NCBI GenBank assembly: GCA_009778715.1
Contig: WRFR01000012.1
Coordinates: 1 to 49,870 of the forward strand
Origin: Coriobacteriia bacterium
GTDB taxonomy: Bacteria; Actinomycetota; Coriobacteriia; WRKU01; WQUG01
Length of the DNA: 49,870 bases
Direction of reading: 5' to 3'
This document shows, in pieces, positions 1 through 49,870 of the stretch; the first letter of the stretch is position 1, and each line of letters starts with the position of its first letter. The position numbers and the translations under genes were made by a program. A model generated the notes under the pieces. The model saw only the letters and a program-made list of their open reading frames with translations. It searched no databases and was not told the DNA's origin.

Positions 1-190
1 AAGCCTGGCGACAAATACCGTTGCTCCCCAAGTAGCGTCGGGCGCCGTGCAGCAAATCAAGCCGGTTACTGTGCAGCAGGGAGTAGCAGCGCCAGCAGCT
101 CAGATCTATTGCTCGCAGTGCGGCGCTCAGAATCCGCACGAAGGGAAGTTCTGCAAAGAGTGCGGCGCGGCGCTTCATAAGATGGAGTAA
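1..190 (+). CDS. C-terminal end of a zinc-ribbon protein (partial)
   Basis: The frame is open from the window edge and ends at TAA 188-190, so only about 62 C-terminal residues are visible. An Ala/Val/Gln-rich linker is followed by a double CxxC zinc ribbon (CSQCGAQN, then CKECGAAL), which ends the protein. Such ribbons usually act as small structural or interaction modules. The same ribbon type recurs in the TatA-like protein at 21430 and in the three membrane proteins at 46.2-48.4 kb. The function of the missing N-terminal part cannot be told. Confidence 0.75.
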   Translation, partial: SLATNTVAPQVASGAVQQIKPVTVQQGVAAPAAQIYCSQCGAQNPHEGKFCKECGAALHKME

Positions 191-247
191 AAAATTAGTG
201 CGGCTATTTCTCTGGACATTTCACTACATTAGCATTATTGTATAATT

Positions 248-538
248 ATGAAAGCGATACGATTTAAGTGGGATGAAACGAAGAACCAGAGCAACATTGC
301 AAAGCATGGTGTTGCGTTCGATGAAGCACGGACGGTTTTCTATGATCCCAGTGCTCGTGTGATAGACGATCCGGCGCATTCGGAAAGTGAGGATCGTTTC
401 ATCATCTTGGGCATAAGTCAGAAGCTGCGGCTTCTGGTGGTCTGTCATTGCTATCGCGAGCGTGATGAGGTTATTCGTATAATCTCTGCGCGAAAAGCTA
501 CCACGAATGAGAGCCGAGCATATAAAGGAGGGCATTGA
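248..538 (+). CDS. brnT: BrnT family toxin (type II toxin-antitoxin)
   Basis: This 96-residue protein has the usual BrnT opening, FKWDETKNQSNIAKHGV, followed by FDEA and a beta-rich core ending VIRIISARKAT. BrnT toxins are RelE-fold ribonucleases that inhibit translation and are neutralised by BrnA, encoded just downstream. The gene is followed after 1 nt by brnA, whose ribosome site lies inside the brnT end. A TATAAT sequence sits directly before the ATG (241-246) and there is no Shine-Dalgarno sequence, so either the promoter lies further up or the true start differs. The family call is firm. Confidence 0.88.
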   Translation: MKAIRFKWDETKNQSNIAKHGVAFDEARTVFYDPSARVIDDPAHSESEDRFIILGISQKLRLLVVCHCYRERDEVIRIISARKATTNESRAYKGGH

Positions 539-539
539 T

Positions 540-749
540 ATGAGAACAGAGTATGATTTTTCACAAGCGCGACCGAATCCTTATACAAAAAAACTGCGTC
601 GTCAGATAACGATACGACTCGACGATGATATCATCGACTACTTCAAGACTCAGGCAAGTGCGACTGGCATGCCCTATCAAAACCTGATAAATCTATATTT
701 GGCCGACTGCGCACGCAGCAAGAAAACGCTTAAACTGACCTGGAGTTAA
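540..749 (+). CDS. brnA: BrnA family antitoxin
   Basis: The start is the ATG at 540, preceded by AAAGGAGG inside the brnT 3' end, giving 69 residues. The sequence carries RQITIRLDDDIIDYFKTQA and then GMPYQNLINLYLADCA, the ribbon-helix-helix DNA-binding pattern of BrnA. BrnA normally binds BrnT through its N-terminal part and represses the operon promoter. An upstream in-frame start at 507 would overlap brnT more and lacks a ribosome site, so it was not used. The toxin-first order is typical of this family. Confidence 0.85.
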   Translation: MRTEYDFSQARPNPYTKKLRRQITIRLDDDIIDYFKTQASATGMPYQNLINLYLADCARSKKTLKLTWS

Positions 750-882
750 CTCCAAGATCCGGCTCAACTTCCTCAAGAGAAAGCCAACCCTCTTCTTCTC
801 CGGATCGTTTGCCTTTAGTAAGTTCGCTCAATAGCTTGAGAGCTGCTTGCGCTCTCTCGCTATCCGGGGCGCCCATTGATAA

Positions 883-1887
883 TCAGCTATGCCGCGCGAC
901 AAAGAAATCGGCCATTGAGAGCAGCAGGTCTTTCGCCTTGCTCTCGGGTAGCACGCTGTCCAACTTCGCCTTCGCGTCAGTGACCAGCGCCAGGGCGTAG
1001 CCGGAGGCGAAGGCAACCGAGCCCGTGGCTTCCATCAGCGCGACTGCCTCGGCCAACTCGGCCGCATCACTCGTGTGAGCCTGAAGTATCTCCAGAAGCC
1101 GGTCGCGCGCGGCCCCCTCGCTGTGGTTGAGCGCGTGGATCGCGATCAGGGTGCGCTTGCCCTCGGTGATGTCGCCGCGGAAGTCCTTGCTGCGGTCATC
1201 GCCGCTCACATTGATGATGTCGTCCTGGATCTGGAAGGCCAGGCCGGTGGCCATGCCAAAGTCACGCAGCGCCTCGATAACGCTCTCATCGGCGCCCCCG
1301 ATGATCGCGCCCACGGCCAAAGGAACCGCGCCACTGTAGTAGGCGGTCTTGTGGTTGGCCATCATCAGGTAGTCCTCGACGCGGATGTCGAAGCGGTTAT
1401 CGCGCACCCAGCCGATGTCGAGCGCCTGGCCCTCGATCGTGCGGTTGGTCATCTCGACCAGCTCTCCCAGCACGCGGATCTTTGTTGCGTCATCAAGCAG
1501 GGGATCGTTGACCACCGCTCCCGTGACCTGCGACAACGCAAGGTCGCCCGCGTTGATCGCCAGCGCGACGCCCTCGCTCACATGGAAGCAGGGTTCGCCG
1601 CGGCGGGTCTGGGCTTCATCCTGGATGTCGTCATGGATCAGCGCTGCCGTGTGGAAGTGCTCGATGGCCGCAGCGGAGCACTCCGCGCTGCGCGGGTCGC
1701 CGCCGACCGCCTCGCAGGCGATCAGGCAGATGAGCGGGCGGTGCCGCTTGCCCGCGTTATGGCTGTAGCGCTCCAAAGGAGCATACAGGTACTTATTGAT
1801 GTCACTGTCCCCGCGCTTCTCATAGAAGCTCGTGACGAGCCGGTTCATCTTGAGTTGATTGCGTTTGAGATAGAGCTCGAAGCTCAA
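883..1887 (-). CDS. Polyprenyl diphosphate synthase (IspA/HepT-like)
   Basis: A 334-residue trans-prenyltransferase that extends allylic diphosphates with IPP to make a long-chain isoprenoid precursor, for example for menaquinone or undecaprenyl carriers. Visible are GKRHRP (IPP binding, near residue 46), the first aspartate-rich motif DDIQD with downstream RR (about 86-96), and the second motif as QDDIIN (about 221-226), where the last Asp of the usual DDxxD is Asn. The start at 1887 has AAAGGAGG upstream. It lies 46 bp after cbiO and probably shares its transcript, although function does not link them. Chain length cannot be deduced. Confidence 0.9.
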   Translation of the reverse strand: MSFELYLKRNQLKMNRLVTSFYEKRGDSDINKYLYAPLERYSHNAGKRHRPLICLIACEAVGGDPRSAECSAAAIEHFHTAALIHDDIQDEAQTRRGEPCFHVSEGVALAINAGDLALSQVTGAVVNDPLLDDATKIRVLGELVEMTNRTIEGQALDIGWVRDNRFDIRVEDYLMMANHKTAYYSGAVPLAVGAIIGGADESVIEALRDFGMATGLAFQIQDDIINVSGDDRSKDFRGDITEGKRTLIAIHALNHSEGAARDRLLEILQAHTSDAAELAEAVALMEATGSVAFASGYALALVTDAKAKLDSVLPESKAKDLLLSMADFFVARHS

Positions 1888-1932
1888 CGCTTGCCTCCTT
1901 TAGCCGCAGGGTACTCGCTTGAAAGCGACGTT

Positions 1933-2841
1933 TCAGATTTTACCATGCTGCCCCGGTCCTGATAACGCCGTGACTGCTTCATCGACCGTAAGAGGCCGCG
2001 CCGCGCTCTCCAGGCGCTCGAACAATTCAGCCAGGATCGGCGGCCGGATGTTAGAAGCCGCGAGCAGATCGGCGTGCTCGAAGATCTCCGCCGGCGTGCC
2101 AGACAGGACGATCTCGCCGCCAGCGCGCAGTACATAGCAGTAATCAGCAATCTCGGCTACGGCGTCGATGTCATGGGTCGTCAGCACGATGCTCACTCCG
2201 TCTTCGCGTGAGAGCTCTGCCAGCAGGTCGACGATCTCGCGCCGTGACGCGGGGTCCAACCCCTCGAAGGCCTCGTCCAGGATCAGGAGTTCGGGGCGCG
2301 TCAATAGCGCGCCAGCTAACGCGACCTTGCGCTTCTCGCCGCCCGAGAGGCTCTGGGGGGTGCGCCCGGCCAGCTCGGTGATGCCTAACCGCGCCATGAT
2401 CTCGGTAGCTGCTAGCTCGATCTGCTCCCGCTCCCAACCGTACTGGCGCGCAGAGAAGCAGACGTCGTCATAGACAGTCGGCATGATGAGCTGGACGTCG
2501 ACGTTTTGCAGCACCACGCCGATGCGCTGGCGGATCGTGCGCCACTCCTGATGCGGGTCAACGCCGAAAACGCGCACGACGCCCTCGTCGGACTTCAACA
2601 GACCCAATAAGTGAGCAAGAAGCGTGGATTTGCCGGCGCCATTGGGTCCCAGGAGCACGGTCCGCTCGCCCTTGTGCGCGCAAAAGTCAAGCCCACACAG
2701 GTGCACCGCGGTCCCATCATCAAAGCTATGCAGCACACAGCTGACGTAGGCGATGTCGGCCGGGTGAGGCCCGTGGCGATGCAGGTGTTTCTGGCAGAGC
2801 GCGCAGTCAGGCGCTCCCGTTGCAGTGCGTGGGACGTCCAT
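1933..2841 (-). CDS. cbiO: Energy-coupling factor ATPase CbiO/NikO (Ni/Co transport)
   Basis: ATP-binding subunit of an ECF-type importer. It contains Walker A GPNGAGKST (about residues 67-75), the signature LSGGEKRKV, Walker B LLILDEAFEGLDP and the H-loop TTHD. The ATG at 2841 overlaps the cbiQ stop by one base and has an AAAGGAA site, so it is preferred over a GTG one codon up. The protein begins with an unusual Cys/His cluster (CALC, then KHLHRHGPH, residues 13-26) ahead of the ATPase domain, which could bind or sense metal. With cbiM and cbiQ it forms a complete cobalt/nickel transporter. Confidence 0.92.
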   Translation of the reverse strand: MDVPRTATGAPDCALCQKHLHRHGPHPADIAYVSCVLHSFDDGTAVHLCGLDFCAHKGERTVLLGPNGAGKSTLLAHLLGLLKSDEGVVRVFGVDPHQEWRTIRQRIGVVLQNVDVQLIMPTVYDDVCFSARQYGWEREQIELAATEIMARLGITELAGRTPQSLSGGEKRKVALAGALLTRPELLILDEAFEGLDPASRREIVDLLAELSREDGVSIVLTTHDIDAVAEIADYCYVLRAGGEIVLSGTPAEIFEHADLLAASNIRPPILAELFERLESAARPLTVDEAVTALSGPGQHGKI

Positions 2842-3479
2842 CACGCATTTCCTTTCGTGTCGATACGCAAGTCTCCATCGTAGCCACGCAGGCCGAGCAC
2901 TTCATAGTCGTGTTCGGCCAGGTCGAGCGCCATCACCATGAGCGCCCCGAACAAACCGCCGAGGTTACGCATCAGGGCGAGCGGATGGCGCCAGGACAGC
3001 CCGCCCCGCAGCCGCAGCGCGGTAAGCAGGTTGCCGAGCAGTTCCCCTAAGATGAACAGGCTGCGATAGGCCATAAGCAACGAGTCGTTGAGCAGCTGGG
3101 GTAAAATGCGCCCGGTCAGGGCAAAGATTCGCGGATAGGGGGTCGAAAGCACCAGACTGACAGCGGCAAGCGCCGTGCTGAAGGTTTTGAGCAGCAGGAC
3201 TGCGGTCAGTGTCCAACCAGGACGCAGAGAGATTGCCAGCAGGATAGAGAAGATGAGCGGGTAGGCTGCCAGGCTGATCAGCAACCGGGGGCGCAGCCGC
3301 GCAGACAGCCCGAGGCCCAGCACCAGCGCGGACAGCCCCGCAAGCACCCACGGGTTCCAGCTGATGATCGCGCCGGTGATCACGGCGGCAAGTCCCAGGA
3401 GCTTGATGGCTACGGGAGTGCGGTGGAGCCACCCACCAGGCGTGGCGGTCGCGCTTCGATCGATGTCAGCCAACCGCAT
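2841..3479 (-). CDS. cbiQ: ECF transporter transmembrane subunit CbiQ
   Basis: A 212-residue integral membrane protein of the EcfT/CbiQ family. It couples the ATPase to the substrate-binding CbiM in the cytoplasmic membrane. Five or so hydrophobic helices are visible, and the region after LMAYRSLFILGELLGNL contains the coupling-helix type sequence ALRLRGG, with a second ALxLRG-like motif near the end (EVLGLRGYDGD). The start has GAGGAGG six bases upstream and lies inside the cbiM 3' end (14-bp overlap). This tight coupling implies one operon with cbiM and cbiO. Confidence 0.92.
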   Translation of the reverse strand: MRLADIDRSATATPGGWLHRTPVAIKLLGLAAVITGAIISWNPWVLAGLSALVLGLGLSARLRPRLLISLAAYPLIFSILLAISLRPGWTLTAVLLLKTFSTALAAVSLVLSTPYPRIFALTGRILPQLLNDSLLMAYRSLFILGELLGNLLTALRLRGGLSWRHPLALMRNLGGLFGALMVMALDLAEHDYEVLGLRGYDGDLRIDTKGNA

Positions 3480-4272
3480 CAGGCGCCTCCTCAGATGACA
3501 GAAGGGGGTCAGGCGCCGTTTCGTCAGCTGCTCCCTTTTTGCTCCCGTTGCTACCGAGCGTCCCGGGGCGCAGCCGCTGCAGATAGACCAGGGCCACGCT
3601 GGTCACGCTCGCCTCGATCGCCCAGCCAAAGGGCCCCAACACCGCGACCACAGCGATGAAGGTCGAAAGCGAGAGCTGGTCGGCGCTGTCGGAGGCTGCC
3701 TGGCGCGCCTGCGCGGTGGTACTGGCGCCCGCCTGTGCCTCCGCCCGCCGCGCACTGAGCGCAGGCGTTGCCAAAGCGACTACCCCTACAGTCAGGGAGG
3801 TAGCAAGCGCCAGTGCCAGTACGGTCGCGATCGCTCCGGAGACGGCTGTGCGGGTCCGGATGTTTCTGATCACCCTTCTTAGGACAATGCGAAGGCCTGC
3901 GAACAGCGCCCAACCTGCGATCATCTCGATCGAGAGTACGAGGGTGTTCAGGCCAATGACGGTCACACCTCCGTGTCCTACCAGCGCGAGGAAGGTCTCA
4001 GTGATGAGCGCAGCCAAAGGCGCCAGGATCGGCCCCAGGATGATCCCGGTGATGACGCTGAGGTTTAAGTGGTAATCAAGTGGCGCGATCTCCAGCGCCA
4101 TCGCGATGACCATCAAGGCGGCGCAGATGCCGACCAGGGGTACTTTGCGCCGCAGGTCCCAATGCTTGCGGCCCACCGTGCAGACGACCATGACCCAGAT
4201 GATTGCGACAGCCCACCCACACGTCCAGAGCCATACAGGAAGGACTCCATCAGGTATGTGGATGTGGGACAT
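3466..4272 (-). CDS. cbiM: ECF transporter substrate-binding permease CbiM/NikM
   Basis: The N terminus MSHIHIPDG is the metal-binding signature of the CbiM/NikM family, whose N-terminal His residues coordinate Ni2+ or Co2+. Several membrane helices follow, including LNLSVITGIILGPILAPLAALITETFLALVGHGG. The later part (about residues 145-240) has two more helices around an Ala-rich segment, which may replace the separate CbiN/NikN subunit; no such gene is present. Metal specificity cannot be read from sequence, but a nickel hydrogenase 9 kb away makes nickel plausible. The last residues are encoded by a copy of a dispersed repeat (3494-3526). Confidence 0.9.
   Translation of the reverse strand: MSHIHIPDGVLPVWLWTCGWAVAIIWVMVVCTVGRKHWDLRRKVPLVGICAALMVIAMALEIAPLDYHLNLSVITGIILGPILAPLAALITETFLALVGHGGVTVIGLNTLVLSIEMIAGWALFAGLRIVLRRVIRNIRTRTAVSGAIATVLALALATSLTVGVVALATPALSARRAEAQAGASTTAQARQAASDSADQLSLSTFIAVVAVLGPFGWAIEASVTSVALVYLQRLRPGTLGSNGSKKGAADETAPDPLLSSEEAPDAVG
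3494..3526. repeat. Dispersed palindromic repeat, family B, copy 1
   Basis: The core GGGGGTCAGGCGCC is flanked by imperfectly complementary arms (TGACAGAA and TTTCGTCA). It matches the copies at 37521-37555 and 46116-46143. This copy lies inside the 3' end of cbiM, where it encodes the C-terminal tail just upstream of the cbiQ ribosome site. Confidence 0.6.
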
Positions 4273-4309
4273 GTTCTCAAACTCGTTTCATCATAAGCAG
4301 TATCGGGCA

Positions 4310-4329
4310 CTCTATAGTATAGAATAGAG
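4310..4329. promoter_or_regulatory. Inverted repeat between cbiM and the divergent gene
   Basis: CTCTAT and ATAGAG form arms around an 8-nt AT-rich centre; 8 of 10 half-site positions are symmetric. It lies 38 bp upstream of cbiM and about 100 bp upstream of the divergent peptidoglycan-binding gene. It could be an operator, for example for a metal regulator. This is inferred from position and symmetry only. Confidence 0.35.
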
Positions 4330-4428
4330 AGGCGATGGGGCGCGAAGAGCCGCGCAGAAGACGGAAGGCGCCATGCTGGCGCAATCGTTTCCGGGCGCTT
4401 TTTCCTGGTCCCTTCGGGGAAACTACGT

Positions 4429-5388
4429 ATGACGATGAAGACGATATCGATAGGCGATCGTGGTCCAGCGGTCGAGGATATACAGCGACGCCTGCTGTTC
4501 CTGGGTTACAGCCTGGGTTCGAGTGGCGTCGATGGCGACTTTCAGATCGACACCCAGGAAGCAATCGCTCATTTTCAGGAGGTCTCTGACCTGCCCGTGA
4601 CTGGCATTGTCGATGACCGGACCTGGTCGACCCTGGTCGACAGCAGCTTCGCTTTTGGTGACCGGCTTTTGTATCTGCGCGCGCCTTACTTTCATGGCAA
4701 TGATGTCGCCCAACTTCAGGAAATACTCAACACGCTTGGGTTCTACTGCGGCTCGGTCGACGCGATCTTCGGCGCTTTTACTGAGCGTGCGGTCAGCGAG
4801 TTCCAGGCCAATAGCGCGCTCGAACCTGACAGTGTCGTGGGGGCTGCGACCTTTGACGCCTTGATGGCGTTGCATCATATCTGGGGCGGCAAGAGCGTCC
4901 CGACGCATTCGGCGGCTGCCGGCCGTCCACGACGCCGTAACGCGTTCTTGGCTGATACGGCGCTTGAACTGGTGGCAACAGACGGAAATGCCTATCGCAT
5001 TGCTCGCCGGGTCGCGAACCTGGCCCAGGCGGCGCACGGGCAGGCCCAGGTCACCGTGCTGCGTGATGACAGCCCGGCAGATGAATATTCAGAGCCTGGG
5101 GCGCCTGCCGCATCGGCGACAAAGCTGTGCGCAGGCCTGCCAAGCGACTCCGGGGAGCTTCCGCAAGTTCAGGCACAACAATATGGGGCGCGTCTGACTC
5201 AACAGGGTGAAGAAGCGTCACTGGTACCTCTTTTGAGGGTGCGGCTGTCCAGCACCGCAAAGGACGTTATCGTAACGGGGGATCGCGACCTGGTGATACC
5301 GTTGCCGCGTGACATCGGTATGCGCGATTCGCAACAGGGGTATCAACATATCGCGGCGGTCATCTTGGATGTGATCTGCCAGCAGTAG
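4429..5388 (+). CDS. Peptidoglycan-binding domain protein
   Basis: A 319-residue protein with two tandem PG_binding_1 domains. The first (about 4-68) has GPAVEDIQRRLLFLGY, GVDGDFQIDTQEAIAHFQ and VTGIVDDRTW. The second (about 83-147) has GNDVAQLQEILNTLGFYCG, DAIFGAFTERAVSEFQ and VVGAATFDAL. No signal peptide is visible. The remaining 170 residues are not recognised; their end (LRVRLSSTAKDVIVTGDRDLVIPLPRDIG) could be a small beta-domain, but no amidase motif is seen. Two such repeats before another domain recall CwlM-type proteins. A regulatory or scaffolding role in wall synthesis is possible but unproven. A terminator follows at 5414. Confidence 0.75.
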   Translation: MTMKTISIGDRGPAVEDIQRRLLFLGYSLGSSGVDGDFQIDTQEAIAHFQEVSDLPVTGIVDDRTWSTLVDSSFAFGDRLLYLRAPYFHGNDVAQLQEILNTLGFYCGSVDAIFGAFTERAVSEFQANSALEPDSVVGAATFDALMALHHIWGGKSVPTHSAAAGRPRRRNAFLADTALELVATDGNAYRIARRVANLAQAAHGQAQVTVLRDDSPADEYSEPGAPAASATKLCAGLPSDSGELPQVQAQQYGARLTQQGEEASLVPLLRVRLSSTAKDVIVTGDRDLVIPLPRDIGMRDSQQGYQHIAAVILDVICQQ

Positions 5389-5413
5389 GCAGGCAGCTGA
5401 TCTTGTAGCTGGG

Positions 5414-5450
5414 TTGTAACGTCAGACCGTTACGAGTTTTGTTATTATTG
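5414..5450 (+). terminator. Rho-independent terminator after the peptidoglycan-binding gene
   Basis: TTGTAACG (5414-5421) pairs with CGTTACGA (5428-5435) over eight base pairs including one wobble, with loop TCAGAC. A T-rich tract GTTTTGTTATTATT follows. Confidence 0.75.
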
Positions 5451-5522
5451 TAAACAGTGTATGTTAATTCTCATTTTCTTGAGAGAATAGATTAGTTATG
5501 AACGGGCGGACGCGGGAGAAGT

Positions 5523-6578
5523 ATGAAAAACAGAAACACAACATGCAGGATCACGATTAAGCGGGCGCTGAGTGTCCTGTGCGCTTTTTTGCTGAGTACT
5601 GCATTATGTTTCCCACAGGTGGTGTCAGCCACGCCCGTCGCGTCGAAGCAAGCCGAAGCTGCAGCGGTTCAGAAACAGATCGAGACGATACAAGCCCGGC
5701 TCGACTCAGCCAGTGACAATTACTATAACGCGCAACAGAAACTGAACCAGGCGCGCTCCGAGCAGCAGACCAATCAGTCCAAACTGAACAAGACCACCGC
5801 ACGCTTGAAGGTCGTTCAGAGCCACCTCAATGATCGTGCGACTGAGATGTATCGCAGCGGACCGACCGGGTTCGCAGATGTGCTCTTTGGCGCGTCGGAT
5901 TTCCAGCAATTCGCTCAGCTCTGGGATTTCCTGACTCAGATGAACCAACAGGATGCGTCCACCAGCGCCGAGTTGAAACAACTGCGCAGCGAAACCGCGA
6001 GCCTTCAGACAAAACTTGACGCTAACGCGAAACAGGCCAAGGCTTCTGCTGACAACATGAAGCAGATCAGAGATGGTGTTGAGAAGGACAAGGTCGACAT
6101 GCAGAGCAAGCTTGCTGGTATCACCAGCGAGATTGCCGTGCTGCAGGCCCAACAGCTTGCTGAGTCCCAGCGCCTGGCAGCATCCTCCAGTTATCTCAAC
6201 AGCAACAAGACCTTCCCAGCGCCCAGTTATCAACCTAACGGCAATGTGGTCTCTATTGCGAAACGCTATCTGGGCGCGCCCTATGTGTGGGCAGCCTCGG
6301 GGCCGAATACGTTTGATTGCTCCGGCTTCACGATGTTCGTGTATCGCCAGGTCGGCATTTCGCTTCCGCATAGTTCGCGCGCGCAGATCAACTGCGGCGC
6401 GCGAGTGAGCCGCGGCGACCTTCAGCCAGGTGACCTGGTGTTCTTCGGATCCCCCATTCACCACGTAGGGCTTTACGTTGGCGGGGGCATGATGATCGAC
6501 GCGCCTTATACCGGTACTGTGGTCAGGTATGATCCGGTGTTTACTGGTAGTTACGCCGGCGCTTGTCGCCCACGCTAA
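5523..6578 (+). CDS. Secreted NlpC/P60 family peptidoglycan endopeptidase with coiled coil
   Basis: This 351-residue protein has a signal peptide (basic start, then LSVLCAFLLSTALCF, cleavage near VSATP). A long Gln/Ala/Lys-rich coiled coil follows (about 40-220, the CwlO/RipA type). The C-terminal NlpC/P60 domain (about 240-351) has the catalytic Cys in DCSGF (Cys266) and the His in HHVGLYVG (His314). It is expected to cleave peptide stems of peptidoglycan at the cell surface, with the coiled coil restraining activity. The ATG at 5523 follows a weak purine-rich stretch (GCGGGAGAAGT). It is monocistronic, between a terminator and a new promoter. Confidence 0.9.
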   Translation: MKNRNTTCRITIKRALSVLCAFLLSTALCFPQVVSATPVASKQAEAAAVQKQIETIQARLDSASDNYYNAQQKLNQARSEQQTNQSKLNKTTARLKVVQSHLNDRATEMYRSGPTGFADVLFGASDFQQFAQLWDFLTQMNQQDASTSAELKQLRSETASLQTKLDANAKQAKASADNMKQIRDGVEKDKVDMQSKLAGITSEIAVLQAQQLAESQRLAASSSYLNSNKTFPAPSYQPNGNVVSIAKRYLGAPYVWAASGPNTFDCSGFTMFVYRQVGISLPHSSRAQINCGARVSRGDLQPGDLVFFGSPIHHVGLYVGGGMMIDAPYTGTVVRYDPVFTGSYAGACRPR

Positions 6579-6633
6579 GCGCGTATTCTCACATTTACTG
6601 GCTGCCCTGTCATTCTTATCTGTTCTTTTTTGC

Positions 6634-6662
6634 TTGCGATAGGGGCGCGACTCAGTTAAAAT
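6634..6662 (+). promoter_or_regulatory. Predicted promoter of the multiheme cytochrome gene
   Basis: TTGCGA (6634-6639) and TAAAAT (6657-6662) are spaced by 17 bp. The leader that follows carries a GC-rich hairpin (6681-6688 pairing with 6695-6702, loop TCTGTG) before the start at 6726. Confidence 0.45.
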
Positions 6663-6725
6663 CAAGGATGGTAAGTCTGCGCGGGCGCTCTGTGGCGCTC
6701 GCTTGAAAGAGAAGGGTGTGTCCCG

Positions 6726-7694
6726 ATGGCATGGCATCCAATTGAGGCGTTCCGTAATCCTGTCACGCGTCCGCGTGCGATCATTTGGGCCGGAGTCGTT
6801 CTGGTCGTATTGCTGGTGTTCGTGACCGTCGCTATCGCTGCGACCTCAAGCTATTGGTTCTGCGCTGAAGGCTGCCATAAGGTTCAGGATGACGCAGTAG
6901 CCGCGTATGACCGGGGCACTCACAACCAGGTATCCTGCCTCGCGTGCCATCTGCCAGCGAACGCTAACCCGATCATTTTCCTCTATCATAAAGTCCACTC
7001 AGCGATTGGCGAGCTCCCCCTGACGTTTGCGAATACGTTCGAGGTTCCGCTGAATCCTTTGAGCAAGGTTTCTCTTTCCAGCGAAGAGTTCCCTGACACC
7101 CAGTGCACCCAGTGCCATGACATGCAAACGCGTCCGGTGACAAGCAGTAGTGGGATCATCTTTGATCATTCAACGCACTCAGAGATGAAGATCCGCTGTA
7201 CGTTCTGTCACAATCGCGTGGGGCATAACGAGGATGGCCTGGCGCTCAAGGGCGTCCAGCCTAAGACAGGCGAGAAAGCGTACCAGCATCCCAATTACCT
7301 GACGATGGATGGTTGCTTCCGCTGCCACAGTCTGGATAAGGACGCTGTTGCGTCAGGACAGTGCAACGTATGCCACACTCAGACTGATATTGCTACGCTT
7401 AAGCCGAGTGATCACACGGCGAACTTCCAGCAGACCCATGGCAAGCTCTTCATCGAACAGGTAATGAAGGTCAATGAGACTGAGAAGGAGACGGGCCAGC
7501 AAGCGCCGACGCCAGCAAGCGTCCAGAAGGATCTCGATAACCTTGCTGCGGGCAAGGGTACCGGGTCTGCGGCAAGCGATAACTTTGCGTGGCCGGTTGC
7601 GCCGATCGGAACAGTTAACACCTGCTACACCTGCCACACCAAGGCGGACTGCGAAGCTTGTCATGTGCAGAAAGGCATCCACTACCAGCTGTAA
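6726..7694 (+). CDS. Membrane-anchored multiheme cytochrome c (NapC/NrfH-like / cytochrome c3 family)
   Basis: A 322-residue protein with one N-terminal membrane helix (about 19-41) and an extracytoplasmic part with seven CxxCH heme sites: residues 71-75, 127-131, 158-162, 197-201, 213-217, 300-304 and 309-313. An eighth, atypical CX3CH site (CAEGCH, 46-51) lies right after the helix. The layout resembles quinol-oxidising NapC/NrfH anchors or c3-type electron carriers. No catalytic partner (nrfA, napA) is adjacent, so the acceptor is unknown; the hydrogenase 5 kb downstream is a possible but unproven partner. The ATG at 6726 has AGAAGGGTG upstream. Confidence 0.88.
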   Translation: MAWHPIEAFRNPVTRPRAIIWAGVVLVVLLVFVTVAIAATSSYWFCAEGCHKVQDDAVAAYDRGTHNQVSCLACHLPANANPIIFLYHKVHSAIGELPLTFANTFEVPLNPLSKVSLSSEEFPDTQCTQCHDMQTRPVTSSSGIIFDHSTHSEMKIRCTFCHNRVGHNEDGLALKGVQPKTGEKAYQHPNYLTMDGCFRCHSLDKDAVASGQCNVCHTQTDIATLKPSDHTANFQQTHGKLFIEQVMKVNETEKETGQQAPTPASVQKDLDNLAAGKGTGSAASDNFAWPVAPIGTVNTCYTCHTKADCEACHVQKGIHYQL

Positions 7695-7702
7695 CGTGCC
7701 TG

Positions 7703-7781
7703 AACACCATCTGACTTTGTTACCGGCGGGCTTGAGTATGCTTATACGCATACGCCCGCCGGTGCCTTGTCAGATGGCGTT
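7703..7781. repeat. Dispersed palindromic repeat, family A, copy 1 (possible terminator)
   Basis: Outer arms AACACCATCTGAC and GTCAGATGGCGTT are complementary but for one base. Inside is a strong stem: ACCGGCGGGC (7722-7731) with GCCCGCCGGT (7754-7763), and GTATGC with GCATAC near the tip. The element lies between the convergent cytochrome and lysR genes and may terminate both. The same outer arms recur at 35435, 40525 and 45709. Confidence 0.65.
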
Positions 7782-7865
7782 CATTTCACGTTACAGAGGC
7801 TTACAAACTACGCACCGCGACCGCCTGCTCAGATGGCGCCGTTTTTTGATTTAAGTGCGCTTGTC

Positions 7866-8783
7866 TTATTCCAGATGCTCGTTGAGATACGCGGCGAAAG
7901 CCTCCGCTGCCCGGGTCGGGGTCATGCGTGGACGGGCAAGGTACAGGCCACGCTTCCAGGGCCTTGAAGCGACGGGTAGCTCAACGACCGTACCAAGCCA
8001 GAGCGCCTTCTCTGCTGCAGAACGGCTGACGATCGCAATACCCAGCCCACCTTCAACAGCGCTGATGATCGCCTCTGGGCTATCGAGTTCAAGCAGGCAG
8101 CGCAGATCGTCAGGGGAGACCTTCTGGTCTGCCATGAGTTCGCGGATAGCCAGCTGAGTGCCGGATTCTGAGCTGCGCAGTATCCAGGGCCATGAGCGCA
8201 GGTCAGAAAGGGACAGGCTGGAGAGTGTCTCGATACGCGAGGTCGGCGGCGCGATCGGCACCAACTCATCATGTCCACAGATCTCATAGTTGATGCGATA
8301 TCCCTTGACTTGGGCTCCTGTGATACCCAGGTCTGCCTCGCAGGTGTCGATGATCCGGGCTACCTCCTGGGAACTGGAGATCATCAGGTGGGGTTTTACC
8401 AGCGGGAACTGCCGCAGGAACTCGCCCAGGAGGCCGGGGATAAGATAGTTGCCCGGTGTGGTCGAGCAGGCGATGGTCAAAGTCCCGCTAACCTCTTCGG
8501 AGAGCGCGGCCAGGTCAGCGAGGATGTCCTGCTCCTCATCAAGGGCCCGCTCGGCGTAGTCCTTGAGAAGCTGCCCGGCTTCGGTCAGGGTGATGCGGCG
8601 ATATTGGCGGTCAAGCAAGTTGTAGCCCAGCTCTTCTTCCAGGTTGTGGATCTGCATCGTGACTGCCGGTTGACTGATACCCAGAAAGGTTGCGGCGGAA
8701 GAGAACGAGCCGCAACTCAATACTGCCAGGTAGGTTTTTAACAAGGTGTTGTTCAAAGCTTCTCCTATTGTTTGTATAAGCAT
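7866..8783 (-). CDS. LysR family transcriptional regulator, divergent from selA
   Basis: A 305-residue LysR regulator. The winged HTH is at about 12-72 (LKTYLAVLSCGSFSSAATFLG and QPAVTMQIHNLEEELG), followed by a periplasmic-binding-like effector domain (LTIACSTTPGNYLIP, then GITGA and the C-terminal GLGIAIVS). It is transcribed away from selA with a 96-bp shared intergenic region. Neighbouring divergent genes are the usual targets of LysR proteins, so control of selA-selB and perhaps the hydrogenase is likely. LysR subfamilies tied to selenium genes are known. The ligand is unknown. Confidence 0.88.
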   Translation of the reverse strand: MLIQTIGEALNNTLLKTYLAVLSCGSFSSAATFLGISQPAVTMQIHNLEEELGYNLLDRQYRRITLTEAGQLLKDYAERALDEEQDILADLAALSEEVSGTLTIACSTTPGNYLIPGLLGEFLRQFPLVKPHLMISSSQEVARIIDTCEADLGITGAQVKGYRINYEICGHDELVPIAPPTSRIETLSSLSLSDLRSWPWILRSSESGTQLAIRELMADQKVSPDDLRCLLELDSPEAIISAVEGGLGIAIVSRSAAEKALWLGTVVELPVASRPWKRGLYLARPRMTPTRAAEAFAAYLNEHLE

Positions 8784-8879
8784 TTGTTATTAAAGATATT
8801 GTACCGCATCTGGCCGCCCTACAGCGAAAAGCAGTTCCGTAGCGGTATCATGCGATAAAATAATAAGCGACGGCATCCG

Positions 8880-10340
8880 ATGAGAAAGGCGCACCTTTTG
8901 AGTATGACTCCTGGAGATATGAGCGCGTTGTACCGCTCGCTCCCCAATATTGACGAGATCCTGGGTGCGGACGGGATAGCGGACGTGATCGCCACCGGTG
9001 AACTGCCACGCGATCTGGTTCTGCGTTGCGCGCGCGAGGAACTGGAGGCGCTGCGGAGCGCGATCGCCCAGGGCAAGCGCTCAGAGCCGGTCGTGCTCGA
9101 TGAGGTCACCGCCAGCGTCAGGGCGGCTGTCGCCGCTGCCCAGCAGCCCTCCCTGCGCCGCGTGATCAACGCGACGGGCATCGTGATCCACACAAACCTG
9201 GGCCGCTCGGTGCTCCCGGAGAGCGCGCTTGAGGAAGTCATCGCTACCAGCCAGGGCTATACCAACCTGGAATATGACATCGCCGCAGGTGAGCGTGGGC
9301 ATCGCGGGGATCATGTCGAATCTCTCATCTGTGAGATTACAGGCGCCGAGGCTGCGCTGGCGGTCAACAATAACGCTGCCGCCGTCCTTCTGACGCTGGC
9401 AGCCCTGGCAGCGGGCAAAAAGACGATCGTCTCACGAGGGCAGCTGGTCGAGATCGGCGGGAGCTTCCGCATCCCGGATATCATGGCGGCTTCCGGGACG
9501 GTCATGGTCGAGGTCGGCACGACGAATAAAACCCATCTCAGCGACTACGCTCATGCCGTCGGGGATCGCACTGGTCTTCTGTTTAAGGCTCATACCTCGA
9601 ACTATCAGTTGGTCGGTTTTACTGAAGAGGTCAGCCTGGTCGACCTGGTAGCGCTGGGGGCAGAGCGGGGAGTTCCTGTGGTCGAGGACCTGGGCAGCGG
9701 CGTGCTGCTGGATCTCTCAGCTTACGGATTGCCTGCTGAACCGACGGTCCAGGAAAGCCTTGCAGTTGGCGCTGACGTCGTGACGTTTTCGGGGGACAAG
9801 TTGCTGGGCGGGCCTCAGGCCGGTATCATCTGCGGCAAACGGAGCGTGCTCGCACGCTTGCGAAGCCACCCGCTGGCGCGTGCGCTGCGCCTTGACAAGA
9901 TGACCTTGGCGGCACTCGAAGCGACCCTGCGCCTGTATCGTGATCCTGCAACAGCCGTGAACTTGATCCCAACCCTGCGCGCCCTGACGATGCCAATGGA
10001 GCGGTGTCGCCAACAGGCCGAACAACTTGCTGCCGCCCTGCGCGAGGCGGCCGACAGCAGCGGGCTTGGCCCCGCGCTGAACCTCGAGGTCTGCGGTGAG
10101 ATGAGCCTGGCGGGTGGTGGCTCGCTTCCGGGCGCCGAGATCCCGACGGCTGTCGTGGCGCTGGCCACCGAGAAAGTCTCGACCGCAGCGTTGGAGCAAC
10201 GCCTGCGCGCGCTGCCCGTGCCAGTAGTCGCGCGCGTTCATGAAGAGCGTCTGCTCTTTGATGTACGCACGCTCTCCGATGATGATATCGAGCTGTTGGT
10301 ACCCGAGCTCGCGACCCTGTTCGCCGAACTGGCTGGGTAA
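8880..10340 (+). CDS. selA: L-seryl-tRNA(Sec) selenium transferase
   Basis: SelA is a PLP enzyme that converts Ser-tRNA(Sec) to Sec-tRNA(Sec) using selenophosphate. The family opening LYRSLPNIDEIL is present, then RRVINATGIVIHTNLGRS. The PLP-binding lysine is in FSGDKLLGGPQAG (Lys307). The length of 486 aa is close to the usual 460-470. The ATG at 8880 has no clear ribosome site; an internal ATG at 8904 is a possible alternative. It is followed after 5 bp by selB and then tRNA-Sec, forming the core of the selenocysteine system. Confidence 0.95.
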   Translation: MRKAHLLSMTPGDMSALYRSLPNIDEILGADGIADVIATGELPRDLVLRCAREELEALRSAIAQGKRSEPVVLDEVTASVRAAVAAAQQPSLRRVINATGIVIHTNLGRSVLPESALEEVIATSQGYTNLEYDIAAGERGHRGDHVESLICEITGAEAALAVNNNAAAVLLTLAALAAGKKTIVSRGQLVEIGGSFRIPDIMAASGTVMVEVGTTNKTHLSDYAHAVGDRTGLLFKAHTSNYQLVGFTEEVSLVDLVALGAERGVPVVEDLGSGVLLDLSAYGLPAEPTVQESLAVGADVVTFSGDKLLGGPQAGIICGKRSVLARLRSHPLARALRLDKMTLAALEATLRLYRDPATAVNLIPTLRALTMPMERCRQQAEQLAAALREAADSSGLGPALNLEVCGEMSLAGGGSLPGAEIPTAVVALATEKVSTAALEQRLRALPVPVVARVHEERLLFDVRTLSDDDIELLVPELATLFAELAG

Positions 10341-10345
10341 CGCCC

Positions 10346-12349
10346 ATGCCCCAGGCTGGACGCTACGCGGGAGTACTTGGGACTGCCGGGCACATCGATC
10401 ATGGTAAATCAACGCTCATCAAAGCGCTGACCGGTACTGACCCCGATCGCCTTAAGGAGGAAAAGGAGCGGGGGATCACGATCGAGCTCGGTTTCGCGGA
10501 GCTCGACCTGCCGGGCGGGATCCGCCTGGGCGTCGTCGACGTACCTGGCCATGAGAAGTTCATCCGCCACATGGTGGCCGGTGCGACCGGCGTCGATATC
10601 GCGCTGCTCGTGGTGGCTGCTGACGACGGCGTGATGGTGCAGACGCGCGAGCATCTCTCCATTCTGCAGCTGTTGGGGGTGTGCCAGCTTGTGGTCGCGC
10701 TCACCAAGATCGATCGCGCGGGCGCCGAGCTCACCGAGCTCGCGGCGGCAGACGTCGCAGCACTTCTGGAGCAGACGCCCTATGCGGGCGCGCCGATCTT
10801 GCCAGTCTCTGCGGTTACGGGCGAAGGACTTGACGGGCTGCGCGCAGCTCTTGCGCAGGCTGCCAGTGAACTTCCACGTCGTGATACCACGGGGGTCGCG
10901 CGCCTTCCTATCGACCGCGTTTTTACGATAGGGGGCGCAGGCACGGTGGTCACCGGGACGCTATGGGAGGGAACCGTCGCAGCTGGCGATAAGCTGGAGT
11001 TGGTGGGTCCCGGCGCTGAATTGCGGATCCGCCAGATCCAGGAACACGGCCAGCCAGTTGACCGTGCGAGCGCCGGCCAGCGGGTCGCGCTCAATATTGT
11101 GGGCGCCTCAAAAGACGAGATAGCCCGTGGAATGGTCATCGCCACGCCGGGCCTCTTGCATCAGACCCTGTGCGTCAACGCACAGTTCAGTTACCTGGCT
11201 GATCCCGCGCATCCCGCTCCCCTGCGATCAGGCACTACGGTGCATCTGCATCACGGGACCAGTGAGGTGCTGGCCCGGCTCCTGGTGTTGGAGCGTGAGA
11301 GCGCGGAGGAGGGGAGCGCGGCGGGCGCCCTCAGCAGCAAGCGGGAGCTTGTTCCCGGGCAGTCAAGCTTCATCCAGTTGCGCCTGTTTGAGCCGCTGAC
11401 CATGCGCGTCGGCGATCGCTTCATCATCCGTGCGGGTGATCCGCTCTACAGCATCGGCGGGGGAGTGGTACTTGATACGGCGCCACGTCTTCGTACCCAC
11501 CTGGCGCCCGGCGAGTACGCCTTGCTCCAGGCGCTTTATCAGGGTGATACGAGCCAGGCGGTGCGCCTTGCCCTGGAGAGTGTGGCAGTACCGGTGACGA
11601 GCGCCCAGTTGGCAATCCAGTTGGGCCTGGAGCGTTCTGAGGTGGCGGTGCTGCTTGACCAGACTGACGAGGGTGTGGTCACGCGTCTTCGCGCGGGCGA
11701 CGCCAATCCTGAGACTGCGTATCTGTCAGTCGAACACGCCGACCAGTTGCTGGCATGCATCGAGCAGGCTTTGCTCGCCTGGCACGAAAGCAATCCACAG
11801 CAGGCCAACCTTGCCTCGCGTGCGCTTCTTGATCGGTTGCCTGTGCGCATGCGTCCAGAGCCTGAGTTCTTCGACGCATTGCTGCAGCAATTGGCAGCCA
11901 GCGGCGTGGTGATGATCGAGGCGGGCAGGGTCGCGCATAAGCGGGCGGCTGCAAGCGTCCAGCGCCAGCTTGGCGAGCTGCGAAGTCGCGTCCTTGCGCG
12001 CCTGGAGCCCCAAGGCCTGTCTCCGGAGAGCATCGCTGACCTGCAGGCAGCCTTAGGAGCGCAGCGCTCCTTATTGGCACAAGCCCTGGGAGAGTTGTCG
12101 CGCGACCATGAGCTCGTTCGTCTGAGTGGCGACTTATACTTCACCCCGGCTGCACTGGAGGGTGCGCGTACGCGCTTGGTTGAGGCGCTGCAAGCGACGC
12201 CCGGAGGGCTGGGCGCCGCTGAGCTGCGCGACGTGCTTGGCGTGAGCCGCAAGTACGCGATCCCCGTGCTGGAGTACTTCGACGCGCGCGGAGTAACGAT
12301 CCGCGAGGGCGACCTGCGCCGCCTGCGCTCCTCAAGTAAGAGTGTTTGA
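10346..12349 (+). CDS. selB: Selenocysteine-specific elongation factor SelB
   Basis: A 667-residue translational GTPase that carries Sec-tRNA(Sec) to UGA codons marked by a SECIS hairpin. GTPase motifs: GHIDHGKST (15-23), GITIELGFA (switch I), DVPGHEKF (switch II) and TKID. EF-Tu-like beta barrels follow, and the C-terminal third holds winged-helix repeats that bind SECIS (ending LRDVLGVSRKYAIPVLEYFDARG). It lies 5 bp after selA and 21 bp before tRNA-Sec. Its targets within the window are predicted to be the hydrogenase large subunit and SelD. Confidence 0.95.
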   Translation: MPQAGRYAGVLGTAGHIDHGKSTLIKALTGTDPDRLKEEKERGITIELGFAELDLPGGIRLGVVDVPGHEKFIRHMVAGATGVDIALLVVAADDGVMVQTREHLSILQLLGVCQLVVALTKIDRAGAELTELAAADVAALLEQTPYAGAPILPVSAVTGEGLDGLRAALAQAASELPRRDTTGVARLPIDRVFTIGGAGTVVTGTLWEGTVAAGDKLELVGPGAELRIRQIQEHGQPVDRASAGQRVALNIVGASKDEIARGMVIATPGLLHQTLCVNAQFSYLADPAHPAPLRSGTTVHLHHGTSEVLARLLVLERESAEEGSAAGALSSKRELVPGQSSFIQLRLFEPLTMRVGDRFIIRAGDPLYSIGGGVVLDTAPRLRTHLAPGEYALLQALYQGDTSQAVRLALESVAVPVTSAQLAIQLGLERSEVAVLLDQTDEGVVTRLRAGDANPETAYLSVEHADQLLACIEQALLAWHESNPQQANLASRALLDRLPVRMRPEPEFFDALLQQLAASGVVMIEAGRVAHKRAAASVQRQLGELRSRVLARLEPQGLSPESIADLQAALGAQRSLLAQALGELSRDHELVRLSGDLYFTPAALEGARTRLVEALQATPGGLGAAELRDVLGVSRKYAIPVLEYFDARGVTIREGDLRRLRSSSKSV

Positions 12350-12370
12350 TACAATAGGGAGCGCTGAAAC

Positions 12371-12467
12371 GGAGCCGGAGCCGTCCTGGTGGGCGGTGCG
12401 GTCTTCAAAACCGTTGTGAGGGGTGAAGAACCTCTTGGGGGGGTTCGATTCCCTCACGGCTCCGCCA
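12371..12467 (+). tRNA. selC: tRNA-Sec (anticodon UCA)
   Basis: The anticodon stem GCGGT/ACCGT encloses loop CTTCAAA with anticodon TCA, which reads UGA. The acceptor GGAGCCG pairs with CGGCTCC, followed by G and an encoded CCA. The T-arm is GGGGG-TTCGATT-CCCTC, and the variable arm is long (about 20 nt, with GAGG/CCTC pairing), as in tRNA-Sec. Total length is 97 nt, longer than ordinary tRNAs. An eighth acceptor pair, usual in bacteria, would be G-A and is not formed. It sits directly after selB, very probably on the same transcript. Confidence 0.95.
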
Positions 12468-12602
12468 CTACTGATTGGGTATCTCGGGGAATCGAACCCG
12501 AGAGGGCAAAACAGGCCAGTGGCCTGTTTTGGGCCGAGCGTAGCGAGGTCTCGTGGATTGCGTAGCAAGACACTGATTCCCTCACGGCTCCGCCACTACT
12601 GA
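12447..12602 (+). repeat. 28-bp direct repeat of the tRNA-Sec 3' end, with 100-bp spacer
   Basis: The last 21 bases of tRNA-Sec plus 7 bases downstream (12447-12474) are repeated exactly at 12575-12602. Between them, GGGAATCGAACCC (12487-12499) is the exact reverse complement of the tRNA T-arm segment 12441-12453. The pattern looks like a scar of insertion and excision, or of slippage, at the tRNA 3' end, a common integration target. No integrase is present. Confidence 0.7.
12508..12530. terminator. Hairpin downstream of tRNA-Sec, probable terminator
   Basis: AAAACAGGCC and GGCCTGTTTT form a perfect 10-bp stem with loop AGT and end in TTTT. It would stop transcription of selA-selB-selC, and is symmetric enough to work in both directions. 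Confidence 0.6.
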
Positions 12603-12953
12603 AAACGATCCCTTTGCCGTAGGCTTTCACACAGCTGCTCGCGCGCACCGTTTGCGGGAGGGGAAAACCACTCGCGCTAACATTTTTCTTATTTATATCT
12701 TTACAAAAGATTTTGCGATTTCTGCATAATTGTGTGTATATCAGGCTGCTCCGTAGTGACTTAGTGGAGACATTCTCAGATATTATGAATCCTGTTGATA
12801 ACTATAAGTAAAACTGATTATACAAATCAAACTGGTTGTTTCACAATAGATATGGAAATGATACATCCGATACACAGGCGAGTCTGTGGGGCCAAAGGGC
12901 TGTACTTGTGAAGAGGGTGTATCCTGATTGAAATACACAAGGAGGTGTATGGC
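12603..12953 (+). promoter_or_regulatory. Promoter/leader region of the hydrogenase operon
   Basis: About 350 bp of AT-rich sequence without a credible gene. It holds possible promoter boxes (TTTACA at 12700 and CATAAT at 12725, 19-bp spacing, weak). An inverted repeat TGATT-N5-AATCA lies at 12815-12829, a small hairpin CACAG/CTGTG at 12873-12888, and GTGTAT-N10-ATACAC at 12917-12938 directly before the AAGGAGG ribosome site. The last could modulate translation start. No known riboswitch class was recognised. Confidence 0.4.
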
Positions 12954-14141
12954 ATGGCAGAAGCGACTGATCTCTATGGGCGCCTTGCTGCCCGCGGCAT
13001 TACGCGTCGTGACTTCTTGAAGTTCTGCGGCACACTTGCGGCGGTCATGGGGCTTTCACAGACGGCGGTCCCGCAGATTGGCGCCGCAATCGCAGGCGCG
13101 GCTGAATCCGGTCTGCAACCCGCGCTCTGGATTAATGGCGCAGCTTGTACGGGCTGCACTGAATCTATCGCACAGGCAACGGATCCAAACGTTGCCGACA
13201 TCGTTCTGGACATCTTGTCTCTGCCTAAGATCGAGACAGTTCAGATGGCTACTGGCGAGTATGCCGAAAAAGCAGGTGAGGACTTTGCTCAGGCCAACAA
13301 GGGCAAGTACATCCTGATCTGCGAAGGCGCAGTCACAACGGGTATTGATGGTAACTTCCTGCGCATTGCAGGGGAGCCCTTCCAGGATTCCCTGGTGTCC
13401 TTCGCGACCAACGCGCTCGCTATCGTGGCGGTTGGTTCCTGCGCGGTCGACGGTGGTTGGACGCGTGCATATCCGAACCCAGCTGGCGGAACAGGCGTCA
13501 AGCCTTATCTCGACGGCAAGGGTATCAAGACGCCAGTCGTCAATCTTCCCGGTTGCCCCGTCAATCCGCTTGAGATCATTGCGGTCGTTGTGGATGCACT
13601 CATGACGGGTGGCGTGGACAAAGTGGTCGCTGGTCTCGATCGGCAGAATCGCCCGAAGTATCTGTATGGTTCAACCATTCATGATAACTGCGAGCGTCGT
13701 GGTCACTTCGAGAATGGCGAGTTCGTTTATCAGTTCGGTAGCCAGGAAGAAGCTGACAACTATTGTCTGTATGCGTTAGGTTGCAAAGGCCCCCAGACCT
13801 ATCGTCATTGCAGCAAGCTGCGTTGGAACGACAATATCTCCTGGTGTGTTGCCTCGGGCGGTCCGTGCATCGGCTGCGGTAACTTCAACTGGGTTGATAA
13901 CAACACTCCGTTCCGCTCACGTATGCGCCGCGTCCATGTTGGTTCAATCGGTGGACCAGGTGGTATCGGCGTTGCCAAGGGCATGGCGGCACTCGGCGGC
14001 GTAGTCGTCGTCGGTATTGGCGCTCATGCGCTTGCCAGTAAAGCTACGCATCGTATCGGCAAGAACTCAACGCTTAAGAACGAGGACATGAAAGAGTACG
14101 ATGCCAAGAGAATGAAGAAGGGAGGGAGTGCAGATGCCTAG
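12954..14141 (+). CDS. hyaA: [NiFe]/[NiFeSe] hydrogenase small subunit (Tat-exported)
   Basis: A 395-residue electron-transfer subunit. It has a twin-arginine signal (TRRDFLKF, Arg18-Arg19) and a hydrophobic stretch, the proximal cluster motif CTGCTES, and the distal/medial cluster region (DNCERRGHF, CLYALGCKGPQTYRHC, PCIGCGN). A C-terminal membrane helix (about 340-365) anchors it. Where standard enzymes have WPVQ with a Pro, this protein has WCVA (Cys298), giving a fourth ligand and a predicted medial [4Fe-4S] cluster as in [NiFeSe] hydrogenases. The ATG at 12954 is 8 bases after AAGGAGG; a GTG at 12945 overlaps that site and is rejected. It overlaps the large subunit by 8 bp. Confidence 0.95.
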   Translation: MAEATDLYGRLAARGITRRDFLKFCGTLAAVMGLSQTAVPQIGAAIAGAAESGLQPALWINGAACTGCTESIAQATDPNVADIVLDILSLPKIETVQMATGEYAEKAGEDFAQANKGKYILICEGAVTTGIDGNFLRIAGEPFQDSLVSFATNALAIVAVGSCAVDGGWTRAYPNPAGGTGVKPYLDGKGIKTPVVNLPGCPVNPLEIIAVVVDALMTGGVDKVVAGLDRQNRPKYLYGSTIHDNCERRGHFENGEFVYQFGSQEEADNYCLYALGCKGPQTYRHCSKLRWNDNISWCVASGGPCIGCGNFNWVDNNTPFRSRMRRVHVGSIGGPGGIGVAKGMAALGGVVVVGIGAHALASKATHRIGKNSTLKNEDMKEYDAKRMKKGGSADA

Positions 14142-15855
14142 TACGAATGTGGTTATCGATCCGCTGACTCGTATCGAGGGTCACCTGCGTATCGAAGCTG
14201 TTTCAGAGAACGGCGTCATCAAAGATGCGTGGGTCTCCTCAACGAACTATCGTGGTATGGAGACCGTTCTGCAGGGGCGTGCTCCTGAGGATGCTCATTA
14301 CATCACGATGCGTATCTGCGGCGTATGCCCGACCTCTCACGGCCATGCCTCCAGCATGAGCGTTGAGAACGCTTTGGAGATTAAGATCCCCAACGGCGCA
14401 CGCTTAGTTCGCAACCTGCTTGAGGGCGCTGAGTACATCCACAGTCATATTCTGTGGTTCTATACCCTGGCTGCGCTCGACTATGTCGATCCGGCCCAGG
14501 CTCTTCAAGCTAATGTCGCAGACACCTATGCACTGGCTGTACAAGCTGGTACCGGTACCTCTGACTTCGGCGCGGTCAAAAAACGCCTGGAGAATCTTGT
14601 CAAAGGCGCGAGCAATCCCGTCACCGACCTCTCGATCTTCTCGAACGGCTGGTGGGGCTACAATCCACTGGATCCAGCTGAAGCTGCCAAGGCGGCTGCG
14701 CTGTATGCTCCTATGCCGCCCGAACTGCATTTAATTGCGGTAGCGCACTATCTTGAGGCTATCGAGATGCAGGCAGAGGCTGCGCGGATCATCGCGCTTA
14801 TCGGCGGCAAGTTCCCGCATCCGATGACTTCGGTTGCTGGTGGTACTGCCTGGAGCCCCAACGATGATCGTATCGCTGACGTGCTCTATCGCTTTAAGAA
14901 ACTCAATGACTGGGTCCATGGCACTATGATCCCTGACACCCTGGCGATCGCTCCTTTCTATAAGGGCGCATTGGAGTATGGCGGTGGCTGCGGCAACTTC
15001 CTGGCCTGGGGCGTTTTCGATCGCAAGGATCTTGTTCATGAGAATCGCTACATGCCTGCTGGTATCGTACGCGCTTCTGATCTTACGACCGTCGAAAAAG
15101 CCGACGTGTCCAAGGTCAAAGAGTACGTTGAGCACAGTTGGTACACGTCACCGACCGGCCTGAATCCGCAGAATGGCGAGACCAAGGCTATCGACTCCTG
15201 GAATGACCAGAGCTATAACCTAGACGGCCAGTATTCCTGGGGCAAGGCGCCACGCTACGATGGCAAGCCGATGGAAGTCGGCCCGCTGTCTCGTATGATC
15301 GTTGCTTATGTGACCGGTGGCGACAACAACGCAGCGGTCAAGTCGATCGTCGATACTGCTCTTGGTGCACTGGGCGCTGCGGGTCATCCCGAAGTGCTCG
15401 TATCCCTGCTCGGTCGTGTTGCTGCCCGTAACCTTGAGTGTGCGGTCGTCAGCGACTGGACACTTGAGTGGTGCAACGAGCTGGTCGAGGCCAAGAAGGG
15501 TGGAACAGCTGATCTGTTCGAGCCTTATTCGGTCACAAGCCATGCTTCTGGTGCTGGTCTGTGGGAGGCCCCTCGTGGCGCCCTCGGCCACTTCATCAAC
15601 ATCAAGGGTGGCCGTATCGACAGCTATCAGGTCGTCACTCCTTCAACGTGGGACTTGAGCCCTCGTGACAAGGATGGCGTTCGTGGTCCGATGGAGGAAG
15701 CACTCGTTGGAACTCCGATCGCTGACGTCGAGCGTCCTATTGAAGCTGCGCGAATCGTTCGCAGCTTTGATCCTTGAGTCGGTTGCGGCGTTCACGTGAT
15801 TGAACGCAGGACTGGCAAGACAGGAACGGTCTATTCAAGAAAGTGGGGTGCATAA
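14134..15855 (+). CDS. hyaB: [NiFeSe] hydrogenase large subunit, UGA-encoded selenocysteine (Sec548)
   Basis: The catalytic subunit, which oxidises or produces H2 at a Ni-Fe centre. The N-terminal metal motif is RICGVCPTSH (60-69, ligands Cys62 and Cys65). The frame meets TGA at 15775-15777 directly after FDP. Reading on gives DP-U-VGCGVH, the C-terminal ligand motif DPCxxCxxH with Sec for the first Cys (Sec548, Cys551, His554). A 19-residue peptide (VIERRTGKTG through SRKWGA) then ends at TAA 15853-15855. Cleavage after His554 by the M52 protease encoded at 16616 fits. A stop at TGA would remove half the nickel ligands. The ATG at 14134 has GGGAGGG upstream; total 573 aa. By gene set and lineage it may belong to the Coriobacteria-type group 1 enzymes. 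Confidence 0.93.
15788..15807 (+). promoter_or_regulatory. Predicted SECIS hairpin of the hydrogenase large-subunit gene
   Basis: GCGTTCA (15788-15794) pairs perfectly with TGAACGC (15801-15807), with loop CGTGAT. It starts 10 nt after the UGA, and the loop lies 17-23 nt beyond it, the distance at which bacterial SelB reads its hairpin. The loop contains GU, as expected for SelB contact. It lies within the coding sequence. Confidence 0.75.
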
Positions 15856-15857
15856 GC

Positions 15858-16535
15858 ATGCATAAGCCATTAAAAGAGCAGCATCCCCCTATTTTTGTTG
15901 CGACACACTGGATTAACTTCGTTGCCCTCGTTATTCTGATGCTGTCGGGCCTCTACATCCATTTCCCAGCTTGGAGCGGGTTTATGGGTGTTGCCCGTGG
16001 TGTCCATATTTTCTTCGGTATCATCATCTTCCTGAACGTGATTGTTCGTATCGTACTGGCCTTCTTCGTGAAGGACTCCATTACGCAGGGCTCCCGCGAG
16101 AAAGAGCTTGATATCAAGAACTTCTGGTTCCAGAAAGAGAATCGTCATCAGTTCTTCCCGATGCTTCGTTGGTATCTCTTCATGAAGAAGGATTATCCGA
16201 TCTCGGCGAAGTACGCGACCCTGCAGAAGATCAGCTATATCGCGATCGCGATCATGCTGCTTGCTGTCAGCTACACAGGCTTCTGCCTGTGGGGCGTGAC
16301 CAATCAGCTCGGTATCTTTGCTATTGGTAACGTCTGGTTTGCCAATATTGGCATCCATGCGGCTCCCGGTGGCGGGGCGCTTATGGCGACGCGCATCATC
16401 CATTACATCATTGCTTGGCTGTTGGTCATCATTGGGATGATCCATGTCTACATCGCTACGATGCATGGCCTGAGCGCTTGGCGTATGATCTTCCTGCACA
16501 AGGAGGACGCGGATGCGCTTGAGGGTTCTCACTAA
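15858..16535 (+). CDS. hyaC: Hydrogenase b-type cytochrome subunit
   Basis: A 225-residue membrane protein of the Ni/Fe-hydrogenase cytochrome b / cytochrome b561 type. It has four membrane helices and conserved His residues at their ends (FVATHWINFVAL, GVHIFFGII, IHYIIAWLLVIIGMIHVYIATMHG). It takes electrons from the small subunit to the menaquinone pool. The ATG at 15858 lies two bases after the read-through stop of the large subunit; a GTG at 15843 would overlap the selenoprotein tail and is not preferred. Its placement just past 15855 supports read-through of the UGA. Confidence 0.92.
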   Translation: MHKPLKEQHPPIFVATHWINFVALVILMLSGLYIHFPAWSGFMGVARGVHIFFGIIIFLNVIVRIVLAFFVKDSITQGSREKELDIKNFWFQKENRHQFFPMLRWYLFMKKDYPISAKYATLQKISYIAIAIMLLAVSYTGFCLWGVTNQLGIFAIGNVWFANIGIHAAPGGGALMATRIIHYIIAWLLVIIGMIHVYIATMHGLSAWRMIFLHKEDADALEGSH

Positions 16536-16574
16536 GAATCTAGCATCTTCTATCTGACATAAGGTAGAAACTAA

Positions 16575-16600
16575 GGAGAGCTGCCGCAGGGCAGCTCTCC
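16575..16600 (+). terminator. Strong hairpin between hyaC and the maturation protease gene
   Basis: GGAGAGCTGCC (16575-16585) and GGCAGCTCTCC (16590-16600) form a perfect 11-bp stem with loop GCAG. No T-run follows, so it may act as a leaky terminator or an mRNA stabiliser for the upstream structural genes. It also lies just upstream of the protease start. Confidence 0.6.
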
Positions 16601-16615
16601 TGCTATCATGAATAC

Positions 16616-17176
16616 ATGACTGAAGCAAAACATATCCTGCTGATGGCTGTGGGCAACCCCACGGTCGAAGATGACGGCATCGGCCCCTACTGCCTCCAAT
16701 GCTTGCTCGAATGGTTTGAATTCCCTCCTGATCTTCGTTGTGTTGATGAGGGTGACTTGGGGCCATCGATTCTCATGGATCTTGATGAGGTGCATGAATT
16801 GATCGTTCTTGACGCCGCCAAGGAAACGGGACATCCTGCCGGGACCGTCCTGATCATGACGCCTGCGGAGATGGCGGCCAACGCGGTGTTGCATACCGCT
16901 CACGACATGGCGCTGGTCGACGTGCTGGGCATGGCCGCGCTGACGGATAAGGCCCCGGAACATACGGTCGTTGTTGGCATGCAGGTGGCAGGCTTGCGCG
17001 AGTGGGTGCTGGATATGACGCCGGAAGTGCAGGCGGCGGCGCCTGTCATGTGCGCAGCAGCGCTTGACCAGTTGCGGCGCCTGGGTGTGGAGTTCACGCC
17101 AAAGCCAGGCGCTCCCATCCCGGATGAACTTTTCGACGCCCTGGAGCACTTTGCTCCCCAAACATCTGAAAGCTGA
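16616..17176 (+). CDS. hyaD: Hydrogenase maturation protease (peptidase M52, HyaD/HycI type)
   Basis: A 186-residue protein that removes the C-terminal peptide of the large subunit after nickel insertion. Family motifs are VGNPTVEDDGIGPYC (metal-ligand acid in the GNxxxxDDGxG loop), VLDAAK (the second Asp ligand) and the His in TAHDMALVDVLGMA. Its presence here means the large subunit must have a cleavable C-terminal extension, which exists only if the UGA at 15775 is read through. A second in-frame ATG lies at 16607. Neither start has a clear ribosome site outside the preceding hairpin. Confidence 0.9.
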   Translation: MTEAKHILLMAVGNPTVEDDGIGPYCLQCLLEWFEFPPDLRCVDEGDLGPSILMDLDEVHELIVLDAAKETGHPAGTVLIMTPAEMAANAVLHTAHDMALVDVLGMAALTDKAPEHTVVVGMQVAGLREWVLDMTPEVQAAAPVMCAAALDQLRRLGVEFTPKPGAPIPDELFDALEHFAPQTSES

Positions 17177-17226
17177 CACAGGCCCTCGCTCGCCAGTTAT
17201 CTCCCATTTATTCGCTGTGCTTATAC

Positions 17227-17251
17227 TTGATATAAGATATACTTGTATCAA
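17227..17251. promoter_or_regulatory. Inverted repeat upstream of the YedF-like gene
   Basis: TTGATA and TATCAA arms are separated by 13 bp of AT-rich sequence containing TATACT. The site lies 27-51 bp before the start at 17278 and could be a promoter with an operator. Confidence 0.35.
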
Positions 17252-17277
17252 AACAATAGCGACCAGGAAGGGTGCCG

Positions 17278-17616
17278 ATGAAGAAGTATCTCATGATCAA
17301 CAGCGAAAGCTTGGGTCAGGGTGACTATGAGTTAGGCAAAACGCTCATGAAGAAGTTCCTGCACACGGCGGTGGCAAGCGGGGAAACCCCTGAGGGGATT
17401 GCGCTCCTTAACAGCGGCGTGAAGCTTGCCTGTGAGGGCTCGCCGGTGCTTGACGAGCTGAGATCGTTTGAAGAACGGGGCGCAAAGATTAGTTCCTGTA
17501 TTACCTGTCTTGAGTTCTATGACCTGCTGGATAAAGTCGCCGTCGGTATCCAGGGAACGATGTCTCTTTATGTGCAATACATGTTTGACGCCGACGACAC
17601 CTTCGTGATCGGCTAA
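17278..17616 (+). CDS. YedF-like selenium-metabolism protein, DsrE-type domain only
   Basis: A 112-residue protein that matches the C-terminal half of the sulfurtransferase-like YedF proteins found with selenium genes. The visible family pattern is SESLGQGDYELGKTLMKKFLH, then LLNSGVKLACEGSPVLDEL, then GAKISSCITCLEFYDLLDKVAVG. The usual N-terminal TusA/SirA domain, with its CPxP motif, is missing. The CITC pair (about residues 75-78) is a candidate for sulfur or selenium chemistry. A role in selenium delivery to SelD is inferred from context. The ATG at 17278 follows AGGAAGG; an upstream GTG is unlikely. Confidence 0.8.
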   Translation: MKKYLMINSESLGQGDYELGKTLMKKFLHTAVASGETPEGIALLNSGVKLACEGSPVLDELRSFEERGAKISSCITCLEFYDLLDKVAVGIQGTMSLYVQYMFDADDTFVIG

Positions 17617-17689
17617 AGAAGGAATGCTCCAAGTGAAGAGATTATTGTGATGAGCGAGAGGGAAACGGCAGAAGAAAAGAAAACGACTC

Positions 17690-17766
17690 TGGTCGGGATG
17701 ACTGGATTTGAACCAGCGACCTCTCGGTCCCGAACCGAACGCTCTACCAAGCTGAGCCACATCCCG
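17690..17766 (-). tRNA. tRNA-Pro (anticodon CGG)
   Basis: On the minus strand the acceptor CGGGATG pairs with CATCCCG, followed by A and an encoded CCA. The anticodon loop TTCGGGA gives CGG, with stem TTCGG/CCGAG. The T-arm CTGGTTCAAATCCAG is well formed. Length is 77 nt. It lies, in the opposite direction, between the YedF-like gene and selD. Confidence 0.95.
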
Positions 17767-17867
17767 ACACGGATTTACAATTCTAGCATGTCGCACGCTT
17801 GCCCGCCACACATCAGGCTATACTGGTTAGCAGAGCGATGAGAAACAGAAAGGAGGCACAGGGATCC

Positions 17868-18935
17868 ATGACTGAGAAAGTTCGTTTGACGCAACTCTCG
17901 CATAAATCTGGTTGAGCAGCCAAATGGGGTCCGGCGGACCTCCAACGAGTATTAGACCAGATCACCGGGGCACAAGCCGACCACATCGTGCTCGGTTTTG
18001 AGACTAATGATGACGCTGCGGTCGTGCGCTTGGCCGATGGCCTGGCGCTCCTGCAGACGGTCGACTTCTTCACGCCGATCGTTGATGATGGCTATGACTT
18101 TGGCCGGATAGCGGCAGCCAACGCTCTTTCTGACGTCTATGCAATGGGTGGCGAGCCGCTCTGCGCGATGAATCTGCTGGCGTTTCCCTGTTCTCTGCCG
18201 TCCGAGATCGTAGCCGATATCGTGCGCGGTGGCGCTGAGGTCTGCGCCCATGCCGGCGCTCCGGTGGTGGGAGGACACACGATCGATGACGAGGAGCCAA
18301 AGTTCGGGCTTTCGGTCACTGGGCGTATTGACCCTGACCGGATACTTTATAATGCCGGTGCGCACCCCGGCGATTTGTTGGTGTTGACCAAACCCCTGGG
18401 AACCGGGCTTATCGGCACAGCACTCAAGCAGGGGATCCTTGATGAAGCTGACGATGACGCGCGTGTAGCGATCGAATCGATGGCCCATCTTAATCGGGAG
18501 GCGTCGCGTGCGGCTCAGGCTTTAGCGGCGTCAGAAGATGCGAAAAACCCGGTCCACGCCTGCACTGATGTGAGCGGCTTCGGATTGGTCGGCCATGCGC
18601 ATGAGATGGCCCAGGCTTCTGGGTGCTCGGTGCAACTGCGCGTCGCTGACCTGCCACTCCTGCCTCGTGCGCGGGAGCTGGCTGCTGCTGCGGTCACACC
18701 GGGCAAGACCGACGAACTGATAACGTGGGCGGCAGACTTTGTTATCGATGCGATCGATACCGATGATAATGCCCGCCTGATCTGCGACCGCCTGATCTGC
18801 GATCCCCAGACTTCAGGAGGGCTGCTGTTGGCGATCGAGCCGTCTGCAGCTGCACGTTATCTTGAGGCGGTTGACGAGGCCTGGGTCATTGGTGAGCTCA
18901 CCGATGGGCCCTCCGGGCAGGTAACGCTCCTCTGA
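17868..18935 (+). CDS. selD: Selenophosphate synthetase SelD containing selenocysteine (Sec16)
   Basis: SelD makes selenophosphate from selenide and ATP. The gene starts at ATG 17868, with AGGAGG at 17851, and reads through TGA 17913-17915. This gives the N-terminal active-site segment LSHKSG-U-AAKWGPADL, where other SelD proteins have Cys or Sec, followed by the conserved Lys. Downstream are the family motifs (NDDAAVVRL, QTVDFFTPIVDDGYDFGRIAAANALSDVYAMGG, VVGGHTIDDEEPKFGLSVTG, DVSGFGLVGHAHEMA, CDPQTSGGLLLA). Total 355 aa. A start at 17988 would lose 40 residues, including the nucleophile. A SECIS-like hairpin lies at 17926-17942. Confidence 0.95.
17926..17942 (+). promoter_or_regulatory. Predicted SECIS hairpin of selD
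   Basis: GGGGTCC (17926-17932) pairs with GGACCTC (17936-17942) over seven base pairs including one wobble, with loop GGC. It begins 10 nt after the UGA, the same distance as in the hydrogenase gene, which supports both. Confidence 0.7.
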
Positions 18936-18937
18936 TC

Positions 18938-19672
18938 ATGGGAGTCCTGGGTACGATCGGGGGTTGGCTGCAAAGCGTGATGCTGGCGCTGGGGTACGGC
19001 GTCTGCCATCAACTTCCGGACCGCAGCTTTATCTCAGGGGGGTTCCAACAGCCGGTCTGCGCGCGCTGTTCAGGCATCTATATCGCCACGACGTTCGGAC
19101 TGGTCGCCCTGTTCTTCCTCTATCGTTTCAGGCACAGGCCGACGACGTCTCCTGATGAGCGCCTCCAGGTTCAGCTCCACTGGTCGTACTGGGTGTTCCT
19201 GGTGCTGGCACTTGGCGCTATGGGCTATGATGGCGTTTCCAGCTATGCGCACCTGCGACCGACGACCGACTTGATCCGTCTCATCACGGGCCTGGCGGTG
19301 GGAGGCGCGCTTGCGCCGCTTCTCTGGGCGTTGTTGAATGAGACCTTGCTCAAAGCGCGTGAAAGCAGAAAGATACTGGCCTGCCCCCGTGACTGGCTGC
19401 TTTATCTGGGCACTCTGGTGCTGGCGGGCCTTATTGACTACCTTGCGGGTCCGGTGTTGGGCCCTGTTGTCCCGCTCCTGGTGACGGCGTGCCTGGTGGC
19501 GACCTTCACGACGATCGCGCTGGTCGTACTGGGCTTGTTCAAACGCTTCGCCGGCCGGGTCGACCGGGCACGTGACGTCGTTTTTCCCGCGCTGATCGCG
19601 CTCGTGATCGCGCTGGCGCTGCTCATGCTCTTCGCTCTCGGCAAGGCCGCCTTGCTCTCCTGGCTAATTTAA
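18938..19672 (+). CDS. DUF2085 family membrane protein
   Basis: A 244-residue protein with about six membrane helices. The N-terminal pattern GVCHQLPDRSF and then CARCSGIYIATTFGL is the DUF2085 signature; its Cys pairs (CxxH and CxRCxG) suggest a metal or redox site at the membrane face. The ATG at 18938 is two bases after the selD stop, so the two are probably co-transcribed. The function is unknown, and the coupling to selD may be accidental. Confidence 0.75.
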   Translation: MGVLGTIGGWLQSVMLALGYGVCHQLPDRSFISGGFQQPVCARCSGIYIATTFGLVALFFLYRFRHRPTTSPDERLQVQLHWSYWVFLVLALGAMGYDGVSSYAHLRPTTDLIRLITGLAVGGALAPLLWALLNETLLKARESRKILACPRDWLLYLGTLVLAGLIDYLAGPVLGPVVPLLVTACLVATFTTIALVVLGLFKRFAGRVDRARDVVFPALIALVIALALLMLFALGKAALLSWLI

Positions 19673-19737
19673 GAACGGGTGATGTCCGACCCTCTTGTTA
19701 TGCTGTGAGTAATCAGCATCAAGATTGAGGAGTCCTC

Positions 19738-20505
19738 ATGGCACACACTGCCCCTGATCAGTTCCAACAGCAGGCAAGTCGCGCATTCGGCCAATTGGTC
19801 CGCAGTATCAACGACGCGCAGTTGAGGGCGCTTATGCGTGCGGTTTTTTATCGCGCGGGTCGCTATCAGGCGTTCTGCCAGGCTCCAATGGCGTTGTCCG
19901 GGCCTGATGCTGCCAGGGGTAGCGCTATCCGGCATGCGATCAGGTCCGGCAGGCTTGTGCGTTCAGTAGCGGGGAGTTTCTCTGCGCGATCCCAGGACCT
20001 TATGTTGGCGGCGGCGTTGTTCCTGGGAGCAGGGGCGACCGAGGCCTTCGAGGCGCAGGGGGCCGCGCGCCTGACGCCACGCGGGCGGCTCTATCCGGTG
20101 GCGGTGCTCTCAACGCTGATAGTCCATGACACGCGCTGCACGATCGATCGCAGTAAGCGTGAAGCACTGGAGGGGCTTATCCTGCGGGCGGCTGCCTTTG
20201 CGGGGGAGTCCGGCGTGCCGGAGCCTGAGGAGGTTGGCGTGGAGGACCTTCTGGGGCGTGAGGCGCGGATCCTTGCGCTTTGCGTGCAGTTGGATCGTTT
20301 TGCGGCGTATCAGAGCGATGCACGACAGGTCGCGCCACTCCCTGACCTTGCGGTAAGATGGTCTCTGCCAACGTCAAAGCAGCAACTCTCACAAGGAAAT
20401 GCTGCATCAAAGAGCGAACCATCGGTTTCGCACTTGACATTGGTCGATTCGCGACGAAAGGATGACGATGACGACATGCATGAACCCCGGGTTGCCGCAG
20501 GCTGA
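19738..20505 (+). CDS. Uncharacterised protein, possibly a degenerate HD-domain protein
   Basis: A 255-residue, mostly helical, soluble protein not firmly recognised. The spacing of AIRHAIRSGRLVRSVAG, DLMLAAALFLGAGATEAF and LYPVAVLSTLIVHDT recalls HD-type phosphohydrolases of the YhaM kind. The HD pair expected in the LLHDxGK position is absent (LFLGAGAT), so activity would be lost or changed. The C-terminal 45 residues are low-complexity and end in a run of Asp. It overlaps the start of mtnP by about 40 bp, which implies co-expression. The start has GAGGAGT upstream. Confidence 0.6.
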   Translation: MAHTAPDQFQQQASRAFGQLVRSINDAQLRALMRAVFYRAGRYQAFCQAPMALSGPDAARGSAIRHAIRSGRLVRSVAGSFSARSQDLMLAAALFLGAGATEAFEAQGAARLTPRGRLYPVAVLSTLIVHDTRCTIDRSKREALEGLILRAAAFAGESGVPEPEEVGVEDLLGREARILALCVQLDRFAAYQSDARQVAPLPDLAVRWSLPTSKQQLSQGNAASKSEPSVSHLTLVDSRRKDDDDDMHEPRVAAG

Positions 20506-21280
20506 GATAGGGATCTTTGGCGGGAGCGGCTTCTACGAACTGCTCGACGATGCGACCGAGTATAAGATATGGACACCTTATGGCGAGCCTTCAGATGTCG
20601 TGGCGGTCGGTACGCTCGGCGGGCGCAGTGTTGCTTTCATGCCGCGCCATGGCAAGAATCACACGATCGCGCCGCATGAGGTGAACTATCGCGCGAACCT
20701 CTGGGCGTTTCACGAGCTGGGCGTGATCCGGGTCATAGGCCCTTCTGCCTGCGGGAGCCTCAGCCCAGAAGTTGCTCCGGGTGACTTCGTGGTGGTCGAT
20801 CAGTTCGTCGATCGCACGAACGGGCGCGCTGATACCTTCGCGGAAGGCGGCAGGATCTATCATGTATCCTCGGCCGATCCCTACTGTCCGGAGCTGCGCC
20901 AGCTGGCGATCGACAGCTGTCATCGGTTGGGCATCAAAGTGCATGAGACCGGCACGGTCGTCGTGATCCAGGGGCCGCGCTTCTCGACGCGGGCAGAGTC
21001 GCAGTGGTTCGCGCGCCAAGGCTGGACGGTCGTCAACATGACCCAGTATCCGGAGGGCTATCTCGCGCGTGAGCTGGAGATGTGCTACGTCAACGTTGCG
21101 CTCATTACTGATTATGACGCAGGTGTCAACGCCGATGACGCGGTCACCAACGTTAACGTCATGGAGGTTTTCGCCAACAACATCGACAAGCTTAAGGCTC
21201 TTATCGATGACATGGTGCCAACTATCCCGGAACAGCGTCACTGCCTGTGTAAGGATGCCCTGGCCAGTGCAGCAATGTAA
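20468..21280 (+). CDS. mtnP: S-methyl-5'-thioadenosine phosphorylase (MtnP / PNP family)
   Basis: A phosphorylase that cleaves methylthioadenosine (or a related purine nucleoside) to adenine and methylthioribose-1-phosphate. Motifs: EIGIFGGSGFYEL (phosphate loop), PRHGKNHTIAPHEVNYRANLWA, VIGPSACGSL, GTVVVIQGPRFSTRAE and NMTQYPE. The ATG at 20468 is six bases after GAAAGG; ATGs at 20462 and 20480 are also possible. Length is about 270 aa, normal for the family. Substrate choice between MTA and related nucleosides cannot be fixed from sequence. Confidence 0.88.
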   Translation: MTTCMNPGLPQAEIGIFGGSGFYELLDDATEYKIWTPYGEPSDVVAVGTLGGRSVAFMPRHGKNHTIAPHEVNYRANLWAFHELGVIRVIGPSACGSLSPEVAPGDFVVVDQFVDRTNGRADTFAEGGRIYHVSSADPYCPELRQLAIDSCHRLGIKVHETGTVVVIQGPRFSTRAESQWFARQGWTVVNMTQYPEGYLARELEMCYVNVALITDYDAGVNADDAVTNVNVMEVFANNIDKLKALIDDMVPTIPEQRHCLCKDALASAAM

Positions 21281-21429
21281 TGCCGCTCGTCTGCTTTGGT
21301 TGTGCAAGGTCGCGAAATTTGTAGTACACTGGGTAGCCGTGCCGGGTATTTGCATGGTATGCTTACCGGCGTCAGATAGATGGTGGAGTTGGCAAAAGCC
21401 GCTTGCTCCAGAGACCATGGAGGTTGTTA

Positions 21430-21846
21430 ATGTTTGGTTTAGGTCCCGGAGAAACCGTAATCATAATAATCCTTATTATTGTGCTATTTGTGATCTTTGG
21501 TCCGAAGCAGCTCCCTAAGCTGGGCAAGATGTTCGGCAAGACCATGAAGTCCGTACGTACCGGCCTTGATGAAATGAATGCCGAGATGAAAACTGAGAGC
21601 GCATCAGAGCCGACTGAGAGCGATGCGGCCGAAACATCCGACAAACCAGCCGCGTCGGTTCCTCTGGTCTGCCCGAAGTGCGGTACGACTGCCAAGCCTG
21701 GGACGAAGTTCTGCCCGGAGTGTGGCACGGAGCTCAAAGTCCCCGAGCCAGTGGCAGCAGCGGATGCACCTTCTGCTTGCCCCAAATGCGGTACGATCGT
21801 AGCCCCTGGGACGAAGTTCTGCCCGGAGTGCGGCGAGAAGTTCTAG
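21430..21846 (+). CDS. tatA: TatA-like translocase protein fused to two C-terminal zinc ribbons
   Basis: The N terminus is a TatA/MttA domain: one membrane helix (about 8-24, ETVIIIILIIVLFVIFGPKQLP) and an amphipathic helix (KLGKMFGKTMKSVRTGLDEM). The Tat system exports folded proteins such as the hydrogenase small/large pair. After an acidic linker come two near-identical zinc ribbons (CPKCGTTAKPGTKFCPECG and CPKCGTIVAPGTKFCPECG), which are not part of ordinary TatA. The ATG at 21430 has GGAGG seven bases upstream. It is monocistronic with a terminator at 21874. No tatC is in the window. Confidence 0.85.
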   Translation: MFGLGPGETVIIIILIIVLFVIFGPKQLPKLGKMFGKTMKSVRTGLDEMNAEMKTESASEPTESDAAETSDKPAASVPLVCPKCGTTAKPGTKFCPECGTELKVPEPVAAADAPSACPKCGTIVAPGTKFCPECGEKF

Positions 21847-21873
21847 CTGGGATTTTCAAGCTTGTTAATGGGT

Positions 21874-21906
21874 GGTCGGAGCTCCTGTTCCGACCGCTCG
21901 TTTTTT
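21874..21906 (+). terminator. Rho-independent terminator after the tatA-like gene
   Basis: GGTCGGA (21874-21880) pairs with TCCGACC (21889-21895), loop GCTCCTGT. After GCTCG comes a run of six T. Confidence 0.8.
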
Positions 21907-22027
21907 CAGAAAAGTGCGGTTTGGAGGAAATTTGAAGCCTGATGGTATGTGGTACTATAGGCAGGTTAAATTTCTCAAATGAGAACTTATGCGTATAAAA
22001 CACGCTGTTGATAAAGGAGAAGAAGGA

Positions 22028-22510
22028 ATGGCTGAAGGAATCGTACTTACGCTTGAGGGCAAGAAAAAGCTTGAGGCTGAGCTCGATATACTTATTAATG
22101 TGAAGCGTGCTGAGGTAAGCGAGCGCATCAAACAAGCGAAGAGCTTTGGGGACCTGAGCGAGAACTCCGAATATGATGACGCCAAGAACGAGCAGGGTTT
22201 TGTAGAGACCCGCATCGCAGAGATCCAGGCAACGCTCGATCATGCTGAAGTTGTCGCAAGGCCCCGAAAAGCGACGAAGGTCGCGGTCGGGACAACAGTT
22301 ACCCTGAAGCCAAAAGGGCGGGGCTCAGAGGTCGATTACCACATAGTCGGTTCAGCCGAAGCTGATCCTGCCCGCCTGGCCATCAGCAACGAATCGCCGG
22401 TGGGATCGGCGCTTATCGGGCACAAGAAAGGCGACGTCATCGACGTGAAGACGCCGCGTGGGATTAAGACTTTCGAGATCATCAATATCGCACCGCTTAC
22501 CCTGCGCTGA
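22028..22510 (+). CDS. greA: Transcription elongation factor GreA
   Basis: A 160-residue protein that rescues backtracked RNA polymerase by stimulating transcript cleavage. The coiled-coil N domain holds LTLEGKKKLEAELD and the tip motif GDLSENSEYDDAKNEQ with its acidic residues. The C domain has GSALIGHKKGDVIDVKTPRG. The ATG at 22028 is preceded by AAAGGAG. It lies 19 bp before lysS, a common pairing in Actinobacteria and Firmicutes. Confidence 0.95.
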   Translation: MAEGIVLTLEGKKKLEAELDILINVKRAEVSERIKQAKSFGDLSENSEYDDAKNEQGFVETRIAEIQATLDHAEVVARPRKATKVAVGTTVTLKPKGRGSEVDYHIVGSAEADPARLAISNESPVGSALIGHKKGDVIDVKTPRGIKTFEIINIAPLTLR

Positions 22511-22529
22511 CCGATTGGAGCAAACATCC

Positions 22530-24056
22530 ATGGACCGCGAGCGTGACCTGGACACGACCCTGAACACCTCGGATATTCCTGAGGACGATCCGGTTGCCGT
22601 ACGCCGCGGAAAGTTAAGCGATCTGGCCCAGGCAGGCATCCCCGCGTATGCGACAGGGTATCGGCCCGCCGCTTCAAGCGCGTTGTTAAAGGAACATCAC
22701 GCAGATCTCACAGAAGGCGAGTCCTCTGGCGAGGAGACAAGTGTTGCAGGTCGCGTCACGGCGATTCGGCGCCAAGGCAAGATCGCATTCTGGGTACTGC
22801 GTGACGCAACGGGCGAACTCCAGTTGTTCCTGCGCCAGAACGTATTAGGCGAAGCTGCCTATGAGTTCGCGAAGACTCTCGATGTAGGCGACTGGGTCTA
22901 TGCGCGCGGTGAGGTGCTGCGCACCAGGACCGGCGAGCTTTCGCTCTCCCCGGTCGAGCTGGTGTTGCTGGCAAAATCACTACGGCCGCTCCCCGAGAAG
23001 TTTCATGGGCTGACTGATACCGACGCCCGGTATCGCCAGCGCTATGTCGACCTCATCGCCAATCCCGAGGTGCGCCGCACCTTCGAGATCCGCTTCAGGA
23101 TCATCGCCCAGATGCGGCGTTTCATGGACGCGCGCGGCTTCCTTGAGGTTGAAACGCCGATCCTGCACTCAGTGCCGGGAGGCGCCGTGGCGCGACCGTT
23201 TATCACGCACCATAACACGCTTGACCGGGACTTGTACCTGCGTATCGCGCCGGAGTTGCACCTCAAGCGGTTGTTGGTCGGCGGTTTCGAGCGCGTCTAT
23301 GAAATTGGGCGCTGCTTCCGCAACGAGGGCATGGACACGCGCCATAATCCTGAGTTTACGACCATCGAGGTCTATGAGGCCTTTGGCAACATGGAGTCAA
23401 TGATGGAGCTGACCGAGGCGCTGGTCACAGACGCTGCGCGCGAGGTCCTGGGGCGCACCGATATTACCTACCAGGGCGTCGAGCTGAACCTGGGAGAACC
23501 CTTTGTGCGCAAGACGGTCGCAGAGCTGGTGAGCGAAGCGCTGGGCGCTGAAGTCTCTGTTCACACGCCGCTTGAGGAGCTGCGCGCACTGGCTCAGCGC
23601 CGTCAGGTTGCCTTCGAGCCAGCTTGGAGCGCCGCCAAACTCTTCATGGAGCTCTTTGACGAGCTGGTCGAAGCTATCCTGATACGACCAACCTTTGCGT
23701 ATGGCTATCCAGCTGAGGTCTCGCCGCTCTCACGGCGCAATGATAAGGATCCGGAACTTACCGATCGCTTCGAGCTGTTTATCGCCGGGCGCGAGCTGGC
23801 CAATGCGTTTTCTGAGTTGACCGATCCTATCGACCAACGGGCCCGCTTTGAAGAGCAGGCGCGCGCCAAAGCCGCCGGTGATGACGAGGCGATGAGCGTC
23901 GACGAAGATTACCTGCGCGCCCAGGAGTACGGCATGCCGCCTGCCGGTGGGATGGGGTTGGGCATCGACCGCTTGGTCATGCTCTTGACCGACAGCCAGA
24001 GCATACGCGACGTTCTCCTTTTTCCAACAATGAGAGATGTATCCCCTTCTGCCTGA
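22530..24056 (+). CDS. lysS: Lysyl-tRNA synthetase, class II
   Basis: A 508-residue enzyme that charges tRNA-Lys. The N-terminal OB-fold anticodon-binding domain contains VAGRVTAIRRQGKIAFWVLRD. The catalytic core has class II motif 1 (FLEVETPILHSVPGGAVARPF), motif 2 (FRNEGMDTRHNPEFT) and motif 3 (GMGLGIDRLVMLL). The start at 22530, with a GGAG site, is preferred over an upstream frame start inside greA. The length is typical. Confidence 0.95.
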   Translation: MDRERDLDTTLNTSDIPEDDPVAVRRGKLSDLAQAGIPAYATGYRPAASSALLKEHHADLTEGESSGEETSVAGRVTAIRRQGKIAFWVLRDATGELQLFLRQNVLGEAAYEFAKTLDVGDWVYARGEVLRTRTGELSLSPVELVLLAKSLRPLPEKFHGLTDTDARYRQRYVDLIANPEVRRTFEIRFRIIAQMRRFMDARGFLEVETPILHSVPGGAVARPFITHHNTLDRDLYLRIAPELHLKRLLVGGFERVYEIGRCFRNEGMDTRHNPEFTTIEVYEAFGNMESMMELTEALVTDAAREVLGRTDITYQGVELNLGEPFVRKTVAELVSEALGAEVSVHTPLEELRALAQRRQVAFEPAWSAAKLFMELFDELVEAILIRPTFAYGYPAEVSPLSRRNDKDPELTDRFELFIAGRELANAFSELTDPIDQRARFEEQARAKAAGDDEAMSVDEDYLRAQEYGMPPAGGMGLGIDRLVMLLTDSQSIRDVLLFPTMRDVSPSA

Positions 24057-24068
24057 GAAAATGTGCTA

Positions 24069-24092
24069 TTATATATTTGGGTTTATATATAA
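24069..24092. promoter_or_regulatory. AT-rich palindrome in the adhesin promoter region
   Basis: TTATATAT and ATATATAA are perfect 8-bp arms around TTGGGTTT, 60-83 bp before the adhesin start. It could be an operator or include the promoter. It follows lysS directly and has no T-run, so it is not a convincing terminator. Confidence 0.4.
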
Positions 24093-24151
24093 AATTGGAA
24101 AATACTATAGACCATGAGGAAAACTGCAGAACATAGGGGAAGAGTAAGAAT

Positions 24152-26659
24152 ATGAAAACACAGGGGAAGAAAGTCCTGCAACGGTCGGTTTTGGTCAGCA
24201 TGGCGGCGGCTTTGATTATGGCGGGCTTTGCGACACAACCCGCCTCTCTGCAGGCGGAACCAACGACACCTACGCCGCAGGTGCTACCTGCGCCAACGAT
24301 CGGCTCGCCAGACGTAACAGTTAGTACGGAAGCGAGCCTGACGGCGGTGGTGGCGGCTGCGCCAACAGGCACGCAATACGTGATCGCGATTTCCGGTACG
24401 ATCAAGCTGACTCAGACACTGATTATTAATGCAGGTAAAAATATCATTCTGACCGGAGGCGGTACGCTTTCTGGCGCTGGTGATTTTGATGATATAACGG
24501 TGAGCGGCAGATACAACTCGGTTCCGGGCGCCATACTAACACTTGCAGATATCACGATCACCCATGATGCGGGTAAAACTGGCCGGGGAATTTACGTAGA
24601 TGTATCATCGGGCGACCGCACGGTAGCCACGCTTAATATCGTCGACGGGGCGCTGATCACCGGTAATAACTACGTTTATACAGACAATGACAACCGCTAC
24701 TATATCGGTTCATTTTATTCAGGCGGCGGTGTCTTTTGCTATGGCATCCTCAATATGTGGGGTGGAGTAATTAGCCATAACAGTGTAAGCACCAATATAA
24801 GCACTCTTGATGATCTCTGCAATGGCCTTGGCTGTGGAGGAGGAGTTGCGGTAGCCTACGTAAGCGCGTACGGGCCTTTCCCGCCATCTACCACCTTTAA
24901 CATGTATGGAGGAACCATCAGCGACAACAGTGCGAGCAACAAGGGTGGTGGTGTCTTCCTGGCGGAAGGCGTACCTGACAACGTGATGGTCATGTCAGGA
25001 GGCACGATCACAGGCAATACGGCAGGCGTCAATGGCGGAGGAGTTGCGGTTGGGTATTCTACCTCGTGGGTGATGACTACTGGTAGCGACATGTACAATA
25101 CGCTTCTCGTTTCAGGGGGCAGTATTACCAATAACAGTGCGGCGGCCTGTGGTGGCGGCATCTACAGCAAAGGCGCCAGCATCGTGACTGTCACGGGCGA
25201 CGCGCTGATCTCGAAAAACAAAGCGGCCTGTGGCGGGGGTATATACTCAGAGGGTAACACGGGAATGTCGCCTAATGTTTTTGATGCGGGTGTAGTTCCG
25301 TACGTTGAGGTCGGCTATAGCACCACCACAAACATCGAGGGGGGTAGCATCACCGGCAATACCGCCACGGTAGCTGGTGGAGGCGTCTATAACAGTGGCC
25401 TTGGGGCAGACTATATTGTTGCCTCAGACAGTGTATACAACTGTGGTATCGAGCTCGGAGGCAGCCTTAATGGTTATGGTTATACGAGTATTACCGACGG
25501 TTACTATGACGCCTATTTTTTGGGGGACTACCCCAGCGTTACGACCGTGACCGGCGGTACGATATCTGGTAACAGCGCCCCGACCGGCGGCGGCTTTTAC
25601 AATACGGGCGTCTTGAACGTTTCTGGAGGAGCGGTGTCAAACAACAAGGCGACCTCTGGCGGTAACGGGGGTGGTATCTATAACGATGCAAGCGCCTTTG
25701 AATTCCCACCTGTGTTGAAAGCCCTGTTAGCGAACGCGCAGTATATGACATATGACCATGTGGCTGAGGTGGCGCAGTCTCGGGGCGATGACCCGCCAAG
25801 TTATCCTACTCTTGTTCCTCTTGACTATGTCGCCCATGGCAGTCTGACGATCTCTGGTGCGGCAACTGTCTCAGACAATACGGCCCAAAACGGGGGAGGC
25901 GTCTACAACTCGCAGGATGCCACCACTACGGTCAAGGCTGAGGCTACGCTTACTGACAATAGCGCAAAAGCAGACGGCGGCGGTATCTATACCAAAGACT
26001 ATGCGCAGCTCTTTGTCGAGCAGGGCGCGACCTTTACGGACAACTCAGCAGCGCTCGCAGCCATGCGCAAGCCTGCCGATGACGCTCTCTACGCCCAGCA
26101 AATCCAGGCAAGCTCGTGGACCATGCCCTTTACTCAGGGTTACAACAACTACGACATCAACTACCAAGGCTTTAAGCTTACCATCCTTGCTGACACAGGA
26201 GGAGCCGCTGTATCTGCGACCGACCCGGCGATAGCTACCGGAAAAGTGCAGCTTAAAGCAACGCCAGCTTCTGGCTATACCTTTACGGGCTGGTCCGTGG
26301 AAAGCTTGGGGGCGGTTACCTTAAGCAGTGCAACAGATCCTGACGCAACCTTTATCATGCCCTTCGCTGATGTGACGATCACCGCACACTTTGCGCCACA
26401 GTCTTCAGAACCTGCAAAGCCGTCGGCTCCGGTCAATCCGTCAAAGCCTGCTGAGCCAAAGCAGACTCCAAAGAAGTCAACTCCGCAGGCTTCAAAGAAG
26501 TCGACGCCAGCTGCTCAGACATCTACGTCAGCGGTAGCGCATACTGCGTCAAGCAGCCTGCCTGAGACAGGAGACGTCTTAAGTACGATCGGCCTGCTGG
26601 TTGCGGTAGCCTTTGCGCTGTCGCTTTCGGCGTTCTTACGTCGGCGGAGGCGCGCGTGA
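24152..26659 (+). CDS. LPXTG surface protein with beta-helix (right-handed) repeats
   Basis: An 835-residue cell-wall protein. After a signal peptide (SMAAALIMAGFATQPASLQA) there are about a dozen imperfect repeats of the type GGTISGNSA...GGGVYN (about 90-640), the pattern of right-handed beta-helix (pectate-lyase-like) adhesins. A bacterial-repeat domain follows (residues 660-740, ASGYTFTGWSVES, PFADVTITAHF), then a Pro/Ser/Lys-rich wall-spanning stretch. It ends in LPETGD, a hydrophobic helix and RRRRRA, the sorting signal for sortase anchoring. It is followed by a strong terminator. The ligand is unknown. Confidence 0.88.
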   Translation: MKTQGKKVLQRSVLVSMAAALIMAGFATQPASLQAEPTTPTPQVLPAPTIGSPDVTVSTEASLTAVVAAAPTGTQYVIAISGTIKLTQTLIINAGKNIILTGGGTLSGAGDFDDITVSGRYNSVPGAILTLADITITHDAGKTGRGIYVDVSSGDRTVATLNIVDGALITGNNYVYTDNDNRYYIGSFYSGGGVFCYGILNMWGGVISHNSVSTNISTLDDLCNGLGCGGGVAVAYVSAYGPFPPSTTFNMYGGTISDNSASNKGGGVFLAEGVPDNVMVMSGGTITGNTAGVNGGGVAVGYSTSWVMTTGSDMYNTLLVSGGSITNNSAAACGGGIYSKGASIVTVTGDALISKNKAACGGGIYSEGNTGMSPNVFDAGVVPYVEVGYSTTTNIEGGSITGNTATVAGGGVYNSGLGADYIVASDSVYNCGIELGGSLNGYGYTSITDGYYDAYFLGDYPSVTTVTGGTISGNSAPTGGGFYNTGVLNVSGGAVSNNKATSGGNGGGIYNDASAFEFPPVLKALLANAQYMTYDHVAEVAQSRGDDPPSYPTLVPLDYVAHGSLTISGAATVSDNTAQNGGGVYNSQDATTTVKAEATLTDNSAKADGGGIYTKDYAQLFVEQGATFTDNSAALAAMRKPADDALYAQQIQASSWTMPFTQGYNNYDINYQGFKLTILADTGGAAVSATDPAIATGKVQLKATPASGYTFTGWSVESLGAVTLSSATDPDATFIMPFADVTITAHFAPQSSEPAKPSAPVNPSKPAEPKQTPKKSTPQASKKSTPAAQTSTSAVAHTASSSLPETGDVLSTIGLLVAVAFALSLSAFLRRRRRA

Positions 26660-26705
26660 AGTGAGCCAGCGCCAGCGCTCGTAGACCTGAAATCCTCTCT
26701 CGCGC

Positions 26706-26735
26706 AAAAAGCCCCCTCCCAGGAGGGGGCTTTTT
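26706..26735. terminator. Strong bidirectional terminator after the beta-helix adhesin
   Basis: AAAAAGCCCCCTCC and GGAGGGGGCTTTTT form a perfect 14-bp stem with a two-base loop, with T-run and A-run flanks. Confidence 0.95.
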
Positions 26736-26942
26736 GTATCTTCTGGTAAATTTTTTTAATTAATACGGTAGAAAAAGGTAACGTTTTCCACTTGAGTTCC
26801 CCTACATGATAAAGACGTTGAAATAAGCACGGCTTATGACGCTTTTTGCTCGATGGCACAGAGGGTTTTGAGAAAGTGAATAAGCTGCAATAACTTGGCT
26901 CCAGGTGCTGGAGCTTGGAGACAAGAGAACGGGGGGGGCAGA

Positions 26943-29183
26943 GTGACGGTACGCCTTGCGATTAAAAAGGCAATAATTGTAGTGCTGGTGACTGCCTGTG
27001 TTATATCGGCAGGCGTAATTCCCTGCTCGGTATACGACGCGAATGGGACGATTGATTCTTCGGCGCAACCAGCCGGGTTATCTTCAACGGAGACGACCGG
27101 GCAAGCTGCTTCGTCATGCAGCACAGAAAGCGCTTTAGTACCGGCTGACCAGCCTTCCAATGTTACGACGACCGAGACGCCCAGTGTCGCTCCCACCAAC
27201 CCTGGTGTCGTAAGTCCTGCACCGTCAACTATCACTACAGTGGCGCCGAAGCCTACAGTGGTGCCGAAGCCTACAGTCGCGCCATCCGTGCAGAGCCCGA
27301 CAGTTGCGCCATCTGCCCCCTTAGTAACTGCGGGCCCGAATCTGAGTCTCAACGGGTTAATAGGTATTCAGGCAACGGATGCGATCATTGACATGGACTT
27401 GAGCAGTATGTACTTTGGTTCAGTCAAGAACGACTCTGATTACTTCTATCAGCATGCGCCTGCGACTACTTCGTATGGATCAATCAACAATGCTTATCCA
27501 CCCTATGTACGCTATGACCCCGCATACTTCAAGTGGGACTGGAACGCCAGCGATAATTATTCGACCAGCTATGTCGTCATGCATACGATGCTCCTCAACC
27601 AGATCGCCGACCCCAACGCCTCGGATATCAACGCAGCAAGCAATATCATCAAAGGCAACTTCATCGCTTATTGCACGGACAAAGACTATAGCTACTGGGC
27701 TGATGTCGCACTACAAGGCGCGCTTCTGTCAGACTACCGCCCAGTCACGCAGCTCACGCCAGATATGCAGGCTAAGATTCGCTGGATAGTGGAACATTCG
27801 CTTGAAGTGGAAAACTGGCAGGAAGTACTTGCCGATGTGGGCCTGCAGCCGAGCGACCTGAGTTCCAACAATGCCCTCCTGGCAGCCCCCTTCCAGACGT
27901 ATCCAACTGCCTACCCAAATGGTCAACCTAACGGGATATCTGCATCGGACGCACAGTCCGGCATCTTCAACGGCGCAGAAGCGATGATCTATTACTGCAC
28001 CCAATTGTCTATCTGGGAGCTTTTGCGTGGAACTGAAGGCAACCCTGACAACGGTTCGTTTCTTACTGACACGTATTGGATAAACCCTTACGCGAATCCG
28101 GATCTCTATCCCAGTACTTCCGCGGTCGTCACAAAGCTCTGTCAAGCGATCCTGGATAAAGTGGCCGGGATAAACGATACCAATTATGGCAACCAGTACA
28201 CGAACTATCGCCCGGAGATTAGCGTGGCTGCCGATCAGTCGCAAGCCACGATCAGCGGCACCTATTATCATATCCCGGTGAGTTGCACGCAGGTCAACGT
28301 AATTCCTACCACTGATCCGCACGTGGTCACGATACAGCCAGACGATCAAGTGACCTACACGGTGACCGCGGACGGGGGAGTGGCCAGATTCGACAATGGG
28401 AGTACGTCGATTACGGCTAATTATTCTGATACCGTGACGCTGCTTTTGCCTCTCGGTTATACGGGGCCGGTCAGCATCGAGGCATCGGTTGCCAACGCAA
28501 GCACTGCCGATGGTAACTATTACTACCTGACCGAGATCGGCGCTTATCCGATGGATGAGTCGCTCCAAAGCAGGTTCCAGGCGATGGTAACAGCGGGTTT
28601 TATCGAAGGACGCCCGCAGACTGACCTGCAGTTCAATAGCGAGGGCTATTCACAGGAGACGACGCTGACTGGCAGTAAATACCTTACCGGTATCACGAGT
28701 ACCGATAAGGTCTTCAGCTTCACACTCGATGAGATCAACGTTTTGGGCGGGTCGGTGACAAACTCCGCGATCCAGACGGCGCAGGTTACGGGGGCGGGTA
28801 GTTTCTCGTTCGAATTGACTGATCTTCAGCCCGGCGACCACCGCTTCTATCGTATAAGCGAACAAGTGCCCAACCCGGTTCCAAGAGGTTGGACATATGA
28901 CACAAATTACTATGACGTATCAGTTTGGGTATCAACCGATGGGGTGTTGAGCGTCACGTATTATCTCAACGGCTTACGCGCGAATATCCGGGGTACGCCC
29001 GACTTCACAAACGCCTTTGCGGGACCACGTCTGCCTGATGCCGGCGGCGTTGGTGTGATCGCCTTCATACTCATGGGAGCGCTGATGATGTTGCTTCCCA
29101 GTGCGGTGTTCATTCAGTTACAGAGGAGACGAGAGTACTTGAAGGAGGGCGGCGACAACGAAGCAAAAGAAACAGACAGCTAG
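26943..29183 (+). CDS. Thioester-domain surface adhesin with sortase signal (pilus tip candidate)
   Basis: A 746-residue wall protein starting at GTG 26943 (MTVRLAIKKAIIVVLVTACVISAGVIP, a signal peptide). A Thr/Val/Pro stalk (about 40-135) precedes a thioester domain in which FIAYCTDKDY (Cys244) and YYCTQLSIWELL (Gln354, the TQxxxW motif) would form an internal Cys-Gln thioester for covalent host or surface binding. The C-terminal part (GAGSFSFELTDLQPGDHRFYRISE) looks like an FctA/Spy0128-type isopeptide pilin domain. The sorting signal is LPDAGG, a variant of LPXTG, followed by a helix and basic tail. It leads the pilin-sortase operon. Confidence 0.85.
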   Translation: MTVRLAIKKAIIVVLVTACVISAGVIPCSVYDANGTIDSSAQPAGLSSTETTGQAASSCSTESALVPADQPSNVTTTETPSVAPTNPGVVSPAPSTITTVAPKPTVVPKPTVAPSVQSPTVAPSAPLVTAGPNLSLNGLIGIQATDAIIDMDLSSMYFGSVKNDSDYFYQHAPATTSYGSINNAYPPYVRYDPAYFKWDWNASDNYSTSYVVMHTMLLNQIADPNASDINAASNIIKGNFIAYCTDKDYSYWADVALQGALLSDYRPVTQLTPDMQAKIRWIVEHSLEVENWQEVLADVGLQPSDLSSNNALLAAPFQTYPTAYPNGQPNGISASDAQSGIFNGAEAMIYYCTQLSIWELLRGTEGNPDNGSFLTDTYWINPYANPDLYPSTSAVVTKLCQAILDKVAGINDTNYGNQYTNYRPEISVAADQSQATISGTYYHIPVSCTQVNVIPTTDPHVVTIQPDDQVTYTVTADGGVARFDNGSTSITANYSDTVTLLLPLGYTGPVSIEASVANASTADGNYYYLTEIGAYPMDESLQSRFQAMVTAGFIEGRPQTDLQFNSEGYSQETTLTGSKYLTGITSTDKVFSFTLDEINVLGGSVTNSAIQTAQVTGAGSFSFELTDLQPGDHRFYRISEQVPNPVPRGWTYDTNYYDVSVWVSTDGVLSVTYYLNGLRANIRGTPDFTNAFAGPRLPDAGGVGVIAFILMGALMMLLPSAVFIQLQRRREYLKEGGDNEAKETDS

Positions 29184-29200
29184 AAACAGGAAAGGTAATC

Positions 29201-29239
29201 ATGACAAGTAAGTTAGGAAGAGGTGTGAAAGAAGTATGA
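29201..29239 (+). CDS. Possible 12-codon leader ORF before the pilin gene
   Basis: ATG 29201 is preceded by AGGAAAGG and encodes a short basic peptide (MTSKLGRGVKEV). Its TGA overlaps the pilin ATG as ATGA at 29236-29239, so the two could be translationally coupled. It could also be chance. Confidence 0.3.
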   Translation: MTSKLGRGVKEV

Positions 29240-30882
29240 AAAAAGTTAAGAAGAGAGTGATCGGCCTGTTGTTGGCGTTTGCGATGCTAGCCATGCTGGT
29301 CGCAGGCGGTGTGCCTGCAGCACTGGCAGCCGGTCCATCAGCAGTCGACATTGTCGTACACGCGCCGTCACAACCGGCGGGTATGACGCTCGATGGACGT
29401 ACGATAAGCCTATACAAGATATTCGATCTGTCCTGGGACGGAGCGGATGCCTACACCTACAAGATCAACTCAGCGTTTGATACCAGCGCGTATCGCAGTG
29501 CATTGAACACAGCGCTGGGTACAAGCTTCGCTTCGGGCGACGATATACTGGACTACCTCCAGGGCACGCCTGACATGGAAGCTTTTGGCGCAGCGACGCT
29601 CAAGTATGTTGAAGCATCGGGCATCAGCTACACCTACTCTGCGACAGCCACAGGCGCATCCCACACATTCACTGGTTGTGCTTTGGGTTACTATCTGGTG
29701 ACCGGCAGCGTACCGGCGCTTGATCCCAACAAAGAAGATGATGTGGTGTATTCTGCCGCCGTGCTGGTGACAAACGCGGATCTTTCTGGCGAGTTCGATA
29801 TCGACCTGAAGCTTGATATGCCGAGCATCAACAAATGGGTTTATGATACGACTTCTAGTTCCTGGGGCAAGACTACTGACGCCAATATCGGCGATACCGT
29901 GCAGTTTAAGCTGACGTCCACGGTTCCTGACAGGACGGGCTATGGCAGCTATACCTTCATTATGCATGATACGCTGAGCGCGGGCCTCACTCCGTCTTGG
30001 TCGCCTAACGCGCCGACTGCTGCTGACTTCAAGATTACGATCGGTGGCGTTGACCTTACGGCAGCAGATTACACCGTGACACCGCTCAGCCCGCAGGCAG
30101 GCGATGGGAGCTATGCCTTCAGTATCGACTTCAATAACTTCATGAAATATGACACTGATGCTGAGATCGTGGTGACCTATAGCGCTGTTTTGAACTCAAA
30201 CGCGAAGGTCTCTACGAGTGATAACATCAAGGAGAACCCGAACACTGCCTCTCTTGAGTACAGCAATAACCCCAATGACACTGGCGAAGGTGGCAGCACG
30301 AACACGACGACCGATCATGAAGTCGACGTATACACCTACGCACTCGATATCTACAAGTACACGGGCACATTAGGTTCTGGCGACACGGCGTTAGCTCTGG
30401 CTAAGTTTGAATTACGGACAAATGCTACTGACGCCAGTACAGCAGTCAAGTTCACGAGTTCAGGCGCGGGTGCCCCCTACTGTGTTGATAACGTCAAAGG
30501 GACGATCACGACGCTGGTCTCGGGCGACGATGGCATGATCCATGTGGCCGGTTTAGACGAGGGAACCTATTATCTGGTCGAGACGCAGGCGCCTGATGGC
30601 TATAATCCACTTTCTGCTCCGATCCCCCTAACGATCGATGCGACGATGGATACCTCTAGTGTTAAAGGTGTGACAGCGATCAGCTACTCCTATAAGGATA
30701 CAAAGGGCGACACCGTAAACATGAGCAGTGACAAGTTGGATGTGCAGAACAACAGCGGCAACGTGCTGCCAGCAACGGGTGGTATTGGCACGACGATATT
30801 TACGATTGTCGGCGCAACGGTGATGATCGTAGTACTGATCGTGCTTGTCGCCCGCCGGAAGCTTCGCAAAAACGAGGAATGA
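29236..30882 (+). CDS. Major pilin (SpaA/SpaD-type, LPXTG, isopeptide domains)
   Basis: A 548-residue shaft pilin. After the signal peptide (LLLAFAMLAMLVAGGVPAALA) there is an N-terminal domain, then the pilin-motif segment SINKWVYD with the linking Lys. A fimbrial isopeptide D2-like domain (DANIGDTVQFKLTSTVP through VVTYSAVLN) and a Cna_B/SpaA-like domain with the E-box YYLVETQAPDGY follow. The protein ends LPATGG, a hydrophobic helix and RRKLRKNEE. The class C sortase downstream would join the Thr of LPATG to the pilin-motif Lys of the next subunit. Confidence 0.92.
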   Translation: MKKVKKRVIGLLLAFAMLAMLVAGGVPAALAAGPSAVDIVVHAPSQPAGMTLDGRTISLYKIFDLSWDGADAYTYKINSAFDTSAYRSALNTALGTSFASGDDILDYLQGTPDMEAFGAATLKYVEASGISYTYSATATGASHTFTGCALGYYLVTGSVPALDPNKEDDVVYSAAVLVTNADLSGEFDIDLKLDMPSINKWVYDTTSSSWGKTTDANIGDTVQFKLTSTVPDRTGYGSYTFIMHDTLSAGLTPSWSPNAPTAADFKITIGGVDLTAADYTVTPLSPQAGDGSYAFSIDFNNFMKYDTDAEIVVTYSAVLNSNAKVSTSDNIKENPNTASLEYSNNPNDTGEGGSTNTTTDHEVDVYTYALDIYKYTGTLGSGDTALALAKFELRTNATDASTAVKFTSSGAGAPYCVDNVKGTITTLVSGDDGMIHVAGLDEGTYYLVETQAPDGYNPLSAPIPLTIDATMDTSSVKGVTAISYSYKDTKGDTVNMSSDKLDVQNNSGNVLPATGGIGTTIFTIVGATVMIVVLIVLVARRKLRKNEE

Positions 30883-30935
30883 TTAAGACGTTCAATCAGG
30901 CTTATTACGATAAGCCAGGGTGATAGCTTAAAGCA

Positions 30936-30973
30936 TGCTGGTCCCAGAGGCATACCGCTTTCTGGGGCCAGCA
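30936..30973 (+). terminator. Hairpin between pilin and sortase genes (attenuator candidate)
   Basis: TGCTGGTCCCAGA (30936-30948) pairs with TCTGGGGCCAGCA (30961-30973) over 13 bp with one wobble, loop of 12 nt. No T-run follows. It could reduce read-through so that pilin is made in excess over sortase. Confidence 0.55.
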
Positions 30974-31021
30974 CTGCACGGGAAAGGGTTCGACATAGGT
31001 CAAGGAAACGATAAGTGGGTC

Positions 31022-31852
31022 ATGCGCAGGCGCATTTTCACAACCAGCATACTTGTGGTGGTCTTTCTGATTGGGCTGGCGGTGATGCTGTATCCCGTCA
31101 TCAGCAACTACTGGAACACCTTAGTGCAATCGCGAGTTGTCTCTAACTACACTAAAACGGTCAACCAGATGGACGACGGGCAGATTCGTGCATTGATGGC
31201 GGCGGCGCAAGCTTATAATGAGCAGCTACCCAATAGCTTGGATCGCTTCGCTCTGTCTTCGGATCAGTACGCTCGATACAACTCGATACTGGATGTCGGT
31301 CAGGATGGAGTCATTGGCACCCTGACGATACCGAAGATATCAGTCAAACTCCCGATTTATCATGGTACCGATCCAACGGTCCTTGAAGTGGGTTTAGGGC
31401 ATTTACCCGGGTCGTCGTTTCCCATTGGTGGAGCTGGCACGCACACCGCGATCAGCGGGCATAGGGGGCTTCCTTCCGCGGAACTTTTGAGCCATATTGA
31501 TCGCCTGGTCGTCGGGGATCGCTTTCAGATCACCGTGCTTAAGCATGTGGCGACGTATCAAGTTGATCAGATTAAAGTGGTGCTGCCCGACGACCTGGAT
31601 GATCTAGCCTTTCAACCGGGGCAGGATCTGGCAACACTTATCACCTGTACGCCCTATGGCGTCAACACGCACCGCCTGCTTGTGCGCGGCCACCGGGTCG
31701 CTGATCAGGCGCCGATGCAAGTCAGGACTCCGGCGTTTGATGCGACGACTCTGGAGATCCTTATTGCGGTTTTGCTGCTGGTAATGGTGGGCATTGCCTT
31801 CAGTTTGAAGTTCAGGAAGAAAAAAAGAAGTTCGGACGCTGATGTTACTTGA
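31022..31852 (+). CDS. Class C (pilus) sortase
   Basis: A 276-residue sortase with membrane helices at both ends (about 6-28 and 241-263), as in pilus-polymerising class C enzymes. The catalytic triad is visible: SGHRGLP (His147), LITCTPYGVNTHR (Cys209) and LLVRG (Arg222). A lid motif is not obvious. It should polymerise the LPATG pilin and add the LPDAG adhesin. The ATG at 31022 follows AGTGGG; an earlier in-frame start at 30935 would run through the hairpin and is unlikely. No housekeeping sortase is in the window. Confidence 0.92.
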   Translation: MRRRIFTTSILVVVFLIGLAVMLYPVISNYWNTLVQSRVVSNYTKTVNQMDDGQIRALMAAAQAYNEQLPNSLDRFALSSDQYARYNSILDVGQDGVIGTLTIPKISVKLPIYHGTDPTVLEVGLGHLPGSSFPIGGAGTHTAISGHRGLPSAELLSHIDRLVVGDRFQITVLKHVATYQVDQIKVVLPDDLDDLAFQPGQDLATLITCTPYGVNTHRLLVRGHRVADQAPMQVRTPAFDATTLEILIAVLLLVMVGIAFSLKFRKKKRSSDADVT

Positions 31853-31895
31853 AATGCGTCTGACGAGCAGGAAGATAATGGTTACCGCGGCGTGC

Positions 31896-32081
31896 TATAA
31901 TCTGTAGCAGTTTACTGCAGTGAAGAGAGCGTAGCCAAAGGTGGGGGGAGTTCGACTAAACCCGATCTCAGGCCTTTGATACCCGATCCATTGCATGTAC
32001 AGGCGAGGTAGTGCCGGGTAACAGAGGGCGAAAGTCTTCCTGTGTCTGTTGCAAAGAGCTAAACAGGTACGGGAGGGTTTC
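31896..32081 (+). promoter_or_regulatory. Promoter and structured leader of the sigma-factor gene
   Basis: TATAAT lies at 31896-31901, 180 bp before the start, which leaves a long leader. Several complementary pairs are visible: CAAAGG with CCTTTG, TACCCG with CGGGTA, and AACAGA with TCTGTT, in nested order. This suggests a folded RNA. It did not match any riboswitch class I could recall with confidence. Confidence 0.4.
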
Positions 32082-32720
32082 ATGGGAACAGAGGTTAATT
32101 GTAGGCTACGAGAGACTCAATCGATGTCCGCGTGTCGGGAGGTCGACTTAGTCAGGAGAGCCCAAAAGGGTTCGCAACAGGCTCTGGCCGAGTTATACCA
32201 ACACTACTACCCTCAGTTCTATCATTTTGCGCGCAAGCGCCTTCCTTCAGACGATCAGGCGATCGATTGTGTGCAGTCAGCATTCCTCTATGCAATCGTT
32301 CATATCAAAGAGCTGCATAATCCTAATAGTTTCAGAGCCTGGCTCTACCGGATCTGCTCGTCAGAAATATCAGCTGTTTATAAATTAAAGAAGCGCGATA
32401 ATACCATGGTGTCACTTGACGAGATGACCACAGAGCAGATAGGCGCCTATAAAGAACTTCTGATCACAGCGGAGTCGTCGCAGAAGCCGCGGGACTTGGT
32501 GGTTCGGCAAGATGTGCTTCTGGAATGCCTTAAACACCTGACAGAAAATCAGAAGAACATAATCATCATGCGCTACTATGGCGGACTCAAGCTCGTGGAG
32601 ATCGCTGAAGTGCTCGATATCTCGCAGGAGACGGCACGAAAACGCTTGCATGATGCGCTCGCCGCCTTGCGTAAGAACTGTGAGTTCTTCTCGCCAGAGA
32701 TCTTTTTAACTAACGATTAG
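32082..32720 (+). CDS. RNA polymerase sigma factor, ECF-like sigma-70 family
   Basis: A 212-residue sigma factor. Region 2 (about 24-90) is seen as LVRRAQKGSQQALAELYQHYYPQFYHFARKRL and FRAWLYRICSSEI. Region 4 (about 145-200) is seen as HLTENQKNIIIMRYYGGLKLVEIAEVLDISQETARKRLHDAL, an HTH. No anti-sigma gene is adjacent. The ATG at 32082 has GGGAGG upstream. Lying directly downstream of the pilus operon, it may control surface genes, but this is inference from position. Confidence 0.88.
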   Translation: MGTEVNCRLRETQSMSACREVDLVRRAQKGSQQALAELYQHYYPQFYHFARKRLPSDDQAIDCVQSAFLYAIVHIKELHNPNSFRAWLYRICSSEISAVYKLKKRDNTMVSLDEMTTEQIGAYKELLITAESSQKPRDLVVRQDVLLECLKHLTENQKNIIIMRYYGGLKLVEIAEVLDISQETARKRLHDALAALRKNCEFFSPEIFLTND

Positions 32721-32886
32721 AAAGCGCCTGTTCTTTCTAACCCAAACTGGCCCATCCAAAATCTGTCAATAGCATTTATAGATTTTCTGCGAAGAGCTTT
32801 ATCATGGTCTGCAGGTGCTTTTTGCACGGCGTATAATAAAAGCCTCAATGTATATCGCGGGTTCACGCCCGAAAGAGGTGTAATAG

Positions 32887-35424
32887 ATGTTTGACAGATT
32901 TACTGATAACGCGCGTAAAGTGATTAGCAACGCCAAGGACGAAGCGCAGGCACTGGGACAGCATTTTGTGGGGACCGAGCACCTGCTGCTCGGGCTTATC
33001 GACGAGCCCAACGAGGTCATCACGGACGTCTTCGAGGAGCTCAACATTGATCCGTCCGATGTTCGGGCTGAGGTCAGCCGTACGATAGGCAAGGATTCCT
33101 CAACGCCGCCGGAGACGATCACGTTCACACCCCAGGCTAAAAACGTGCTGGAGCTTTCGCTGCGCGAGGCCATGCGGTTCGGCCATGCCTATGTGGGGCC
33201 GGAGCATATCCTGCTGGGGTTGATCGATGAGGGTGGCAGTGTTGCTGCGCAGATACTCATGAAGATGGGCGCTGACCTCGATCAGGTGCGCGCCACGATG
33301 ATCCAGGTGCTCTCGACGGCTCGCGTGGGCGAGGCGGCGGGCGCTGGCGCGCGGTCTATGTCGATGCTTGATGAGTTCGGGCGCAATCTGACGCGCGACG
33401 CGATCGATGGCAAGCTCGATCCAGTCATCGGGCGCAAGCGCGAGATCGAGCGCGTCGTGCAGATACTCTCGCGCCGCATGAAGAATAACCCGGCCCTTAT
33501 CGGCGAGCCGGGCGTGGGCAAAACGGCCATTGTCGAGGGCCTGGCACAGATGATCGCGGCCGACCTCGTGCCCGAGACCCTGCGGGGCAAGCAGCTCTAC
33601 CAGCTCGACATCTCGGGGCTTGTGGCCGGGAGCAAGTATCGTGGTGAGTTTGAGGAGCGCATGAAGCGCGTCATCGACGAGATCCGCAAGCGCGGCGACG
33701 TCATCATCTTCATCGATGAGATCCATACCCTGGTCGGCTCCGGTTCTGCCGAAGGCTCGATCGACGGAGCAAATATCTTGAAGCCCTCGCTCGCGCGCGG
33801 TGAGTTCCAGACCATCGGCGCAACCACGATCGACGAGTATCGCAAATACATCGAGAAAGACCCCGCCCTTGAGCGCCGCTTCCAGCAGGTGCAGGTCGCA
33901 GAGCCGACCAACGTCGAGACTTTGCAGATACTCAAAGGCGTACGGGACCGCTACGAGGATTTCCATTGCGTGAAGTTCAGCGATGAGGCCCTGGCGAGCG
34001 CTGTGACGCTGGCAGATCGCTACATCAGTGACCGTTTCATGCCGGATAAGGCCATCGACCTGGTCGATGAGGCGGGCGCCAAGTTGCGCATTGCGCGCGC
34101 GACCGTCAGTCCTGAGATCCGCACGCTTGACAGCGAGATCAAGACCCTGCAGGCAGACAAAGAAAATGCCATCATCGCCGGTGAATATGAGAAGGCCAGC
34201 AAGCTGCGCGATAAGGAGCATAAAGCCTCCGAGAAGCGCAAGGAGCTCGTGGCGGCCTGGAAGAAAGAGGATGAAGACAAGCCTGCTGTGGTCACCCCGT
34301 CTGAGATCGCTGAGGTGCTCAGCGTCTGGACCGGCATCCCGGTCACCGACCTCACCGCCGAGGAATCCGCGCGCCTCATGAACCTGGAAGAGGAGCTGCA
34401 CAAGCGCGTGGTCGCCCAGGATAAGGCGATCGAGACGCTCGCGCGCACGATTCGCCGCTCTCGCGCGGGACTGAAGGATCCGCGGCGCCCGGCGGGATCG
34501 TTCATCTTTCTGGGTCCGAGCGGTGTGGGTAAGACTGAGACAGCGAAGGTCCTCGCTCAGACCGTGTATGGCAGCGAGAACGCGCTCATCAGCCTTGATA
34601 TGAGCGAGTATATGGAGAAGCACACGGTCTCGCGCCTGGTCGGTTCGCCTCCGGGCTACGTAGGCTACGATGAGGGAGGCCAGCTGACCGAGCGGGTCCG
34701 TCGGCGTCCCTACAGTGTCATACTGTTCGATGAGATCGAGAAGGCGCATCCAGATGTCTTCAACATCCTGCTGCAGATCCTCGAAGAGGGCCGCCTGACC
34801 GATGCGCAAGGGCGCACGGTCGACTTCCGCAATACGATTCTGATCATGACGAGCAATGTTGGCGCCCGTAATATCACGAAGGGCACGAGCCTCGGGTTCA
34901 CCTTCGAGAAGGACGAATTTTCGCCTGAGGCCGTCAAGACCAAGGTTGAAGGCGAGCTTAAGGAGCTCTTCCGCCCTGAGTTCTTAAACCGTCTGGATGA
35001 GGTCATTATCTTTGACGCGCTGACACGGGATGAAATCGGACAGATCGTTGATATCCTGATTCGGAGCACGCAGGAGCAGTTGGCGTTGCATGGCCTGGTG
35101 CTCGAGCTCAGCGATGAGGCGCGTGAATTCCTGGCCGATCACGGCTTCGACCCGGCATCCGGCGCCCGGCCCTTGCGTCGTGCGATCCAGCGTTATGTCG
35201 ACGACGTCTTAAGTGAGGACATCCTGCGTGAGAAGTGGCAGAAAGGTGACGTCTTGCGTGCCGTGATGACGGGTGAGGGAGACGAGCGCTCGATCAGCTT
35301 CGAGAAAGTCGAAGGTGCGGTCGGTATAGAACCCATCATGACCGAAGAAGTAGAAGGAACCTTTGAACTTCATGCGCCAGCAGCTGTATTGGCGGCTGTG
35401 GGCGGCGGCTCCGAAGCAGTTTAG
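32887..35424 (+). CDS. clpC: ATP-dependent Clp protease ATP-binding subunit ClpC
   Basis: An 845-residue Hsp100 unfoldase that feeds proteins to ClpP. It has the double Clp_N repeat (1-145, [13 protein letters not shown] and [13 protein letters not shown]). The first AAA+ module has Walker A GEPGVGKT (206-213), and a middle domain carries a UVR-type motif ([22 protein letters not shown]). The second AAA+ module has Walker A GPSGVGKT (543-550) and the [17 protein letters not shown] loop. The start has AGAGGTG upstream and a TATAAT box at 32832. The C-terminal tail of about 25 residues is poorly conserved. Confidence 0.96.
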
Positions 35425-35434
35425 ACGGAGCCTG

Positions 35435-35516
35435 AACGCCGTCTGGCGTCGTTGTTCGCAAAGCTCGCGGCCCCCCAGGCCGCCACGCTTCACGACGCCT
35501 TGCCAGGCGATGTTTA
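35435..35516. repeat. Dispersed palindromic repeat, family A, copy 2
   Basis: Outer arms AACGCCGTCTGGC and GCCAGGCGATGTT flank a GC-rich centre (TTCGCAAAGCTCGCGGCC with GGCCGCCACGCTT). It is nearly the same as the copy at 45709-45789 in both arms and centre. It lies in the 180-bp gap after clpC, and part of its left end (AGACGGAGCCTGAACGCCG) is repeated at 35527. A perfect palindrome CTCGTCTAGACGAG sits at 35520. Confidence 0.75.
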
Positions 35517-35571
35517 TTTCTCGTCTAGACGAGCCTGAACGCCGCGTCTCTCCGCTCTCCTGGGTATGTGC

Positions 35572-35601
35572 TATACTGGTTTTACCGTAAACCAAAGGAG
35601 G
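35572..35601 (+). promoter_or_regulatory. Promoter, operator and ribosome site of the PIN toxin-antitoxin operon
   Basis: TATACT (35572-35577) is followed at once by the inverted repeat GGTTT-N6-AAACC (35578-35593) and then AAAGGAGG. The repeat is well placed for autorepression by the antitoxin. Confidence 0.5.
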
Positions 35602-35605
35602 AATC

Positions 35606-35917
35606 ATGGCTGGCACGGTCATCGTCAATGCAAAAGTTGACAGCTACCTGAAAGAGCGCGTTGACGCAATTCTCAAGCGTGAGAATAAGAGTGCGTCAGA
35701 AGTGATAAAGGCAACGTGGGAAGAGATCGCCCGGACCGGAGATATTCCTCGTAGCTTGCGCGAAGAAACAGAAGCCGAAAAACAGAAACGTCGCGAAGAA
35801 AGGCTCCGCGTGTTGGAAAGCGCGGTCTGCCACTCTGGTGCGCACCACGAGGACGCCAATAGGGACGTACGCGAAATTATGACAGATATTCTTCTCGAGC
35901 GGTATGGCTATGTCTAA
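35606..35917 (+). CDS. RelB/DinJ-like antitoxin of a PIN toxin pair
   Basis: A 103-residue protein whose N terminus (VIVNAKVDSYLKERVDAILKRENKSASEVIKATWEEIARTGDIP) is a ribbon-helix-helix DNA-binding domain of the RelB/DinJ type. A charged helical C-terminal part would wrap the toxin. It has a strong ribosome site and overlaps the toxin start by 14 bp. Pairing of a DinJ-like antitoxin with a PIN toxin rather than a RelE/YafQ toxin is less usual. Confidence 0.82.
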   Translation: MAGTVIVNAKVDSYLKERVDAILKRENKSASEVIKATWEEIARTGDIPRSLREETEAEKQKRREERLRVLESAVCHSGAHHEDANRDVREIMTDILLERYGYV

Positions 35918-36320
35918 GATAGTGCTCGATACCAATGTGCTTCTTGACTGGTTTGATGATACGCGCGCTGAACATGAAAATGCACAGACGTTTATCCGCA
36001 AACACATTATAGGTGGTGACGTATTATATGTTGCCGCAACAAGTTGCAAAGATGTGTACTACGTAATATCTCGTGCTTACAGTGAACCTATGGCACGCGA
36101 GTGCATTCAAAGCATATTTCTTGCAATGGAATTGCTTCCCGTAGATAACCGAGCTGCTTACGCTGGCTTTCATTGCAACGAGCCGGACTTTGAGGATGGC
36201 ATTATTCGTGCCTGTGCAGAACTGAACCACATGGATTATCTGATAACGCGCGATAAGAGCGCCTTCAAAGATGCCCAGGTCAAAGTCCTGTCACCCACAG
36301 AATTGCTGACTCAAACATGA
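35904..36320 (+). CDS. PIN-domain ribonuclease toxin
   Basis: A 138-residue PIN protein. The acidic active-site residues are visible in IVLDTNVLLDWF (first Asp), FHCNEPDFEDGIIRACAE (Glu and Asp) and YLITRDKSAF (last Asp). Such toxins cut RNA and are held by the antitoxin encoded just upstream. A second ATG at 35910 is also possible. The gene end overlaps the ispDF start by 4 bp (ATGA), so a toxin operon appears joined to an essential isoprenoid gene. Confidence 0.85.
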   Translation: MAMSKIVLDTNVLLDWFDDTRAEHENAQTFIRKHIIGGDVLYVAATSCKDVYYVISRAYSEPMARECIQSIFLAMELLPVDNRAAYAGFHCNEPDFEDGIIRACAELNHMDYLITRDKSAFKDAQVKVLSPTELLTQT

Positions 36321-37522
36321 AAACGGTGGCGATCATAGCGGCAGGCGGCACGGGCGAGCGGCTGGGCGTCGACGGTGGTAAGCAGCTGCTGATGGTGGCG
36401 GGCAAGCCGGTCGCAGCCTGGGCAGCTAGCGCTATTGCGGCTGCGCACGACATCGATGAGCTTGTGATCGTCTGCGACCCCGAGCGTCGGGGCGAGTATG
36501 AGGCAGAGCTTCGCGGTGCGCTGTCAACGGACAAGCCGCTCAGATTTGTGAGCGGCGGGGCAACTCGGACTGCCTCGATAGCAGCCGGGCTTGCGGCAAC
36601 TTCGTCAGATGTTGATATGATTCTTATCCATGATGGCGCGCGACCGCTCGTCACACCGGAGGTGGTCGACGCCGTTCTTACGGCGCTCACAACGGCTGGC
36701 CCTGACGTCGCAGGTATTGTCGTGGGCCATCCGACAAGTGATACCCTTAAGACTACAAGGGCAGGAAGCCCCCCTCTTATTATGGGTACTCCGGATCGTT
36801 CGGTTATCTGGCAGGTGCAGACCCCGCAGGTGTTTCGGGCAGCTGCCTTGCGTGACGCCTATGCGCAGGCGGCAGCGCAGCAGCTGGCGGCAACCGATGA
36901 TGCGGGGTTGCTGGAAGCCGCGGGTTACACGGTTATGCTCTTCTGTGGTCCGCGCGATAACATCAAGATCACCATGAAAGAGGATATTGAGCTCGTCGAA
37001 GCGCTTTTACGTGCGCGAGCAGAGCAGGAGAGGAACTGCGGTATGAGGATCGGGCTGGGTTATGACGTGCACGCGCTGGTGGAGGGCCGCAAGCTCATCT
37101 TAGGTGGCGTCGATATTGTCTATGAGCGTGGCCTGGAGGGGCATTCTGACGCCGACGTCCTGACCCATGCAGTGGCTGATGCGGTTATTGGGGCGTTGCG
37201 CGAGGGAGACCTCGGCGAGCACTTCCCGGATACCGACGAGCGCTATCGCGGCGCGGATTCGCTCGGATTGCTCAGGCGGGTCGCCGATAAGGCGCGTGCC
37301 CAGGGCTGGGAGATCGTCGACGTCGACACCGTGATCATAGCGCAGGAGCCCAAGCTCGCGCCTTATCGTGAGCAGATGCGGCTCAAGTTGAGCGCGGCGC
37401 TTGACGTAGCGCCGGATTGTGTTGGGGTCAAAGCTACAACGACCGAACACCTGGGCTTTGAGGGACGCGGCGAGGGTATTGCCGCCCAGGCTGTCGCGCT
37501 GCTGGAGCGCCAAACTTCCTAG
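36317..37522 (+). CDS. ispDF: Bifunctional IspD/IspF of the MEP isoprenoid pathway
   Basis: A 401-residue fusion. Residues 1-235 are IspD, the cytidylyltransferase (IIAAGGTGERLGVDGGKQLL, DGARPLVTPEVV, WQVQTPQVF). From residue 243 it is IspF, the 2,4-cyclodiphosphate synthase (MRIGLGYDVHAL with the DxH metal site, EGHSDADVLTHAVADA, HFPDTDERYRGADS, VKATTTEHLGFEGRGEG). The internal ATG could serve as a separate IspF start, but the frame is continuous. It provides isoprenoid units upstream of the polyprenyl synthase at 883. Confidence 0.95.
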   Translation: MKTVAIIAAGGTGERLGVDGGKQLLMVAGKPVAAWAASAIAAAHDIDELVIVCDPERRGEYEAELRGALSTDKPLRFVSGGATRTASIAAGLAATSSDVDMILIHDGARPLVTPEVVDAVLTALTTAGPDVAGIVVGHPTSDTLKTTRAGSPPLIMGTPDRSVIWQVQTPQVFRAAALRDAYAQAAAQQLAATDDAGLLEAAGYTVMLFCGPRDNIKITMKEDIELVEALLRARAEQERNCGMRIGLGYDVHALVEGRKLILGGVDIVYERGLEGHSDADVLTHAVADAVIGALREGDLGEHFPDTDERYRGADSLGLLRRVADKARAQGWEIVDVDTVIIAQEPKLAPYREQMRLKLSAALDVAPDCVGVKATTTEHLGFEGRGEGIAAQAVALLERQTS

Positions 37523-37555
37523 ATGACAAAAGGGGGTCAGGCACCATTTTGTCAT
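37521..37555. repeat. Dispersed palindromic repeat, family B, copy 2
   Basis: Perfect 10-bp arms GATGACAAAA and TTTTGTCATC enclose the core GGGGGTCAGGCACCA. The stop of ispDF overlaps its first two bases. A right arm of family A (GTCAGACAACGTTT) follows at about 37573. Confidence 0.7.
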
Positions 37556-37631
37556 CATTTCGCGGCGCCTCGTCAGACAACGTTTGCTTCGTGTCTCATT
37601 TTGAGAAACATTACACGGTAGAATAGGAAGC

Positions 37632-38309
37632 ATGTTCACACACCTCCGCGAAGATATCGCTGCGGTCAAGCAGCGCGATCCTGCTTGCACGGGCGCCGTG
37701 TCGGCGCTGATGCACTACCCGGGCCTGCAGGCGCTCTGGATGCATCGCTTCGACCACTGGCTCTGGCGCCACCATCTGCACTTCTGCGCGCGGACGCTTT
37801 CGCAGTGGGCGCGCTTCTTCACGGGGGTCGAGATCCATCCCGGCGCGACGATCGGGCATAAAGCCTTCATTGACCACGGTATGGGGGTAGTGATCGGCGA
37901 GACAACCATCATCGGCGATAATGTGACCCTTTACCAGGGCGTGACGCTCGGCGGCACGGGCAAGGAGACCGGTAAGCGCCATCCGACTCTTGAGTCCGGC
38001 GTGGTCGTCGGGGTCGGCGCGGCGGTGCTCGGTGACATCACCATCGGCCAGGGCGCTAAGGTCGGTGGCGGAGCGGTCGTGGTCAAGGACGTGCCGCCCG
38101 ATGCGACGGTCGTCGGCGTTCCGGGCAAGATCGTGCGCCGGGGCGCTCATCCGCGTGCCTGCATGGATCTCATCGATGACGCTCGCGCACGCGAGGATCT
38201 GCCCGATCCTACCCTTGATATCCTGACCGAGATGGCCTTGCGGGTAACACACCTTGAGACCCGGTTGGCAACTCTGCAGAAAGAAGAACATGAGCTTAAG
38301 AATCTATAA
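37632..38309 (+). CDS. cysE: Serine O-acetyltransferase
   Basis: A 225-residue enzyme that acetylates L-serine for cysteine synthesis. The N-terminal helices (DPACTGAVSALMHYPGLQALWMHRF) and the left-handed beta-helix with hexapeptide repeats (IHPGATIGHKAFIDHGMGVVIGETTIIGDNVTLYQGVTLGG) are typical of CysE/EpsC forms. It overlaps cysS by 20 bp. Upstream are a TAGAAT box (37619) and a small inverted repeat TCTCA-TTT-TGAGA (37594-37606) that could be an operator. Confidence 0.93.
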   Translation: MFTHLREDIAAVKQRDPACTGAVSALMHYPGLQALWMHRFDHWLWRHHLHFCARTLSQWARFFTGVEIHPGATIGHKAFIDHGMGVVIGETTIIGDNVTLYQGVTLGGTGKETGKRHPTLESGVVVGVGAAVLGDITIGQGAKVGGGAVVVKDVPPDATVVGVPGKIVRRGAHPRACMDLIDDARAREDLPDPTLDILTEMALRVTHLETRLATLQKEEHELKNL

Positions 38310-39720
38310 CACCGCAGCCCGCCGCAAGGAGGACTTCACTCCGCGTGAGCCTGGCAAGGTCGCGCTCTATGTCTGTGGGCCGACGGTCTATAACTACATT
38401 CACATTGGCAACGCGCGGACCTTTCTGTCCTTCGATGTGATCCGCCGGTATCTGCAATGGCGTGGTTTCGAGGTGACTTTCGTGCAGAATATCACCGACA
38501 TTGATGATAAGATCATCAACCGTGCGGCTGAGGAGGGCAAGGCGCCGGCCGAGATCGCCGCGTTTTATACGAAGGCATTCATTGACGAGATGCACGCGCT
38601 GGGTGTTGAGGACCCGACATTGCGCCCGCGCGCGACCGAGTCAATCGGAGACATGATCGCGCTGATTGAGCGCCTGATCAAGCGTGGGCACGCCTATGAG
38701 AGCGGCGGCGACGTCTATTTCGCCGTGCGCAGTTGGCCCGGCTACGGGCAGCTCTCGGGCCGTGCGCTCGACGAATTGCAGAGCGGCGCGCGCGTGGAAG
38801 TCAGCGAGCTTAAGCGCGACCCGCTCGACTTCACGCTCTGGAAGGCGGCCAAACCCGGCGAGCCCTTCTGGGACTCGCCCTGGGGACAGGGGCGGCCCGG
38901 CTGGCACATCGAGTGCTCGGCGATGTCAGAGCGCGACCTCGGGCTGCCGATCGATATCCACGGCGGTGGCGGTGACCTGATCTTCCCGCATCACGAGAAC
39001 GAGCGCGCGCAAGCCGAGGCGGCCACGGGCACGACCTTCGTGAACTACTGGATGCATGGCGGTATGCTCAACATCAACGATGAGAAGATGAGCAAGTCAC
39101 TCGGCAATTTTCTGCTTTTGCATGAGGTGCTGGAACATTACGAGCCCGCGGTTCTGCGTCTGCTCATGCTTCAGACCCACTACCGCAGCCCGCTTGACTT
39201 CAGTGACGCGCGCCTGGAAGAGGCGAAGGCGGCCCTGGAGCGCCTGCGGGGCTTTGTAAGCCTGGTTGAGTGGAGGATCAGTTTTGCTGCCAATCCGGAC
39301 AAAGGCGTGCCTTTGTCCCAAGCGACTGAAGCCGCGCGCGCAAAGTTCACCTTGGAGATGGATGACGATTTCAACACGGCGGGCGCGCTGGCTGCGCTCT
39401 TCGAGCTGATGCGCGCGACCAATGTTTGGCTGGACGCGCATCAGGGCGAACTTGGCGAAGATGAGTGTGCGAATTTGGCTGAGGTAGCAGCGACCATGTG
39501 TGAGCTGTTGGGTGTGCTGGGCATCGACCTGATAGCGGGCGGCTCTGGCAGTGACCAGCGCGCAGATGAAGATGAACAGGCTCAGTCTTTGCTCGTACAG
39601 CGCACCGAAGCCCGCGCCGCCAAGGACTGGGCACGCGCCGATGCCCTGCGTGATGAGCTTGACAAGCTGGGTTACGTCATCGAGGACACCCCGCAAGGCC
39701 CGCGGCTGGTGCGCACATGA
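38290..39720 (+). CDS. cysS: Cysteinyl-tRNA synthetase
   Basis: A 476-residue class I synthetase. It has the zinc-binding CGPTVY start, the HIGN motif (YNYIHIGNARTF), the ERDLGLPIDIHGGGGDLIFPHHENE core and KMSKS (266-270). The ATG at 38290 lies inside cysE; a frame start at 38254 is not supported by family alignment. The order cysE-cysS-rlmB is a widespread cluster, and the last two overlap (ATGA at 39717). Confidence 0.96.
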   Translation: MSLRIYNTAARRKEDFTPREPGKVALYVCGPTVYNYIHIGNARTFLSFDVIRRYLQWRGFEVTFVQNITDIDDKIINRAAEEGKAPAEIAAFYTKAFIDEMHALGVEDPTLRPRATESIGDMIALIERLIKRGHAYESGGDVYFAVRSWPGYGQLSGRALDELQSGARVEVSELKRDPLDFTLWKAAKPGEPFWDSPWGQGRPGWHIECSAMSERDLGLPIDIHGGGGDLIFPHHENERAQAEAATGTTFVNYWMHGGMLNINDEKMSKSLGNFLLLHEVLEHYEPAVLRLLMLQTHYRSPLDFSDARLEEAKAALERLRGFVSLVEWRISFAANPDKGVPLSQATEAARAKFTLEMDDDFNTAGALAALFELMRATNVWLDAHQGELGEDECANLAEVAATMCELLGVLGIDLIAGGSGSDQRADEDEQAQSLLVQRTEARAAKDWARADALRDELDKLGYVIEDTPQGPRLVRT

Positions 39721-40526
39721 AACCGCAAGATGAAAAGCGCATGTCAAAGCGTGATACGCCAAAGCCCGAGCGGCCAGGCTACATGCTGCTGGAAGGCAAG
39801 CATGCGGTGCTTGAGGCCCTGCGCGTCAGGATGCCGTTGACTGAGATCTTCTTTGCGCAAACAGAGCGCAGCGCGGCCTCGCGCGCCGCTGACCAGACGC
39901 TGTCAGAAATCGAAGCGTACGCCCAGCGCGGGCGCATCCCGATCACGCGCACGGCGCGCCGTACGCTCGATGAGATGAGCGAGCGCGGCGCTCACCAGGG
40001 CGTCATCGCGGCGGCGGCGCCGTTTCGCTATACGCCGCTCTCCCAGGTCGTGCGCGAGGCGAAGAATCGCGACAACGCGCTCATCATCGTGCTCGACCAC
40101 GTGACCGACCCGGGTAACCTTGGCGCCATCGCACGCACGGCAGCGGTCACCGGCGCACTCGGCCTGGTGGTCGCGCGCAACCGTGCAGCGGCGATCACAC
40201 CAGCAGCGCATAAGGCGGCAGCCGGCGCGCTTGCGCTCGTGCCCGTCAGCCAGGAGAACAACATCACGCGCGCGCTTGAGTTCCTCAAGAAGGAGGGCTT
40301 CTGGGTCGTGGGCGCCAGCGAGAAAGCCGAGCAAGTGGCCTGGGACGCCCCGCTCACCGGTAAGATCGCGCTTACGGTGGGCGCTGAAGGCGCAGGGCTC
40401 TCGCGCCTGGTGACCGAGACTTGCGACTTTCTGGTCAAGCTCCCGCAGACCGGCCCGATCGACTCCCTCAACGTAGCCCAGGCGACGACCGCTCTCGCGT
40501 ACGAACACTTACGACAAACGCGCTGA
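39717..40526 (+). CDS. rlmB: 23S rRNA (guanosine-2'-O)-methyltransferase RlmB / TrmH family
   Basis: A 269-residue SPOUT methyltransferase. The N-terminal substrate-binding domain (LLEGKHAVLEALR) is followed by the knotted catalytic domain with its three motifs: LDHVTDPGNLGAIARTAA, LTVGAEGAGLSRLV and QTGPIDSLNVAQATTALAYE. It methylates a ribose in 23S rRNA using S-adenosylmethionine. It overlaps cysS by 4 bp. Confidence 0.92.
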   Translation: MKPQDEKRMSKRDTPKPERPGYMLLEGKHAVLEALRVRMPLTEIFFAQTERSAASRAADQTLSEIEAYAQRGRIPITRTARRTLDEMSERGAHQGVIAAAAPFRYTPLSQVVREAKNRDNALIIVLDHVTDPGNLGAIARTAAVTGALGLVVARNRAAAITPAAHKAAAGALALVPVSQENNITRALEFLKKEGFWVVGASEKAEQVAWDAPLTGKIALTVGAEGAGLSRLVTETCDFLVKLPQTGPIDSLNVAQATTALAYEHLRQTR

Positions 40527-40614
40527 ACGCCGCCTGAGCTGCGTTCCCGCGTTCCCGTAAAGCTCACGGGCAAACAAGCCCACATCTCTTTACGGTGCCT
40601 TGTCAGACGATGTT
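40525..40614. repeat. Dispersed palindromic repeat, family A, copy 3 (diverged)
   Basis: The left arm AACGCCGCCTGAGC and right arm GTCAGACGATGTT are partly complementary. The centre carries a second stem (CCGTAAAGCTCACGGGC with GCCCACATCTCTTTACGG) that is again palindromic. Compared with the other copies the centre differs in sequence but keeps complementarity. Confidence 0.6.
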
Positions 40615-40640
40615 GATCGCGTTTGGCTATACTGGAAACG

Positions 40641-41153
40641 ATGAAGAAACAATTAATAGTTGACGGCTACAACGTCATGTTTGCTATGGAACCCTATCGT
40701 GAGTTGATCACGAGTGAGCAATGGGATACGGCGCGTTCAGCGCTCGTTGATCATGTCGCGAGCTATGCCAAGCCGGACTTTGCCGCCACGGTCGTCTTCG
40801 ATGGTACGCGCAACTCCAATCCCGAGCGCGATCCAACAGCGGTGGCAGGGGTCACGGTGCTGTTTTCGCCCTATGGCCAGACCGCTGACACCCTGATCGA
40901 GCGCCTGGTACGTCGTGCGCGCGAGCGCGGCCAGGAGGTCGAGATCGTCACCTCTGACATGCTCTTGCAATGGACCGCTCTTGGCGACGGGGTCATCCGG
41001 CGATCGGCCGCCGAGTTTGCCGATGTGCTCCAGCACGGCTACAGCGAGTGGGAACGTGAGCGCGACAGCCCGGCTGCGCGCGTGTATCTGGAGGATCGCA
41101 TTGCGCCTGAGGGCCGTGCGGCGCTTGAGCGGATCCGCAGGCAGGATCGATAG
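40641..41153 (+). CDS. NYN domain ribonuclease-like protein (YacP/Rae1 family)
   Basis: A 170-residue PIN-like protein. The motifs LIVDGYNVMFA, VVFDGTRN and ADTLIERLVRRARERGQEVEIVTSD carry the acidic residues of the NYN active site. In Bacillus the homologue (Rae1/YacP) is a ribosome-associated mRNA endonuclease encoded next to rlmB. The same order rlmB-yacP is found here, separated by a family A repeat. The ATG at 40641 is preceded by TGGAAA. Confidence 0.85.
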   Translation: MKKQLIVDGYNVMFAMEPYRELITSEQWDTARSALVDHVASYAKPDFAATVVFDGTRNSNPERDPTAVAGVTVLFSPYGQTADTLIERLVRRARERGQEVEIVTSDMLLQWTALGDGVIRRSAAEFADVLQHGYSEWERERDSPAARVYLEDRIAPEGRAALERIRRQDR

Positions 41154-41169
41154 GAGAGAAGGGAAACGC

Positions 41170-41868
41170 GTGGCAAAACAAGCAAGCAGGCTCAAGGGTT
41201 ACTTCCAGATACGCTGGATAGTGTTCTTTGTCGCGATTGCGGTCGCGGCTGGCCAGGCAGAAGTGATGCACATCCTCCGTTGGGGCCCCATCTGGTCGCT
41301 CCCGACGGTCTATGTGCTGATGCTGGTCCTCTCGGTCATCTTCTATGATCCGGAGCATACCCGCCCGAATCACATAGGCCGTACGCTTGCCAAGGTGTTC
41401 ATGTTCCTGATGATCGCGATCAACATCCTCAATATGTCGTTGCTGTTACATGGGGTGTTCTCGACTTCGGTTCATATCGGTGCGCTCGACCTGGTTGGTG
41501 CGGGAGCCGCACTCTGGATCGTGACCTGGTTGACTTTTGCCTTTGCATTCTGGGAGATCGACGGTGGGGGGCCTGAAGCGCGGCTGGCGAGAAAAGCGAA
41601 TTACCCTGATTTCTTATTTCCCCAGCAACAGGCGGATGAGAAGTTTCATGCTGCGCCCTGCGGCTGGCACCCTGACTTCGGGGATTATCTGTATGTGTCG
41701 TTGACCAACGCGATTGCGGTATCGCCGACTGACACCATGCCGATGACGCTGCTCGCCAAGCTCCTCATGGGGATCGAAAGTTTCATCTGTTATGTGATCT
41801 TTGGCGTACTGGTAGCAAGTGCGGTCAACATCGCGACCAGTGTAGCAACGGCAGCCCCTTTGAGATAG
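41170..41868 (+). CDS. Membrane protein, DUF1345-like
   Basis: A 232-residue protein starting at GTG 41170, after GAGAAGGGAAA. Five to six membrane helices are visible. The C-terminal pattern FGDYLYVSLTNAIAVSPTDTMPMTLLAKLLMGIESFICYVIFGVLVASAVNI resembles DUF1345 and ion-channel-like pore regions. An upstream in-frame extension overlaps the NYN gene and is not credible. It lies 19 bp before the next membrane protein and may be co-transcribed. The function is unknown. Confidence 0.65.
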   Translation: MAKQASRLKGYFQIRWIVFFVAIAVAAGQAEVMHILRWGPIWSLPTVYVLMLVLSVIFYDPEHTRPNHIGRTLAKVFMFLMIAINILNMSLLLHGVFSTSVHIGALDLVGAGAALWIVTWLTFAFAFWEIDGGGPEARLARKANYPDFLFPQQQADEKFHAAPCGWHPDFGDYLYVSLTNAIAVSPTDTMPMTLLAKLLMGIESFICYVIFGVLVASAVNIATSVATAAPLR

Positions 41869-41887
41869 CGAAACGGTGAGCGGGAAA

Positions 41888-43651
41888 ATGGAACCGATGC
41901 AGCAGAGCGGACAAACGCCGAAGCAGAGCAGGATCAGGAATCGGGCGAAACTCAGGGTATTACTGGGCAAGAGCGCGGACACGATCGTGTTCGTTGTTGC
42001 GATCCTGATGTTTGCCTCCACCTTCGCGCGAGGCTTTCTCACGGTCCCGGCCCAGGCCGTCTCGGGCGCCTTGGGGCTTACCGCCATGCACCATCTTGCC
42101 CAGCGGGTGATCGCCCTGCTCCTGATCGTGGCGGCCTGGAACCTGCGGCGGCGCAAGCGGGTAGCCTGGTTGCTGAGCGTCATCTTGCTCACTGCCAGCC
42201 TGGCGCTGAGCCTTATGACCTATGTCGGACCGGTCTCATTGGTCGTGCTGATCATCAAAGCCTACGCGCTTATTGGTCTGATCATCGCGCGCGACTACTA
42301 CCAACGTCCCTCAGAGCGCACGACGGTGCGTCGTGCCGCGCGCCTGGCGCTTATCATCATGGCGATCGTCGTCCTTAACGTGGTGGTCGGCCAGTTCTGG
42401 TTGCATCTGCATGCGGGCCTGCGCGCATTTGCGCTCCATGATATGCTGACCTGGCTTGGAAATACCCTCGTCGGTAATACGGCAGGCATCGCGAACCACC
42501 TGTATTCAGATTTCGTGTTTGGCCTGTTCTGGGTCAGCGTGGCTGTCTGCCTGCTACTCATCCTGCGTTCAGCGACCATCGAACGTATCGTGCACGACGA
42601 AGAAAAGGATCTGGCTCGTGATCTCGTGAAGCGTTATGGCTACAACCCGGTCTCATATCTGACACTTGAATCTGATAAGCGTCTGTTTTTTGGGCGTGAA
42701 GTGGAAGGCGCGGTCGCCTACGGTATCGTCGGAGATACCGTGGTGGTACTCGGCGACCCGATCTGTGCTCCGAAAGACTTCATCCTGTTGCTCTCTGAGT
42801 TCAGGAACTTCTGCGATAACGTGGCGTCTGGCTGCATTTTCATGAGTGTGGCAGGACGGTTCATCGACAAGTACCAGGAATTTGGCTATCAGGTGACCAA
42901 GTGTGGGGAAGAAGCACATTTTGACCTTGCGACCTATACGATGGCGGGCGGCGCGGCCATGAAGGCGCGCCAGAAGGTCAGCCGCGCGCGGCGCCTGGGC
43001 GTGACGGTGCGCGAGTACAAGCCAACCGTGCAGCGTGAGCGTGATACCGAAGCTGCGATTGCTCGTGTTTCGCGCGAGTGGCTTGCGGGCAAGAAAAGCG
43101 CTGTGCTTGGTTTTGGCGTAGGGAGTACCGACCTGGATGATCCGATGGATCGGCGCTATTTCGTGGCTTATGACGCGGAGGGGACGCTGTGTGCCTATAA
43201 CGTGTTCCTGCCCTATGACGGCGGAAGTGGCTGGCTGGTCGACGTGACGCGGCGTCTGAAGACGGCCCCGACCGGAGTCACGGAGCTGCTGGTGATCGAA
43301 GGCTTTAATGCTTTCAAAGAAGAGGGAGCGGCAAGCGCTTCGATGGGGCTTGCCCCGCTCTCTAACCTGCTCGATGAAGGCGGCCACGGTACGCCTGATG
43401 AGAGACGGCTCAACCAAATCTATGAGCGCTTCAACCGCTTCTATGGCTTCAAGGATCTGCAGATCGCGAAGAGGAAGTATGGTCCGAGTGAGTGGCGTCC
43501 TCAGTATTTTATCTACACTGGCAAACGCCTGACAGTGCAGCTGATCTATGCGGCGATCGCGATCCAGAGCCCGGGCGGAATCAGGGGCTTTTTCGCGAAA
43601 GGCGCGTTCTTAAAGAAGGGAAACAAAGATGACGATGCAGTATCGCAGTGA
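41888..43651 (+). CDS. DUF2156 / MprF-type phosphatidylglycerol lysyltransferase-like protein
   Basis: A 587-residue protein with six or so membrane helices in the first 235 residues. It is followed by a cytosolic DUF2156 (GNAT-like) domain, as in the aminoacyl-phosphatidylglycerol synthase MprF (DLVKRYGYNPVSYLTLESDKRLFFG, GDTVVVLGDPICAP, KARQKVSRARRLGV, GLAPLSNL, RFYGFKDLQIAKRKYGPSEWRPQYF). It may transfer an amino acid from tRNA to a lipid and so change surface charge; the substrate is not known. The ATG at 41888 is preferred over a GTG at 41876. It overlaps the next gene by 23 bp. Confidence 0.8.
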   Translation: MEPMQQSGQTPKQSRIRNRAKLRVLLGKSADTIVFVVAILMFASTFARGFLTVPAQAVSGALGLTAMHHLAQRVIALLLIVAAWNLRRRKRVAWLLSVILLTASLALSLMTYVGPVSLVVLIIKAYALIGLIIARDYYQRPSERTTVRRAARLALIIMAIVVLNVVVGQFWLHLHAGLRAFALHDMLTWLGNTLVGNTAGIANHLYSDFVFGLFWVSVAVCLLLILRSATIERIVHDEEKDLARDLVKRYGYNPVSYLTLESDKRLFFGREVEGAVAYGIVGDTVVVLGDPICAPKDFILLLSEFRNFCDNVASGCIFMSVAGRFIDKYQEFGYQVTKCGEEAHFDLATYTMAGGAAMKARQKVSRARRLGVTVREYKPTVQRERDTEAAIARVSREWLAGKKSAVLGFGVGSTDLDDPMDRRYFVAYDAEGTLCAYNVFLPYDGGSGWLVDVTRRLKTAPTGVTELLVIEGFNAFKEEGAASASMGLAPLSNLLDEGGHGTPDERRLNQIYERFNRFYGFKDLQIAKRKYGPSEWRPQYFIYTGKRLTVQLIYAAIAIQSPGGIRGFFAKGAFLKKGNKDDDAVSQ

Positions 43652-44816
43652 CCCCCGATCTGGCAATGAACTTTCGGTGCTCGGCTTTGGGTGCATGCGC
43701 CTGCCGCGTTCGGCAGGGCGGATCGACCTTGACAAGACCGAGGCGCTCCTGCGCCAGGCGATCGAGGCTGGCGTGAACTACTTCGACACGGCCTACGTGT
43801 ATCCGGGCAGCGAGGAGGCGGTTGGCACGGTGCTGGCGCGCACGGGGCTGCGCGATAAGATCAACCTGGCGACCAAGCTGCCCCATCAGCGCTGCCAGAA
43901 ACCTGAGGATTTCGAGCGGATCTTTACCGAGGAGCTGGCGCGTCTGCAGACCGATCACGTTGATTTTTACCTGATACATAACCTTTCGACGCCCGCGCGC
44001 TGGGAGCGCGTAGTGGCGCTCGGCATTAAGGACTGGATCGCTCAGAAGAAGGCGAGCGGCCAGATCCGCCGGGTCGGCTTCTCGTTTCATGGAACGCTGG
44101 GCGACTTTGAGACCGTACTTGACGCCTATGACTGGGATTTCTGCCAGATCCAGTACAACTACTCTGATGAGAACTATCAGGCAGGAGTGACGGGGCTGCG
44201 CAAAGCGCACGCCAAAGGCCTGCCTGTCATCATCATGGAGCCGCTGTTGGGCGGCAAACTTGTCACGAACCTGCCGGAGAAAGCCCGGGCTTTACAGGTG
44301 GCGGCGCATCCGGATTGGTCAGCGGCGCGCTGGGGGTTTACGTGGGTCTGGAATCAACCGGAGCCAACCGTCGTGCTTTCCGGCATGAATGCGACAGAGC
44401 AGGTGACGGATAACCTGGCGGCTGCAGAGGAGGCGGCGCCGGGGATGCTGAAGGAGAGCGAGGAGCAGACGCTCGAAGCGGTGCGTGCGGCTTTCCGTGA
44501 AGCCTACAAGGTTCCTTGCACCGGTTGTAACTACTGTATGCCCTGCCCGCACGGGGTCAACATTCCCGGTTGCTTTGCGGGTTATAACGCCTCATATGCC
44601 AACGGGTTGATGGAGGGTTTCAAAACCTACTACATGAGCACAAGCGTCGATGACGCGGGCAAGCGCTCCTCGGCGAGCGCTTGCGAGCAGTGCGGCGCCT
44701 GCGAGGTGAAGTGCCCCCAGCATATTGCGATCCCTGAAGAGCTGAAGCGGGTCAGAAAGCGTCTGGAGCCTTTCTGGGCGAGCCCGGTCATGAAGCTCGT
44801 CAGCAAATTCATGTAA
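43629..44816 (+). CDS. Aldo/keto reductase with C-terminal 4Fe-4S ferredoxin domain
   Basis: A 395-residue oxidoreductase. The AKR barrel (1-290) has LSVLGFGCMRLP, YFDTAYVYPGSE (catalytic Tyr), ATKLPHQRC (Lys) and LIHNL (His). The end holds two cluster motifs, CTGCNYCMPCPHGVNIP and CEQCGACEVKCPQHIAIPEEL. This fused form is common in anaerobes. It may pass electrons between ferredoxin-like carriers and an unknown carbonyl substrate. It overlaps the MprF-like gene by 23 bp. Confidence 0.9.
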   Translation: MTMQYRSDPRSGNELSVLGFGCMRLPRSAGRIDLDKTEALLRQAIEAGVNYFDTAYVYPGSEEAVGTVLARTGLRDKINLATKLPHQRCQKPEDFERIFTEELARLQTDHVDFYLIHNLSTPARWERVVALGIKDWIAQKKASGQIRRVGFSFHGTLGDFETVLDAYDWDFCQIQYNYSDENYQAGVTGLRKAHAKGLPVIIMEPLLGGKLVTNLPEKARALQVAAHPDWSAARWGFTWVWNQPEPTVVLSGMNATEQVTDNLAAAEEAAPGMLKESEEQTLEAVRAAFREAYKVPCTGCNYCMPCPHGVNIPGCFAGYNASYANGLMEGFKTYYMSTSVDDAGKRSSASACEQCGACEVKCPQHIAIPEELKRVRKRLEPFWASPVMKLVSKFM

Positions 44817-44889
44817 AGGCGCCCTGCCCTCGGCGCGCCATTGTCCGGGCTGGTAAAATGATAGGGATGAGAAAAGAGAAAGGATCTCC

Positions 44890-45576
44890 ATGGGCGCTAT
44901 AGACGCGGTACTGAAACTCGTAGGCATGCAGCCGCTGAAGACCGGAAAAGTTGAACACGAAAAGATTTTCGCCTTACGCAGCGTCGCCAATGACGCGTTC
45001 CTGATGCCTGCAAAGGGCGGCTACATCGCCATCGACGCTGGCAACAGCGTGGCAGACATACTTGATGATTGCGTGAAGATCGAAGTCGATCCGGACAAGG
45101 TCACCGACCTGTTCCTGACCCATGGGGACCGTGACCACTTAGGCGGGCTGGAAGCCTTCCCGAACGCGCGCGTTCATATCGCGCGTCGCGAGCTGAAGGA
45201 CGCTGCGGAGGCCGATCGCTTCGAGAGCGTGGGTGGCGGCCGTTTTCCGGTGGACTTCGACGCAGAGCGCCTGGACCTGCTTGAGGGTGGGGAATGTCTT
45301 GAGGTCGGGGGGCGCACGATCGAAGTCATCTCGGCGCCTGGTCATACGGTCGGGCATATGGCCTATCTGGTCGATGGGAAGTATCTCTTTACCGGTGACG
45401 CATTCAAGCTGAAGGGCGGCAAATTGGTAGTCCACCCTGCTACGCGCGATAAAGCGCAGGCGCAGAAGACGATCGACGAGCTCGTAAAACGCTTTCCAGA
45501 AGACGGCCTGGTTCTGACCGCTCACTTCGGTCTGCTCCATCCTGAGGAGCCTGAAGACACAGGAGAGCGCGGCTGA
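44890..45576 (+). CDS. Metallo-beta-lactamase fold hydrolase
   Basis: A 228-residue MBL protein. The metal motif reads THGDRDHLGG, so the second His of the usual HxHxDH is Asp (HxDxDH). The other ligands are present: PGHTVGHM, TGDAF and the late His in LTAHFGLLHPE. This is compatible with a glyoxalase II-like or other binuclear hydrolase with an altered site. The substrate is unknown. The ATG at 44890 is preceded by GAAAGGA. Confidence 0.82.
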   Translation: MGAIDAVLKLVGMQPLKTGKVEHEKIFALRSVANDAFLMPAKGGYIAIDAGNSVADILDDCVKIEVDPDKVTDLFLTHGDRDHLGGLEAFPNARVHIARRELKDAAEADRFESVGGGRFPVDFDAERLDLLEGGECLEVGGRTIEVISAPGHTVGHMAYLVDGKYLFTGDAFKLKGGKLVVHPATRDKAQAQKTIDELVKRFPEDGLVLTAHFGLLHPEEPEDTGERG

Positions 45577-45621
45577 CCTCGCGAACAGCGTTTTTCCATG
45601 CTAAAATACAATCTCGCATGA

Positions 45622-45697
45622 GCCAGCGTGGCGCAATTGGCAGCGCAATTGATTTGTAATCAATAGGTTATCGGTTCGAGTCCGATCGCTGGCTCCA
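45622..45697 (+). tRNA. tRNA-Thr (anticodon UGU)
   Basis: The acceptor GCCAGCG pairs with CGCTGGC, followed by T and an encoded CCA. The anticodon loop TTTGTAA gives TGT with stem ATTGA/TCAAT. The T-arm ATCGG-TTCGAGT-CCGAT is well formed. Length is 76 nt. From the anticodon loop onward the sequence is repeated at 49616. Confidence 0.95.
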
Positions 45698-45707
45698 TCT
45701 GCGGGTC
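45653..45707 (+). repeat. attL-like copy of the tRNA-Thr 3' part (55 bp)
   Basis: Identical to 49616-49670. The identity starts within the anticodon loop and ends 10 bp beyond the tRNA, so the intact tRNA is kept at this end. Confidence 0.8.
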
Positions 45708-45708
45708 A

Positions 45709-45789
45709 AAACGCCGTCTGGCTTTGTTCTCGCAAAGCTCGCGGCCTCAAGGCCGCCACGCTTCACGACGCCGCGCCAGGCGACGTTTA
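45709..45789. repeat. Dispersed palindromic repeat, family A, copy 4
   Basis: Outer arms AAACGCCGTCTGGC and GCCAGGCGACGTTT are complementary except for two transposed bases. The inner stem GCGGCC-TCAA-GGCCGC is perfect. It follows the attL repeat directly and is closely related to copy 2 at 35435. Confidence 0.75.
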
Positions 45790-46195
45790 TCCTCCGCAGC
45801 ACACGACTTGTCTGAGCCGCTTCTCATGATTTCGCCGAACTGACAGATTTTCGGCATCACCAACAAAGCAATCTTTTGTTCTACTCAAAAGGATAAGTTG
45901 CGCCTTATCTGCGAGGAGGATACGGTTTCTTCAGCCATACTGCTTTAGAGCGGAGATAGCTCAATGTTATAATCAGAAATGCGTTAGATCAACGAGGAAT
46001 TGTTGACTAAAAACTCAATACTTTTATTTAGCAGCAATCTGCTATTCGACCGGTAACAAGGCGTCTAACTCCTTGAATCGGTCGGGTGCAGTCACTGTTC
46101 CTGCTGTTGATTTAACGCAAAAGGGGTTAGGCGCCTTTTTGCGGGTTCCGTGCGCTCTTTCCTCTTTGTACTGGTTTGAGAGGAAAGGAAAAATC
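45790..46195 (+). promoter_or_regulatory. Intergenic leader of the zinc-ribbon genes
   Basis: About 400 bp without a credible gene. It holds a hairpin GCCGAA/TTCGGC (45834-45855), a TATAAT box (45968-45973), and downstream a series of stems: AGCAG/CTGCT (46030-46043), CGACCG...CAAGG with CCTTG...CGGTCG (46047-46084), and a family B repeat at 46116. A structured leader RNA or small RNA is possible. Confidence 0.4.
46116..46143. repeat. Dispersed palindromic repeat, family B, copy 3
   Basis: Arms CGCAAAA and TTTTGCG enclose GGGGTTAGGCGCCT, matching the core at 37531 and 3503. The arms differ from the other copies yet stay complementary. Confidence 0.6.
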
Positions 46196-46609
46196 ATGGC
46201 GCAGGACGAAACATTTTGCCCTCAATGCGGAGCAAAAAACGGAAAGCAAAAAGATGTTTGCTGGCAATGTGGAGTGAAACTGAGCGGAGCATCAGGACCC
46301 CAAACAGCAAGTGAAGCACAAAGTGGGCACAGCATCCAAGCTACTCTTGATAATCTTGCTACAAAGTATGCCGATTCCAGAAACTTTAAAACCATCGGTT
46401 TCATCATGATCGTGTGCGGTCTTATCGCGACGCTTATCTTGATGTTTACCTCTCCTGACACTGAAGCGGAGTTGCTCTCTGTAAGGCTTATCAGCGTCAA
46501 TACTTCAATAGTGATTTTGATAGGGGCTGTTTTTCTGGTGGCAAGCAAGATCATTGACGCCATTACTATTATGACCAAGCAAATAGAAATCAGCAGTAAG
46601 AAGAAATAG
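46196..46609 (+). CDS. Zinc-ribbon membrane protein
   Basis: A 137-residue protein starting at ATG 46196, with AGGAAAGG upstream. The N-terminal zinc ribbon has CPQCGAKNGKQKDVCWQCG (residues 8-26). Two membrane helices follow (about 63-83 and 99-122). No enzymatic motif is seen. It is the first of three similarly built genes inside the tRNA-Thr insertion, which suggests a shared role, for example in envelope sensing. The function is unknown. Confidence 0.75.
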   Translation: MAQDETFCPQCGAKNGKQKDVCWQCGVKLSGASGPQTASEAQSGHSIQATLDNLATKYADSRNFKTIGFIMIVCGLIATLILMFTSPDTEAELLSVRLISVNTSIVILIGAVFLVASKIIDAITIMTKQIEISSKKK

Positions 46610-46638
46610 CAGGTTACTCGATTTGACAAGGAGATTAT

Positions 46639-47736
46639 ATGTTATGCCCAAAATGCGGCCTGACCGTCGAAGAAAATGCAGAGACCTGCAGTAACTGTGG
46701 CGAGAAATTAACACCTATCGCAACTGCATCGAAGGAAACGACTCCGCCTTTTCTCCAGCCCAAGAAAAGAAAGATGCTTTATATTGCTCTTGCTGCTGTT
46801 GGGCTAATAGCTATCGCGGCGGTAATAGTTTTTTCGCTCACGAAAACTAAAATTCCGGGGAGCACAGCAAGCACTCGCAGCGCTGAGGAGATTCTTGCCC
46901 AGTCACAGTTTCCAGCAGATAACATCCCCGTGTATAGCCCCAGAATTGCTGGCGCACTCTATTTTCCAGGGGGGATGCTTAAACAAAACGCGCCAGCAGA
47001 GCTTCGTATTACCCTTGCAGGATTTTTATTATCGCCCGACATATTGCAAAAGGAAGCTTATGACAATAACTATCAAAGCGTAGCGCAGTCTTATTATGTA
47101 GAGGTTGAAAGTGATAGTGGCGCGACCCAAAGTGCGCTTTTTGAGGATGTCATATCGGGCGATCTGATAATGCAGGGTTTCGATGCTGGTTTCGGAGAAC
47201 CAAAAACAGTTACTGTTTACTGTTATAACGTTTCCGCTGGCCCTTCCGATAGTGAAATGAAAACTATTTGGGGTGTGCCAACAGGTGTCCTGAAAGCAGG
47301 GGAGGATGCGTCATATCAAGTTGTTGAGAAACATGCTGTATCAGCTTCATACGAGATAAAAGATATGTCAGGGGGTGCGGCGCAGGCTACCACAAAAACC
47401 CAATCAACCACCAAGAACCAGGAGACTTCAAAGACAAATATCTATACTCCTGAAAAAGGCTCGGCGGAGCGGACGGCGCTCATGAATGCCCAGCGAGCGC
47501 ATGATAGCTATAGCTCTCAATATGTTGTGGATTCCTTGTATTCCAATGGCGAGTGGGCTGTCGGCTGGCTGGAATTTGCACCAGGCTCCGATGGTTTTCT
47601 TGCTGCCTGGCATAAAGTAAGCGGGACATGGAAAAGCCTTGATATCAAGTACAACGGCGATGCCGGTTCGCCAGATTATCAATCACTTCAAGCTGCCGGT
47701 ATGCCACAAGAGCTTGTTGCGAAAGCAAATCAATAG
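46639..47736 (+). CDS. Zinc-ribbon protein with one membrane helix and large extracytoplasmic domain
   Basis: A 365-residue protein. A zinc ribbon (CPKCGLTVEENAETCSNCG, 3-21) is followed by a basic stretch and a membrane helix (about 46-68). The remaining 290 residues would lie outside. They include a beta-rich part and a Thr/Gln/Lys-rich linker (about 245-275). The last 90 residues (VVDSLYSNGEWAVGWLEF, WHKVSGTWKSLDI) look like a small beta-domain resembling those in some secreted lipoproteins. The start has AAGGAG upstream. The function is unknown. Confidence 0.72.
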   Translation: MLCPKCGLTVEENAETCSNCGEKLTPIATASKETTPPFLQPKKRKMLYIALAAVGLIAIAAVIVFSLTKTKIPGSTASTRSAEEILAQSQFPADNIPVYSPRIAGALYFPGGMLKQNAPAELRITLAGFLLSPDILQKEAYDNNYQSVAQSYYVEVESDSGATQSALFEDVISGDLIMQGFDAGFGEPKTVTVYCYNVSAGPSDSEMKTIWGVPTGVLKAGEDASYQVVEKHAVSASYEIKDMSGGAAQATTKTQSTTKNQETSKTNIYTPEKGSAERTALMNAQRAHDSYSSQYVVDSLYSNGEWAVGWLEFAPGSDGFLAAWHKVSGTWKSLDIKYNGDAGSPDYQSLQAAGMPQELVAKANQ

Positions 47737-47793
47737 GAGACAACCAAGCGAAGATCCCAAATATTGAATATGGATAAGAAGGAGAGTGTACCT

Positions 47794-48408
47794 ATGACAA
47801 CCTCGCTGCAATGTTCTAAATGCGGACTACCAGTCGCGGAAAACGAAAAGTTTTGTAAGAACTGCGGAGAGAAATTAGAAAAGGAGGTTGGAGCAGTCAA
47901 GGCGCTGACCGGATGGGTAAAATCTCACAAAAAGCTAGTCGTCATAGGTTTATCCGTAGTGGTTCTGGTCGCGGGAGCTCTCATTGTACGTAAGGTCTAT
48001 ATCAACATCGAAGTTGATCGAGAGATAAAGCAGGAAACAGCGCAAACTGAGAAAATGGTTGAAGAAAGCAAGGGCGCATTGATTCCTGAGATACAAGACC
48101 TAAATACATGCACAGTGAGTTTCAAAAACGTGAGTGCGGGATATGTGACCGTGGTTTTAACCGCTCAAGAAGTGGGTAACTTGAACGACTACGCAGGTCT
48201 TACTACGGTAAGTGATCAGCAGATAGGGATAGAAACCATTGCGAAAGAATTTGATAAGAATGGACTCAAAGACATTCTTAAAGATGATCCTCTCGGAGAA
48301 TTGAATGTAAGCATAGAGGTAGATAACGTAAATGGATCGTGGCTGCATACGCGCAGCTACGTGATTGGCTATAACGATCAGGGGCTCTATTATCGCAGAG
48401 AGCAATAA
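47794..48408 (+). CDS. Zinc-ribbon protein with one membrane helix, small extracytoplasmic domain
   Basis: A 204-residue protein starting at ATG 47794, with AAGGAGAG upstream. It has the same design as its neighbour: zinc ribbon (CSKCGLPVAENEKFCKNCG, 6-24), a basic segment, a membrane helix (about 50-68) and a 135-residue outer part containing NVSAGYVTVVLTAQEVG. No known domain was recognised. A longer in-frame start at 47764 lacks a ribosome site. Confidence 0.72.
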   Translation: MTTSLQCSKCGLPVAENEKFCKNCGEKLEKEVGAVKALTGWVKSHKKLVVIGLSVVVLVAGALIVRKVYINIEVDREIKQETAQTEKMVEESKGALIPEIQDLNTCTVSFKNVSAGYVTVVLTAQEVGNLNDYAGLTTVSDQQIGIETIAKEFDKNGLKDILKDDPLGELNVSIEVDNVNGSWLHTRSYVIGYNDQGLYYRREQ

Positions 48409-48551
48409 GCAATACAGTACATAGCTGAATCAGAGAGTTACAAGATCCGCTTTTTTGGTTTTCTGACCATAGGGTTCAAGAATAGTATTACCCATCAGAC
48501 GGTTGTCGTAGTCTGGGGGAATTATCACGTCAGGATTTATGAAGCGGAGAA

Positions 48552-48872
48552 ATGTACAACTATCAAAAAGACTCAGATGAGATTGTTACGGTAACACCAG
48601 CGAGCGGCATAGGCAAACAGGTCAAGCTGAGAACTCTCATTCCGTTAATGCAGAAAGTGCCTGACGCATTCAATCTGGCATTGGATAGCTTTGATGAGCG
48701 TTCGTTTACTACTGGCGACCAGAGGGCTTCTGGTTTTGTGAGCGAGCACAACTATTACTACTTGGGCATGGGTTATGGGGTATTTAGGCCTGACTTGCAA
48801 GTAGGCAAAACCTTGCCAGTTTCATATCTGCAATTGATTTGTATAGTGGTTGCGCTAAGGCGGGTCTTGTGA
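48552..48872 (+). pseudogene. Short unknown ORF, possibly a gene remnant
   Basis: A 106-residue frame without recognised motifs. It lacks a clear ribosome site, and its last 25 residues overlap the relBE promoter, so the C terminus looks accidental. The middle (FVSEHNYYYLGMGYGVFRPD) could be a fragment of a larger protein. The 140 bp before it (48409-48551) hold nothing recognised. It may be a decayed gene within the insertion. Confidence 0.3.
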
Positions 48873-48895
48873 GATAATCGTTTACGTTGTAAACG
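48850..48895 (+). promoter_or_regulatory. Promoter and operator of relBE
   Basis: TTGCGC (48850-48855) and GATAAT (48873-48878) are spaced by 17 bp. The perfect palindrome CGTTTAC-GTT-GTAAACG (48879-48895) follows at the transcription start and would be the antitoxin operator. Confidence 0.6.
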
Positions 48896-48910
48896 GTTAA
48901 GGAGTACATA

Positions 48911-49147
48911 ATGAGTAAGTCAGTAGCAGCTATACGATTTGAGCCAGAAGAGAAAGATTGGATCAACTCCTTTGCGCAGATGAATGGTCTGAGCTTTTCT
49001 GCGCAGGTACGTGCGTGGGCGTTAGAGTGTCTTGAAGATGAGCTCGATGCGCGTGATCTCAAGCTCGCTGTTGAGGCAAGTGAGGCTGATCCGACCGATA
49101 CTGGCATTGGCATCAATGAGTTTGCGGAAAAGTATGGCGTTGACTAA
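48911..49147 (+). CDS. relB: RelB-like antitoxin (ribbon-helix-helix)
   Basis: A 78-residue protein. The N terminus SVAAIRFEPEEKDWINSFAQMNGLSFSAQVRAWALE is a ribbon-helix-helix DNA-binding fold, and the acidic C-terminal part would bind the toxin. The ATG follows TAAGGAG. Its stop overlaps the toxin ATG by one base, so translation is coupled. It is likely to repress its own promoter through the palindrome at 48879. Confidence 0.85.
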   Translation: MSKSVAAIRFEPEEKDWINSFAQMNGLSFSAQVRAWALECLEDELDARDLKLAVEASEADPTDTGIGINEFAEKYGVD

Positions 49148-49428
49148 TGGGATACCACGTCACAATCAAACGCCGTGCAGAGAAAGAACTCGCAAAACTA
49201 CCTGCTAAGTCTCGCTCTCTCATCGTTCAGTTCATACGCGATGAGCTGGAGGGCTGTGAGGATCCACGAGAAGTGGGTAACGGGAAAAACCTGGAGGGCA
49301 TTGCTGGAGGCTGGCGCTGGCGTCTGGGGGTCTATCGCTTGCTCGCGGTGATCGACGATAAGGAGATCACCATCCAAGTGTTTCGGACTGGACATCGGCA
49401 AAGCGTTTATAAGAATCTCCCGTACTAA
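49147..49428 (+). CDS. relE: RelE/ParE superfamily toxin
   Basis: A 93-residue toxin of the RelE fold: YHVTIKRRAEKELAKLPAKSRSLIVQFI, KNLEGIAGGWRWRLGVYRLLAVIDDKEITIQVFRTGHRQSVYKNLPY. The basic and aromatic residues near the end (RTGHRQSVYK) fit an mRNA interferase of the ribosome-dependent type, although ParE activity cannot be excluded. Addiction modules often stabilise integrated elements, which fits its place beside the attR-like repeat. Confidence 0.88.
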   Translation: MGYHVTIKRRAEKELAKLPAKSRSLIVQFIRDELEGCEDPREVGNGKNLEGIAGGWRWRLGVYRLLAVIDDKEITIQVFRTGHRQSVYKNLPY

Positions 49429-49615
49429 CAGGATGTGTTGTTAAGGAAAAATGAACGAAGCCGAACCAAAAAAGGGCGGAATGCAATACCTGATTTTTGA
49501 CTCAAGAAAAAGTCAAGAATCTTGGTAGGGTTTGGTATAGTCCAAGCATGTCCAGTAGTGCTCCTAACAACGGAGAATACGCTCAACATTGTTCGGTATC
49601 GCATCCCCAAAAGAT
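49429..49615. other. Intergenic region between relE and the attR-like repeat
   Basis: AT-rich sequence with no recognised gene. A 25-codon frame (49451-49528) with AAGGA upstream is too short to judge and could be the start of a lost gene. A TATAGT box lies near 49534. Confidence 0.4.
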
Positions 49616-49670
49616 TTTGTAATCAATAGGTTATCGGTTCGAGTCCGATCGCTGGCTCCATCTGCGGGTC
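49616..49670 (+). repeat. attR-like copy of the tRNA-Thr 3' part (55 bp)
   Basis: Exact copy of 45653-45707, starting within the anticodon loop of tRNA-Thr. No 5' half of the tRNA precedes it, so it is not a functional gene. Confidence 0.85.
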
Positions 49671-49782
49671 TATTTTCCGCCTAAGCCGCTCAGATTGATC
49701 TGCTGTGGTATGGCATAGCGGCTGATCATTTGACACCAGCGCGGCGGCTCAGATACACTCATAAGGCATTGTTGTGCTACGT

Positions 49783-49867
49783 GGGAGTGTGCCCGAGTGG
49801 CTAAAGGGGATGGGCTGTAAACCCATTGGCTATGCCTACCATGGTTCGAATCCATGCGCTCCCACCA
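49783..49867 (+). tRNA. tRNA-Tyr (anticodon GUA)
   Basis: The acceptor GGGAGTG pairs with CGCTCCC, followed by A and an encoded CCA. The anticodon loop CTGTAAA gives GTA with stem ATGGG/CCCAT. The T-arm CATGG-TTCGAAT-CCATG is well formed, and there is a long variable arm, as in tRNA-Tyr. Length is 85 nt. Confidence 0.95.
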
Positions 49868-49870
49868 TCA

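Follow-up and report, generated by a model that had tools for sequence, protein, structure and literature searches.

The window, a stretch of 49,870 nucleotides of Coriobacteriia DNA, encodes a group-1-like, probably membrane-bound [NiFe]-hydrogenase large subunit in which the in-frame UGA at codon 548 is very likely read as selenocysteine (Sec), making the enzyme in all likelihood a [NiFeSe] hydrogenase. A sequence-only reading of the window had proposed Sec at this codon, and the proposal is now supported, still at the level of sequence, by TGA/Cys exchange among relatives, a covarying hairpin downstream of the UGA, adjacent sel genes and a second UGA-containing gene, selD. The features concerned are as follows.

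8880..10340, + strand: selA, Sec synthase (TIGR00474, 597.5 bits)
10346..12349, + strand: selB, Sec-specific elongation factor (TIGR00475, 373.1 bits)
12371..12467, + strand: tRNA-Sec, tca anticodon (RF01852, 72.2 bits)
12945..14141, + strand: hydrogenase small subunit with Tat-type signal
14134..15855, + strand: gene for the [NiFe]-hydrogenase large subunit, with a product of 573 residues given UGA read-through (Pfam PF00374, 1.1e-158)
14317..14328, + strand: codons Cys62 to Cys65 (CGVC), N-terminal motif, in invariant alignment columns
15775..15777, + strand: TGA, predicted Sec548 codon replacing the first Cys of DPCxxCxxH
15784..15786, + strand: codon Cys551, second Cys of the C-terminal motif
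15788..15807, + strand: 7-bp hairpin with a 6-nt loop (15795-15800), predicted SECIS element
15793..15852, + strand: His554 and 19-residue C-terminal tail, with predicted M52 cleavage after His554
15858..16535, + strand: b-type cytochrome subunit (PF01292 over cut-off; TIGR02125 94.5 bits, under the cut-off of 121.5)
16616..17176, + strand: M52-type hydrogenase maturation protease (TIGR00072 105.5 bits, over cut-off)
17868..18935, + strand: selD, selenophosphate synthetase, with an in-frame TGA at 17913-17915 in KSG-U-AAK

The large-subunit gene and its UGA codon

The large-subunit frame runs from ATG 14134 to TAA 15853-15855, and its sole in-frame stop before that TAA is the TGA at codon 548, preceded by ...RSFDP and followed by VGCGVH (Cys551, His554) and the tail. 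The resulting motif, DP-U-VGC-GVH, matches DPxxxCxxH with the predicted Sec codon directly after DP, where a functional [NiFeSe] enzyme would carry it. Two bases separate the TAA from the cytochrome b ATG at 15858 (ORF callers place this start at GTG 15843), and the positions that the sequence-only reading had given for the UGA, motif, tail, TAA and cytochrome b start are all exact to the base. We take CGVC to be the N-terminal nickel-binding motif, its ligand role coming from family knowledge; cleavage of the C-terminal tail after the His is known for the hydrogenase family. In an AlphaFold model, confidence is low for residues 550-559 and again for 561-573.

Were the UGA a true stop, the protein would end at Pro547 and be truncated, inactive or differently used, and this is how gene callers treat it, with 118 of 120 listed database relatives terminating exactly at the Pro preceding the UGA (...DP), a shortening that the earlier reading had foreseen. 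We nevertheless consider a true stop very improbable, since in 75/75 TGA loci the frame continues past the TGA with DPxxxCxx[H/Q] and a similar tail, and 15 relatives have a Cys codon in its place. These counts come from 90 Coriobacteriia loci compared at the nucleotide level, in which codon 548 is TGA in 75 (70 in the window's clade) and TGC or TGT in 15; the 90 were chosen from among the stronger search matches, partial and weaker matches having been left out of the fetched loci, and several of the weaker, unread matches carry internal TAG or TAA. Because the TGA or Cys codon is conserved in register across all 90 loci, a chance UGA is excluded. Codons +11 to +17 also speak against a true stop, with 46% of differences at third positions, a modest hint of protein-level constraint. 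The arrangement that the earlier reading had named as contrary to its claim, a normal stop with a separate C-terminal piece, occurs in none of the 90 loci (TAA or TAG at codon 548, 0/90). A scan of named genomes gave 53 TGA and 25 Cys among 78 script-readable loci (80 in total). From these sequences, a probable selenium-hydrogenase group in Coriobacteriia appears in databases as cut-off proteins.

Downstream hairpin and Sec machinery

A SECIS-like hairpin, as expected of a functional [NiFeSe] hydrogenase gene, begins 10 nt past the UGA. The class-I hairpin is paired in 97.8% of cells over 58 distinct sequences (61 rows, 5 from clade B), with 42 double-change cells against 17.7 in shuffled alignments and 0/500 shuffles as high, a comparison that ignores relatedness. 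This covariation is confined to the two outer pairs and includes a C-G to G-C swap among relatives; four of the seven helix pairs are invariant, and the number of pairs with changes on both sides (2/7) equals that of shuffles (2 vs 2.0). A second hairpin class (14 loci, families f5 and f20) is 96.7% paired, with covariation absent. At these hairpin positions the 15 Cys relatives pair in 49.5% and 41.0% of cells, and judged by sequence the hairpin is absent from them. Codon choice in the 70 clade-C Sec loci is restricted at Val+5, which is GTT (56) or GTC (14) only, and at site +9, where Glu is always GAA (56) and the remaining 14 are Asp GAC; Gly+2 draws on all four codons, and in the Cys loci the Glu site is GAG in 12/15. 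A covariance-model search of the window's own genome, with the window's site included in the model, scored the hydrogenase site at 69.5 bits and the next match (L096) at 20.9 bits, with no recognisable selenoprotein gene at the latter. The corresponding site in two Cys paralogues, L058 and L060, still reached 22.4 and 22.2 bits (E 0.003). The lower stem predicted in the window was rejected as a conserved part, being paired in 74.8% of cells. RNAalifold returned no structure with both hairpin classes pooled, and single-sequence folding modestly beats shuffles (z −0.7 to −3.1).

The complete selA/B/C/D set that a functional [NiFeSe] hydrogenase would need is present in the own genome. As the sequence-only reading had stated, the sel genes, tRNA-Sec and the protease lie near the hydrogenase; the distance is about 10 kb at most. 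That reading missed selD's own in-frame TGA. Starting at ATG 17868, selD is longer than the ORF callers' version, and by its sequence it is a second predicted selenoprotein gene, with its UGA at the Sec/Cys position of SelD. The best selD match holds a TGA in 15/15 Sec-hydrogenase genomes (picked from 75), counted regardless of position. Either tRNA-Sec (at least 60 bits) or SelB over cut-off was found in 65/75 UGA genomes versus 27/74 others, leaving 10 UGA genomes (completeness 70-98%) with neither. The link between UGA hydrogenase and Sec genes is not exclusive, because Sec genes also occur in 13/27 genomes with only the Cys form. When the window was searched in a simple way for more in-frame UGAs, the five hits looked like normal stops and neither established case was among them, so this search carries no weight. 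Glycine reductase went unmatched in the own genome, but so did the controls of that search, which therefore does not speak for its absence.

That the UGA is read as Cys or Trp, or by near-cognate read-through, is a reading that sequence alone cannot separate from Sec insertion, yet we hold it to be slightly less credible even than a true stop. TGA is not generally a sense codon in the window, because it is the ordinary stop of 6 of the 12 genes checked; tRNA-Sec, SelA and SelB adjoin the operon, selD offers a second in-frame UGA at a Sec/Cys position, and the Cys relatives are without the hairpin.

Relationship to HysA-type and Group 1i hydrogenases

The HysA-type comparison suggested by the sequence-only reading did not hold, since the enzyme forms a separate clade, scores below the HysA cut-offs and falls outside HysA in the tree. 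A standard HysA-type [NiFeSe] hydrogenase, obtained from sulfate reducers, would agree with Sec at the identical ligand position and Cys at the medial cluster position of the small subunit, but is about as improbable as the reading as another amino acid: the large subunit reaches 411.1 of the 780 bits set as cut-off (NF045518) and the small subunit 240.3 of 470 (NF045520), a branch with 100/100 support parts HysA and its actinobacterial relatives from every other row, a single clade of all Sec rows is rejected by the AU test (p 1.8e-9; p 9.5e-7 when rerun without P0013 and L182), and the medial Cys occurs in Cys clades as well. The smaller tree comprised 72 of 145 rows, hand-chosen for spread; L090, a fragment, was left out of the trees, and L185, L186 and L192, in which the script did not find the motif, were dropped. 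The medial position, at which small-subunit Cys301 aligns with a Pro of the Desulfovibrio enzyme, was considered and rejected as a [NiFeSe] mark, with Cys in 132/135 Sec rows and 43/46 Cys rows (181/186 small-subunit loci overall, with many genomes represented by two fetched copies).

The window operon differs from the HysA type in its cytochrome b gene, of which we know no counterpart in hysAB, and in its C-terminal tail. It resembles HysAB of Desulfovibrio vulgaris (PDB 5jsu), where Sec likewise replaces the first Cys of DPCxxCxxH and where database copies also stop at the UGA; a SECIS element and sel genes are given as requirements of the HysA type in the relevant passage of PMC4730141.

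The window's clade and a Cys clade of Coriobacteriia families are sisters with joint support of 100/100, and the latter is probably HydDB Group 1i, in a tree without a labelled reference 1i sequence. The gene set described for Anaerosomatales Group 1i in an excerpt of PMC9686372 (large subunit, small subunit, cytochrome b, protease) is the same as the window's, where cytochrome b and protease lie beside the hydrogenase genes as in the HydDB gene context for 1i. Among 56 named loci the small subunit is a neighbour in 54, cytochrome b in 52 and the protease in 41. Unlike the window, the Group 1i-like Cys members read here have neither UGA nor hairpin, and the HydDB text, in the portion on these variants (PMC5037454), names [NiFeSe] forms for 1a, 3a and 3c, not 1i. 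A second actinobacterial Sec clade (L086, L181, L195-L198 and others) shares the UGA at this ligand and has almost the same hairpin, but is 39-46% identical to the window enzyme (stronger matches) and branches separately, next to Cys enzymes from Nitrospirota and other groups. The close likeness of the hairpins across three Sec clades was considered as proof of one Sec origin and set aside, because the VHVxE motif and the hairpin would together force most of the bases in question, as we reason.

What is new here, as judged from sequence comparison, is a predicted Sec hydrogenase clade of Coriobacteriia that is distinct from the HysA type. We suggest tentatively, rating it a little short of even, that respiratory hydrogenases across the class placed Se independently at the Ni-Fe site, as a convergent [NiFeSe] form outside the HysA and methanogen groups, with an own-genome Sec machinery that may serve little beyond the hydrogenase and SelD. 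Alternatively, Sec may be ancestral rather than newly arisen in the window's clade.

Proposed maturation and significance

In the proposed mechanism, SelB with Sec-tRNA(UCA) would bind the hairpin past the UGA, leading to insertion of Sec548, and the Ni-Fe centre would be held by Cys62, Cys65, Sec548 and Cys551. The adjoining M52 protease would then cut the large subunit after His554, the Tat signal of the small subunit would export the mature pair, and electrons would pass from H2 through the Fe-S clusters to cytochrome b. We infer Sec insertion, export and the direction of electron flow, as well as nickel ligation by Sec548 and the C-terminal cleavage, the last two from the hydrogenase family.

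[NiFeSe] hydrogenases are prized as active enzymes that recover from oxygen. They have been described from few lineages, and a separate, widespread clade would supply new enzymes. Through the recurring annotation error, what are probably H2-uptake enzymes in Coriobacteriia from termite guts and elsewhere pass for truncated proteins, and a selenium dependence would be concealed. Three genomes (G034, G044 and G124) carry the hydrogenase in a Sec and a Cys version, and would provide a natural Sec/Cys comparison.

The in-frame UGA of the large subunit and its conservation

The sequence-only reading had placed a Sec codon at a nickel-ligand position of the [NiFe]-hydrogenase large subunit, and re-reading the sequence confirmed every element of that frame: a single TGA (15775-15777) in the context DP-U-VGC-GVH, a 19-residue tail and a TAA at 15853-15855. 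In the window, selA, selB and tRNA-Sec lie upstream of the hydrogenase genes and selD lies downstream.

Hydrogenase genes and selD in the window
12945-14141, hydrogenase small subunit, first gene of the order
14134-15855, forward strand, hydrogenase large subunit, after the small subunit
15858-16535, cytochrome b, after the large subunit
16616-17176, maturation protease, after cytochrome b
17868-18935, selD, start ATG 17868, in-frame TGA 17913-17915 in KSG-U-AAK

We predict that Sec is inserted at this UGA, that Cys62, Cys65, Sec548 and Cys551 ligate nickel and that the protein is cleaved after His554; the enzyme would be exported by the Tat pathway, take up H2 and pass the electrons to cytochrome b. 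An NrfH-like multihaem cytochrome c gene close to the sel genes (6726-7694) is a possible electron partner, and the CbiM-type cobalt uptake gene and ABC ATPase gene at 1933-4272, which precede the sel-hydrogenase region, possibly serve nickel supply.

The search covered the window's own genome and 148 further genomes of its class; 124 of these 149 have large-subunit matches. The site was read in 90 loci drawn from the stronger matches, giving 75 TGA, 12 TGC and 3 TGT; of the 75, 70 fall in the window's Sec clade (clade C) and five (L086-L090) in a second actinobacterial Sec clade (clade B). Outside these 90 loci, several weaker matches contain TAG or TAA. Among named species genomes, the best 80 of 201 relatives were kept, and the 78 readable by script comprised 53 TGA and 25 Cys. 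The nearest of these 80 are the termite-gut MAGs Emb289P4bin29 (81% identity) and Cu122P5bin19 (77%), whose prefixes denote the termite species Embiratermes neotenicus (Emb289) and Cubitermes ugandensis (Cu122) in the available part of the source (PMC7024585). A termite-gut member of the Coriobacteriia is therefore the probable source of the window. Two Sec large subunits (L023 and L032, in genomes G092 and G114) carry Gln in place of the last His of the motif (GCGVQ), the expected protease cut site, together with an altered hairpin loop. Furthermore, a Sec copy and a Cys copy occur together in genomes G034, G044 and G124 (L058-L060, L062, L054, L037), possibly as a selenium-responsive pair.

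The hairpin after the UGA

A hairpin of 7 bp with a 6-nt loop begins 10 nt past the window's UGA. The aligned sequences with this hairpin (class I, a predicted SECIS) number 61, of which 58 are distinct; 56 come from clade C and 5 from clade B. Among them 97.8% of cells are paired, the outer two pairs swap between G-C and C-G on both sides (A-U in two rows) and four pairs are invariant. Double changes fill 42 cells, compared with 17.7 on average after shuffling (0 of 500 shuffles reach 42), and this covariation is lost when the arms are slid; the number of pairs with double changes is 2, the same as in shuffles. Unguided RNAalifold recovers the same class-I helix and returns no structure for the pooled alignment. 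The lower stem is poorly conserved, and folding of single sequences yields modest z-scores (-0.7 to -3.1). In 14 loci of families f5 and f20 the hairpin is shifted and its loop has 3 nt (class II); 96.7% of cells pair there, and covariation is absent. Neither hairpin is found in 15 Cys relatives, where pairing is 49.5% (class I) and 41.0% (class II).

The helix also steers the protein sequence. Its second pair couples two codons: when the preceding codon ends in C, the residue after Glu is Arg (CGN), and when it ends in G, that residue is Pro (CCN), a pattern followed by all 58 distinct rows. Synonymous choice is also frozen inside the stem, where Val+5 is only GTT or GTC (70 loci) and Glu+9 only GAA (56 loci, with Asp GAC in the other 14); across these 70 loci, four codons encode Gly+2.

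A covariance model built from the class-I sequences scored 49.6-61.3 bits at the UGA of nine clade-B loci outside the training set, 64.4, 46.4 and 32.9 bits in three loci resembling HysA (the [NiFeSe] hydrogenase of Desulfovibrio vulgaris), only 10.9 bits at or close to the site in another such locus (L193), 27.1-45.6 bits in nine class-II loci and at most 11.7 bits in 13 formate dehydrogenase loci with in-frame TGA. The top scores among 43 Cys-type loci (L058, 22.4 bits; L060, 22.2 bits; E about 0.003) fall at the homologous site of these Cys paralogues, a weak similarity that is perhaps a relic of the hairpin.

Relation to HysA and distribution of Sec

HysA membership was rejected for both subunits (large, 411.1 bits versus a cut-off of 780; small, 240.3 versus 470), and the large subunit also scores 512 against the cut-off of 600 of NF033181. 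Among solved structures, Cys-type enzymes of Desulfovibrio are its nearest relatives (425.6 bits), above HysA (349.4 bits), and the AlphaFold model, with U entered as C (mean pLDDT 86.2, below 50 at 550-559 and 561-573), likewise matches these enzymes best (TM 0.87/0.93).

In trees of the region before the Sec/Cys residue only, we observe three distinct Sec groups, namely, HysA with actinobacterial relatives, clade B and clade C, both in a quick tree (145 rows; 7 state changes, 6 forced by starred branches) and in a careful one (72 rows; 4 state changes). Clade C (support 95/97) and Cys-type enzymes of Coriobacteriia are sister groups, jointly supported at 100/100. Grouping all Sec rows together was rejected (p-AU 1.8e-9; 9.5e-7 without protein row P0013 and L182), as was joining clades B and C (p-AU 3.6e-6; 1.2e-46). 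By our count, the careful tree takes four changes either as three gains and one loss or as an ancestral Sec with four losses, and thus several origins and one ancestral Sec both fit. Because the Cys rows L051 (a long branch), P0013 and P0018 nest within clade C in the large tree, Sec was probably lost in them. The second Sec clade, which shares the UGA and has a similar kind of hairpin, comprises L086-L090, L181, L182, L184, L187 and L194-L198; database names among its relatives include Thermoleophilia and Candidatus Aquicultor.

Annotation, Sec machinery and selD

Truncation by gene callers had been anticipated from the sequence, and indeed, among the best 120 of the 7958 database matches that the window's protein gave, 118 end exactly in DP, the other two being Cys proteins; 118 of 120 also end in DP among the matches listed for the second Sec clade and, again, for HysA. 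That the NCBI NiFeSe models miss the window's protein may explain the absent Sec annotation. The same truncation problem accompanies the [NiFeSe] enzymes described in delta-proteobacteria (PMC4730141, available part). In the available text of HydDB, "NiFeSe" occurs three times, for groups 1a, 3a and 3c, and group 1i is named Coriobacteria-type (PMC5037454). Cultured Anaerosomatales are reported with Group 1i [NiFe]-hydrogenases, cytochrome b and protease, and "selen" in the accessible text concerns selenate and selenite (PMC9686372). In a 2016 survey, 26 bacteria are credited with selenoproteins of the type "F420-reducing hydrogenase alpha subunit"; since the accessible portion neither names the lineages there nor contains "Coriobact," enzymes of the window's kind could be hidden within that count (PMC5029168). 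"Coriobact" is likewise absent from the available text of a 2022 review (PMC9312934). Within coverage that largely excludes subscription literature, full-text search for Sec or NiFeSe hydrogenases with Coriobacteriia, Actinobacteria or Group 1i returned nothing, and none of the titles and abstract openings searched treats a hydrogenase of this kind as a selenoprotein.

Among the 75 genomes whose large subunit has the UGA (clade B or C), 65 contain tRNA-Sec (at least 60 bits, a threshold we set to exceed the tRNA-like background, about 46-54 bits) or SelB (model cut-off); of the 74 remaining genomes, 27 do (Fisher, P = 1.7e-10, a test that ignores relatedness). Neither passed its threshold in ten UGA genomes of 70-98% completeness (G046, G050, G074, G100, G106, G112, G116, G134, G140 and G146). 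Sec genes are also present in 13 of 27 Cys-only genomes, and in some of these 13 (G016, G019 and G033) a TGA lies in formate dehydrogenase matches instead; the formate dehydrogenase model has no match in the window's genome (94.7% complete). Clustering of sel and hydrogenase genes is local: among 56 named loci, with flanks of up to 10 kb and often shorter, four (L100, L101, L120 and L131) have a sel gene or tRNA-Sec close to the hydrogenase.

The selD gene is itself a selenoprotein gene. ORF callers start it at GTG 17988, shorter than the ATG 17868 form, and the read-through product aligns to the selD model from its first position, with 364.3 bits versus 331.6 bits for the short form. A hairpin in selD folds no better than shuffles in a single-sequence test. 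In 15 of 15 Sec-hydrogenase genomes, hand-picked from the 75, the best selD match has one TGA, counted wherever placed, and one of these matches also contains TAG. The window also encodes, at 26895-31852, a sortase and LPXTG-anchored and pilin-like surface proteins (FctA, SpaA and pilin backbone domains).
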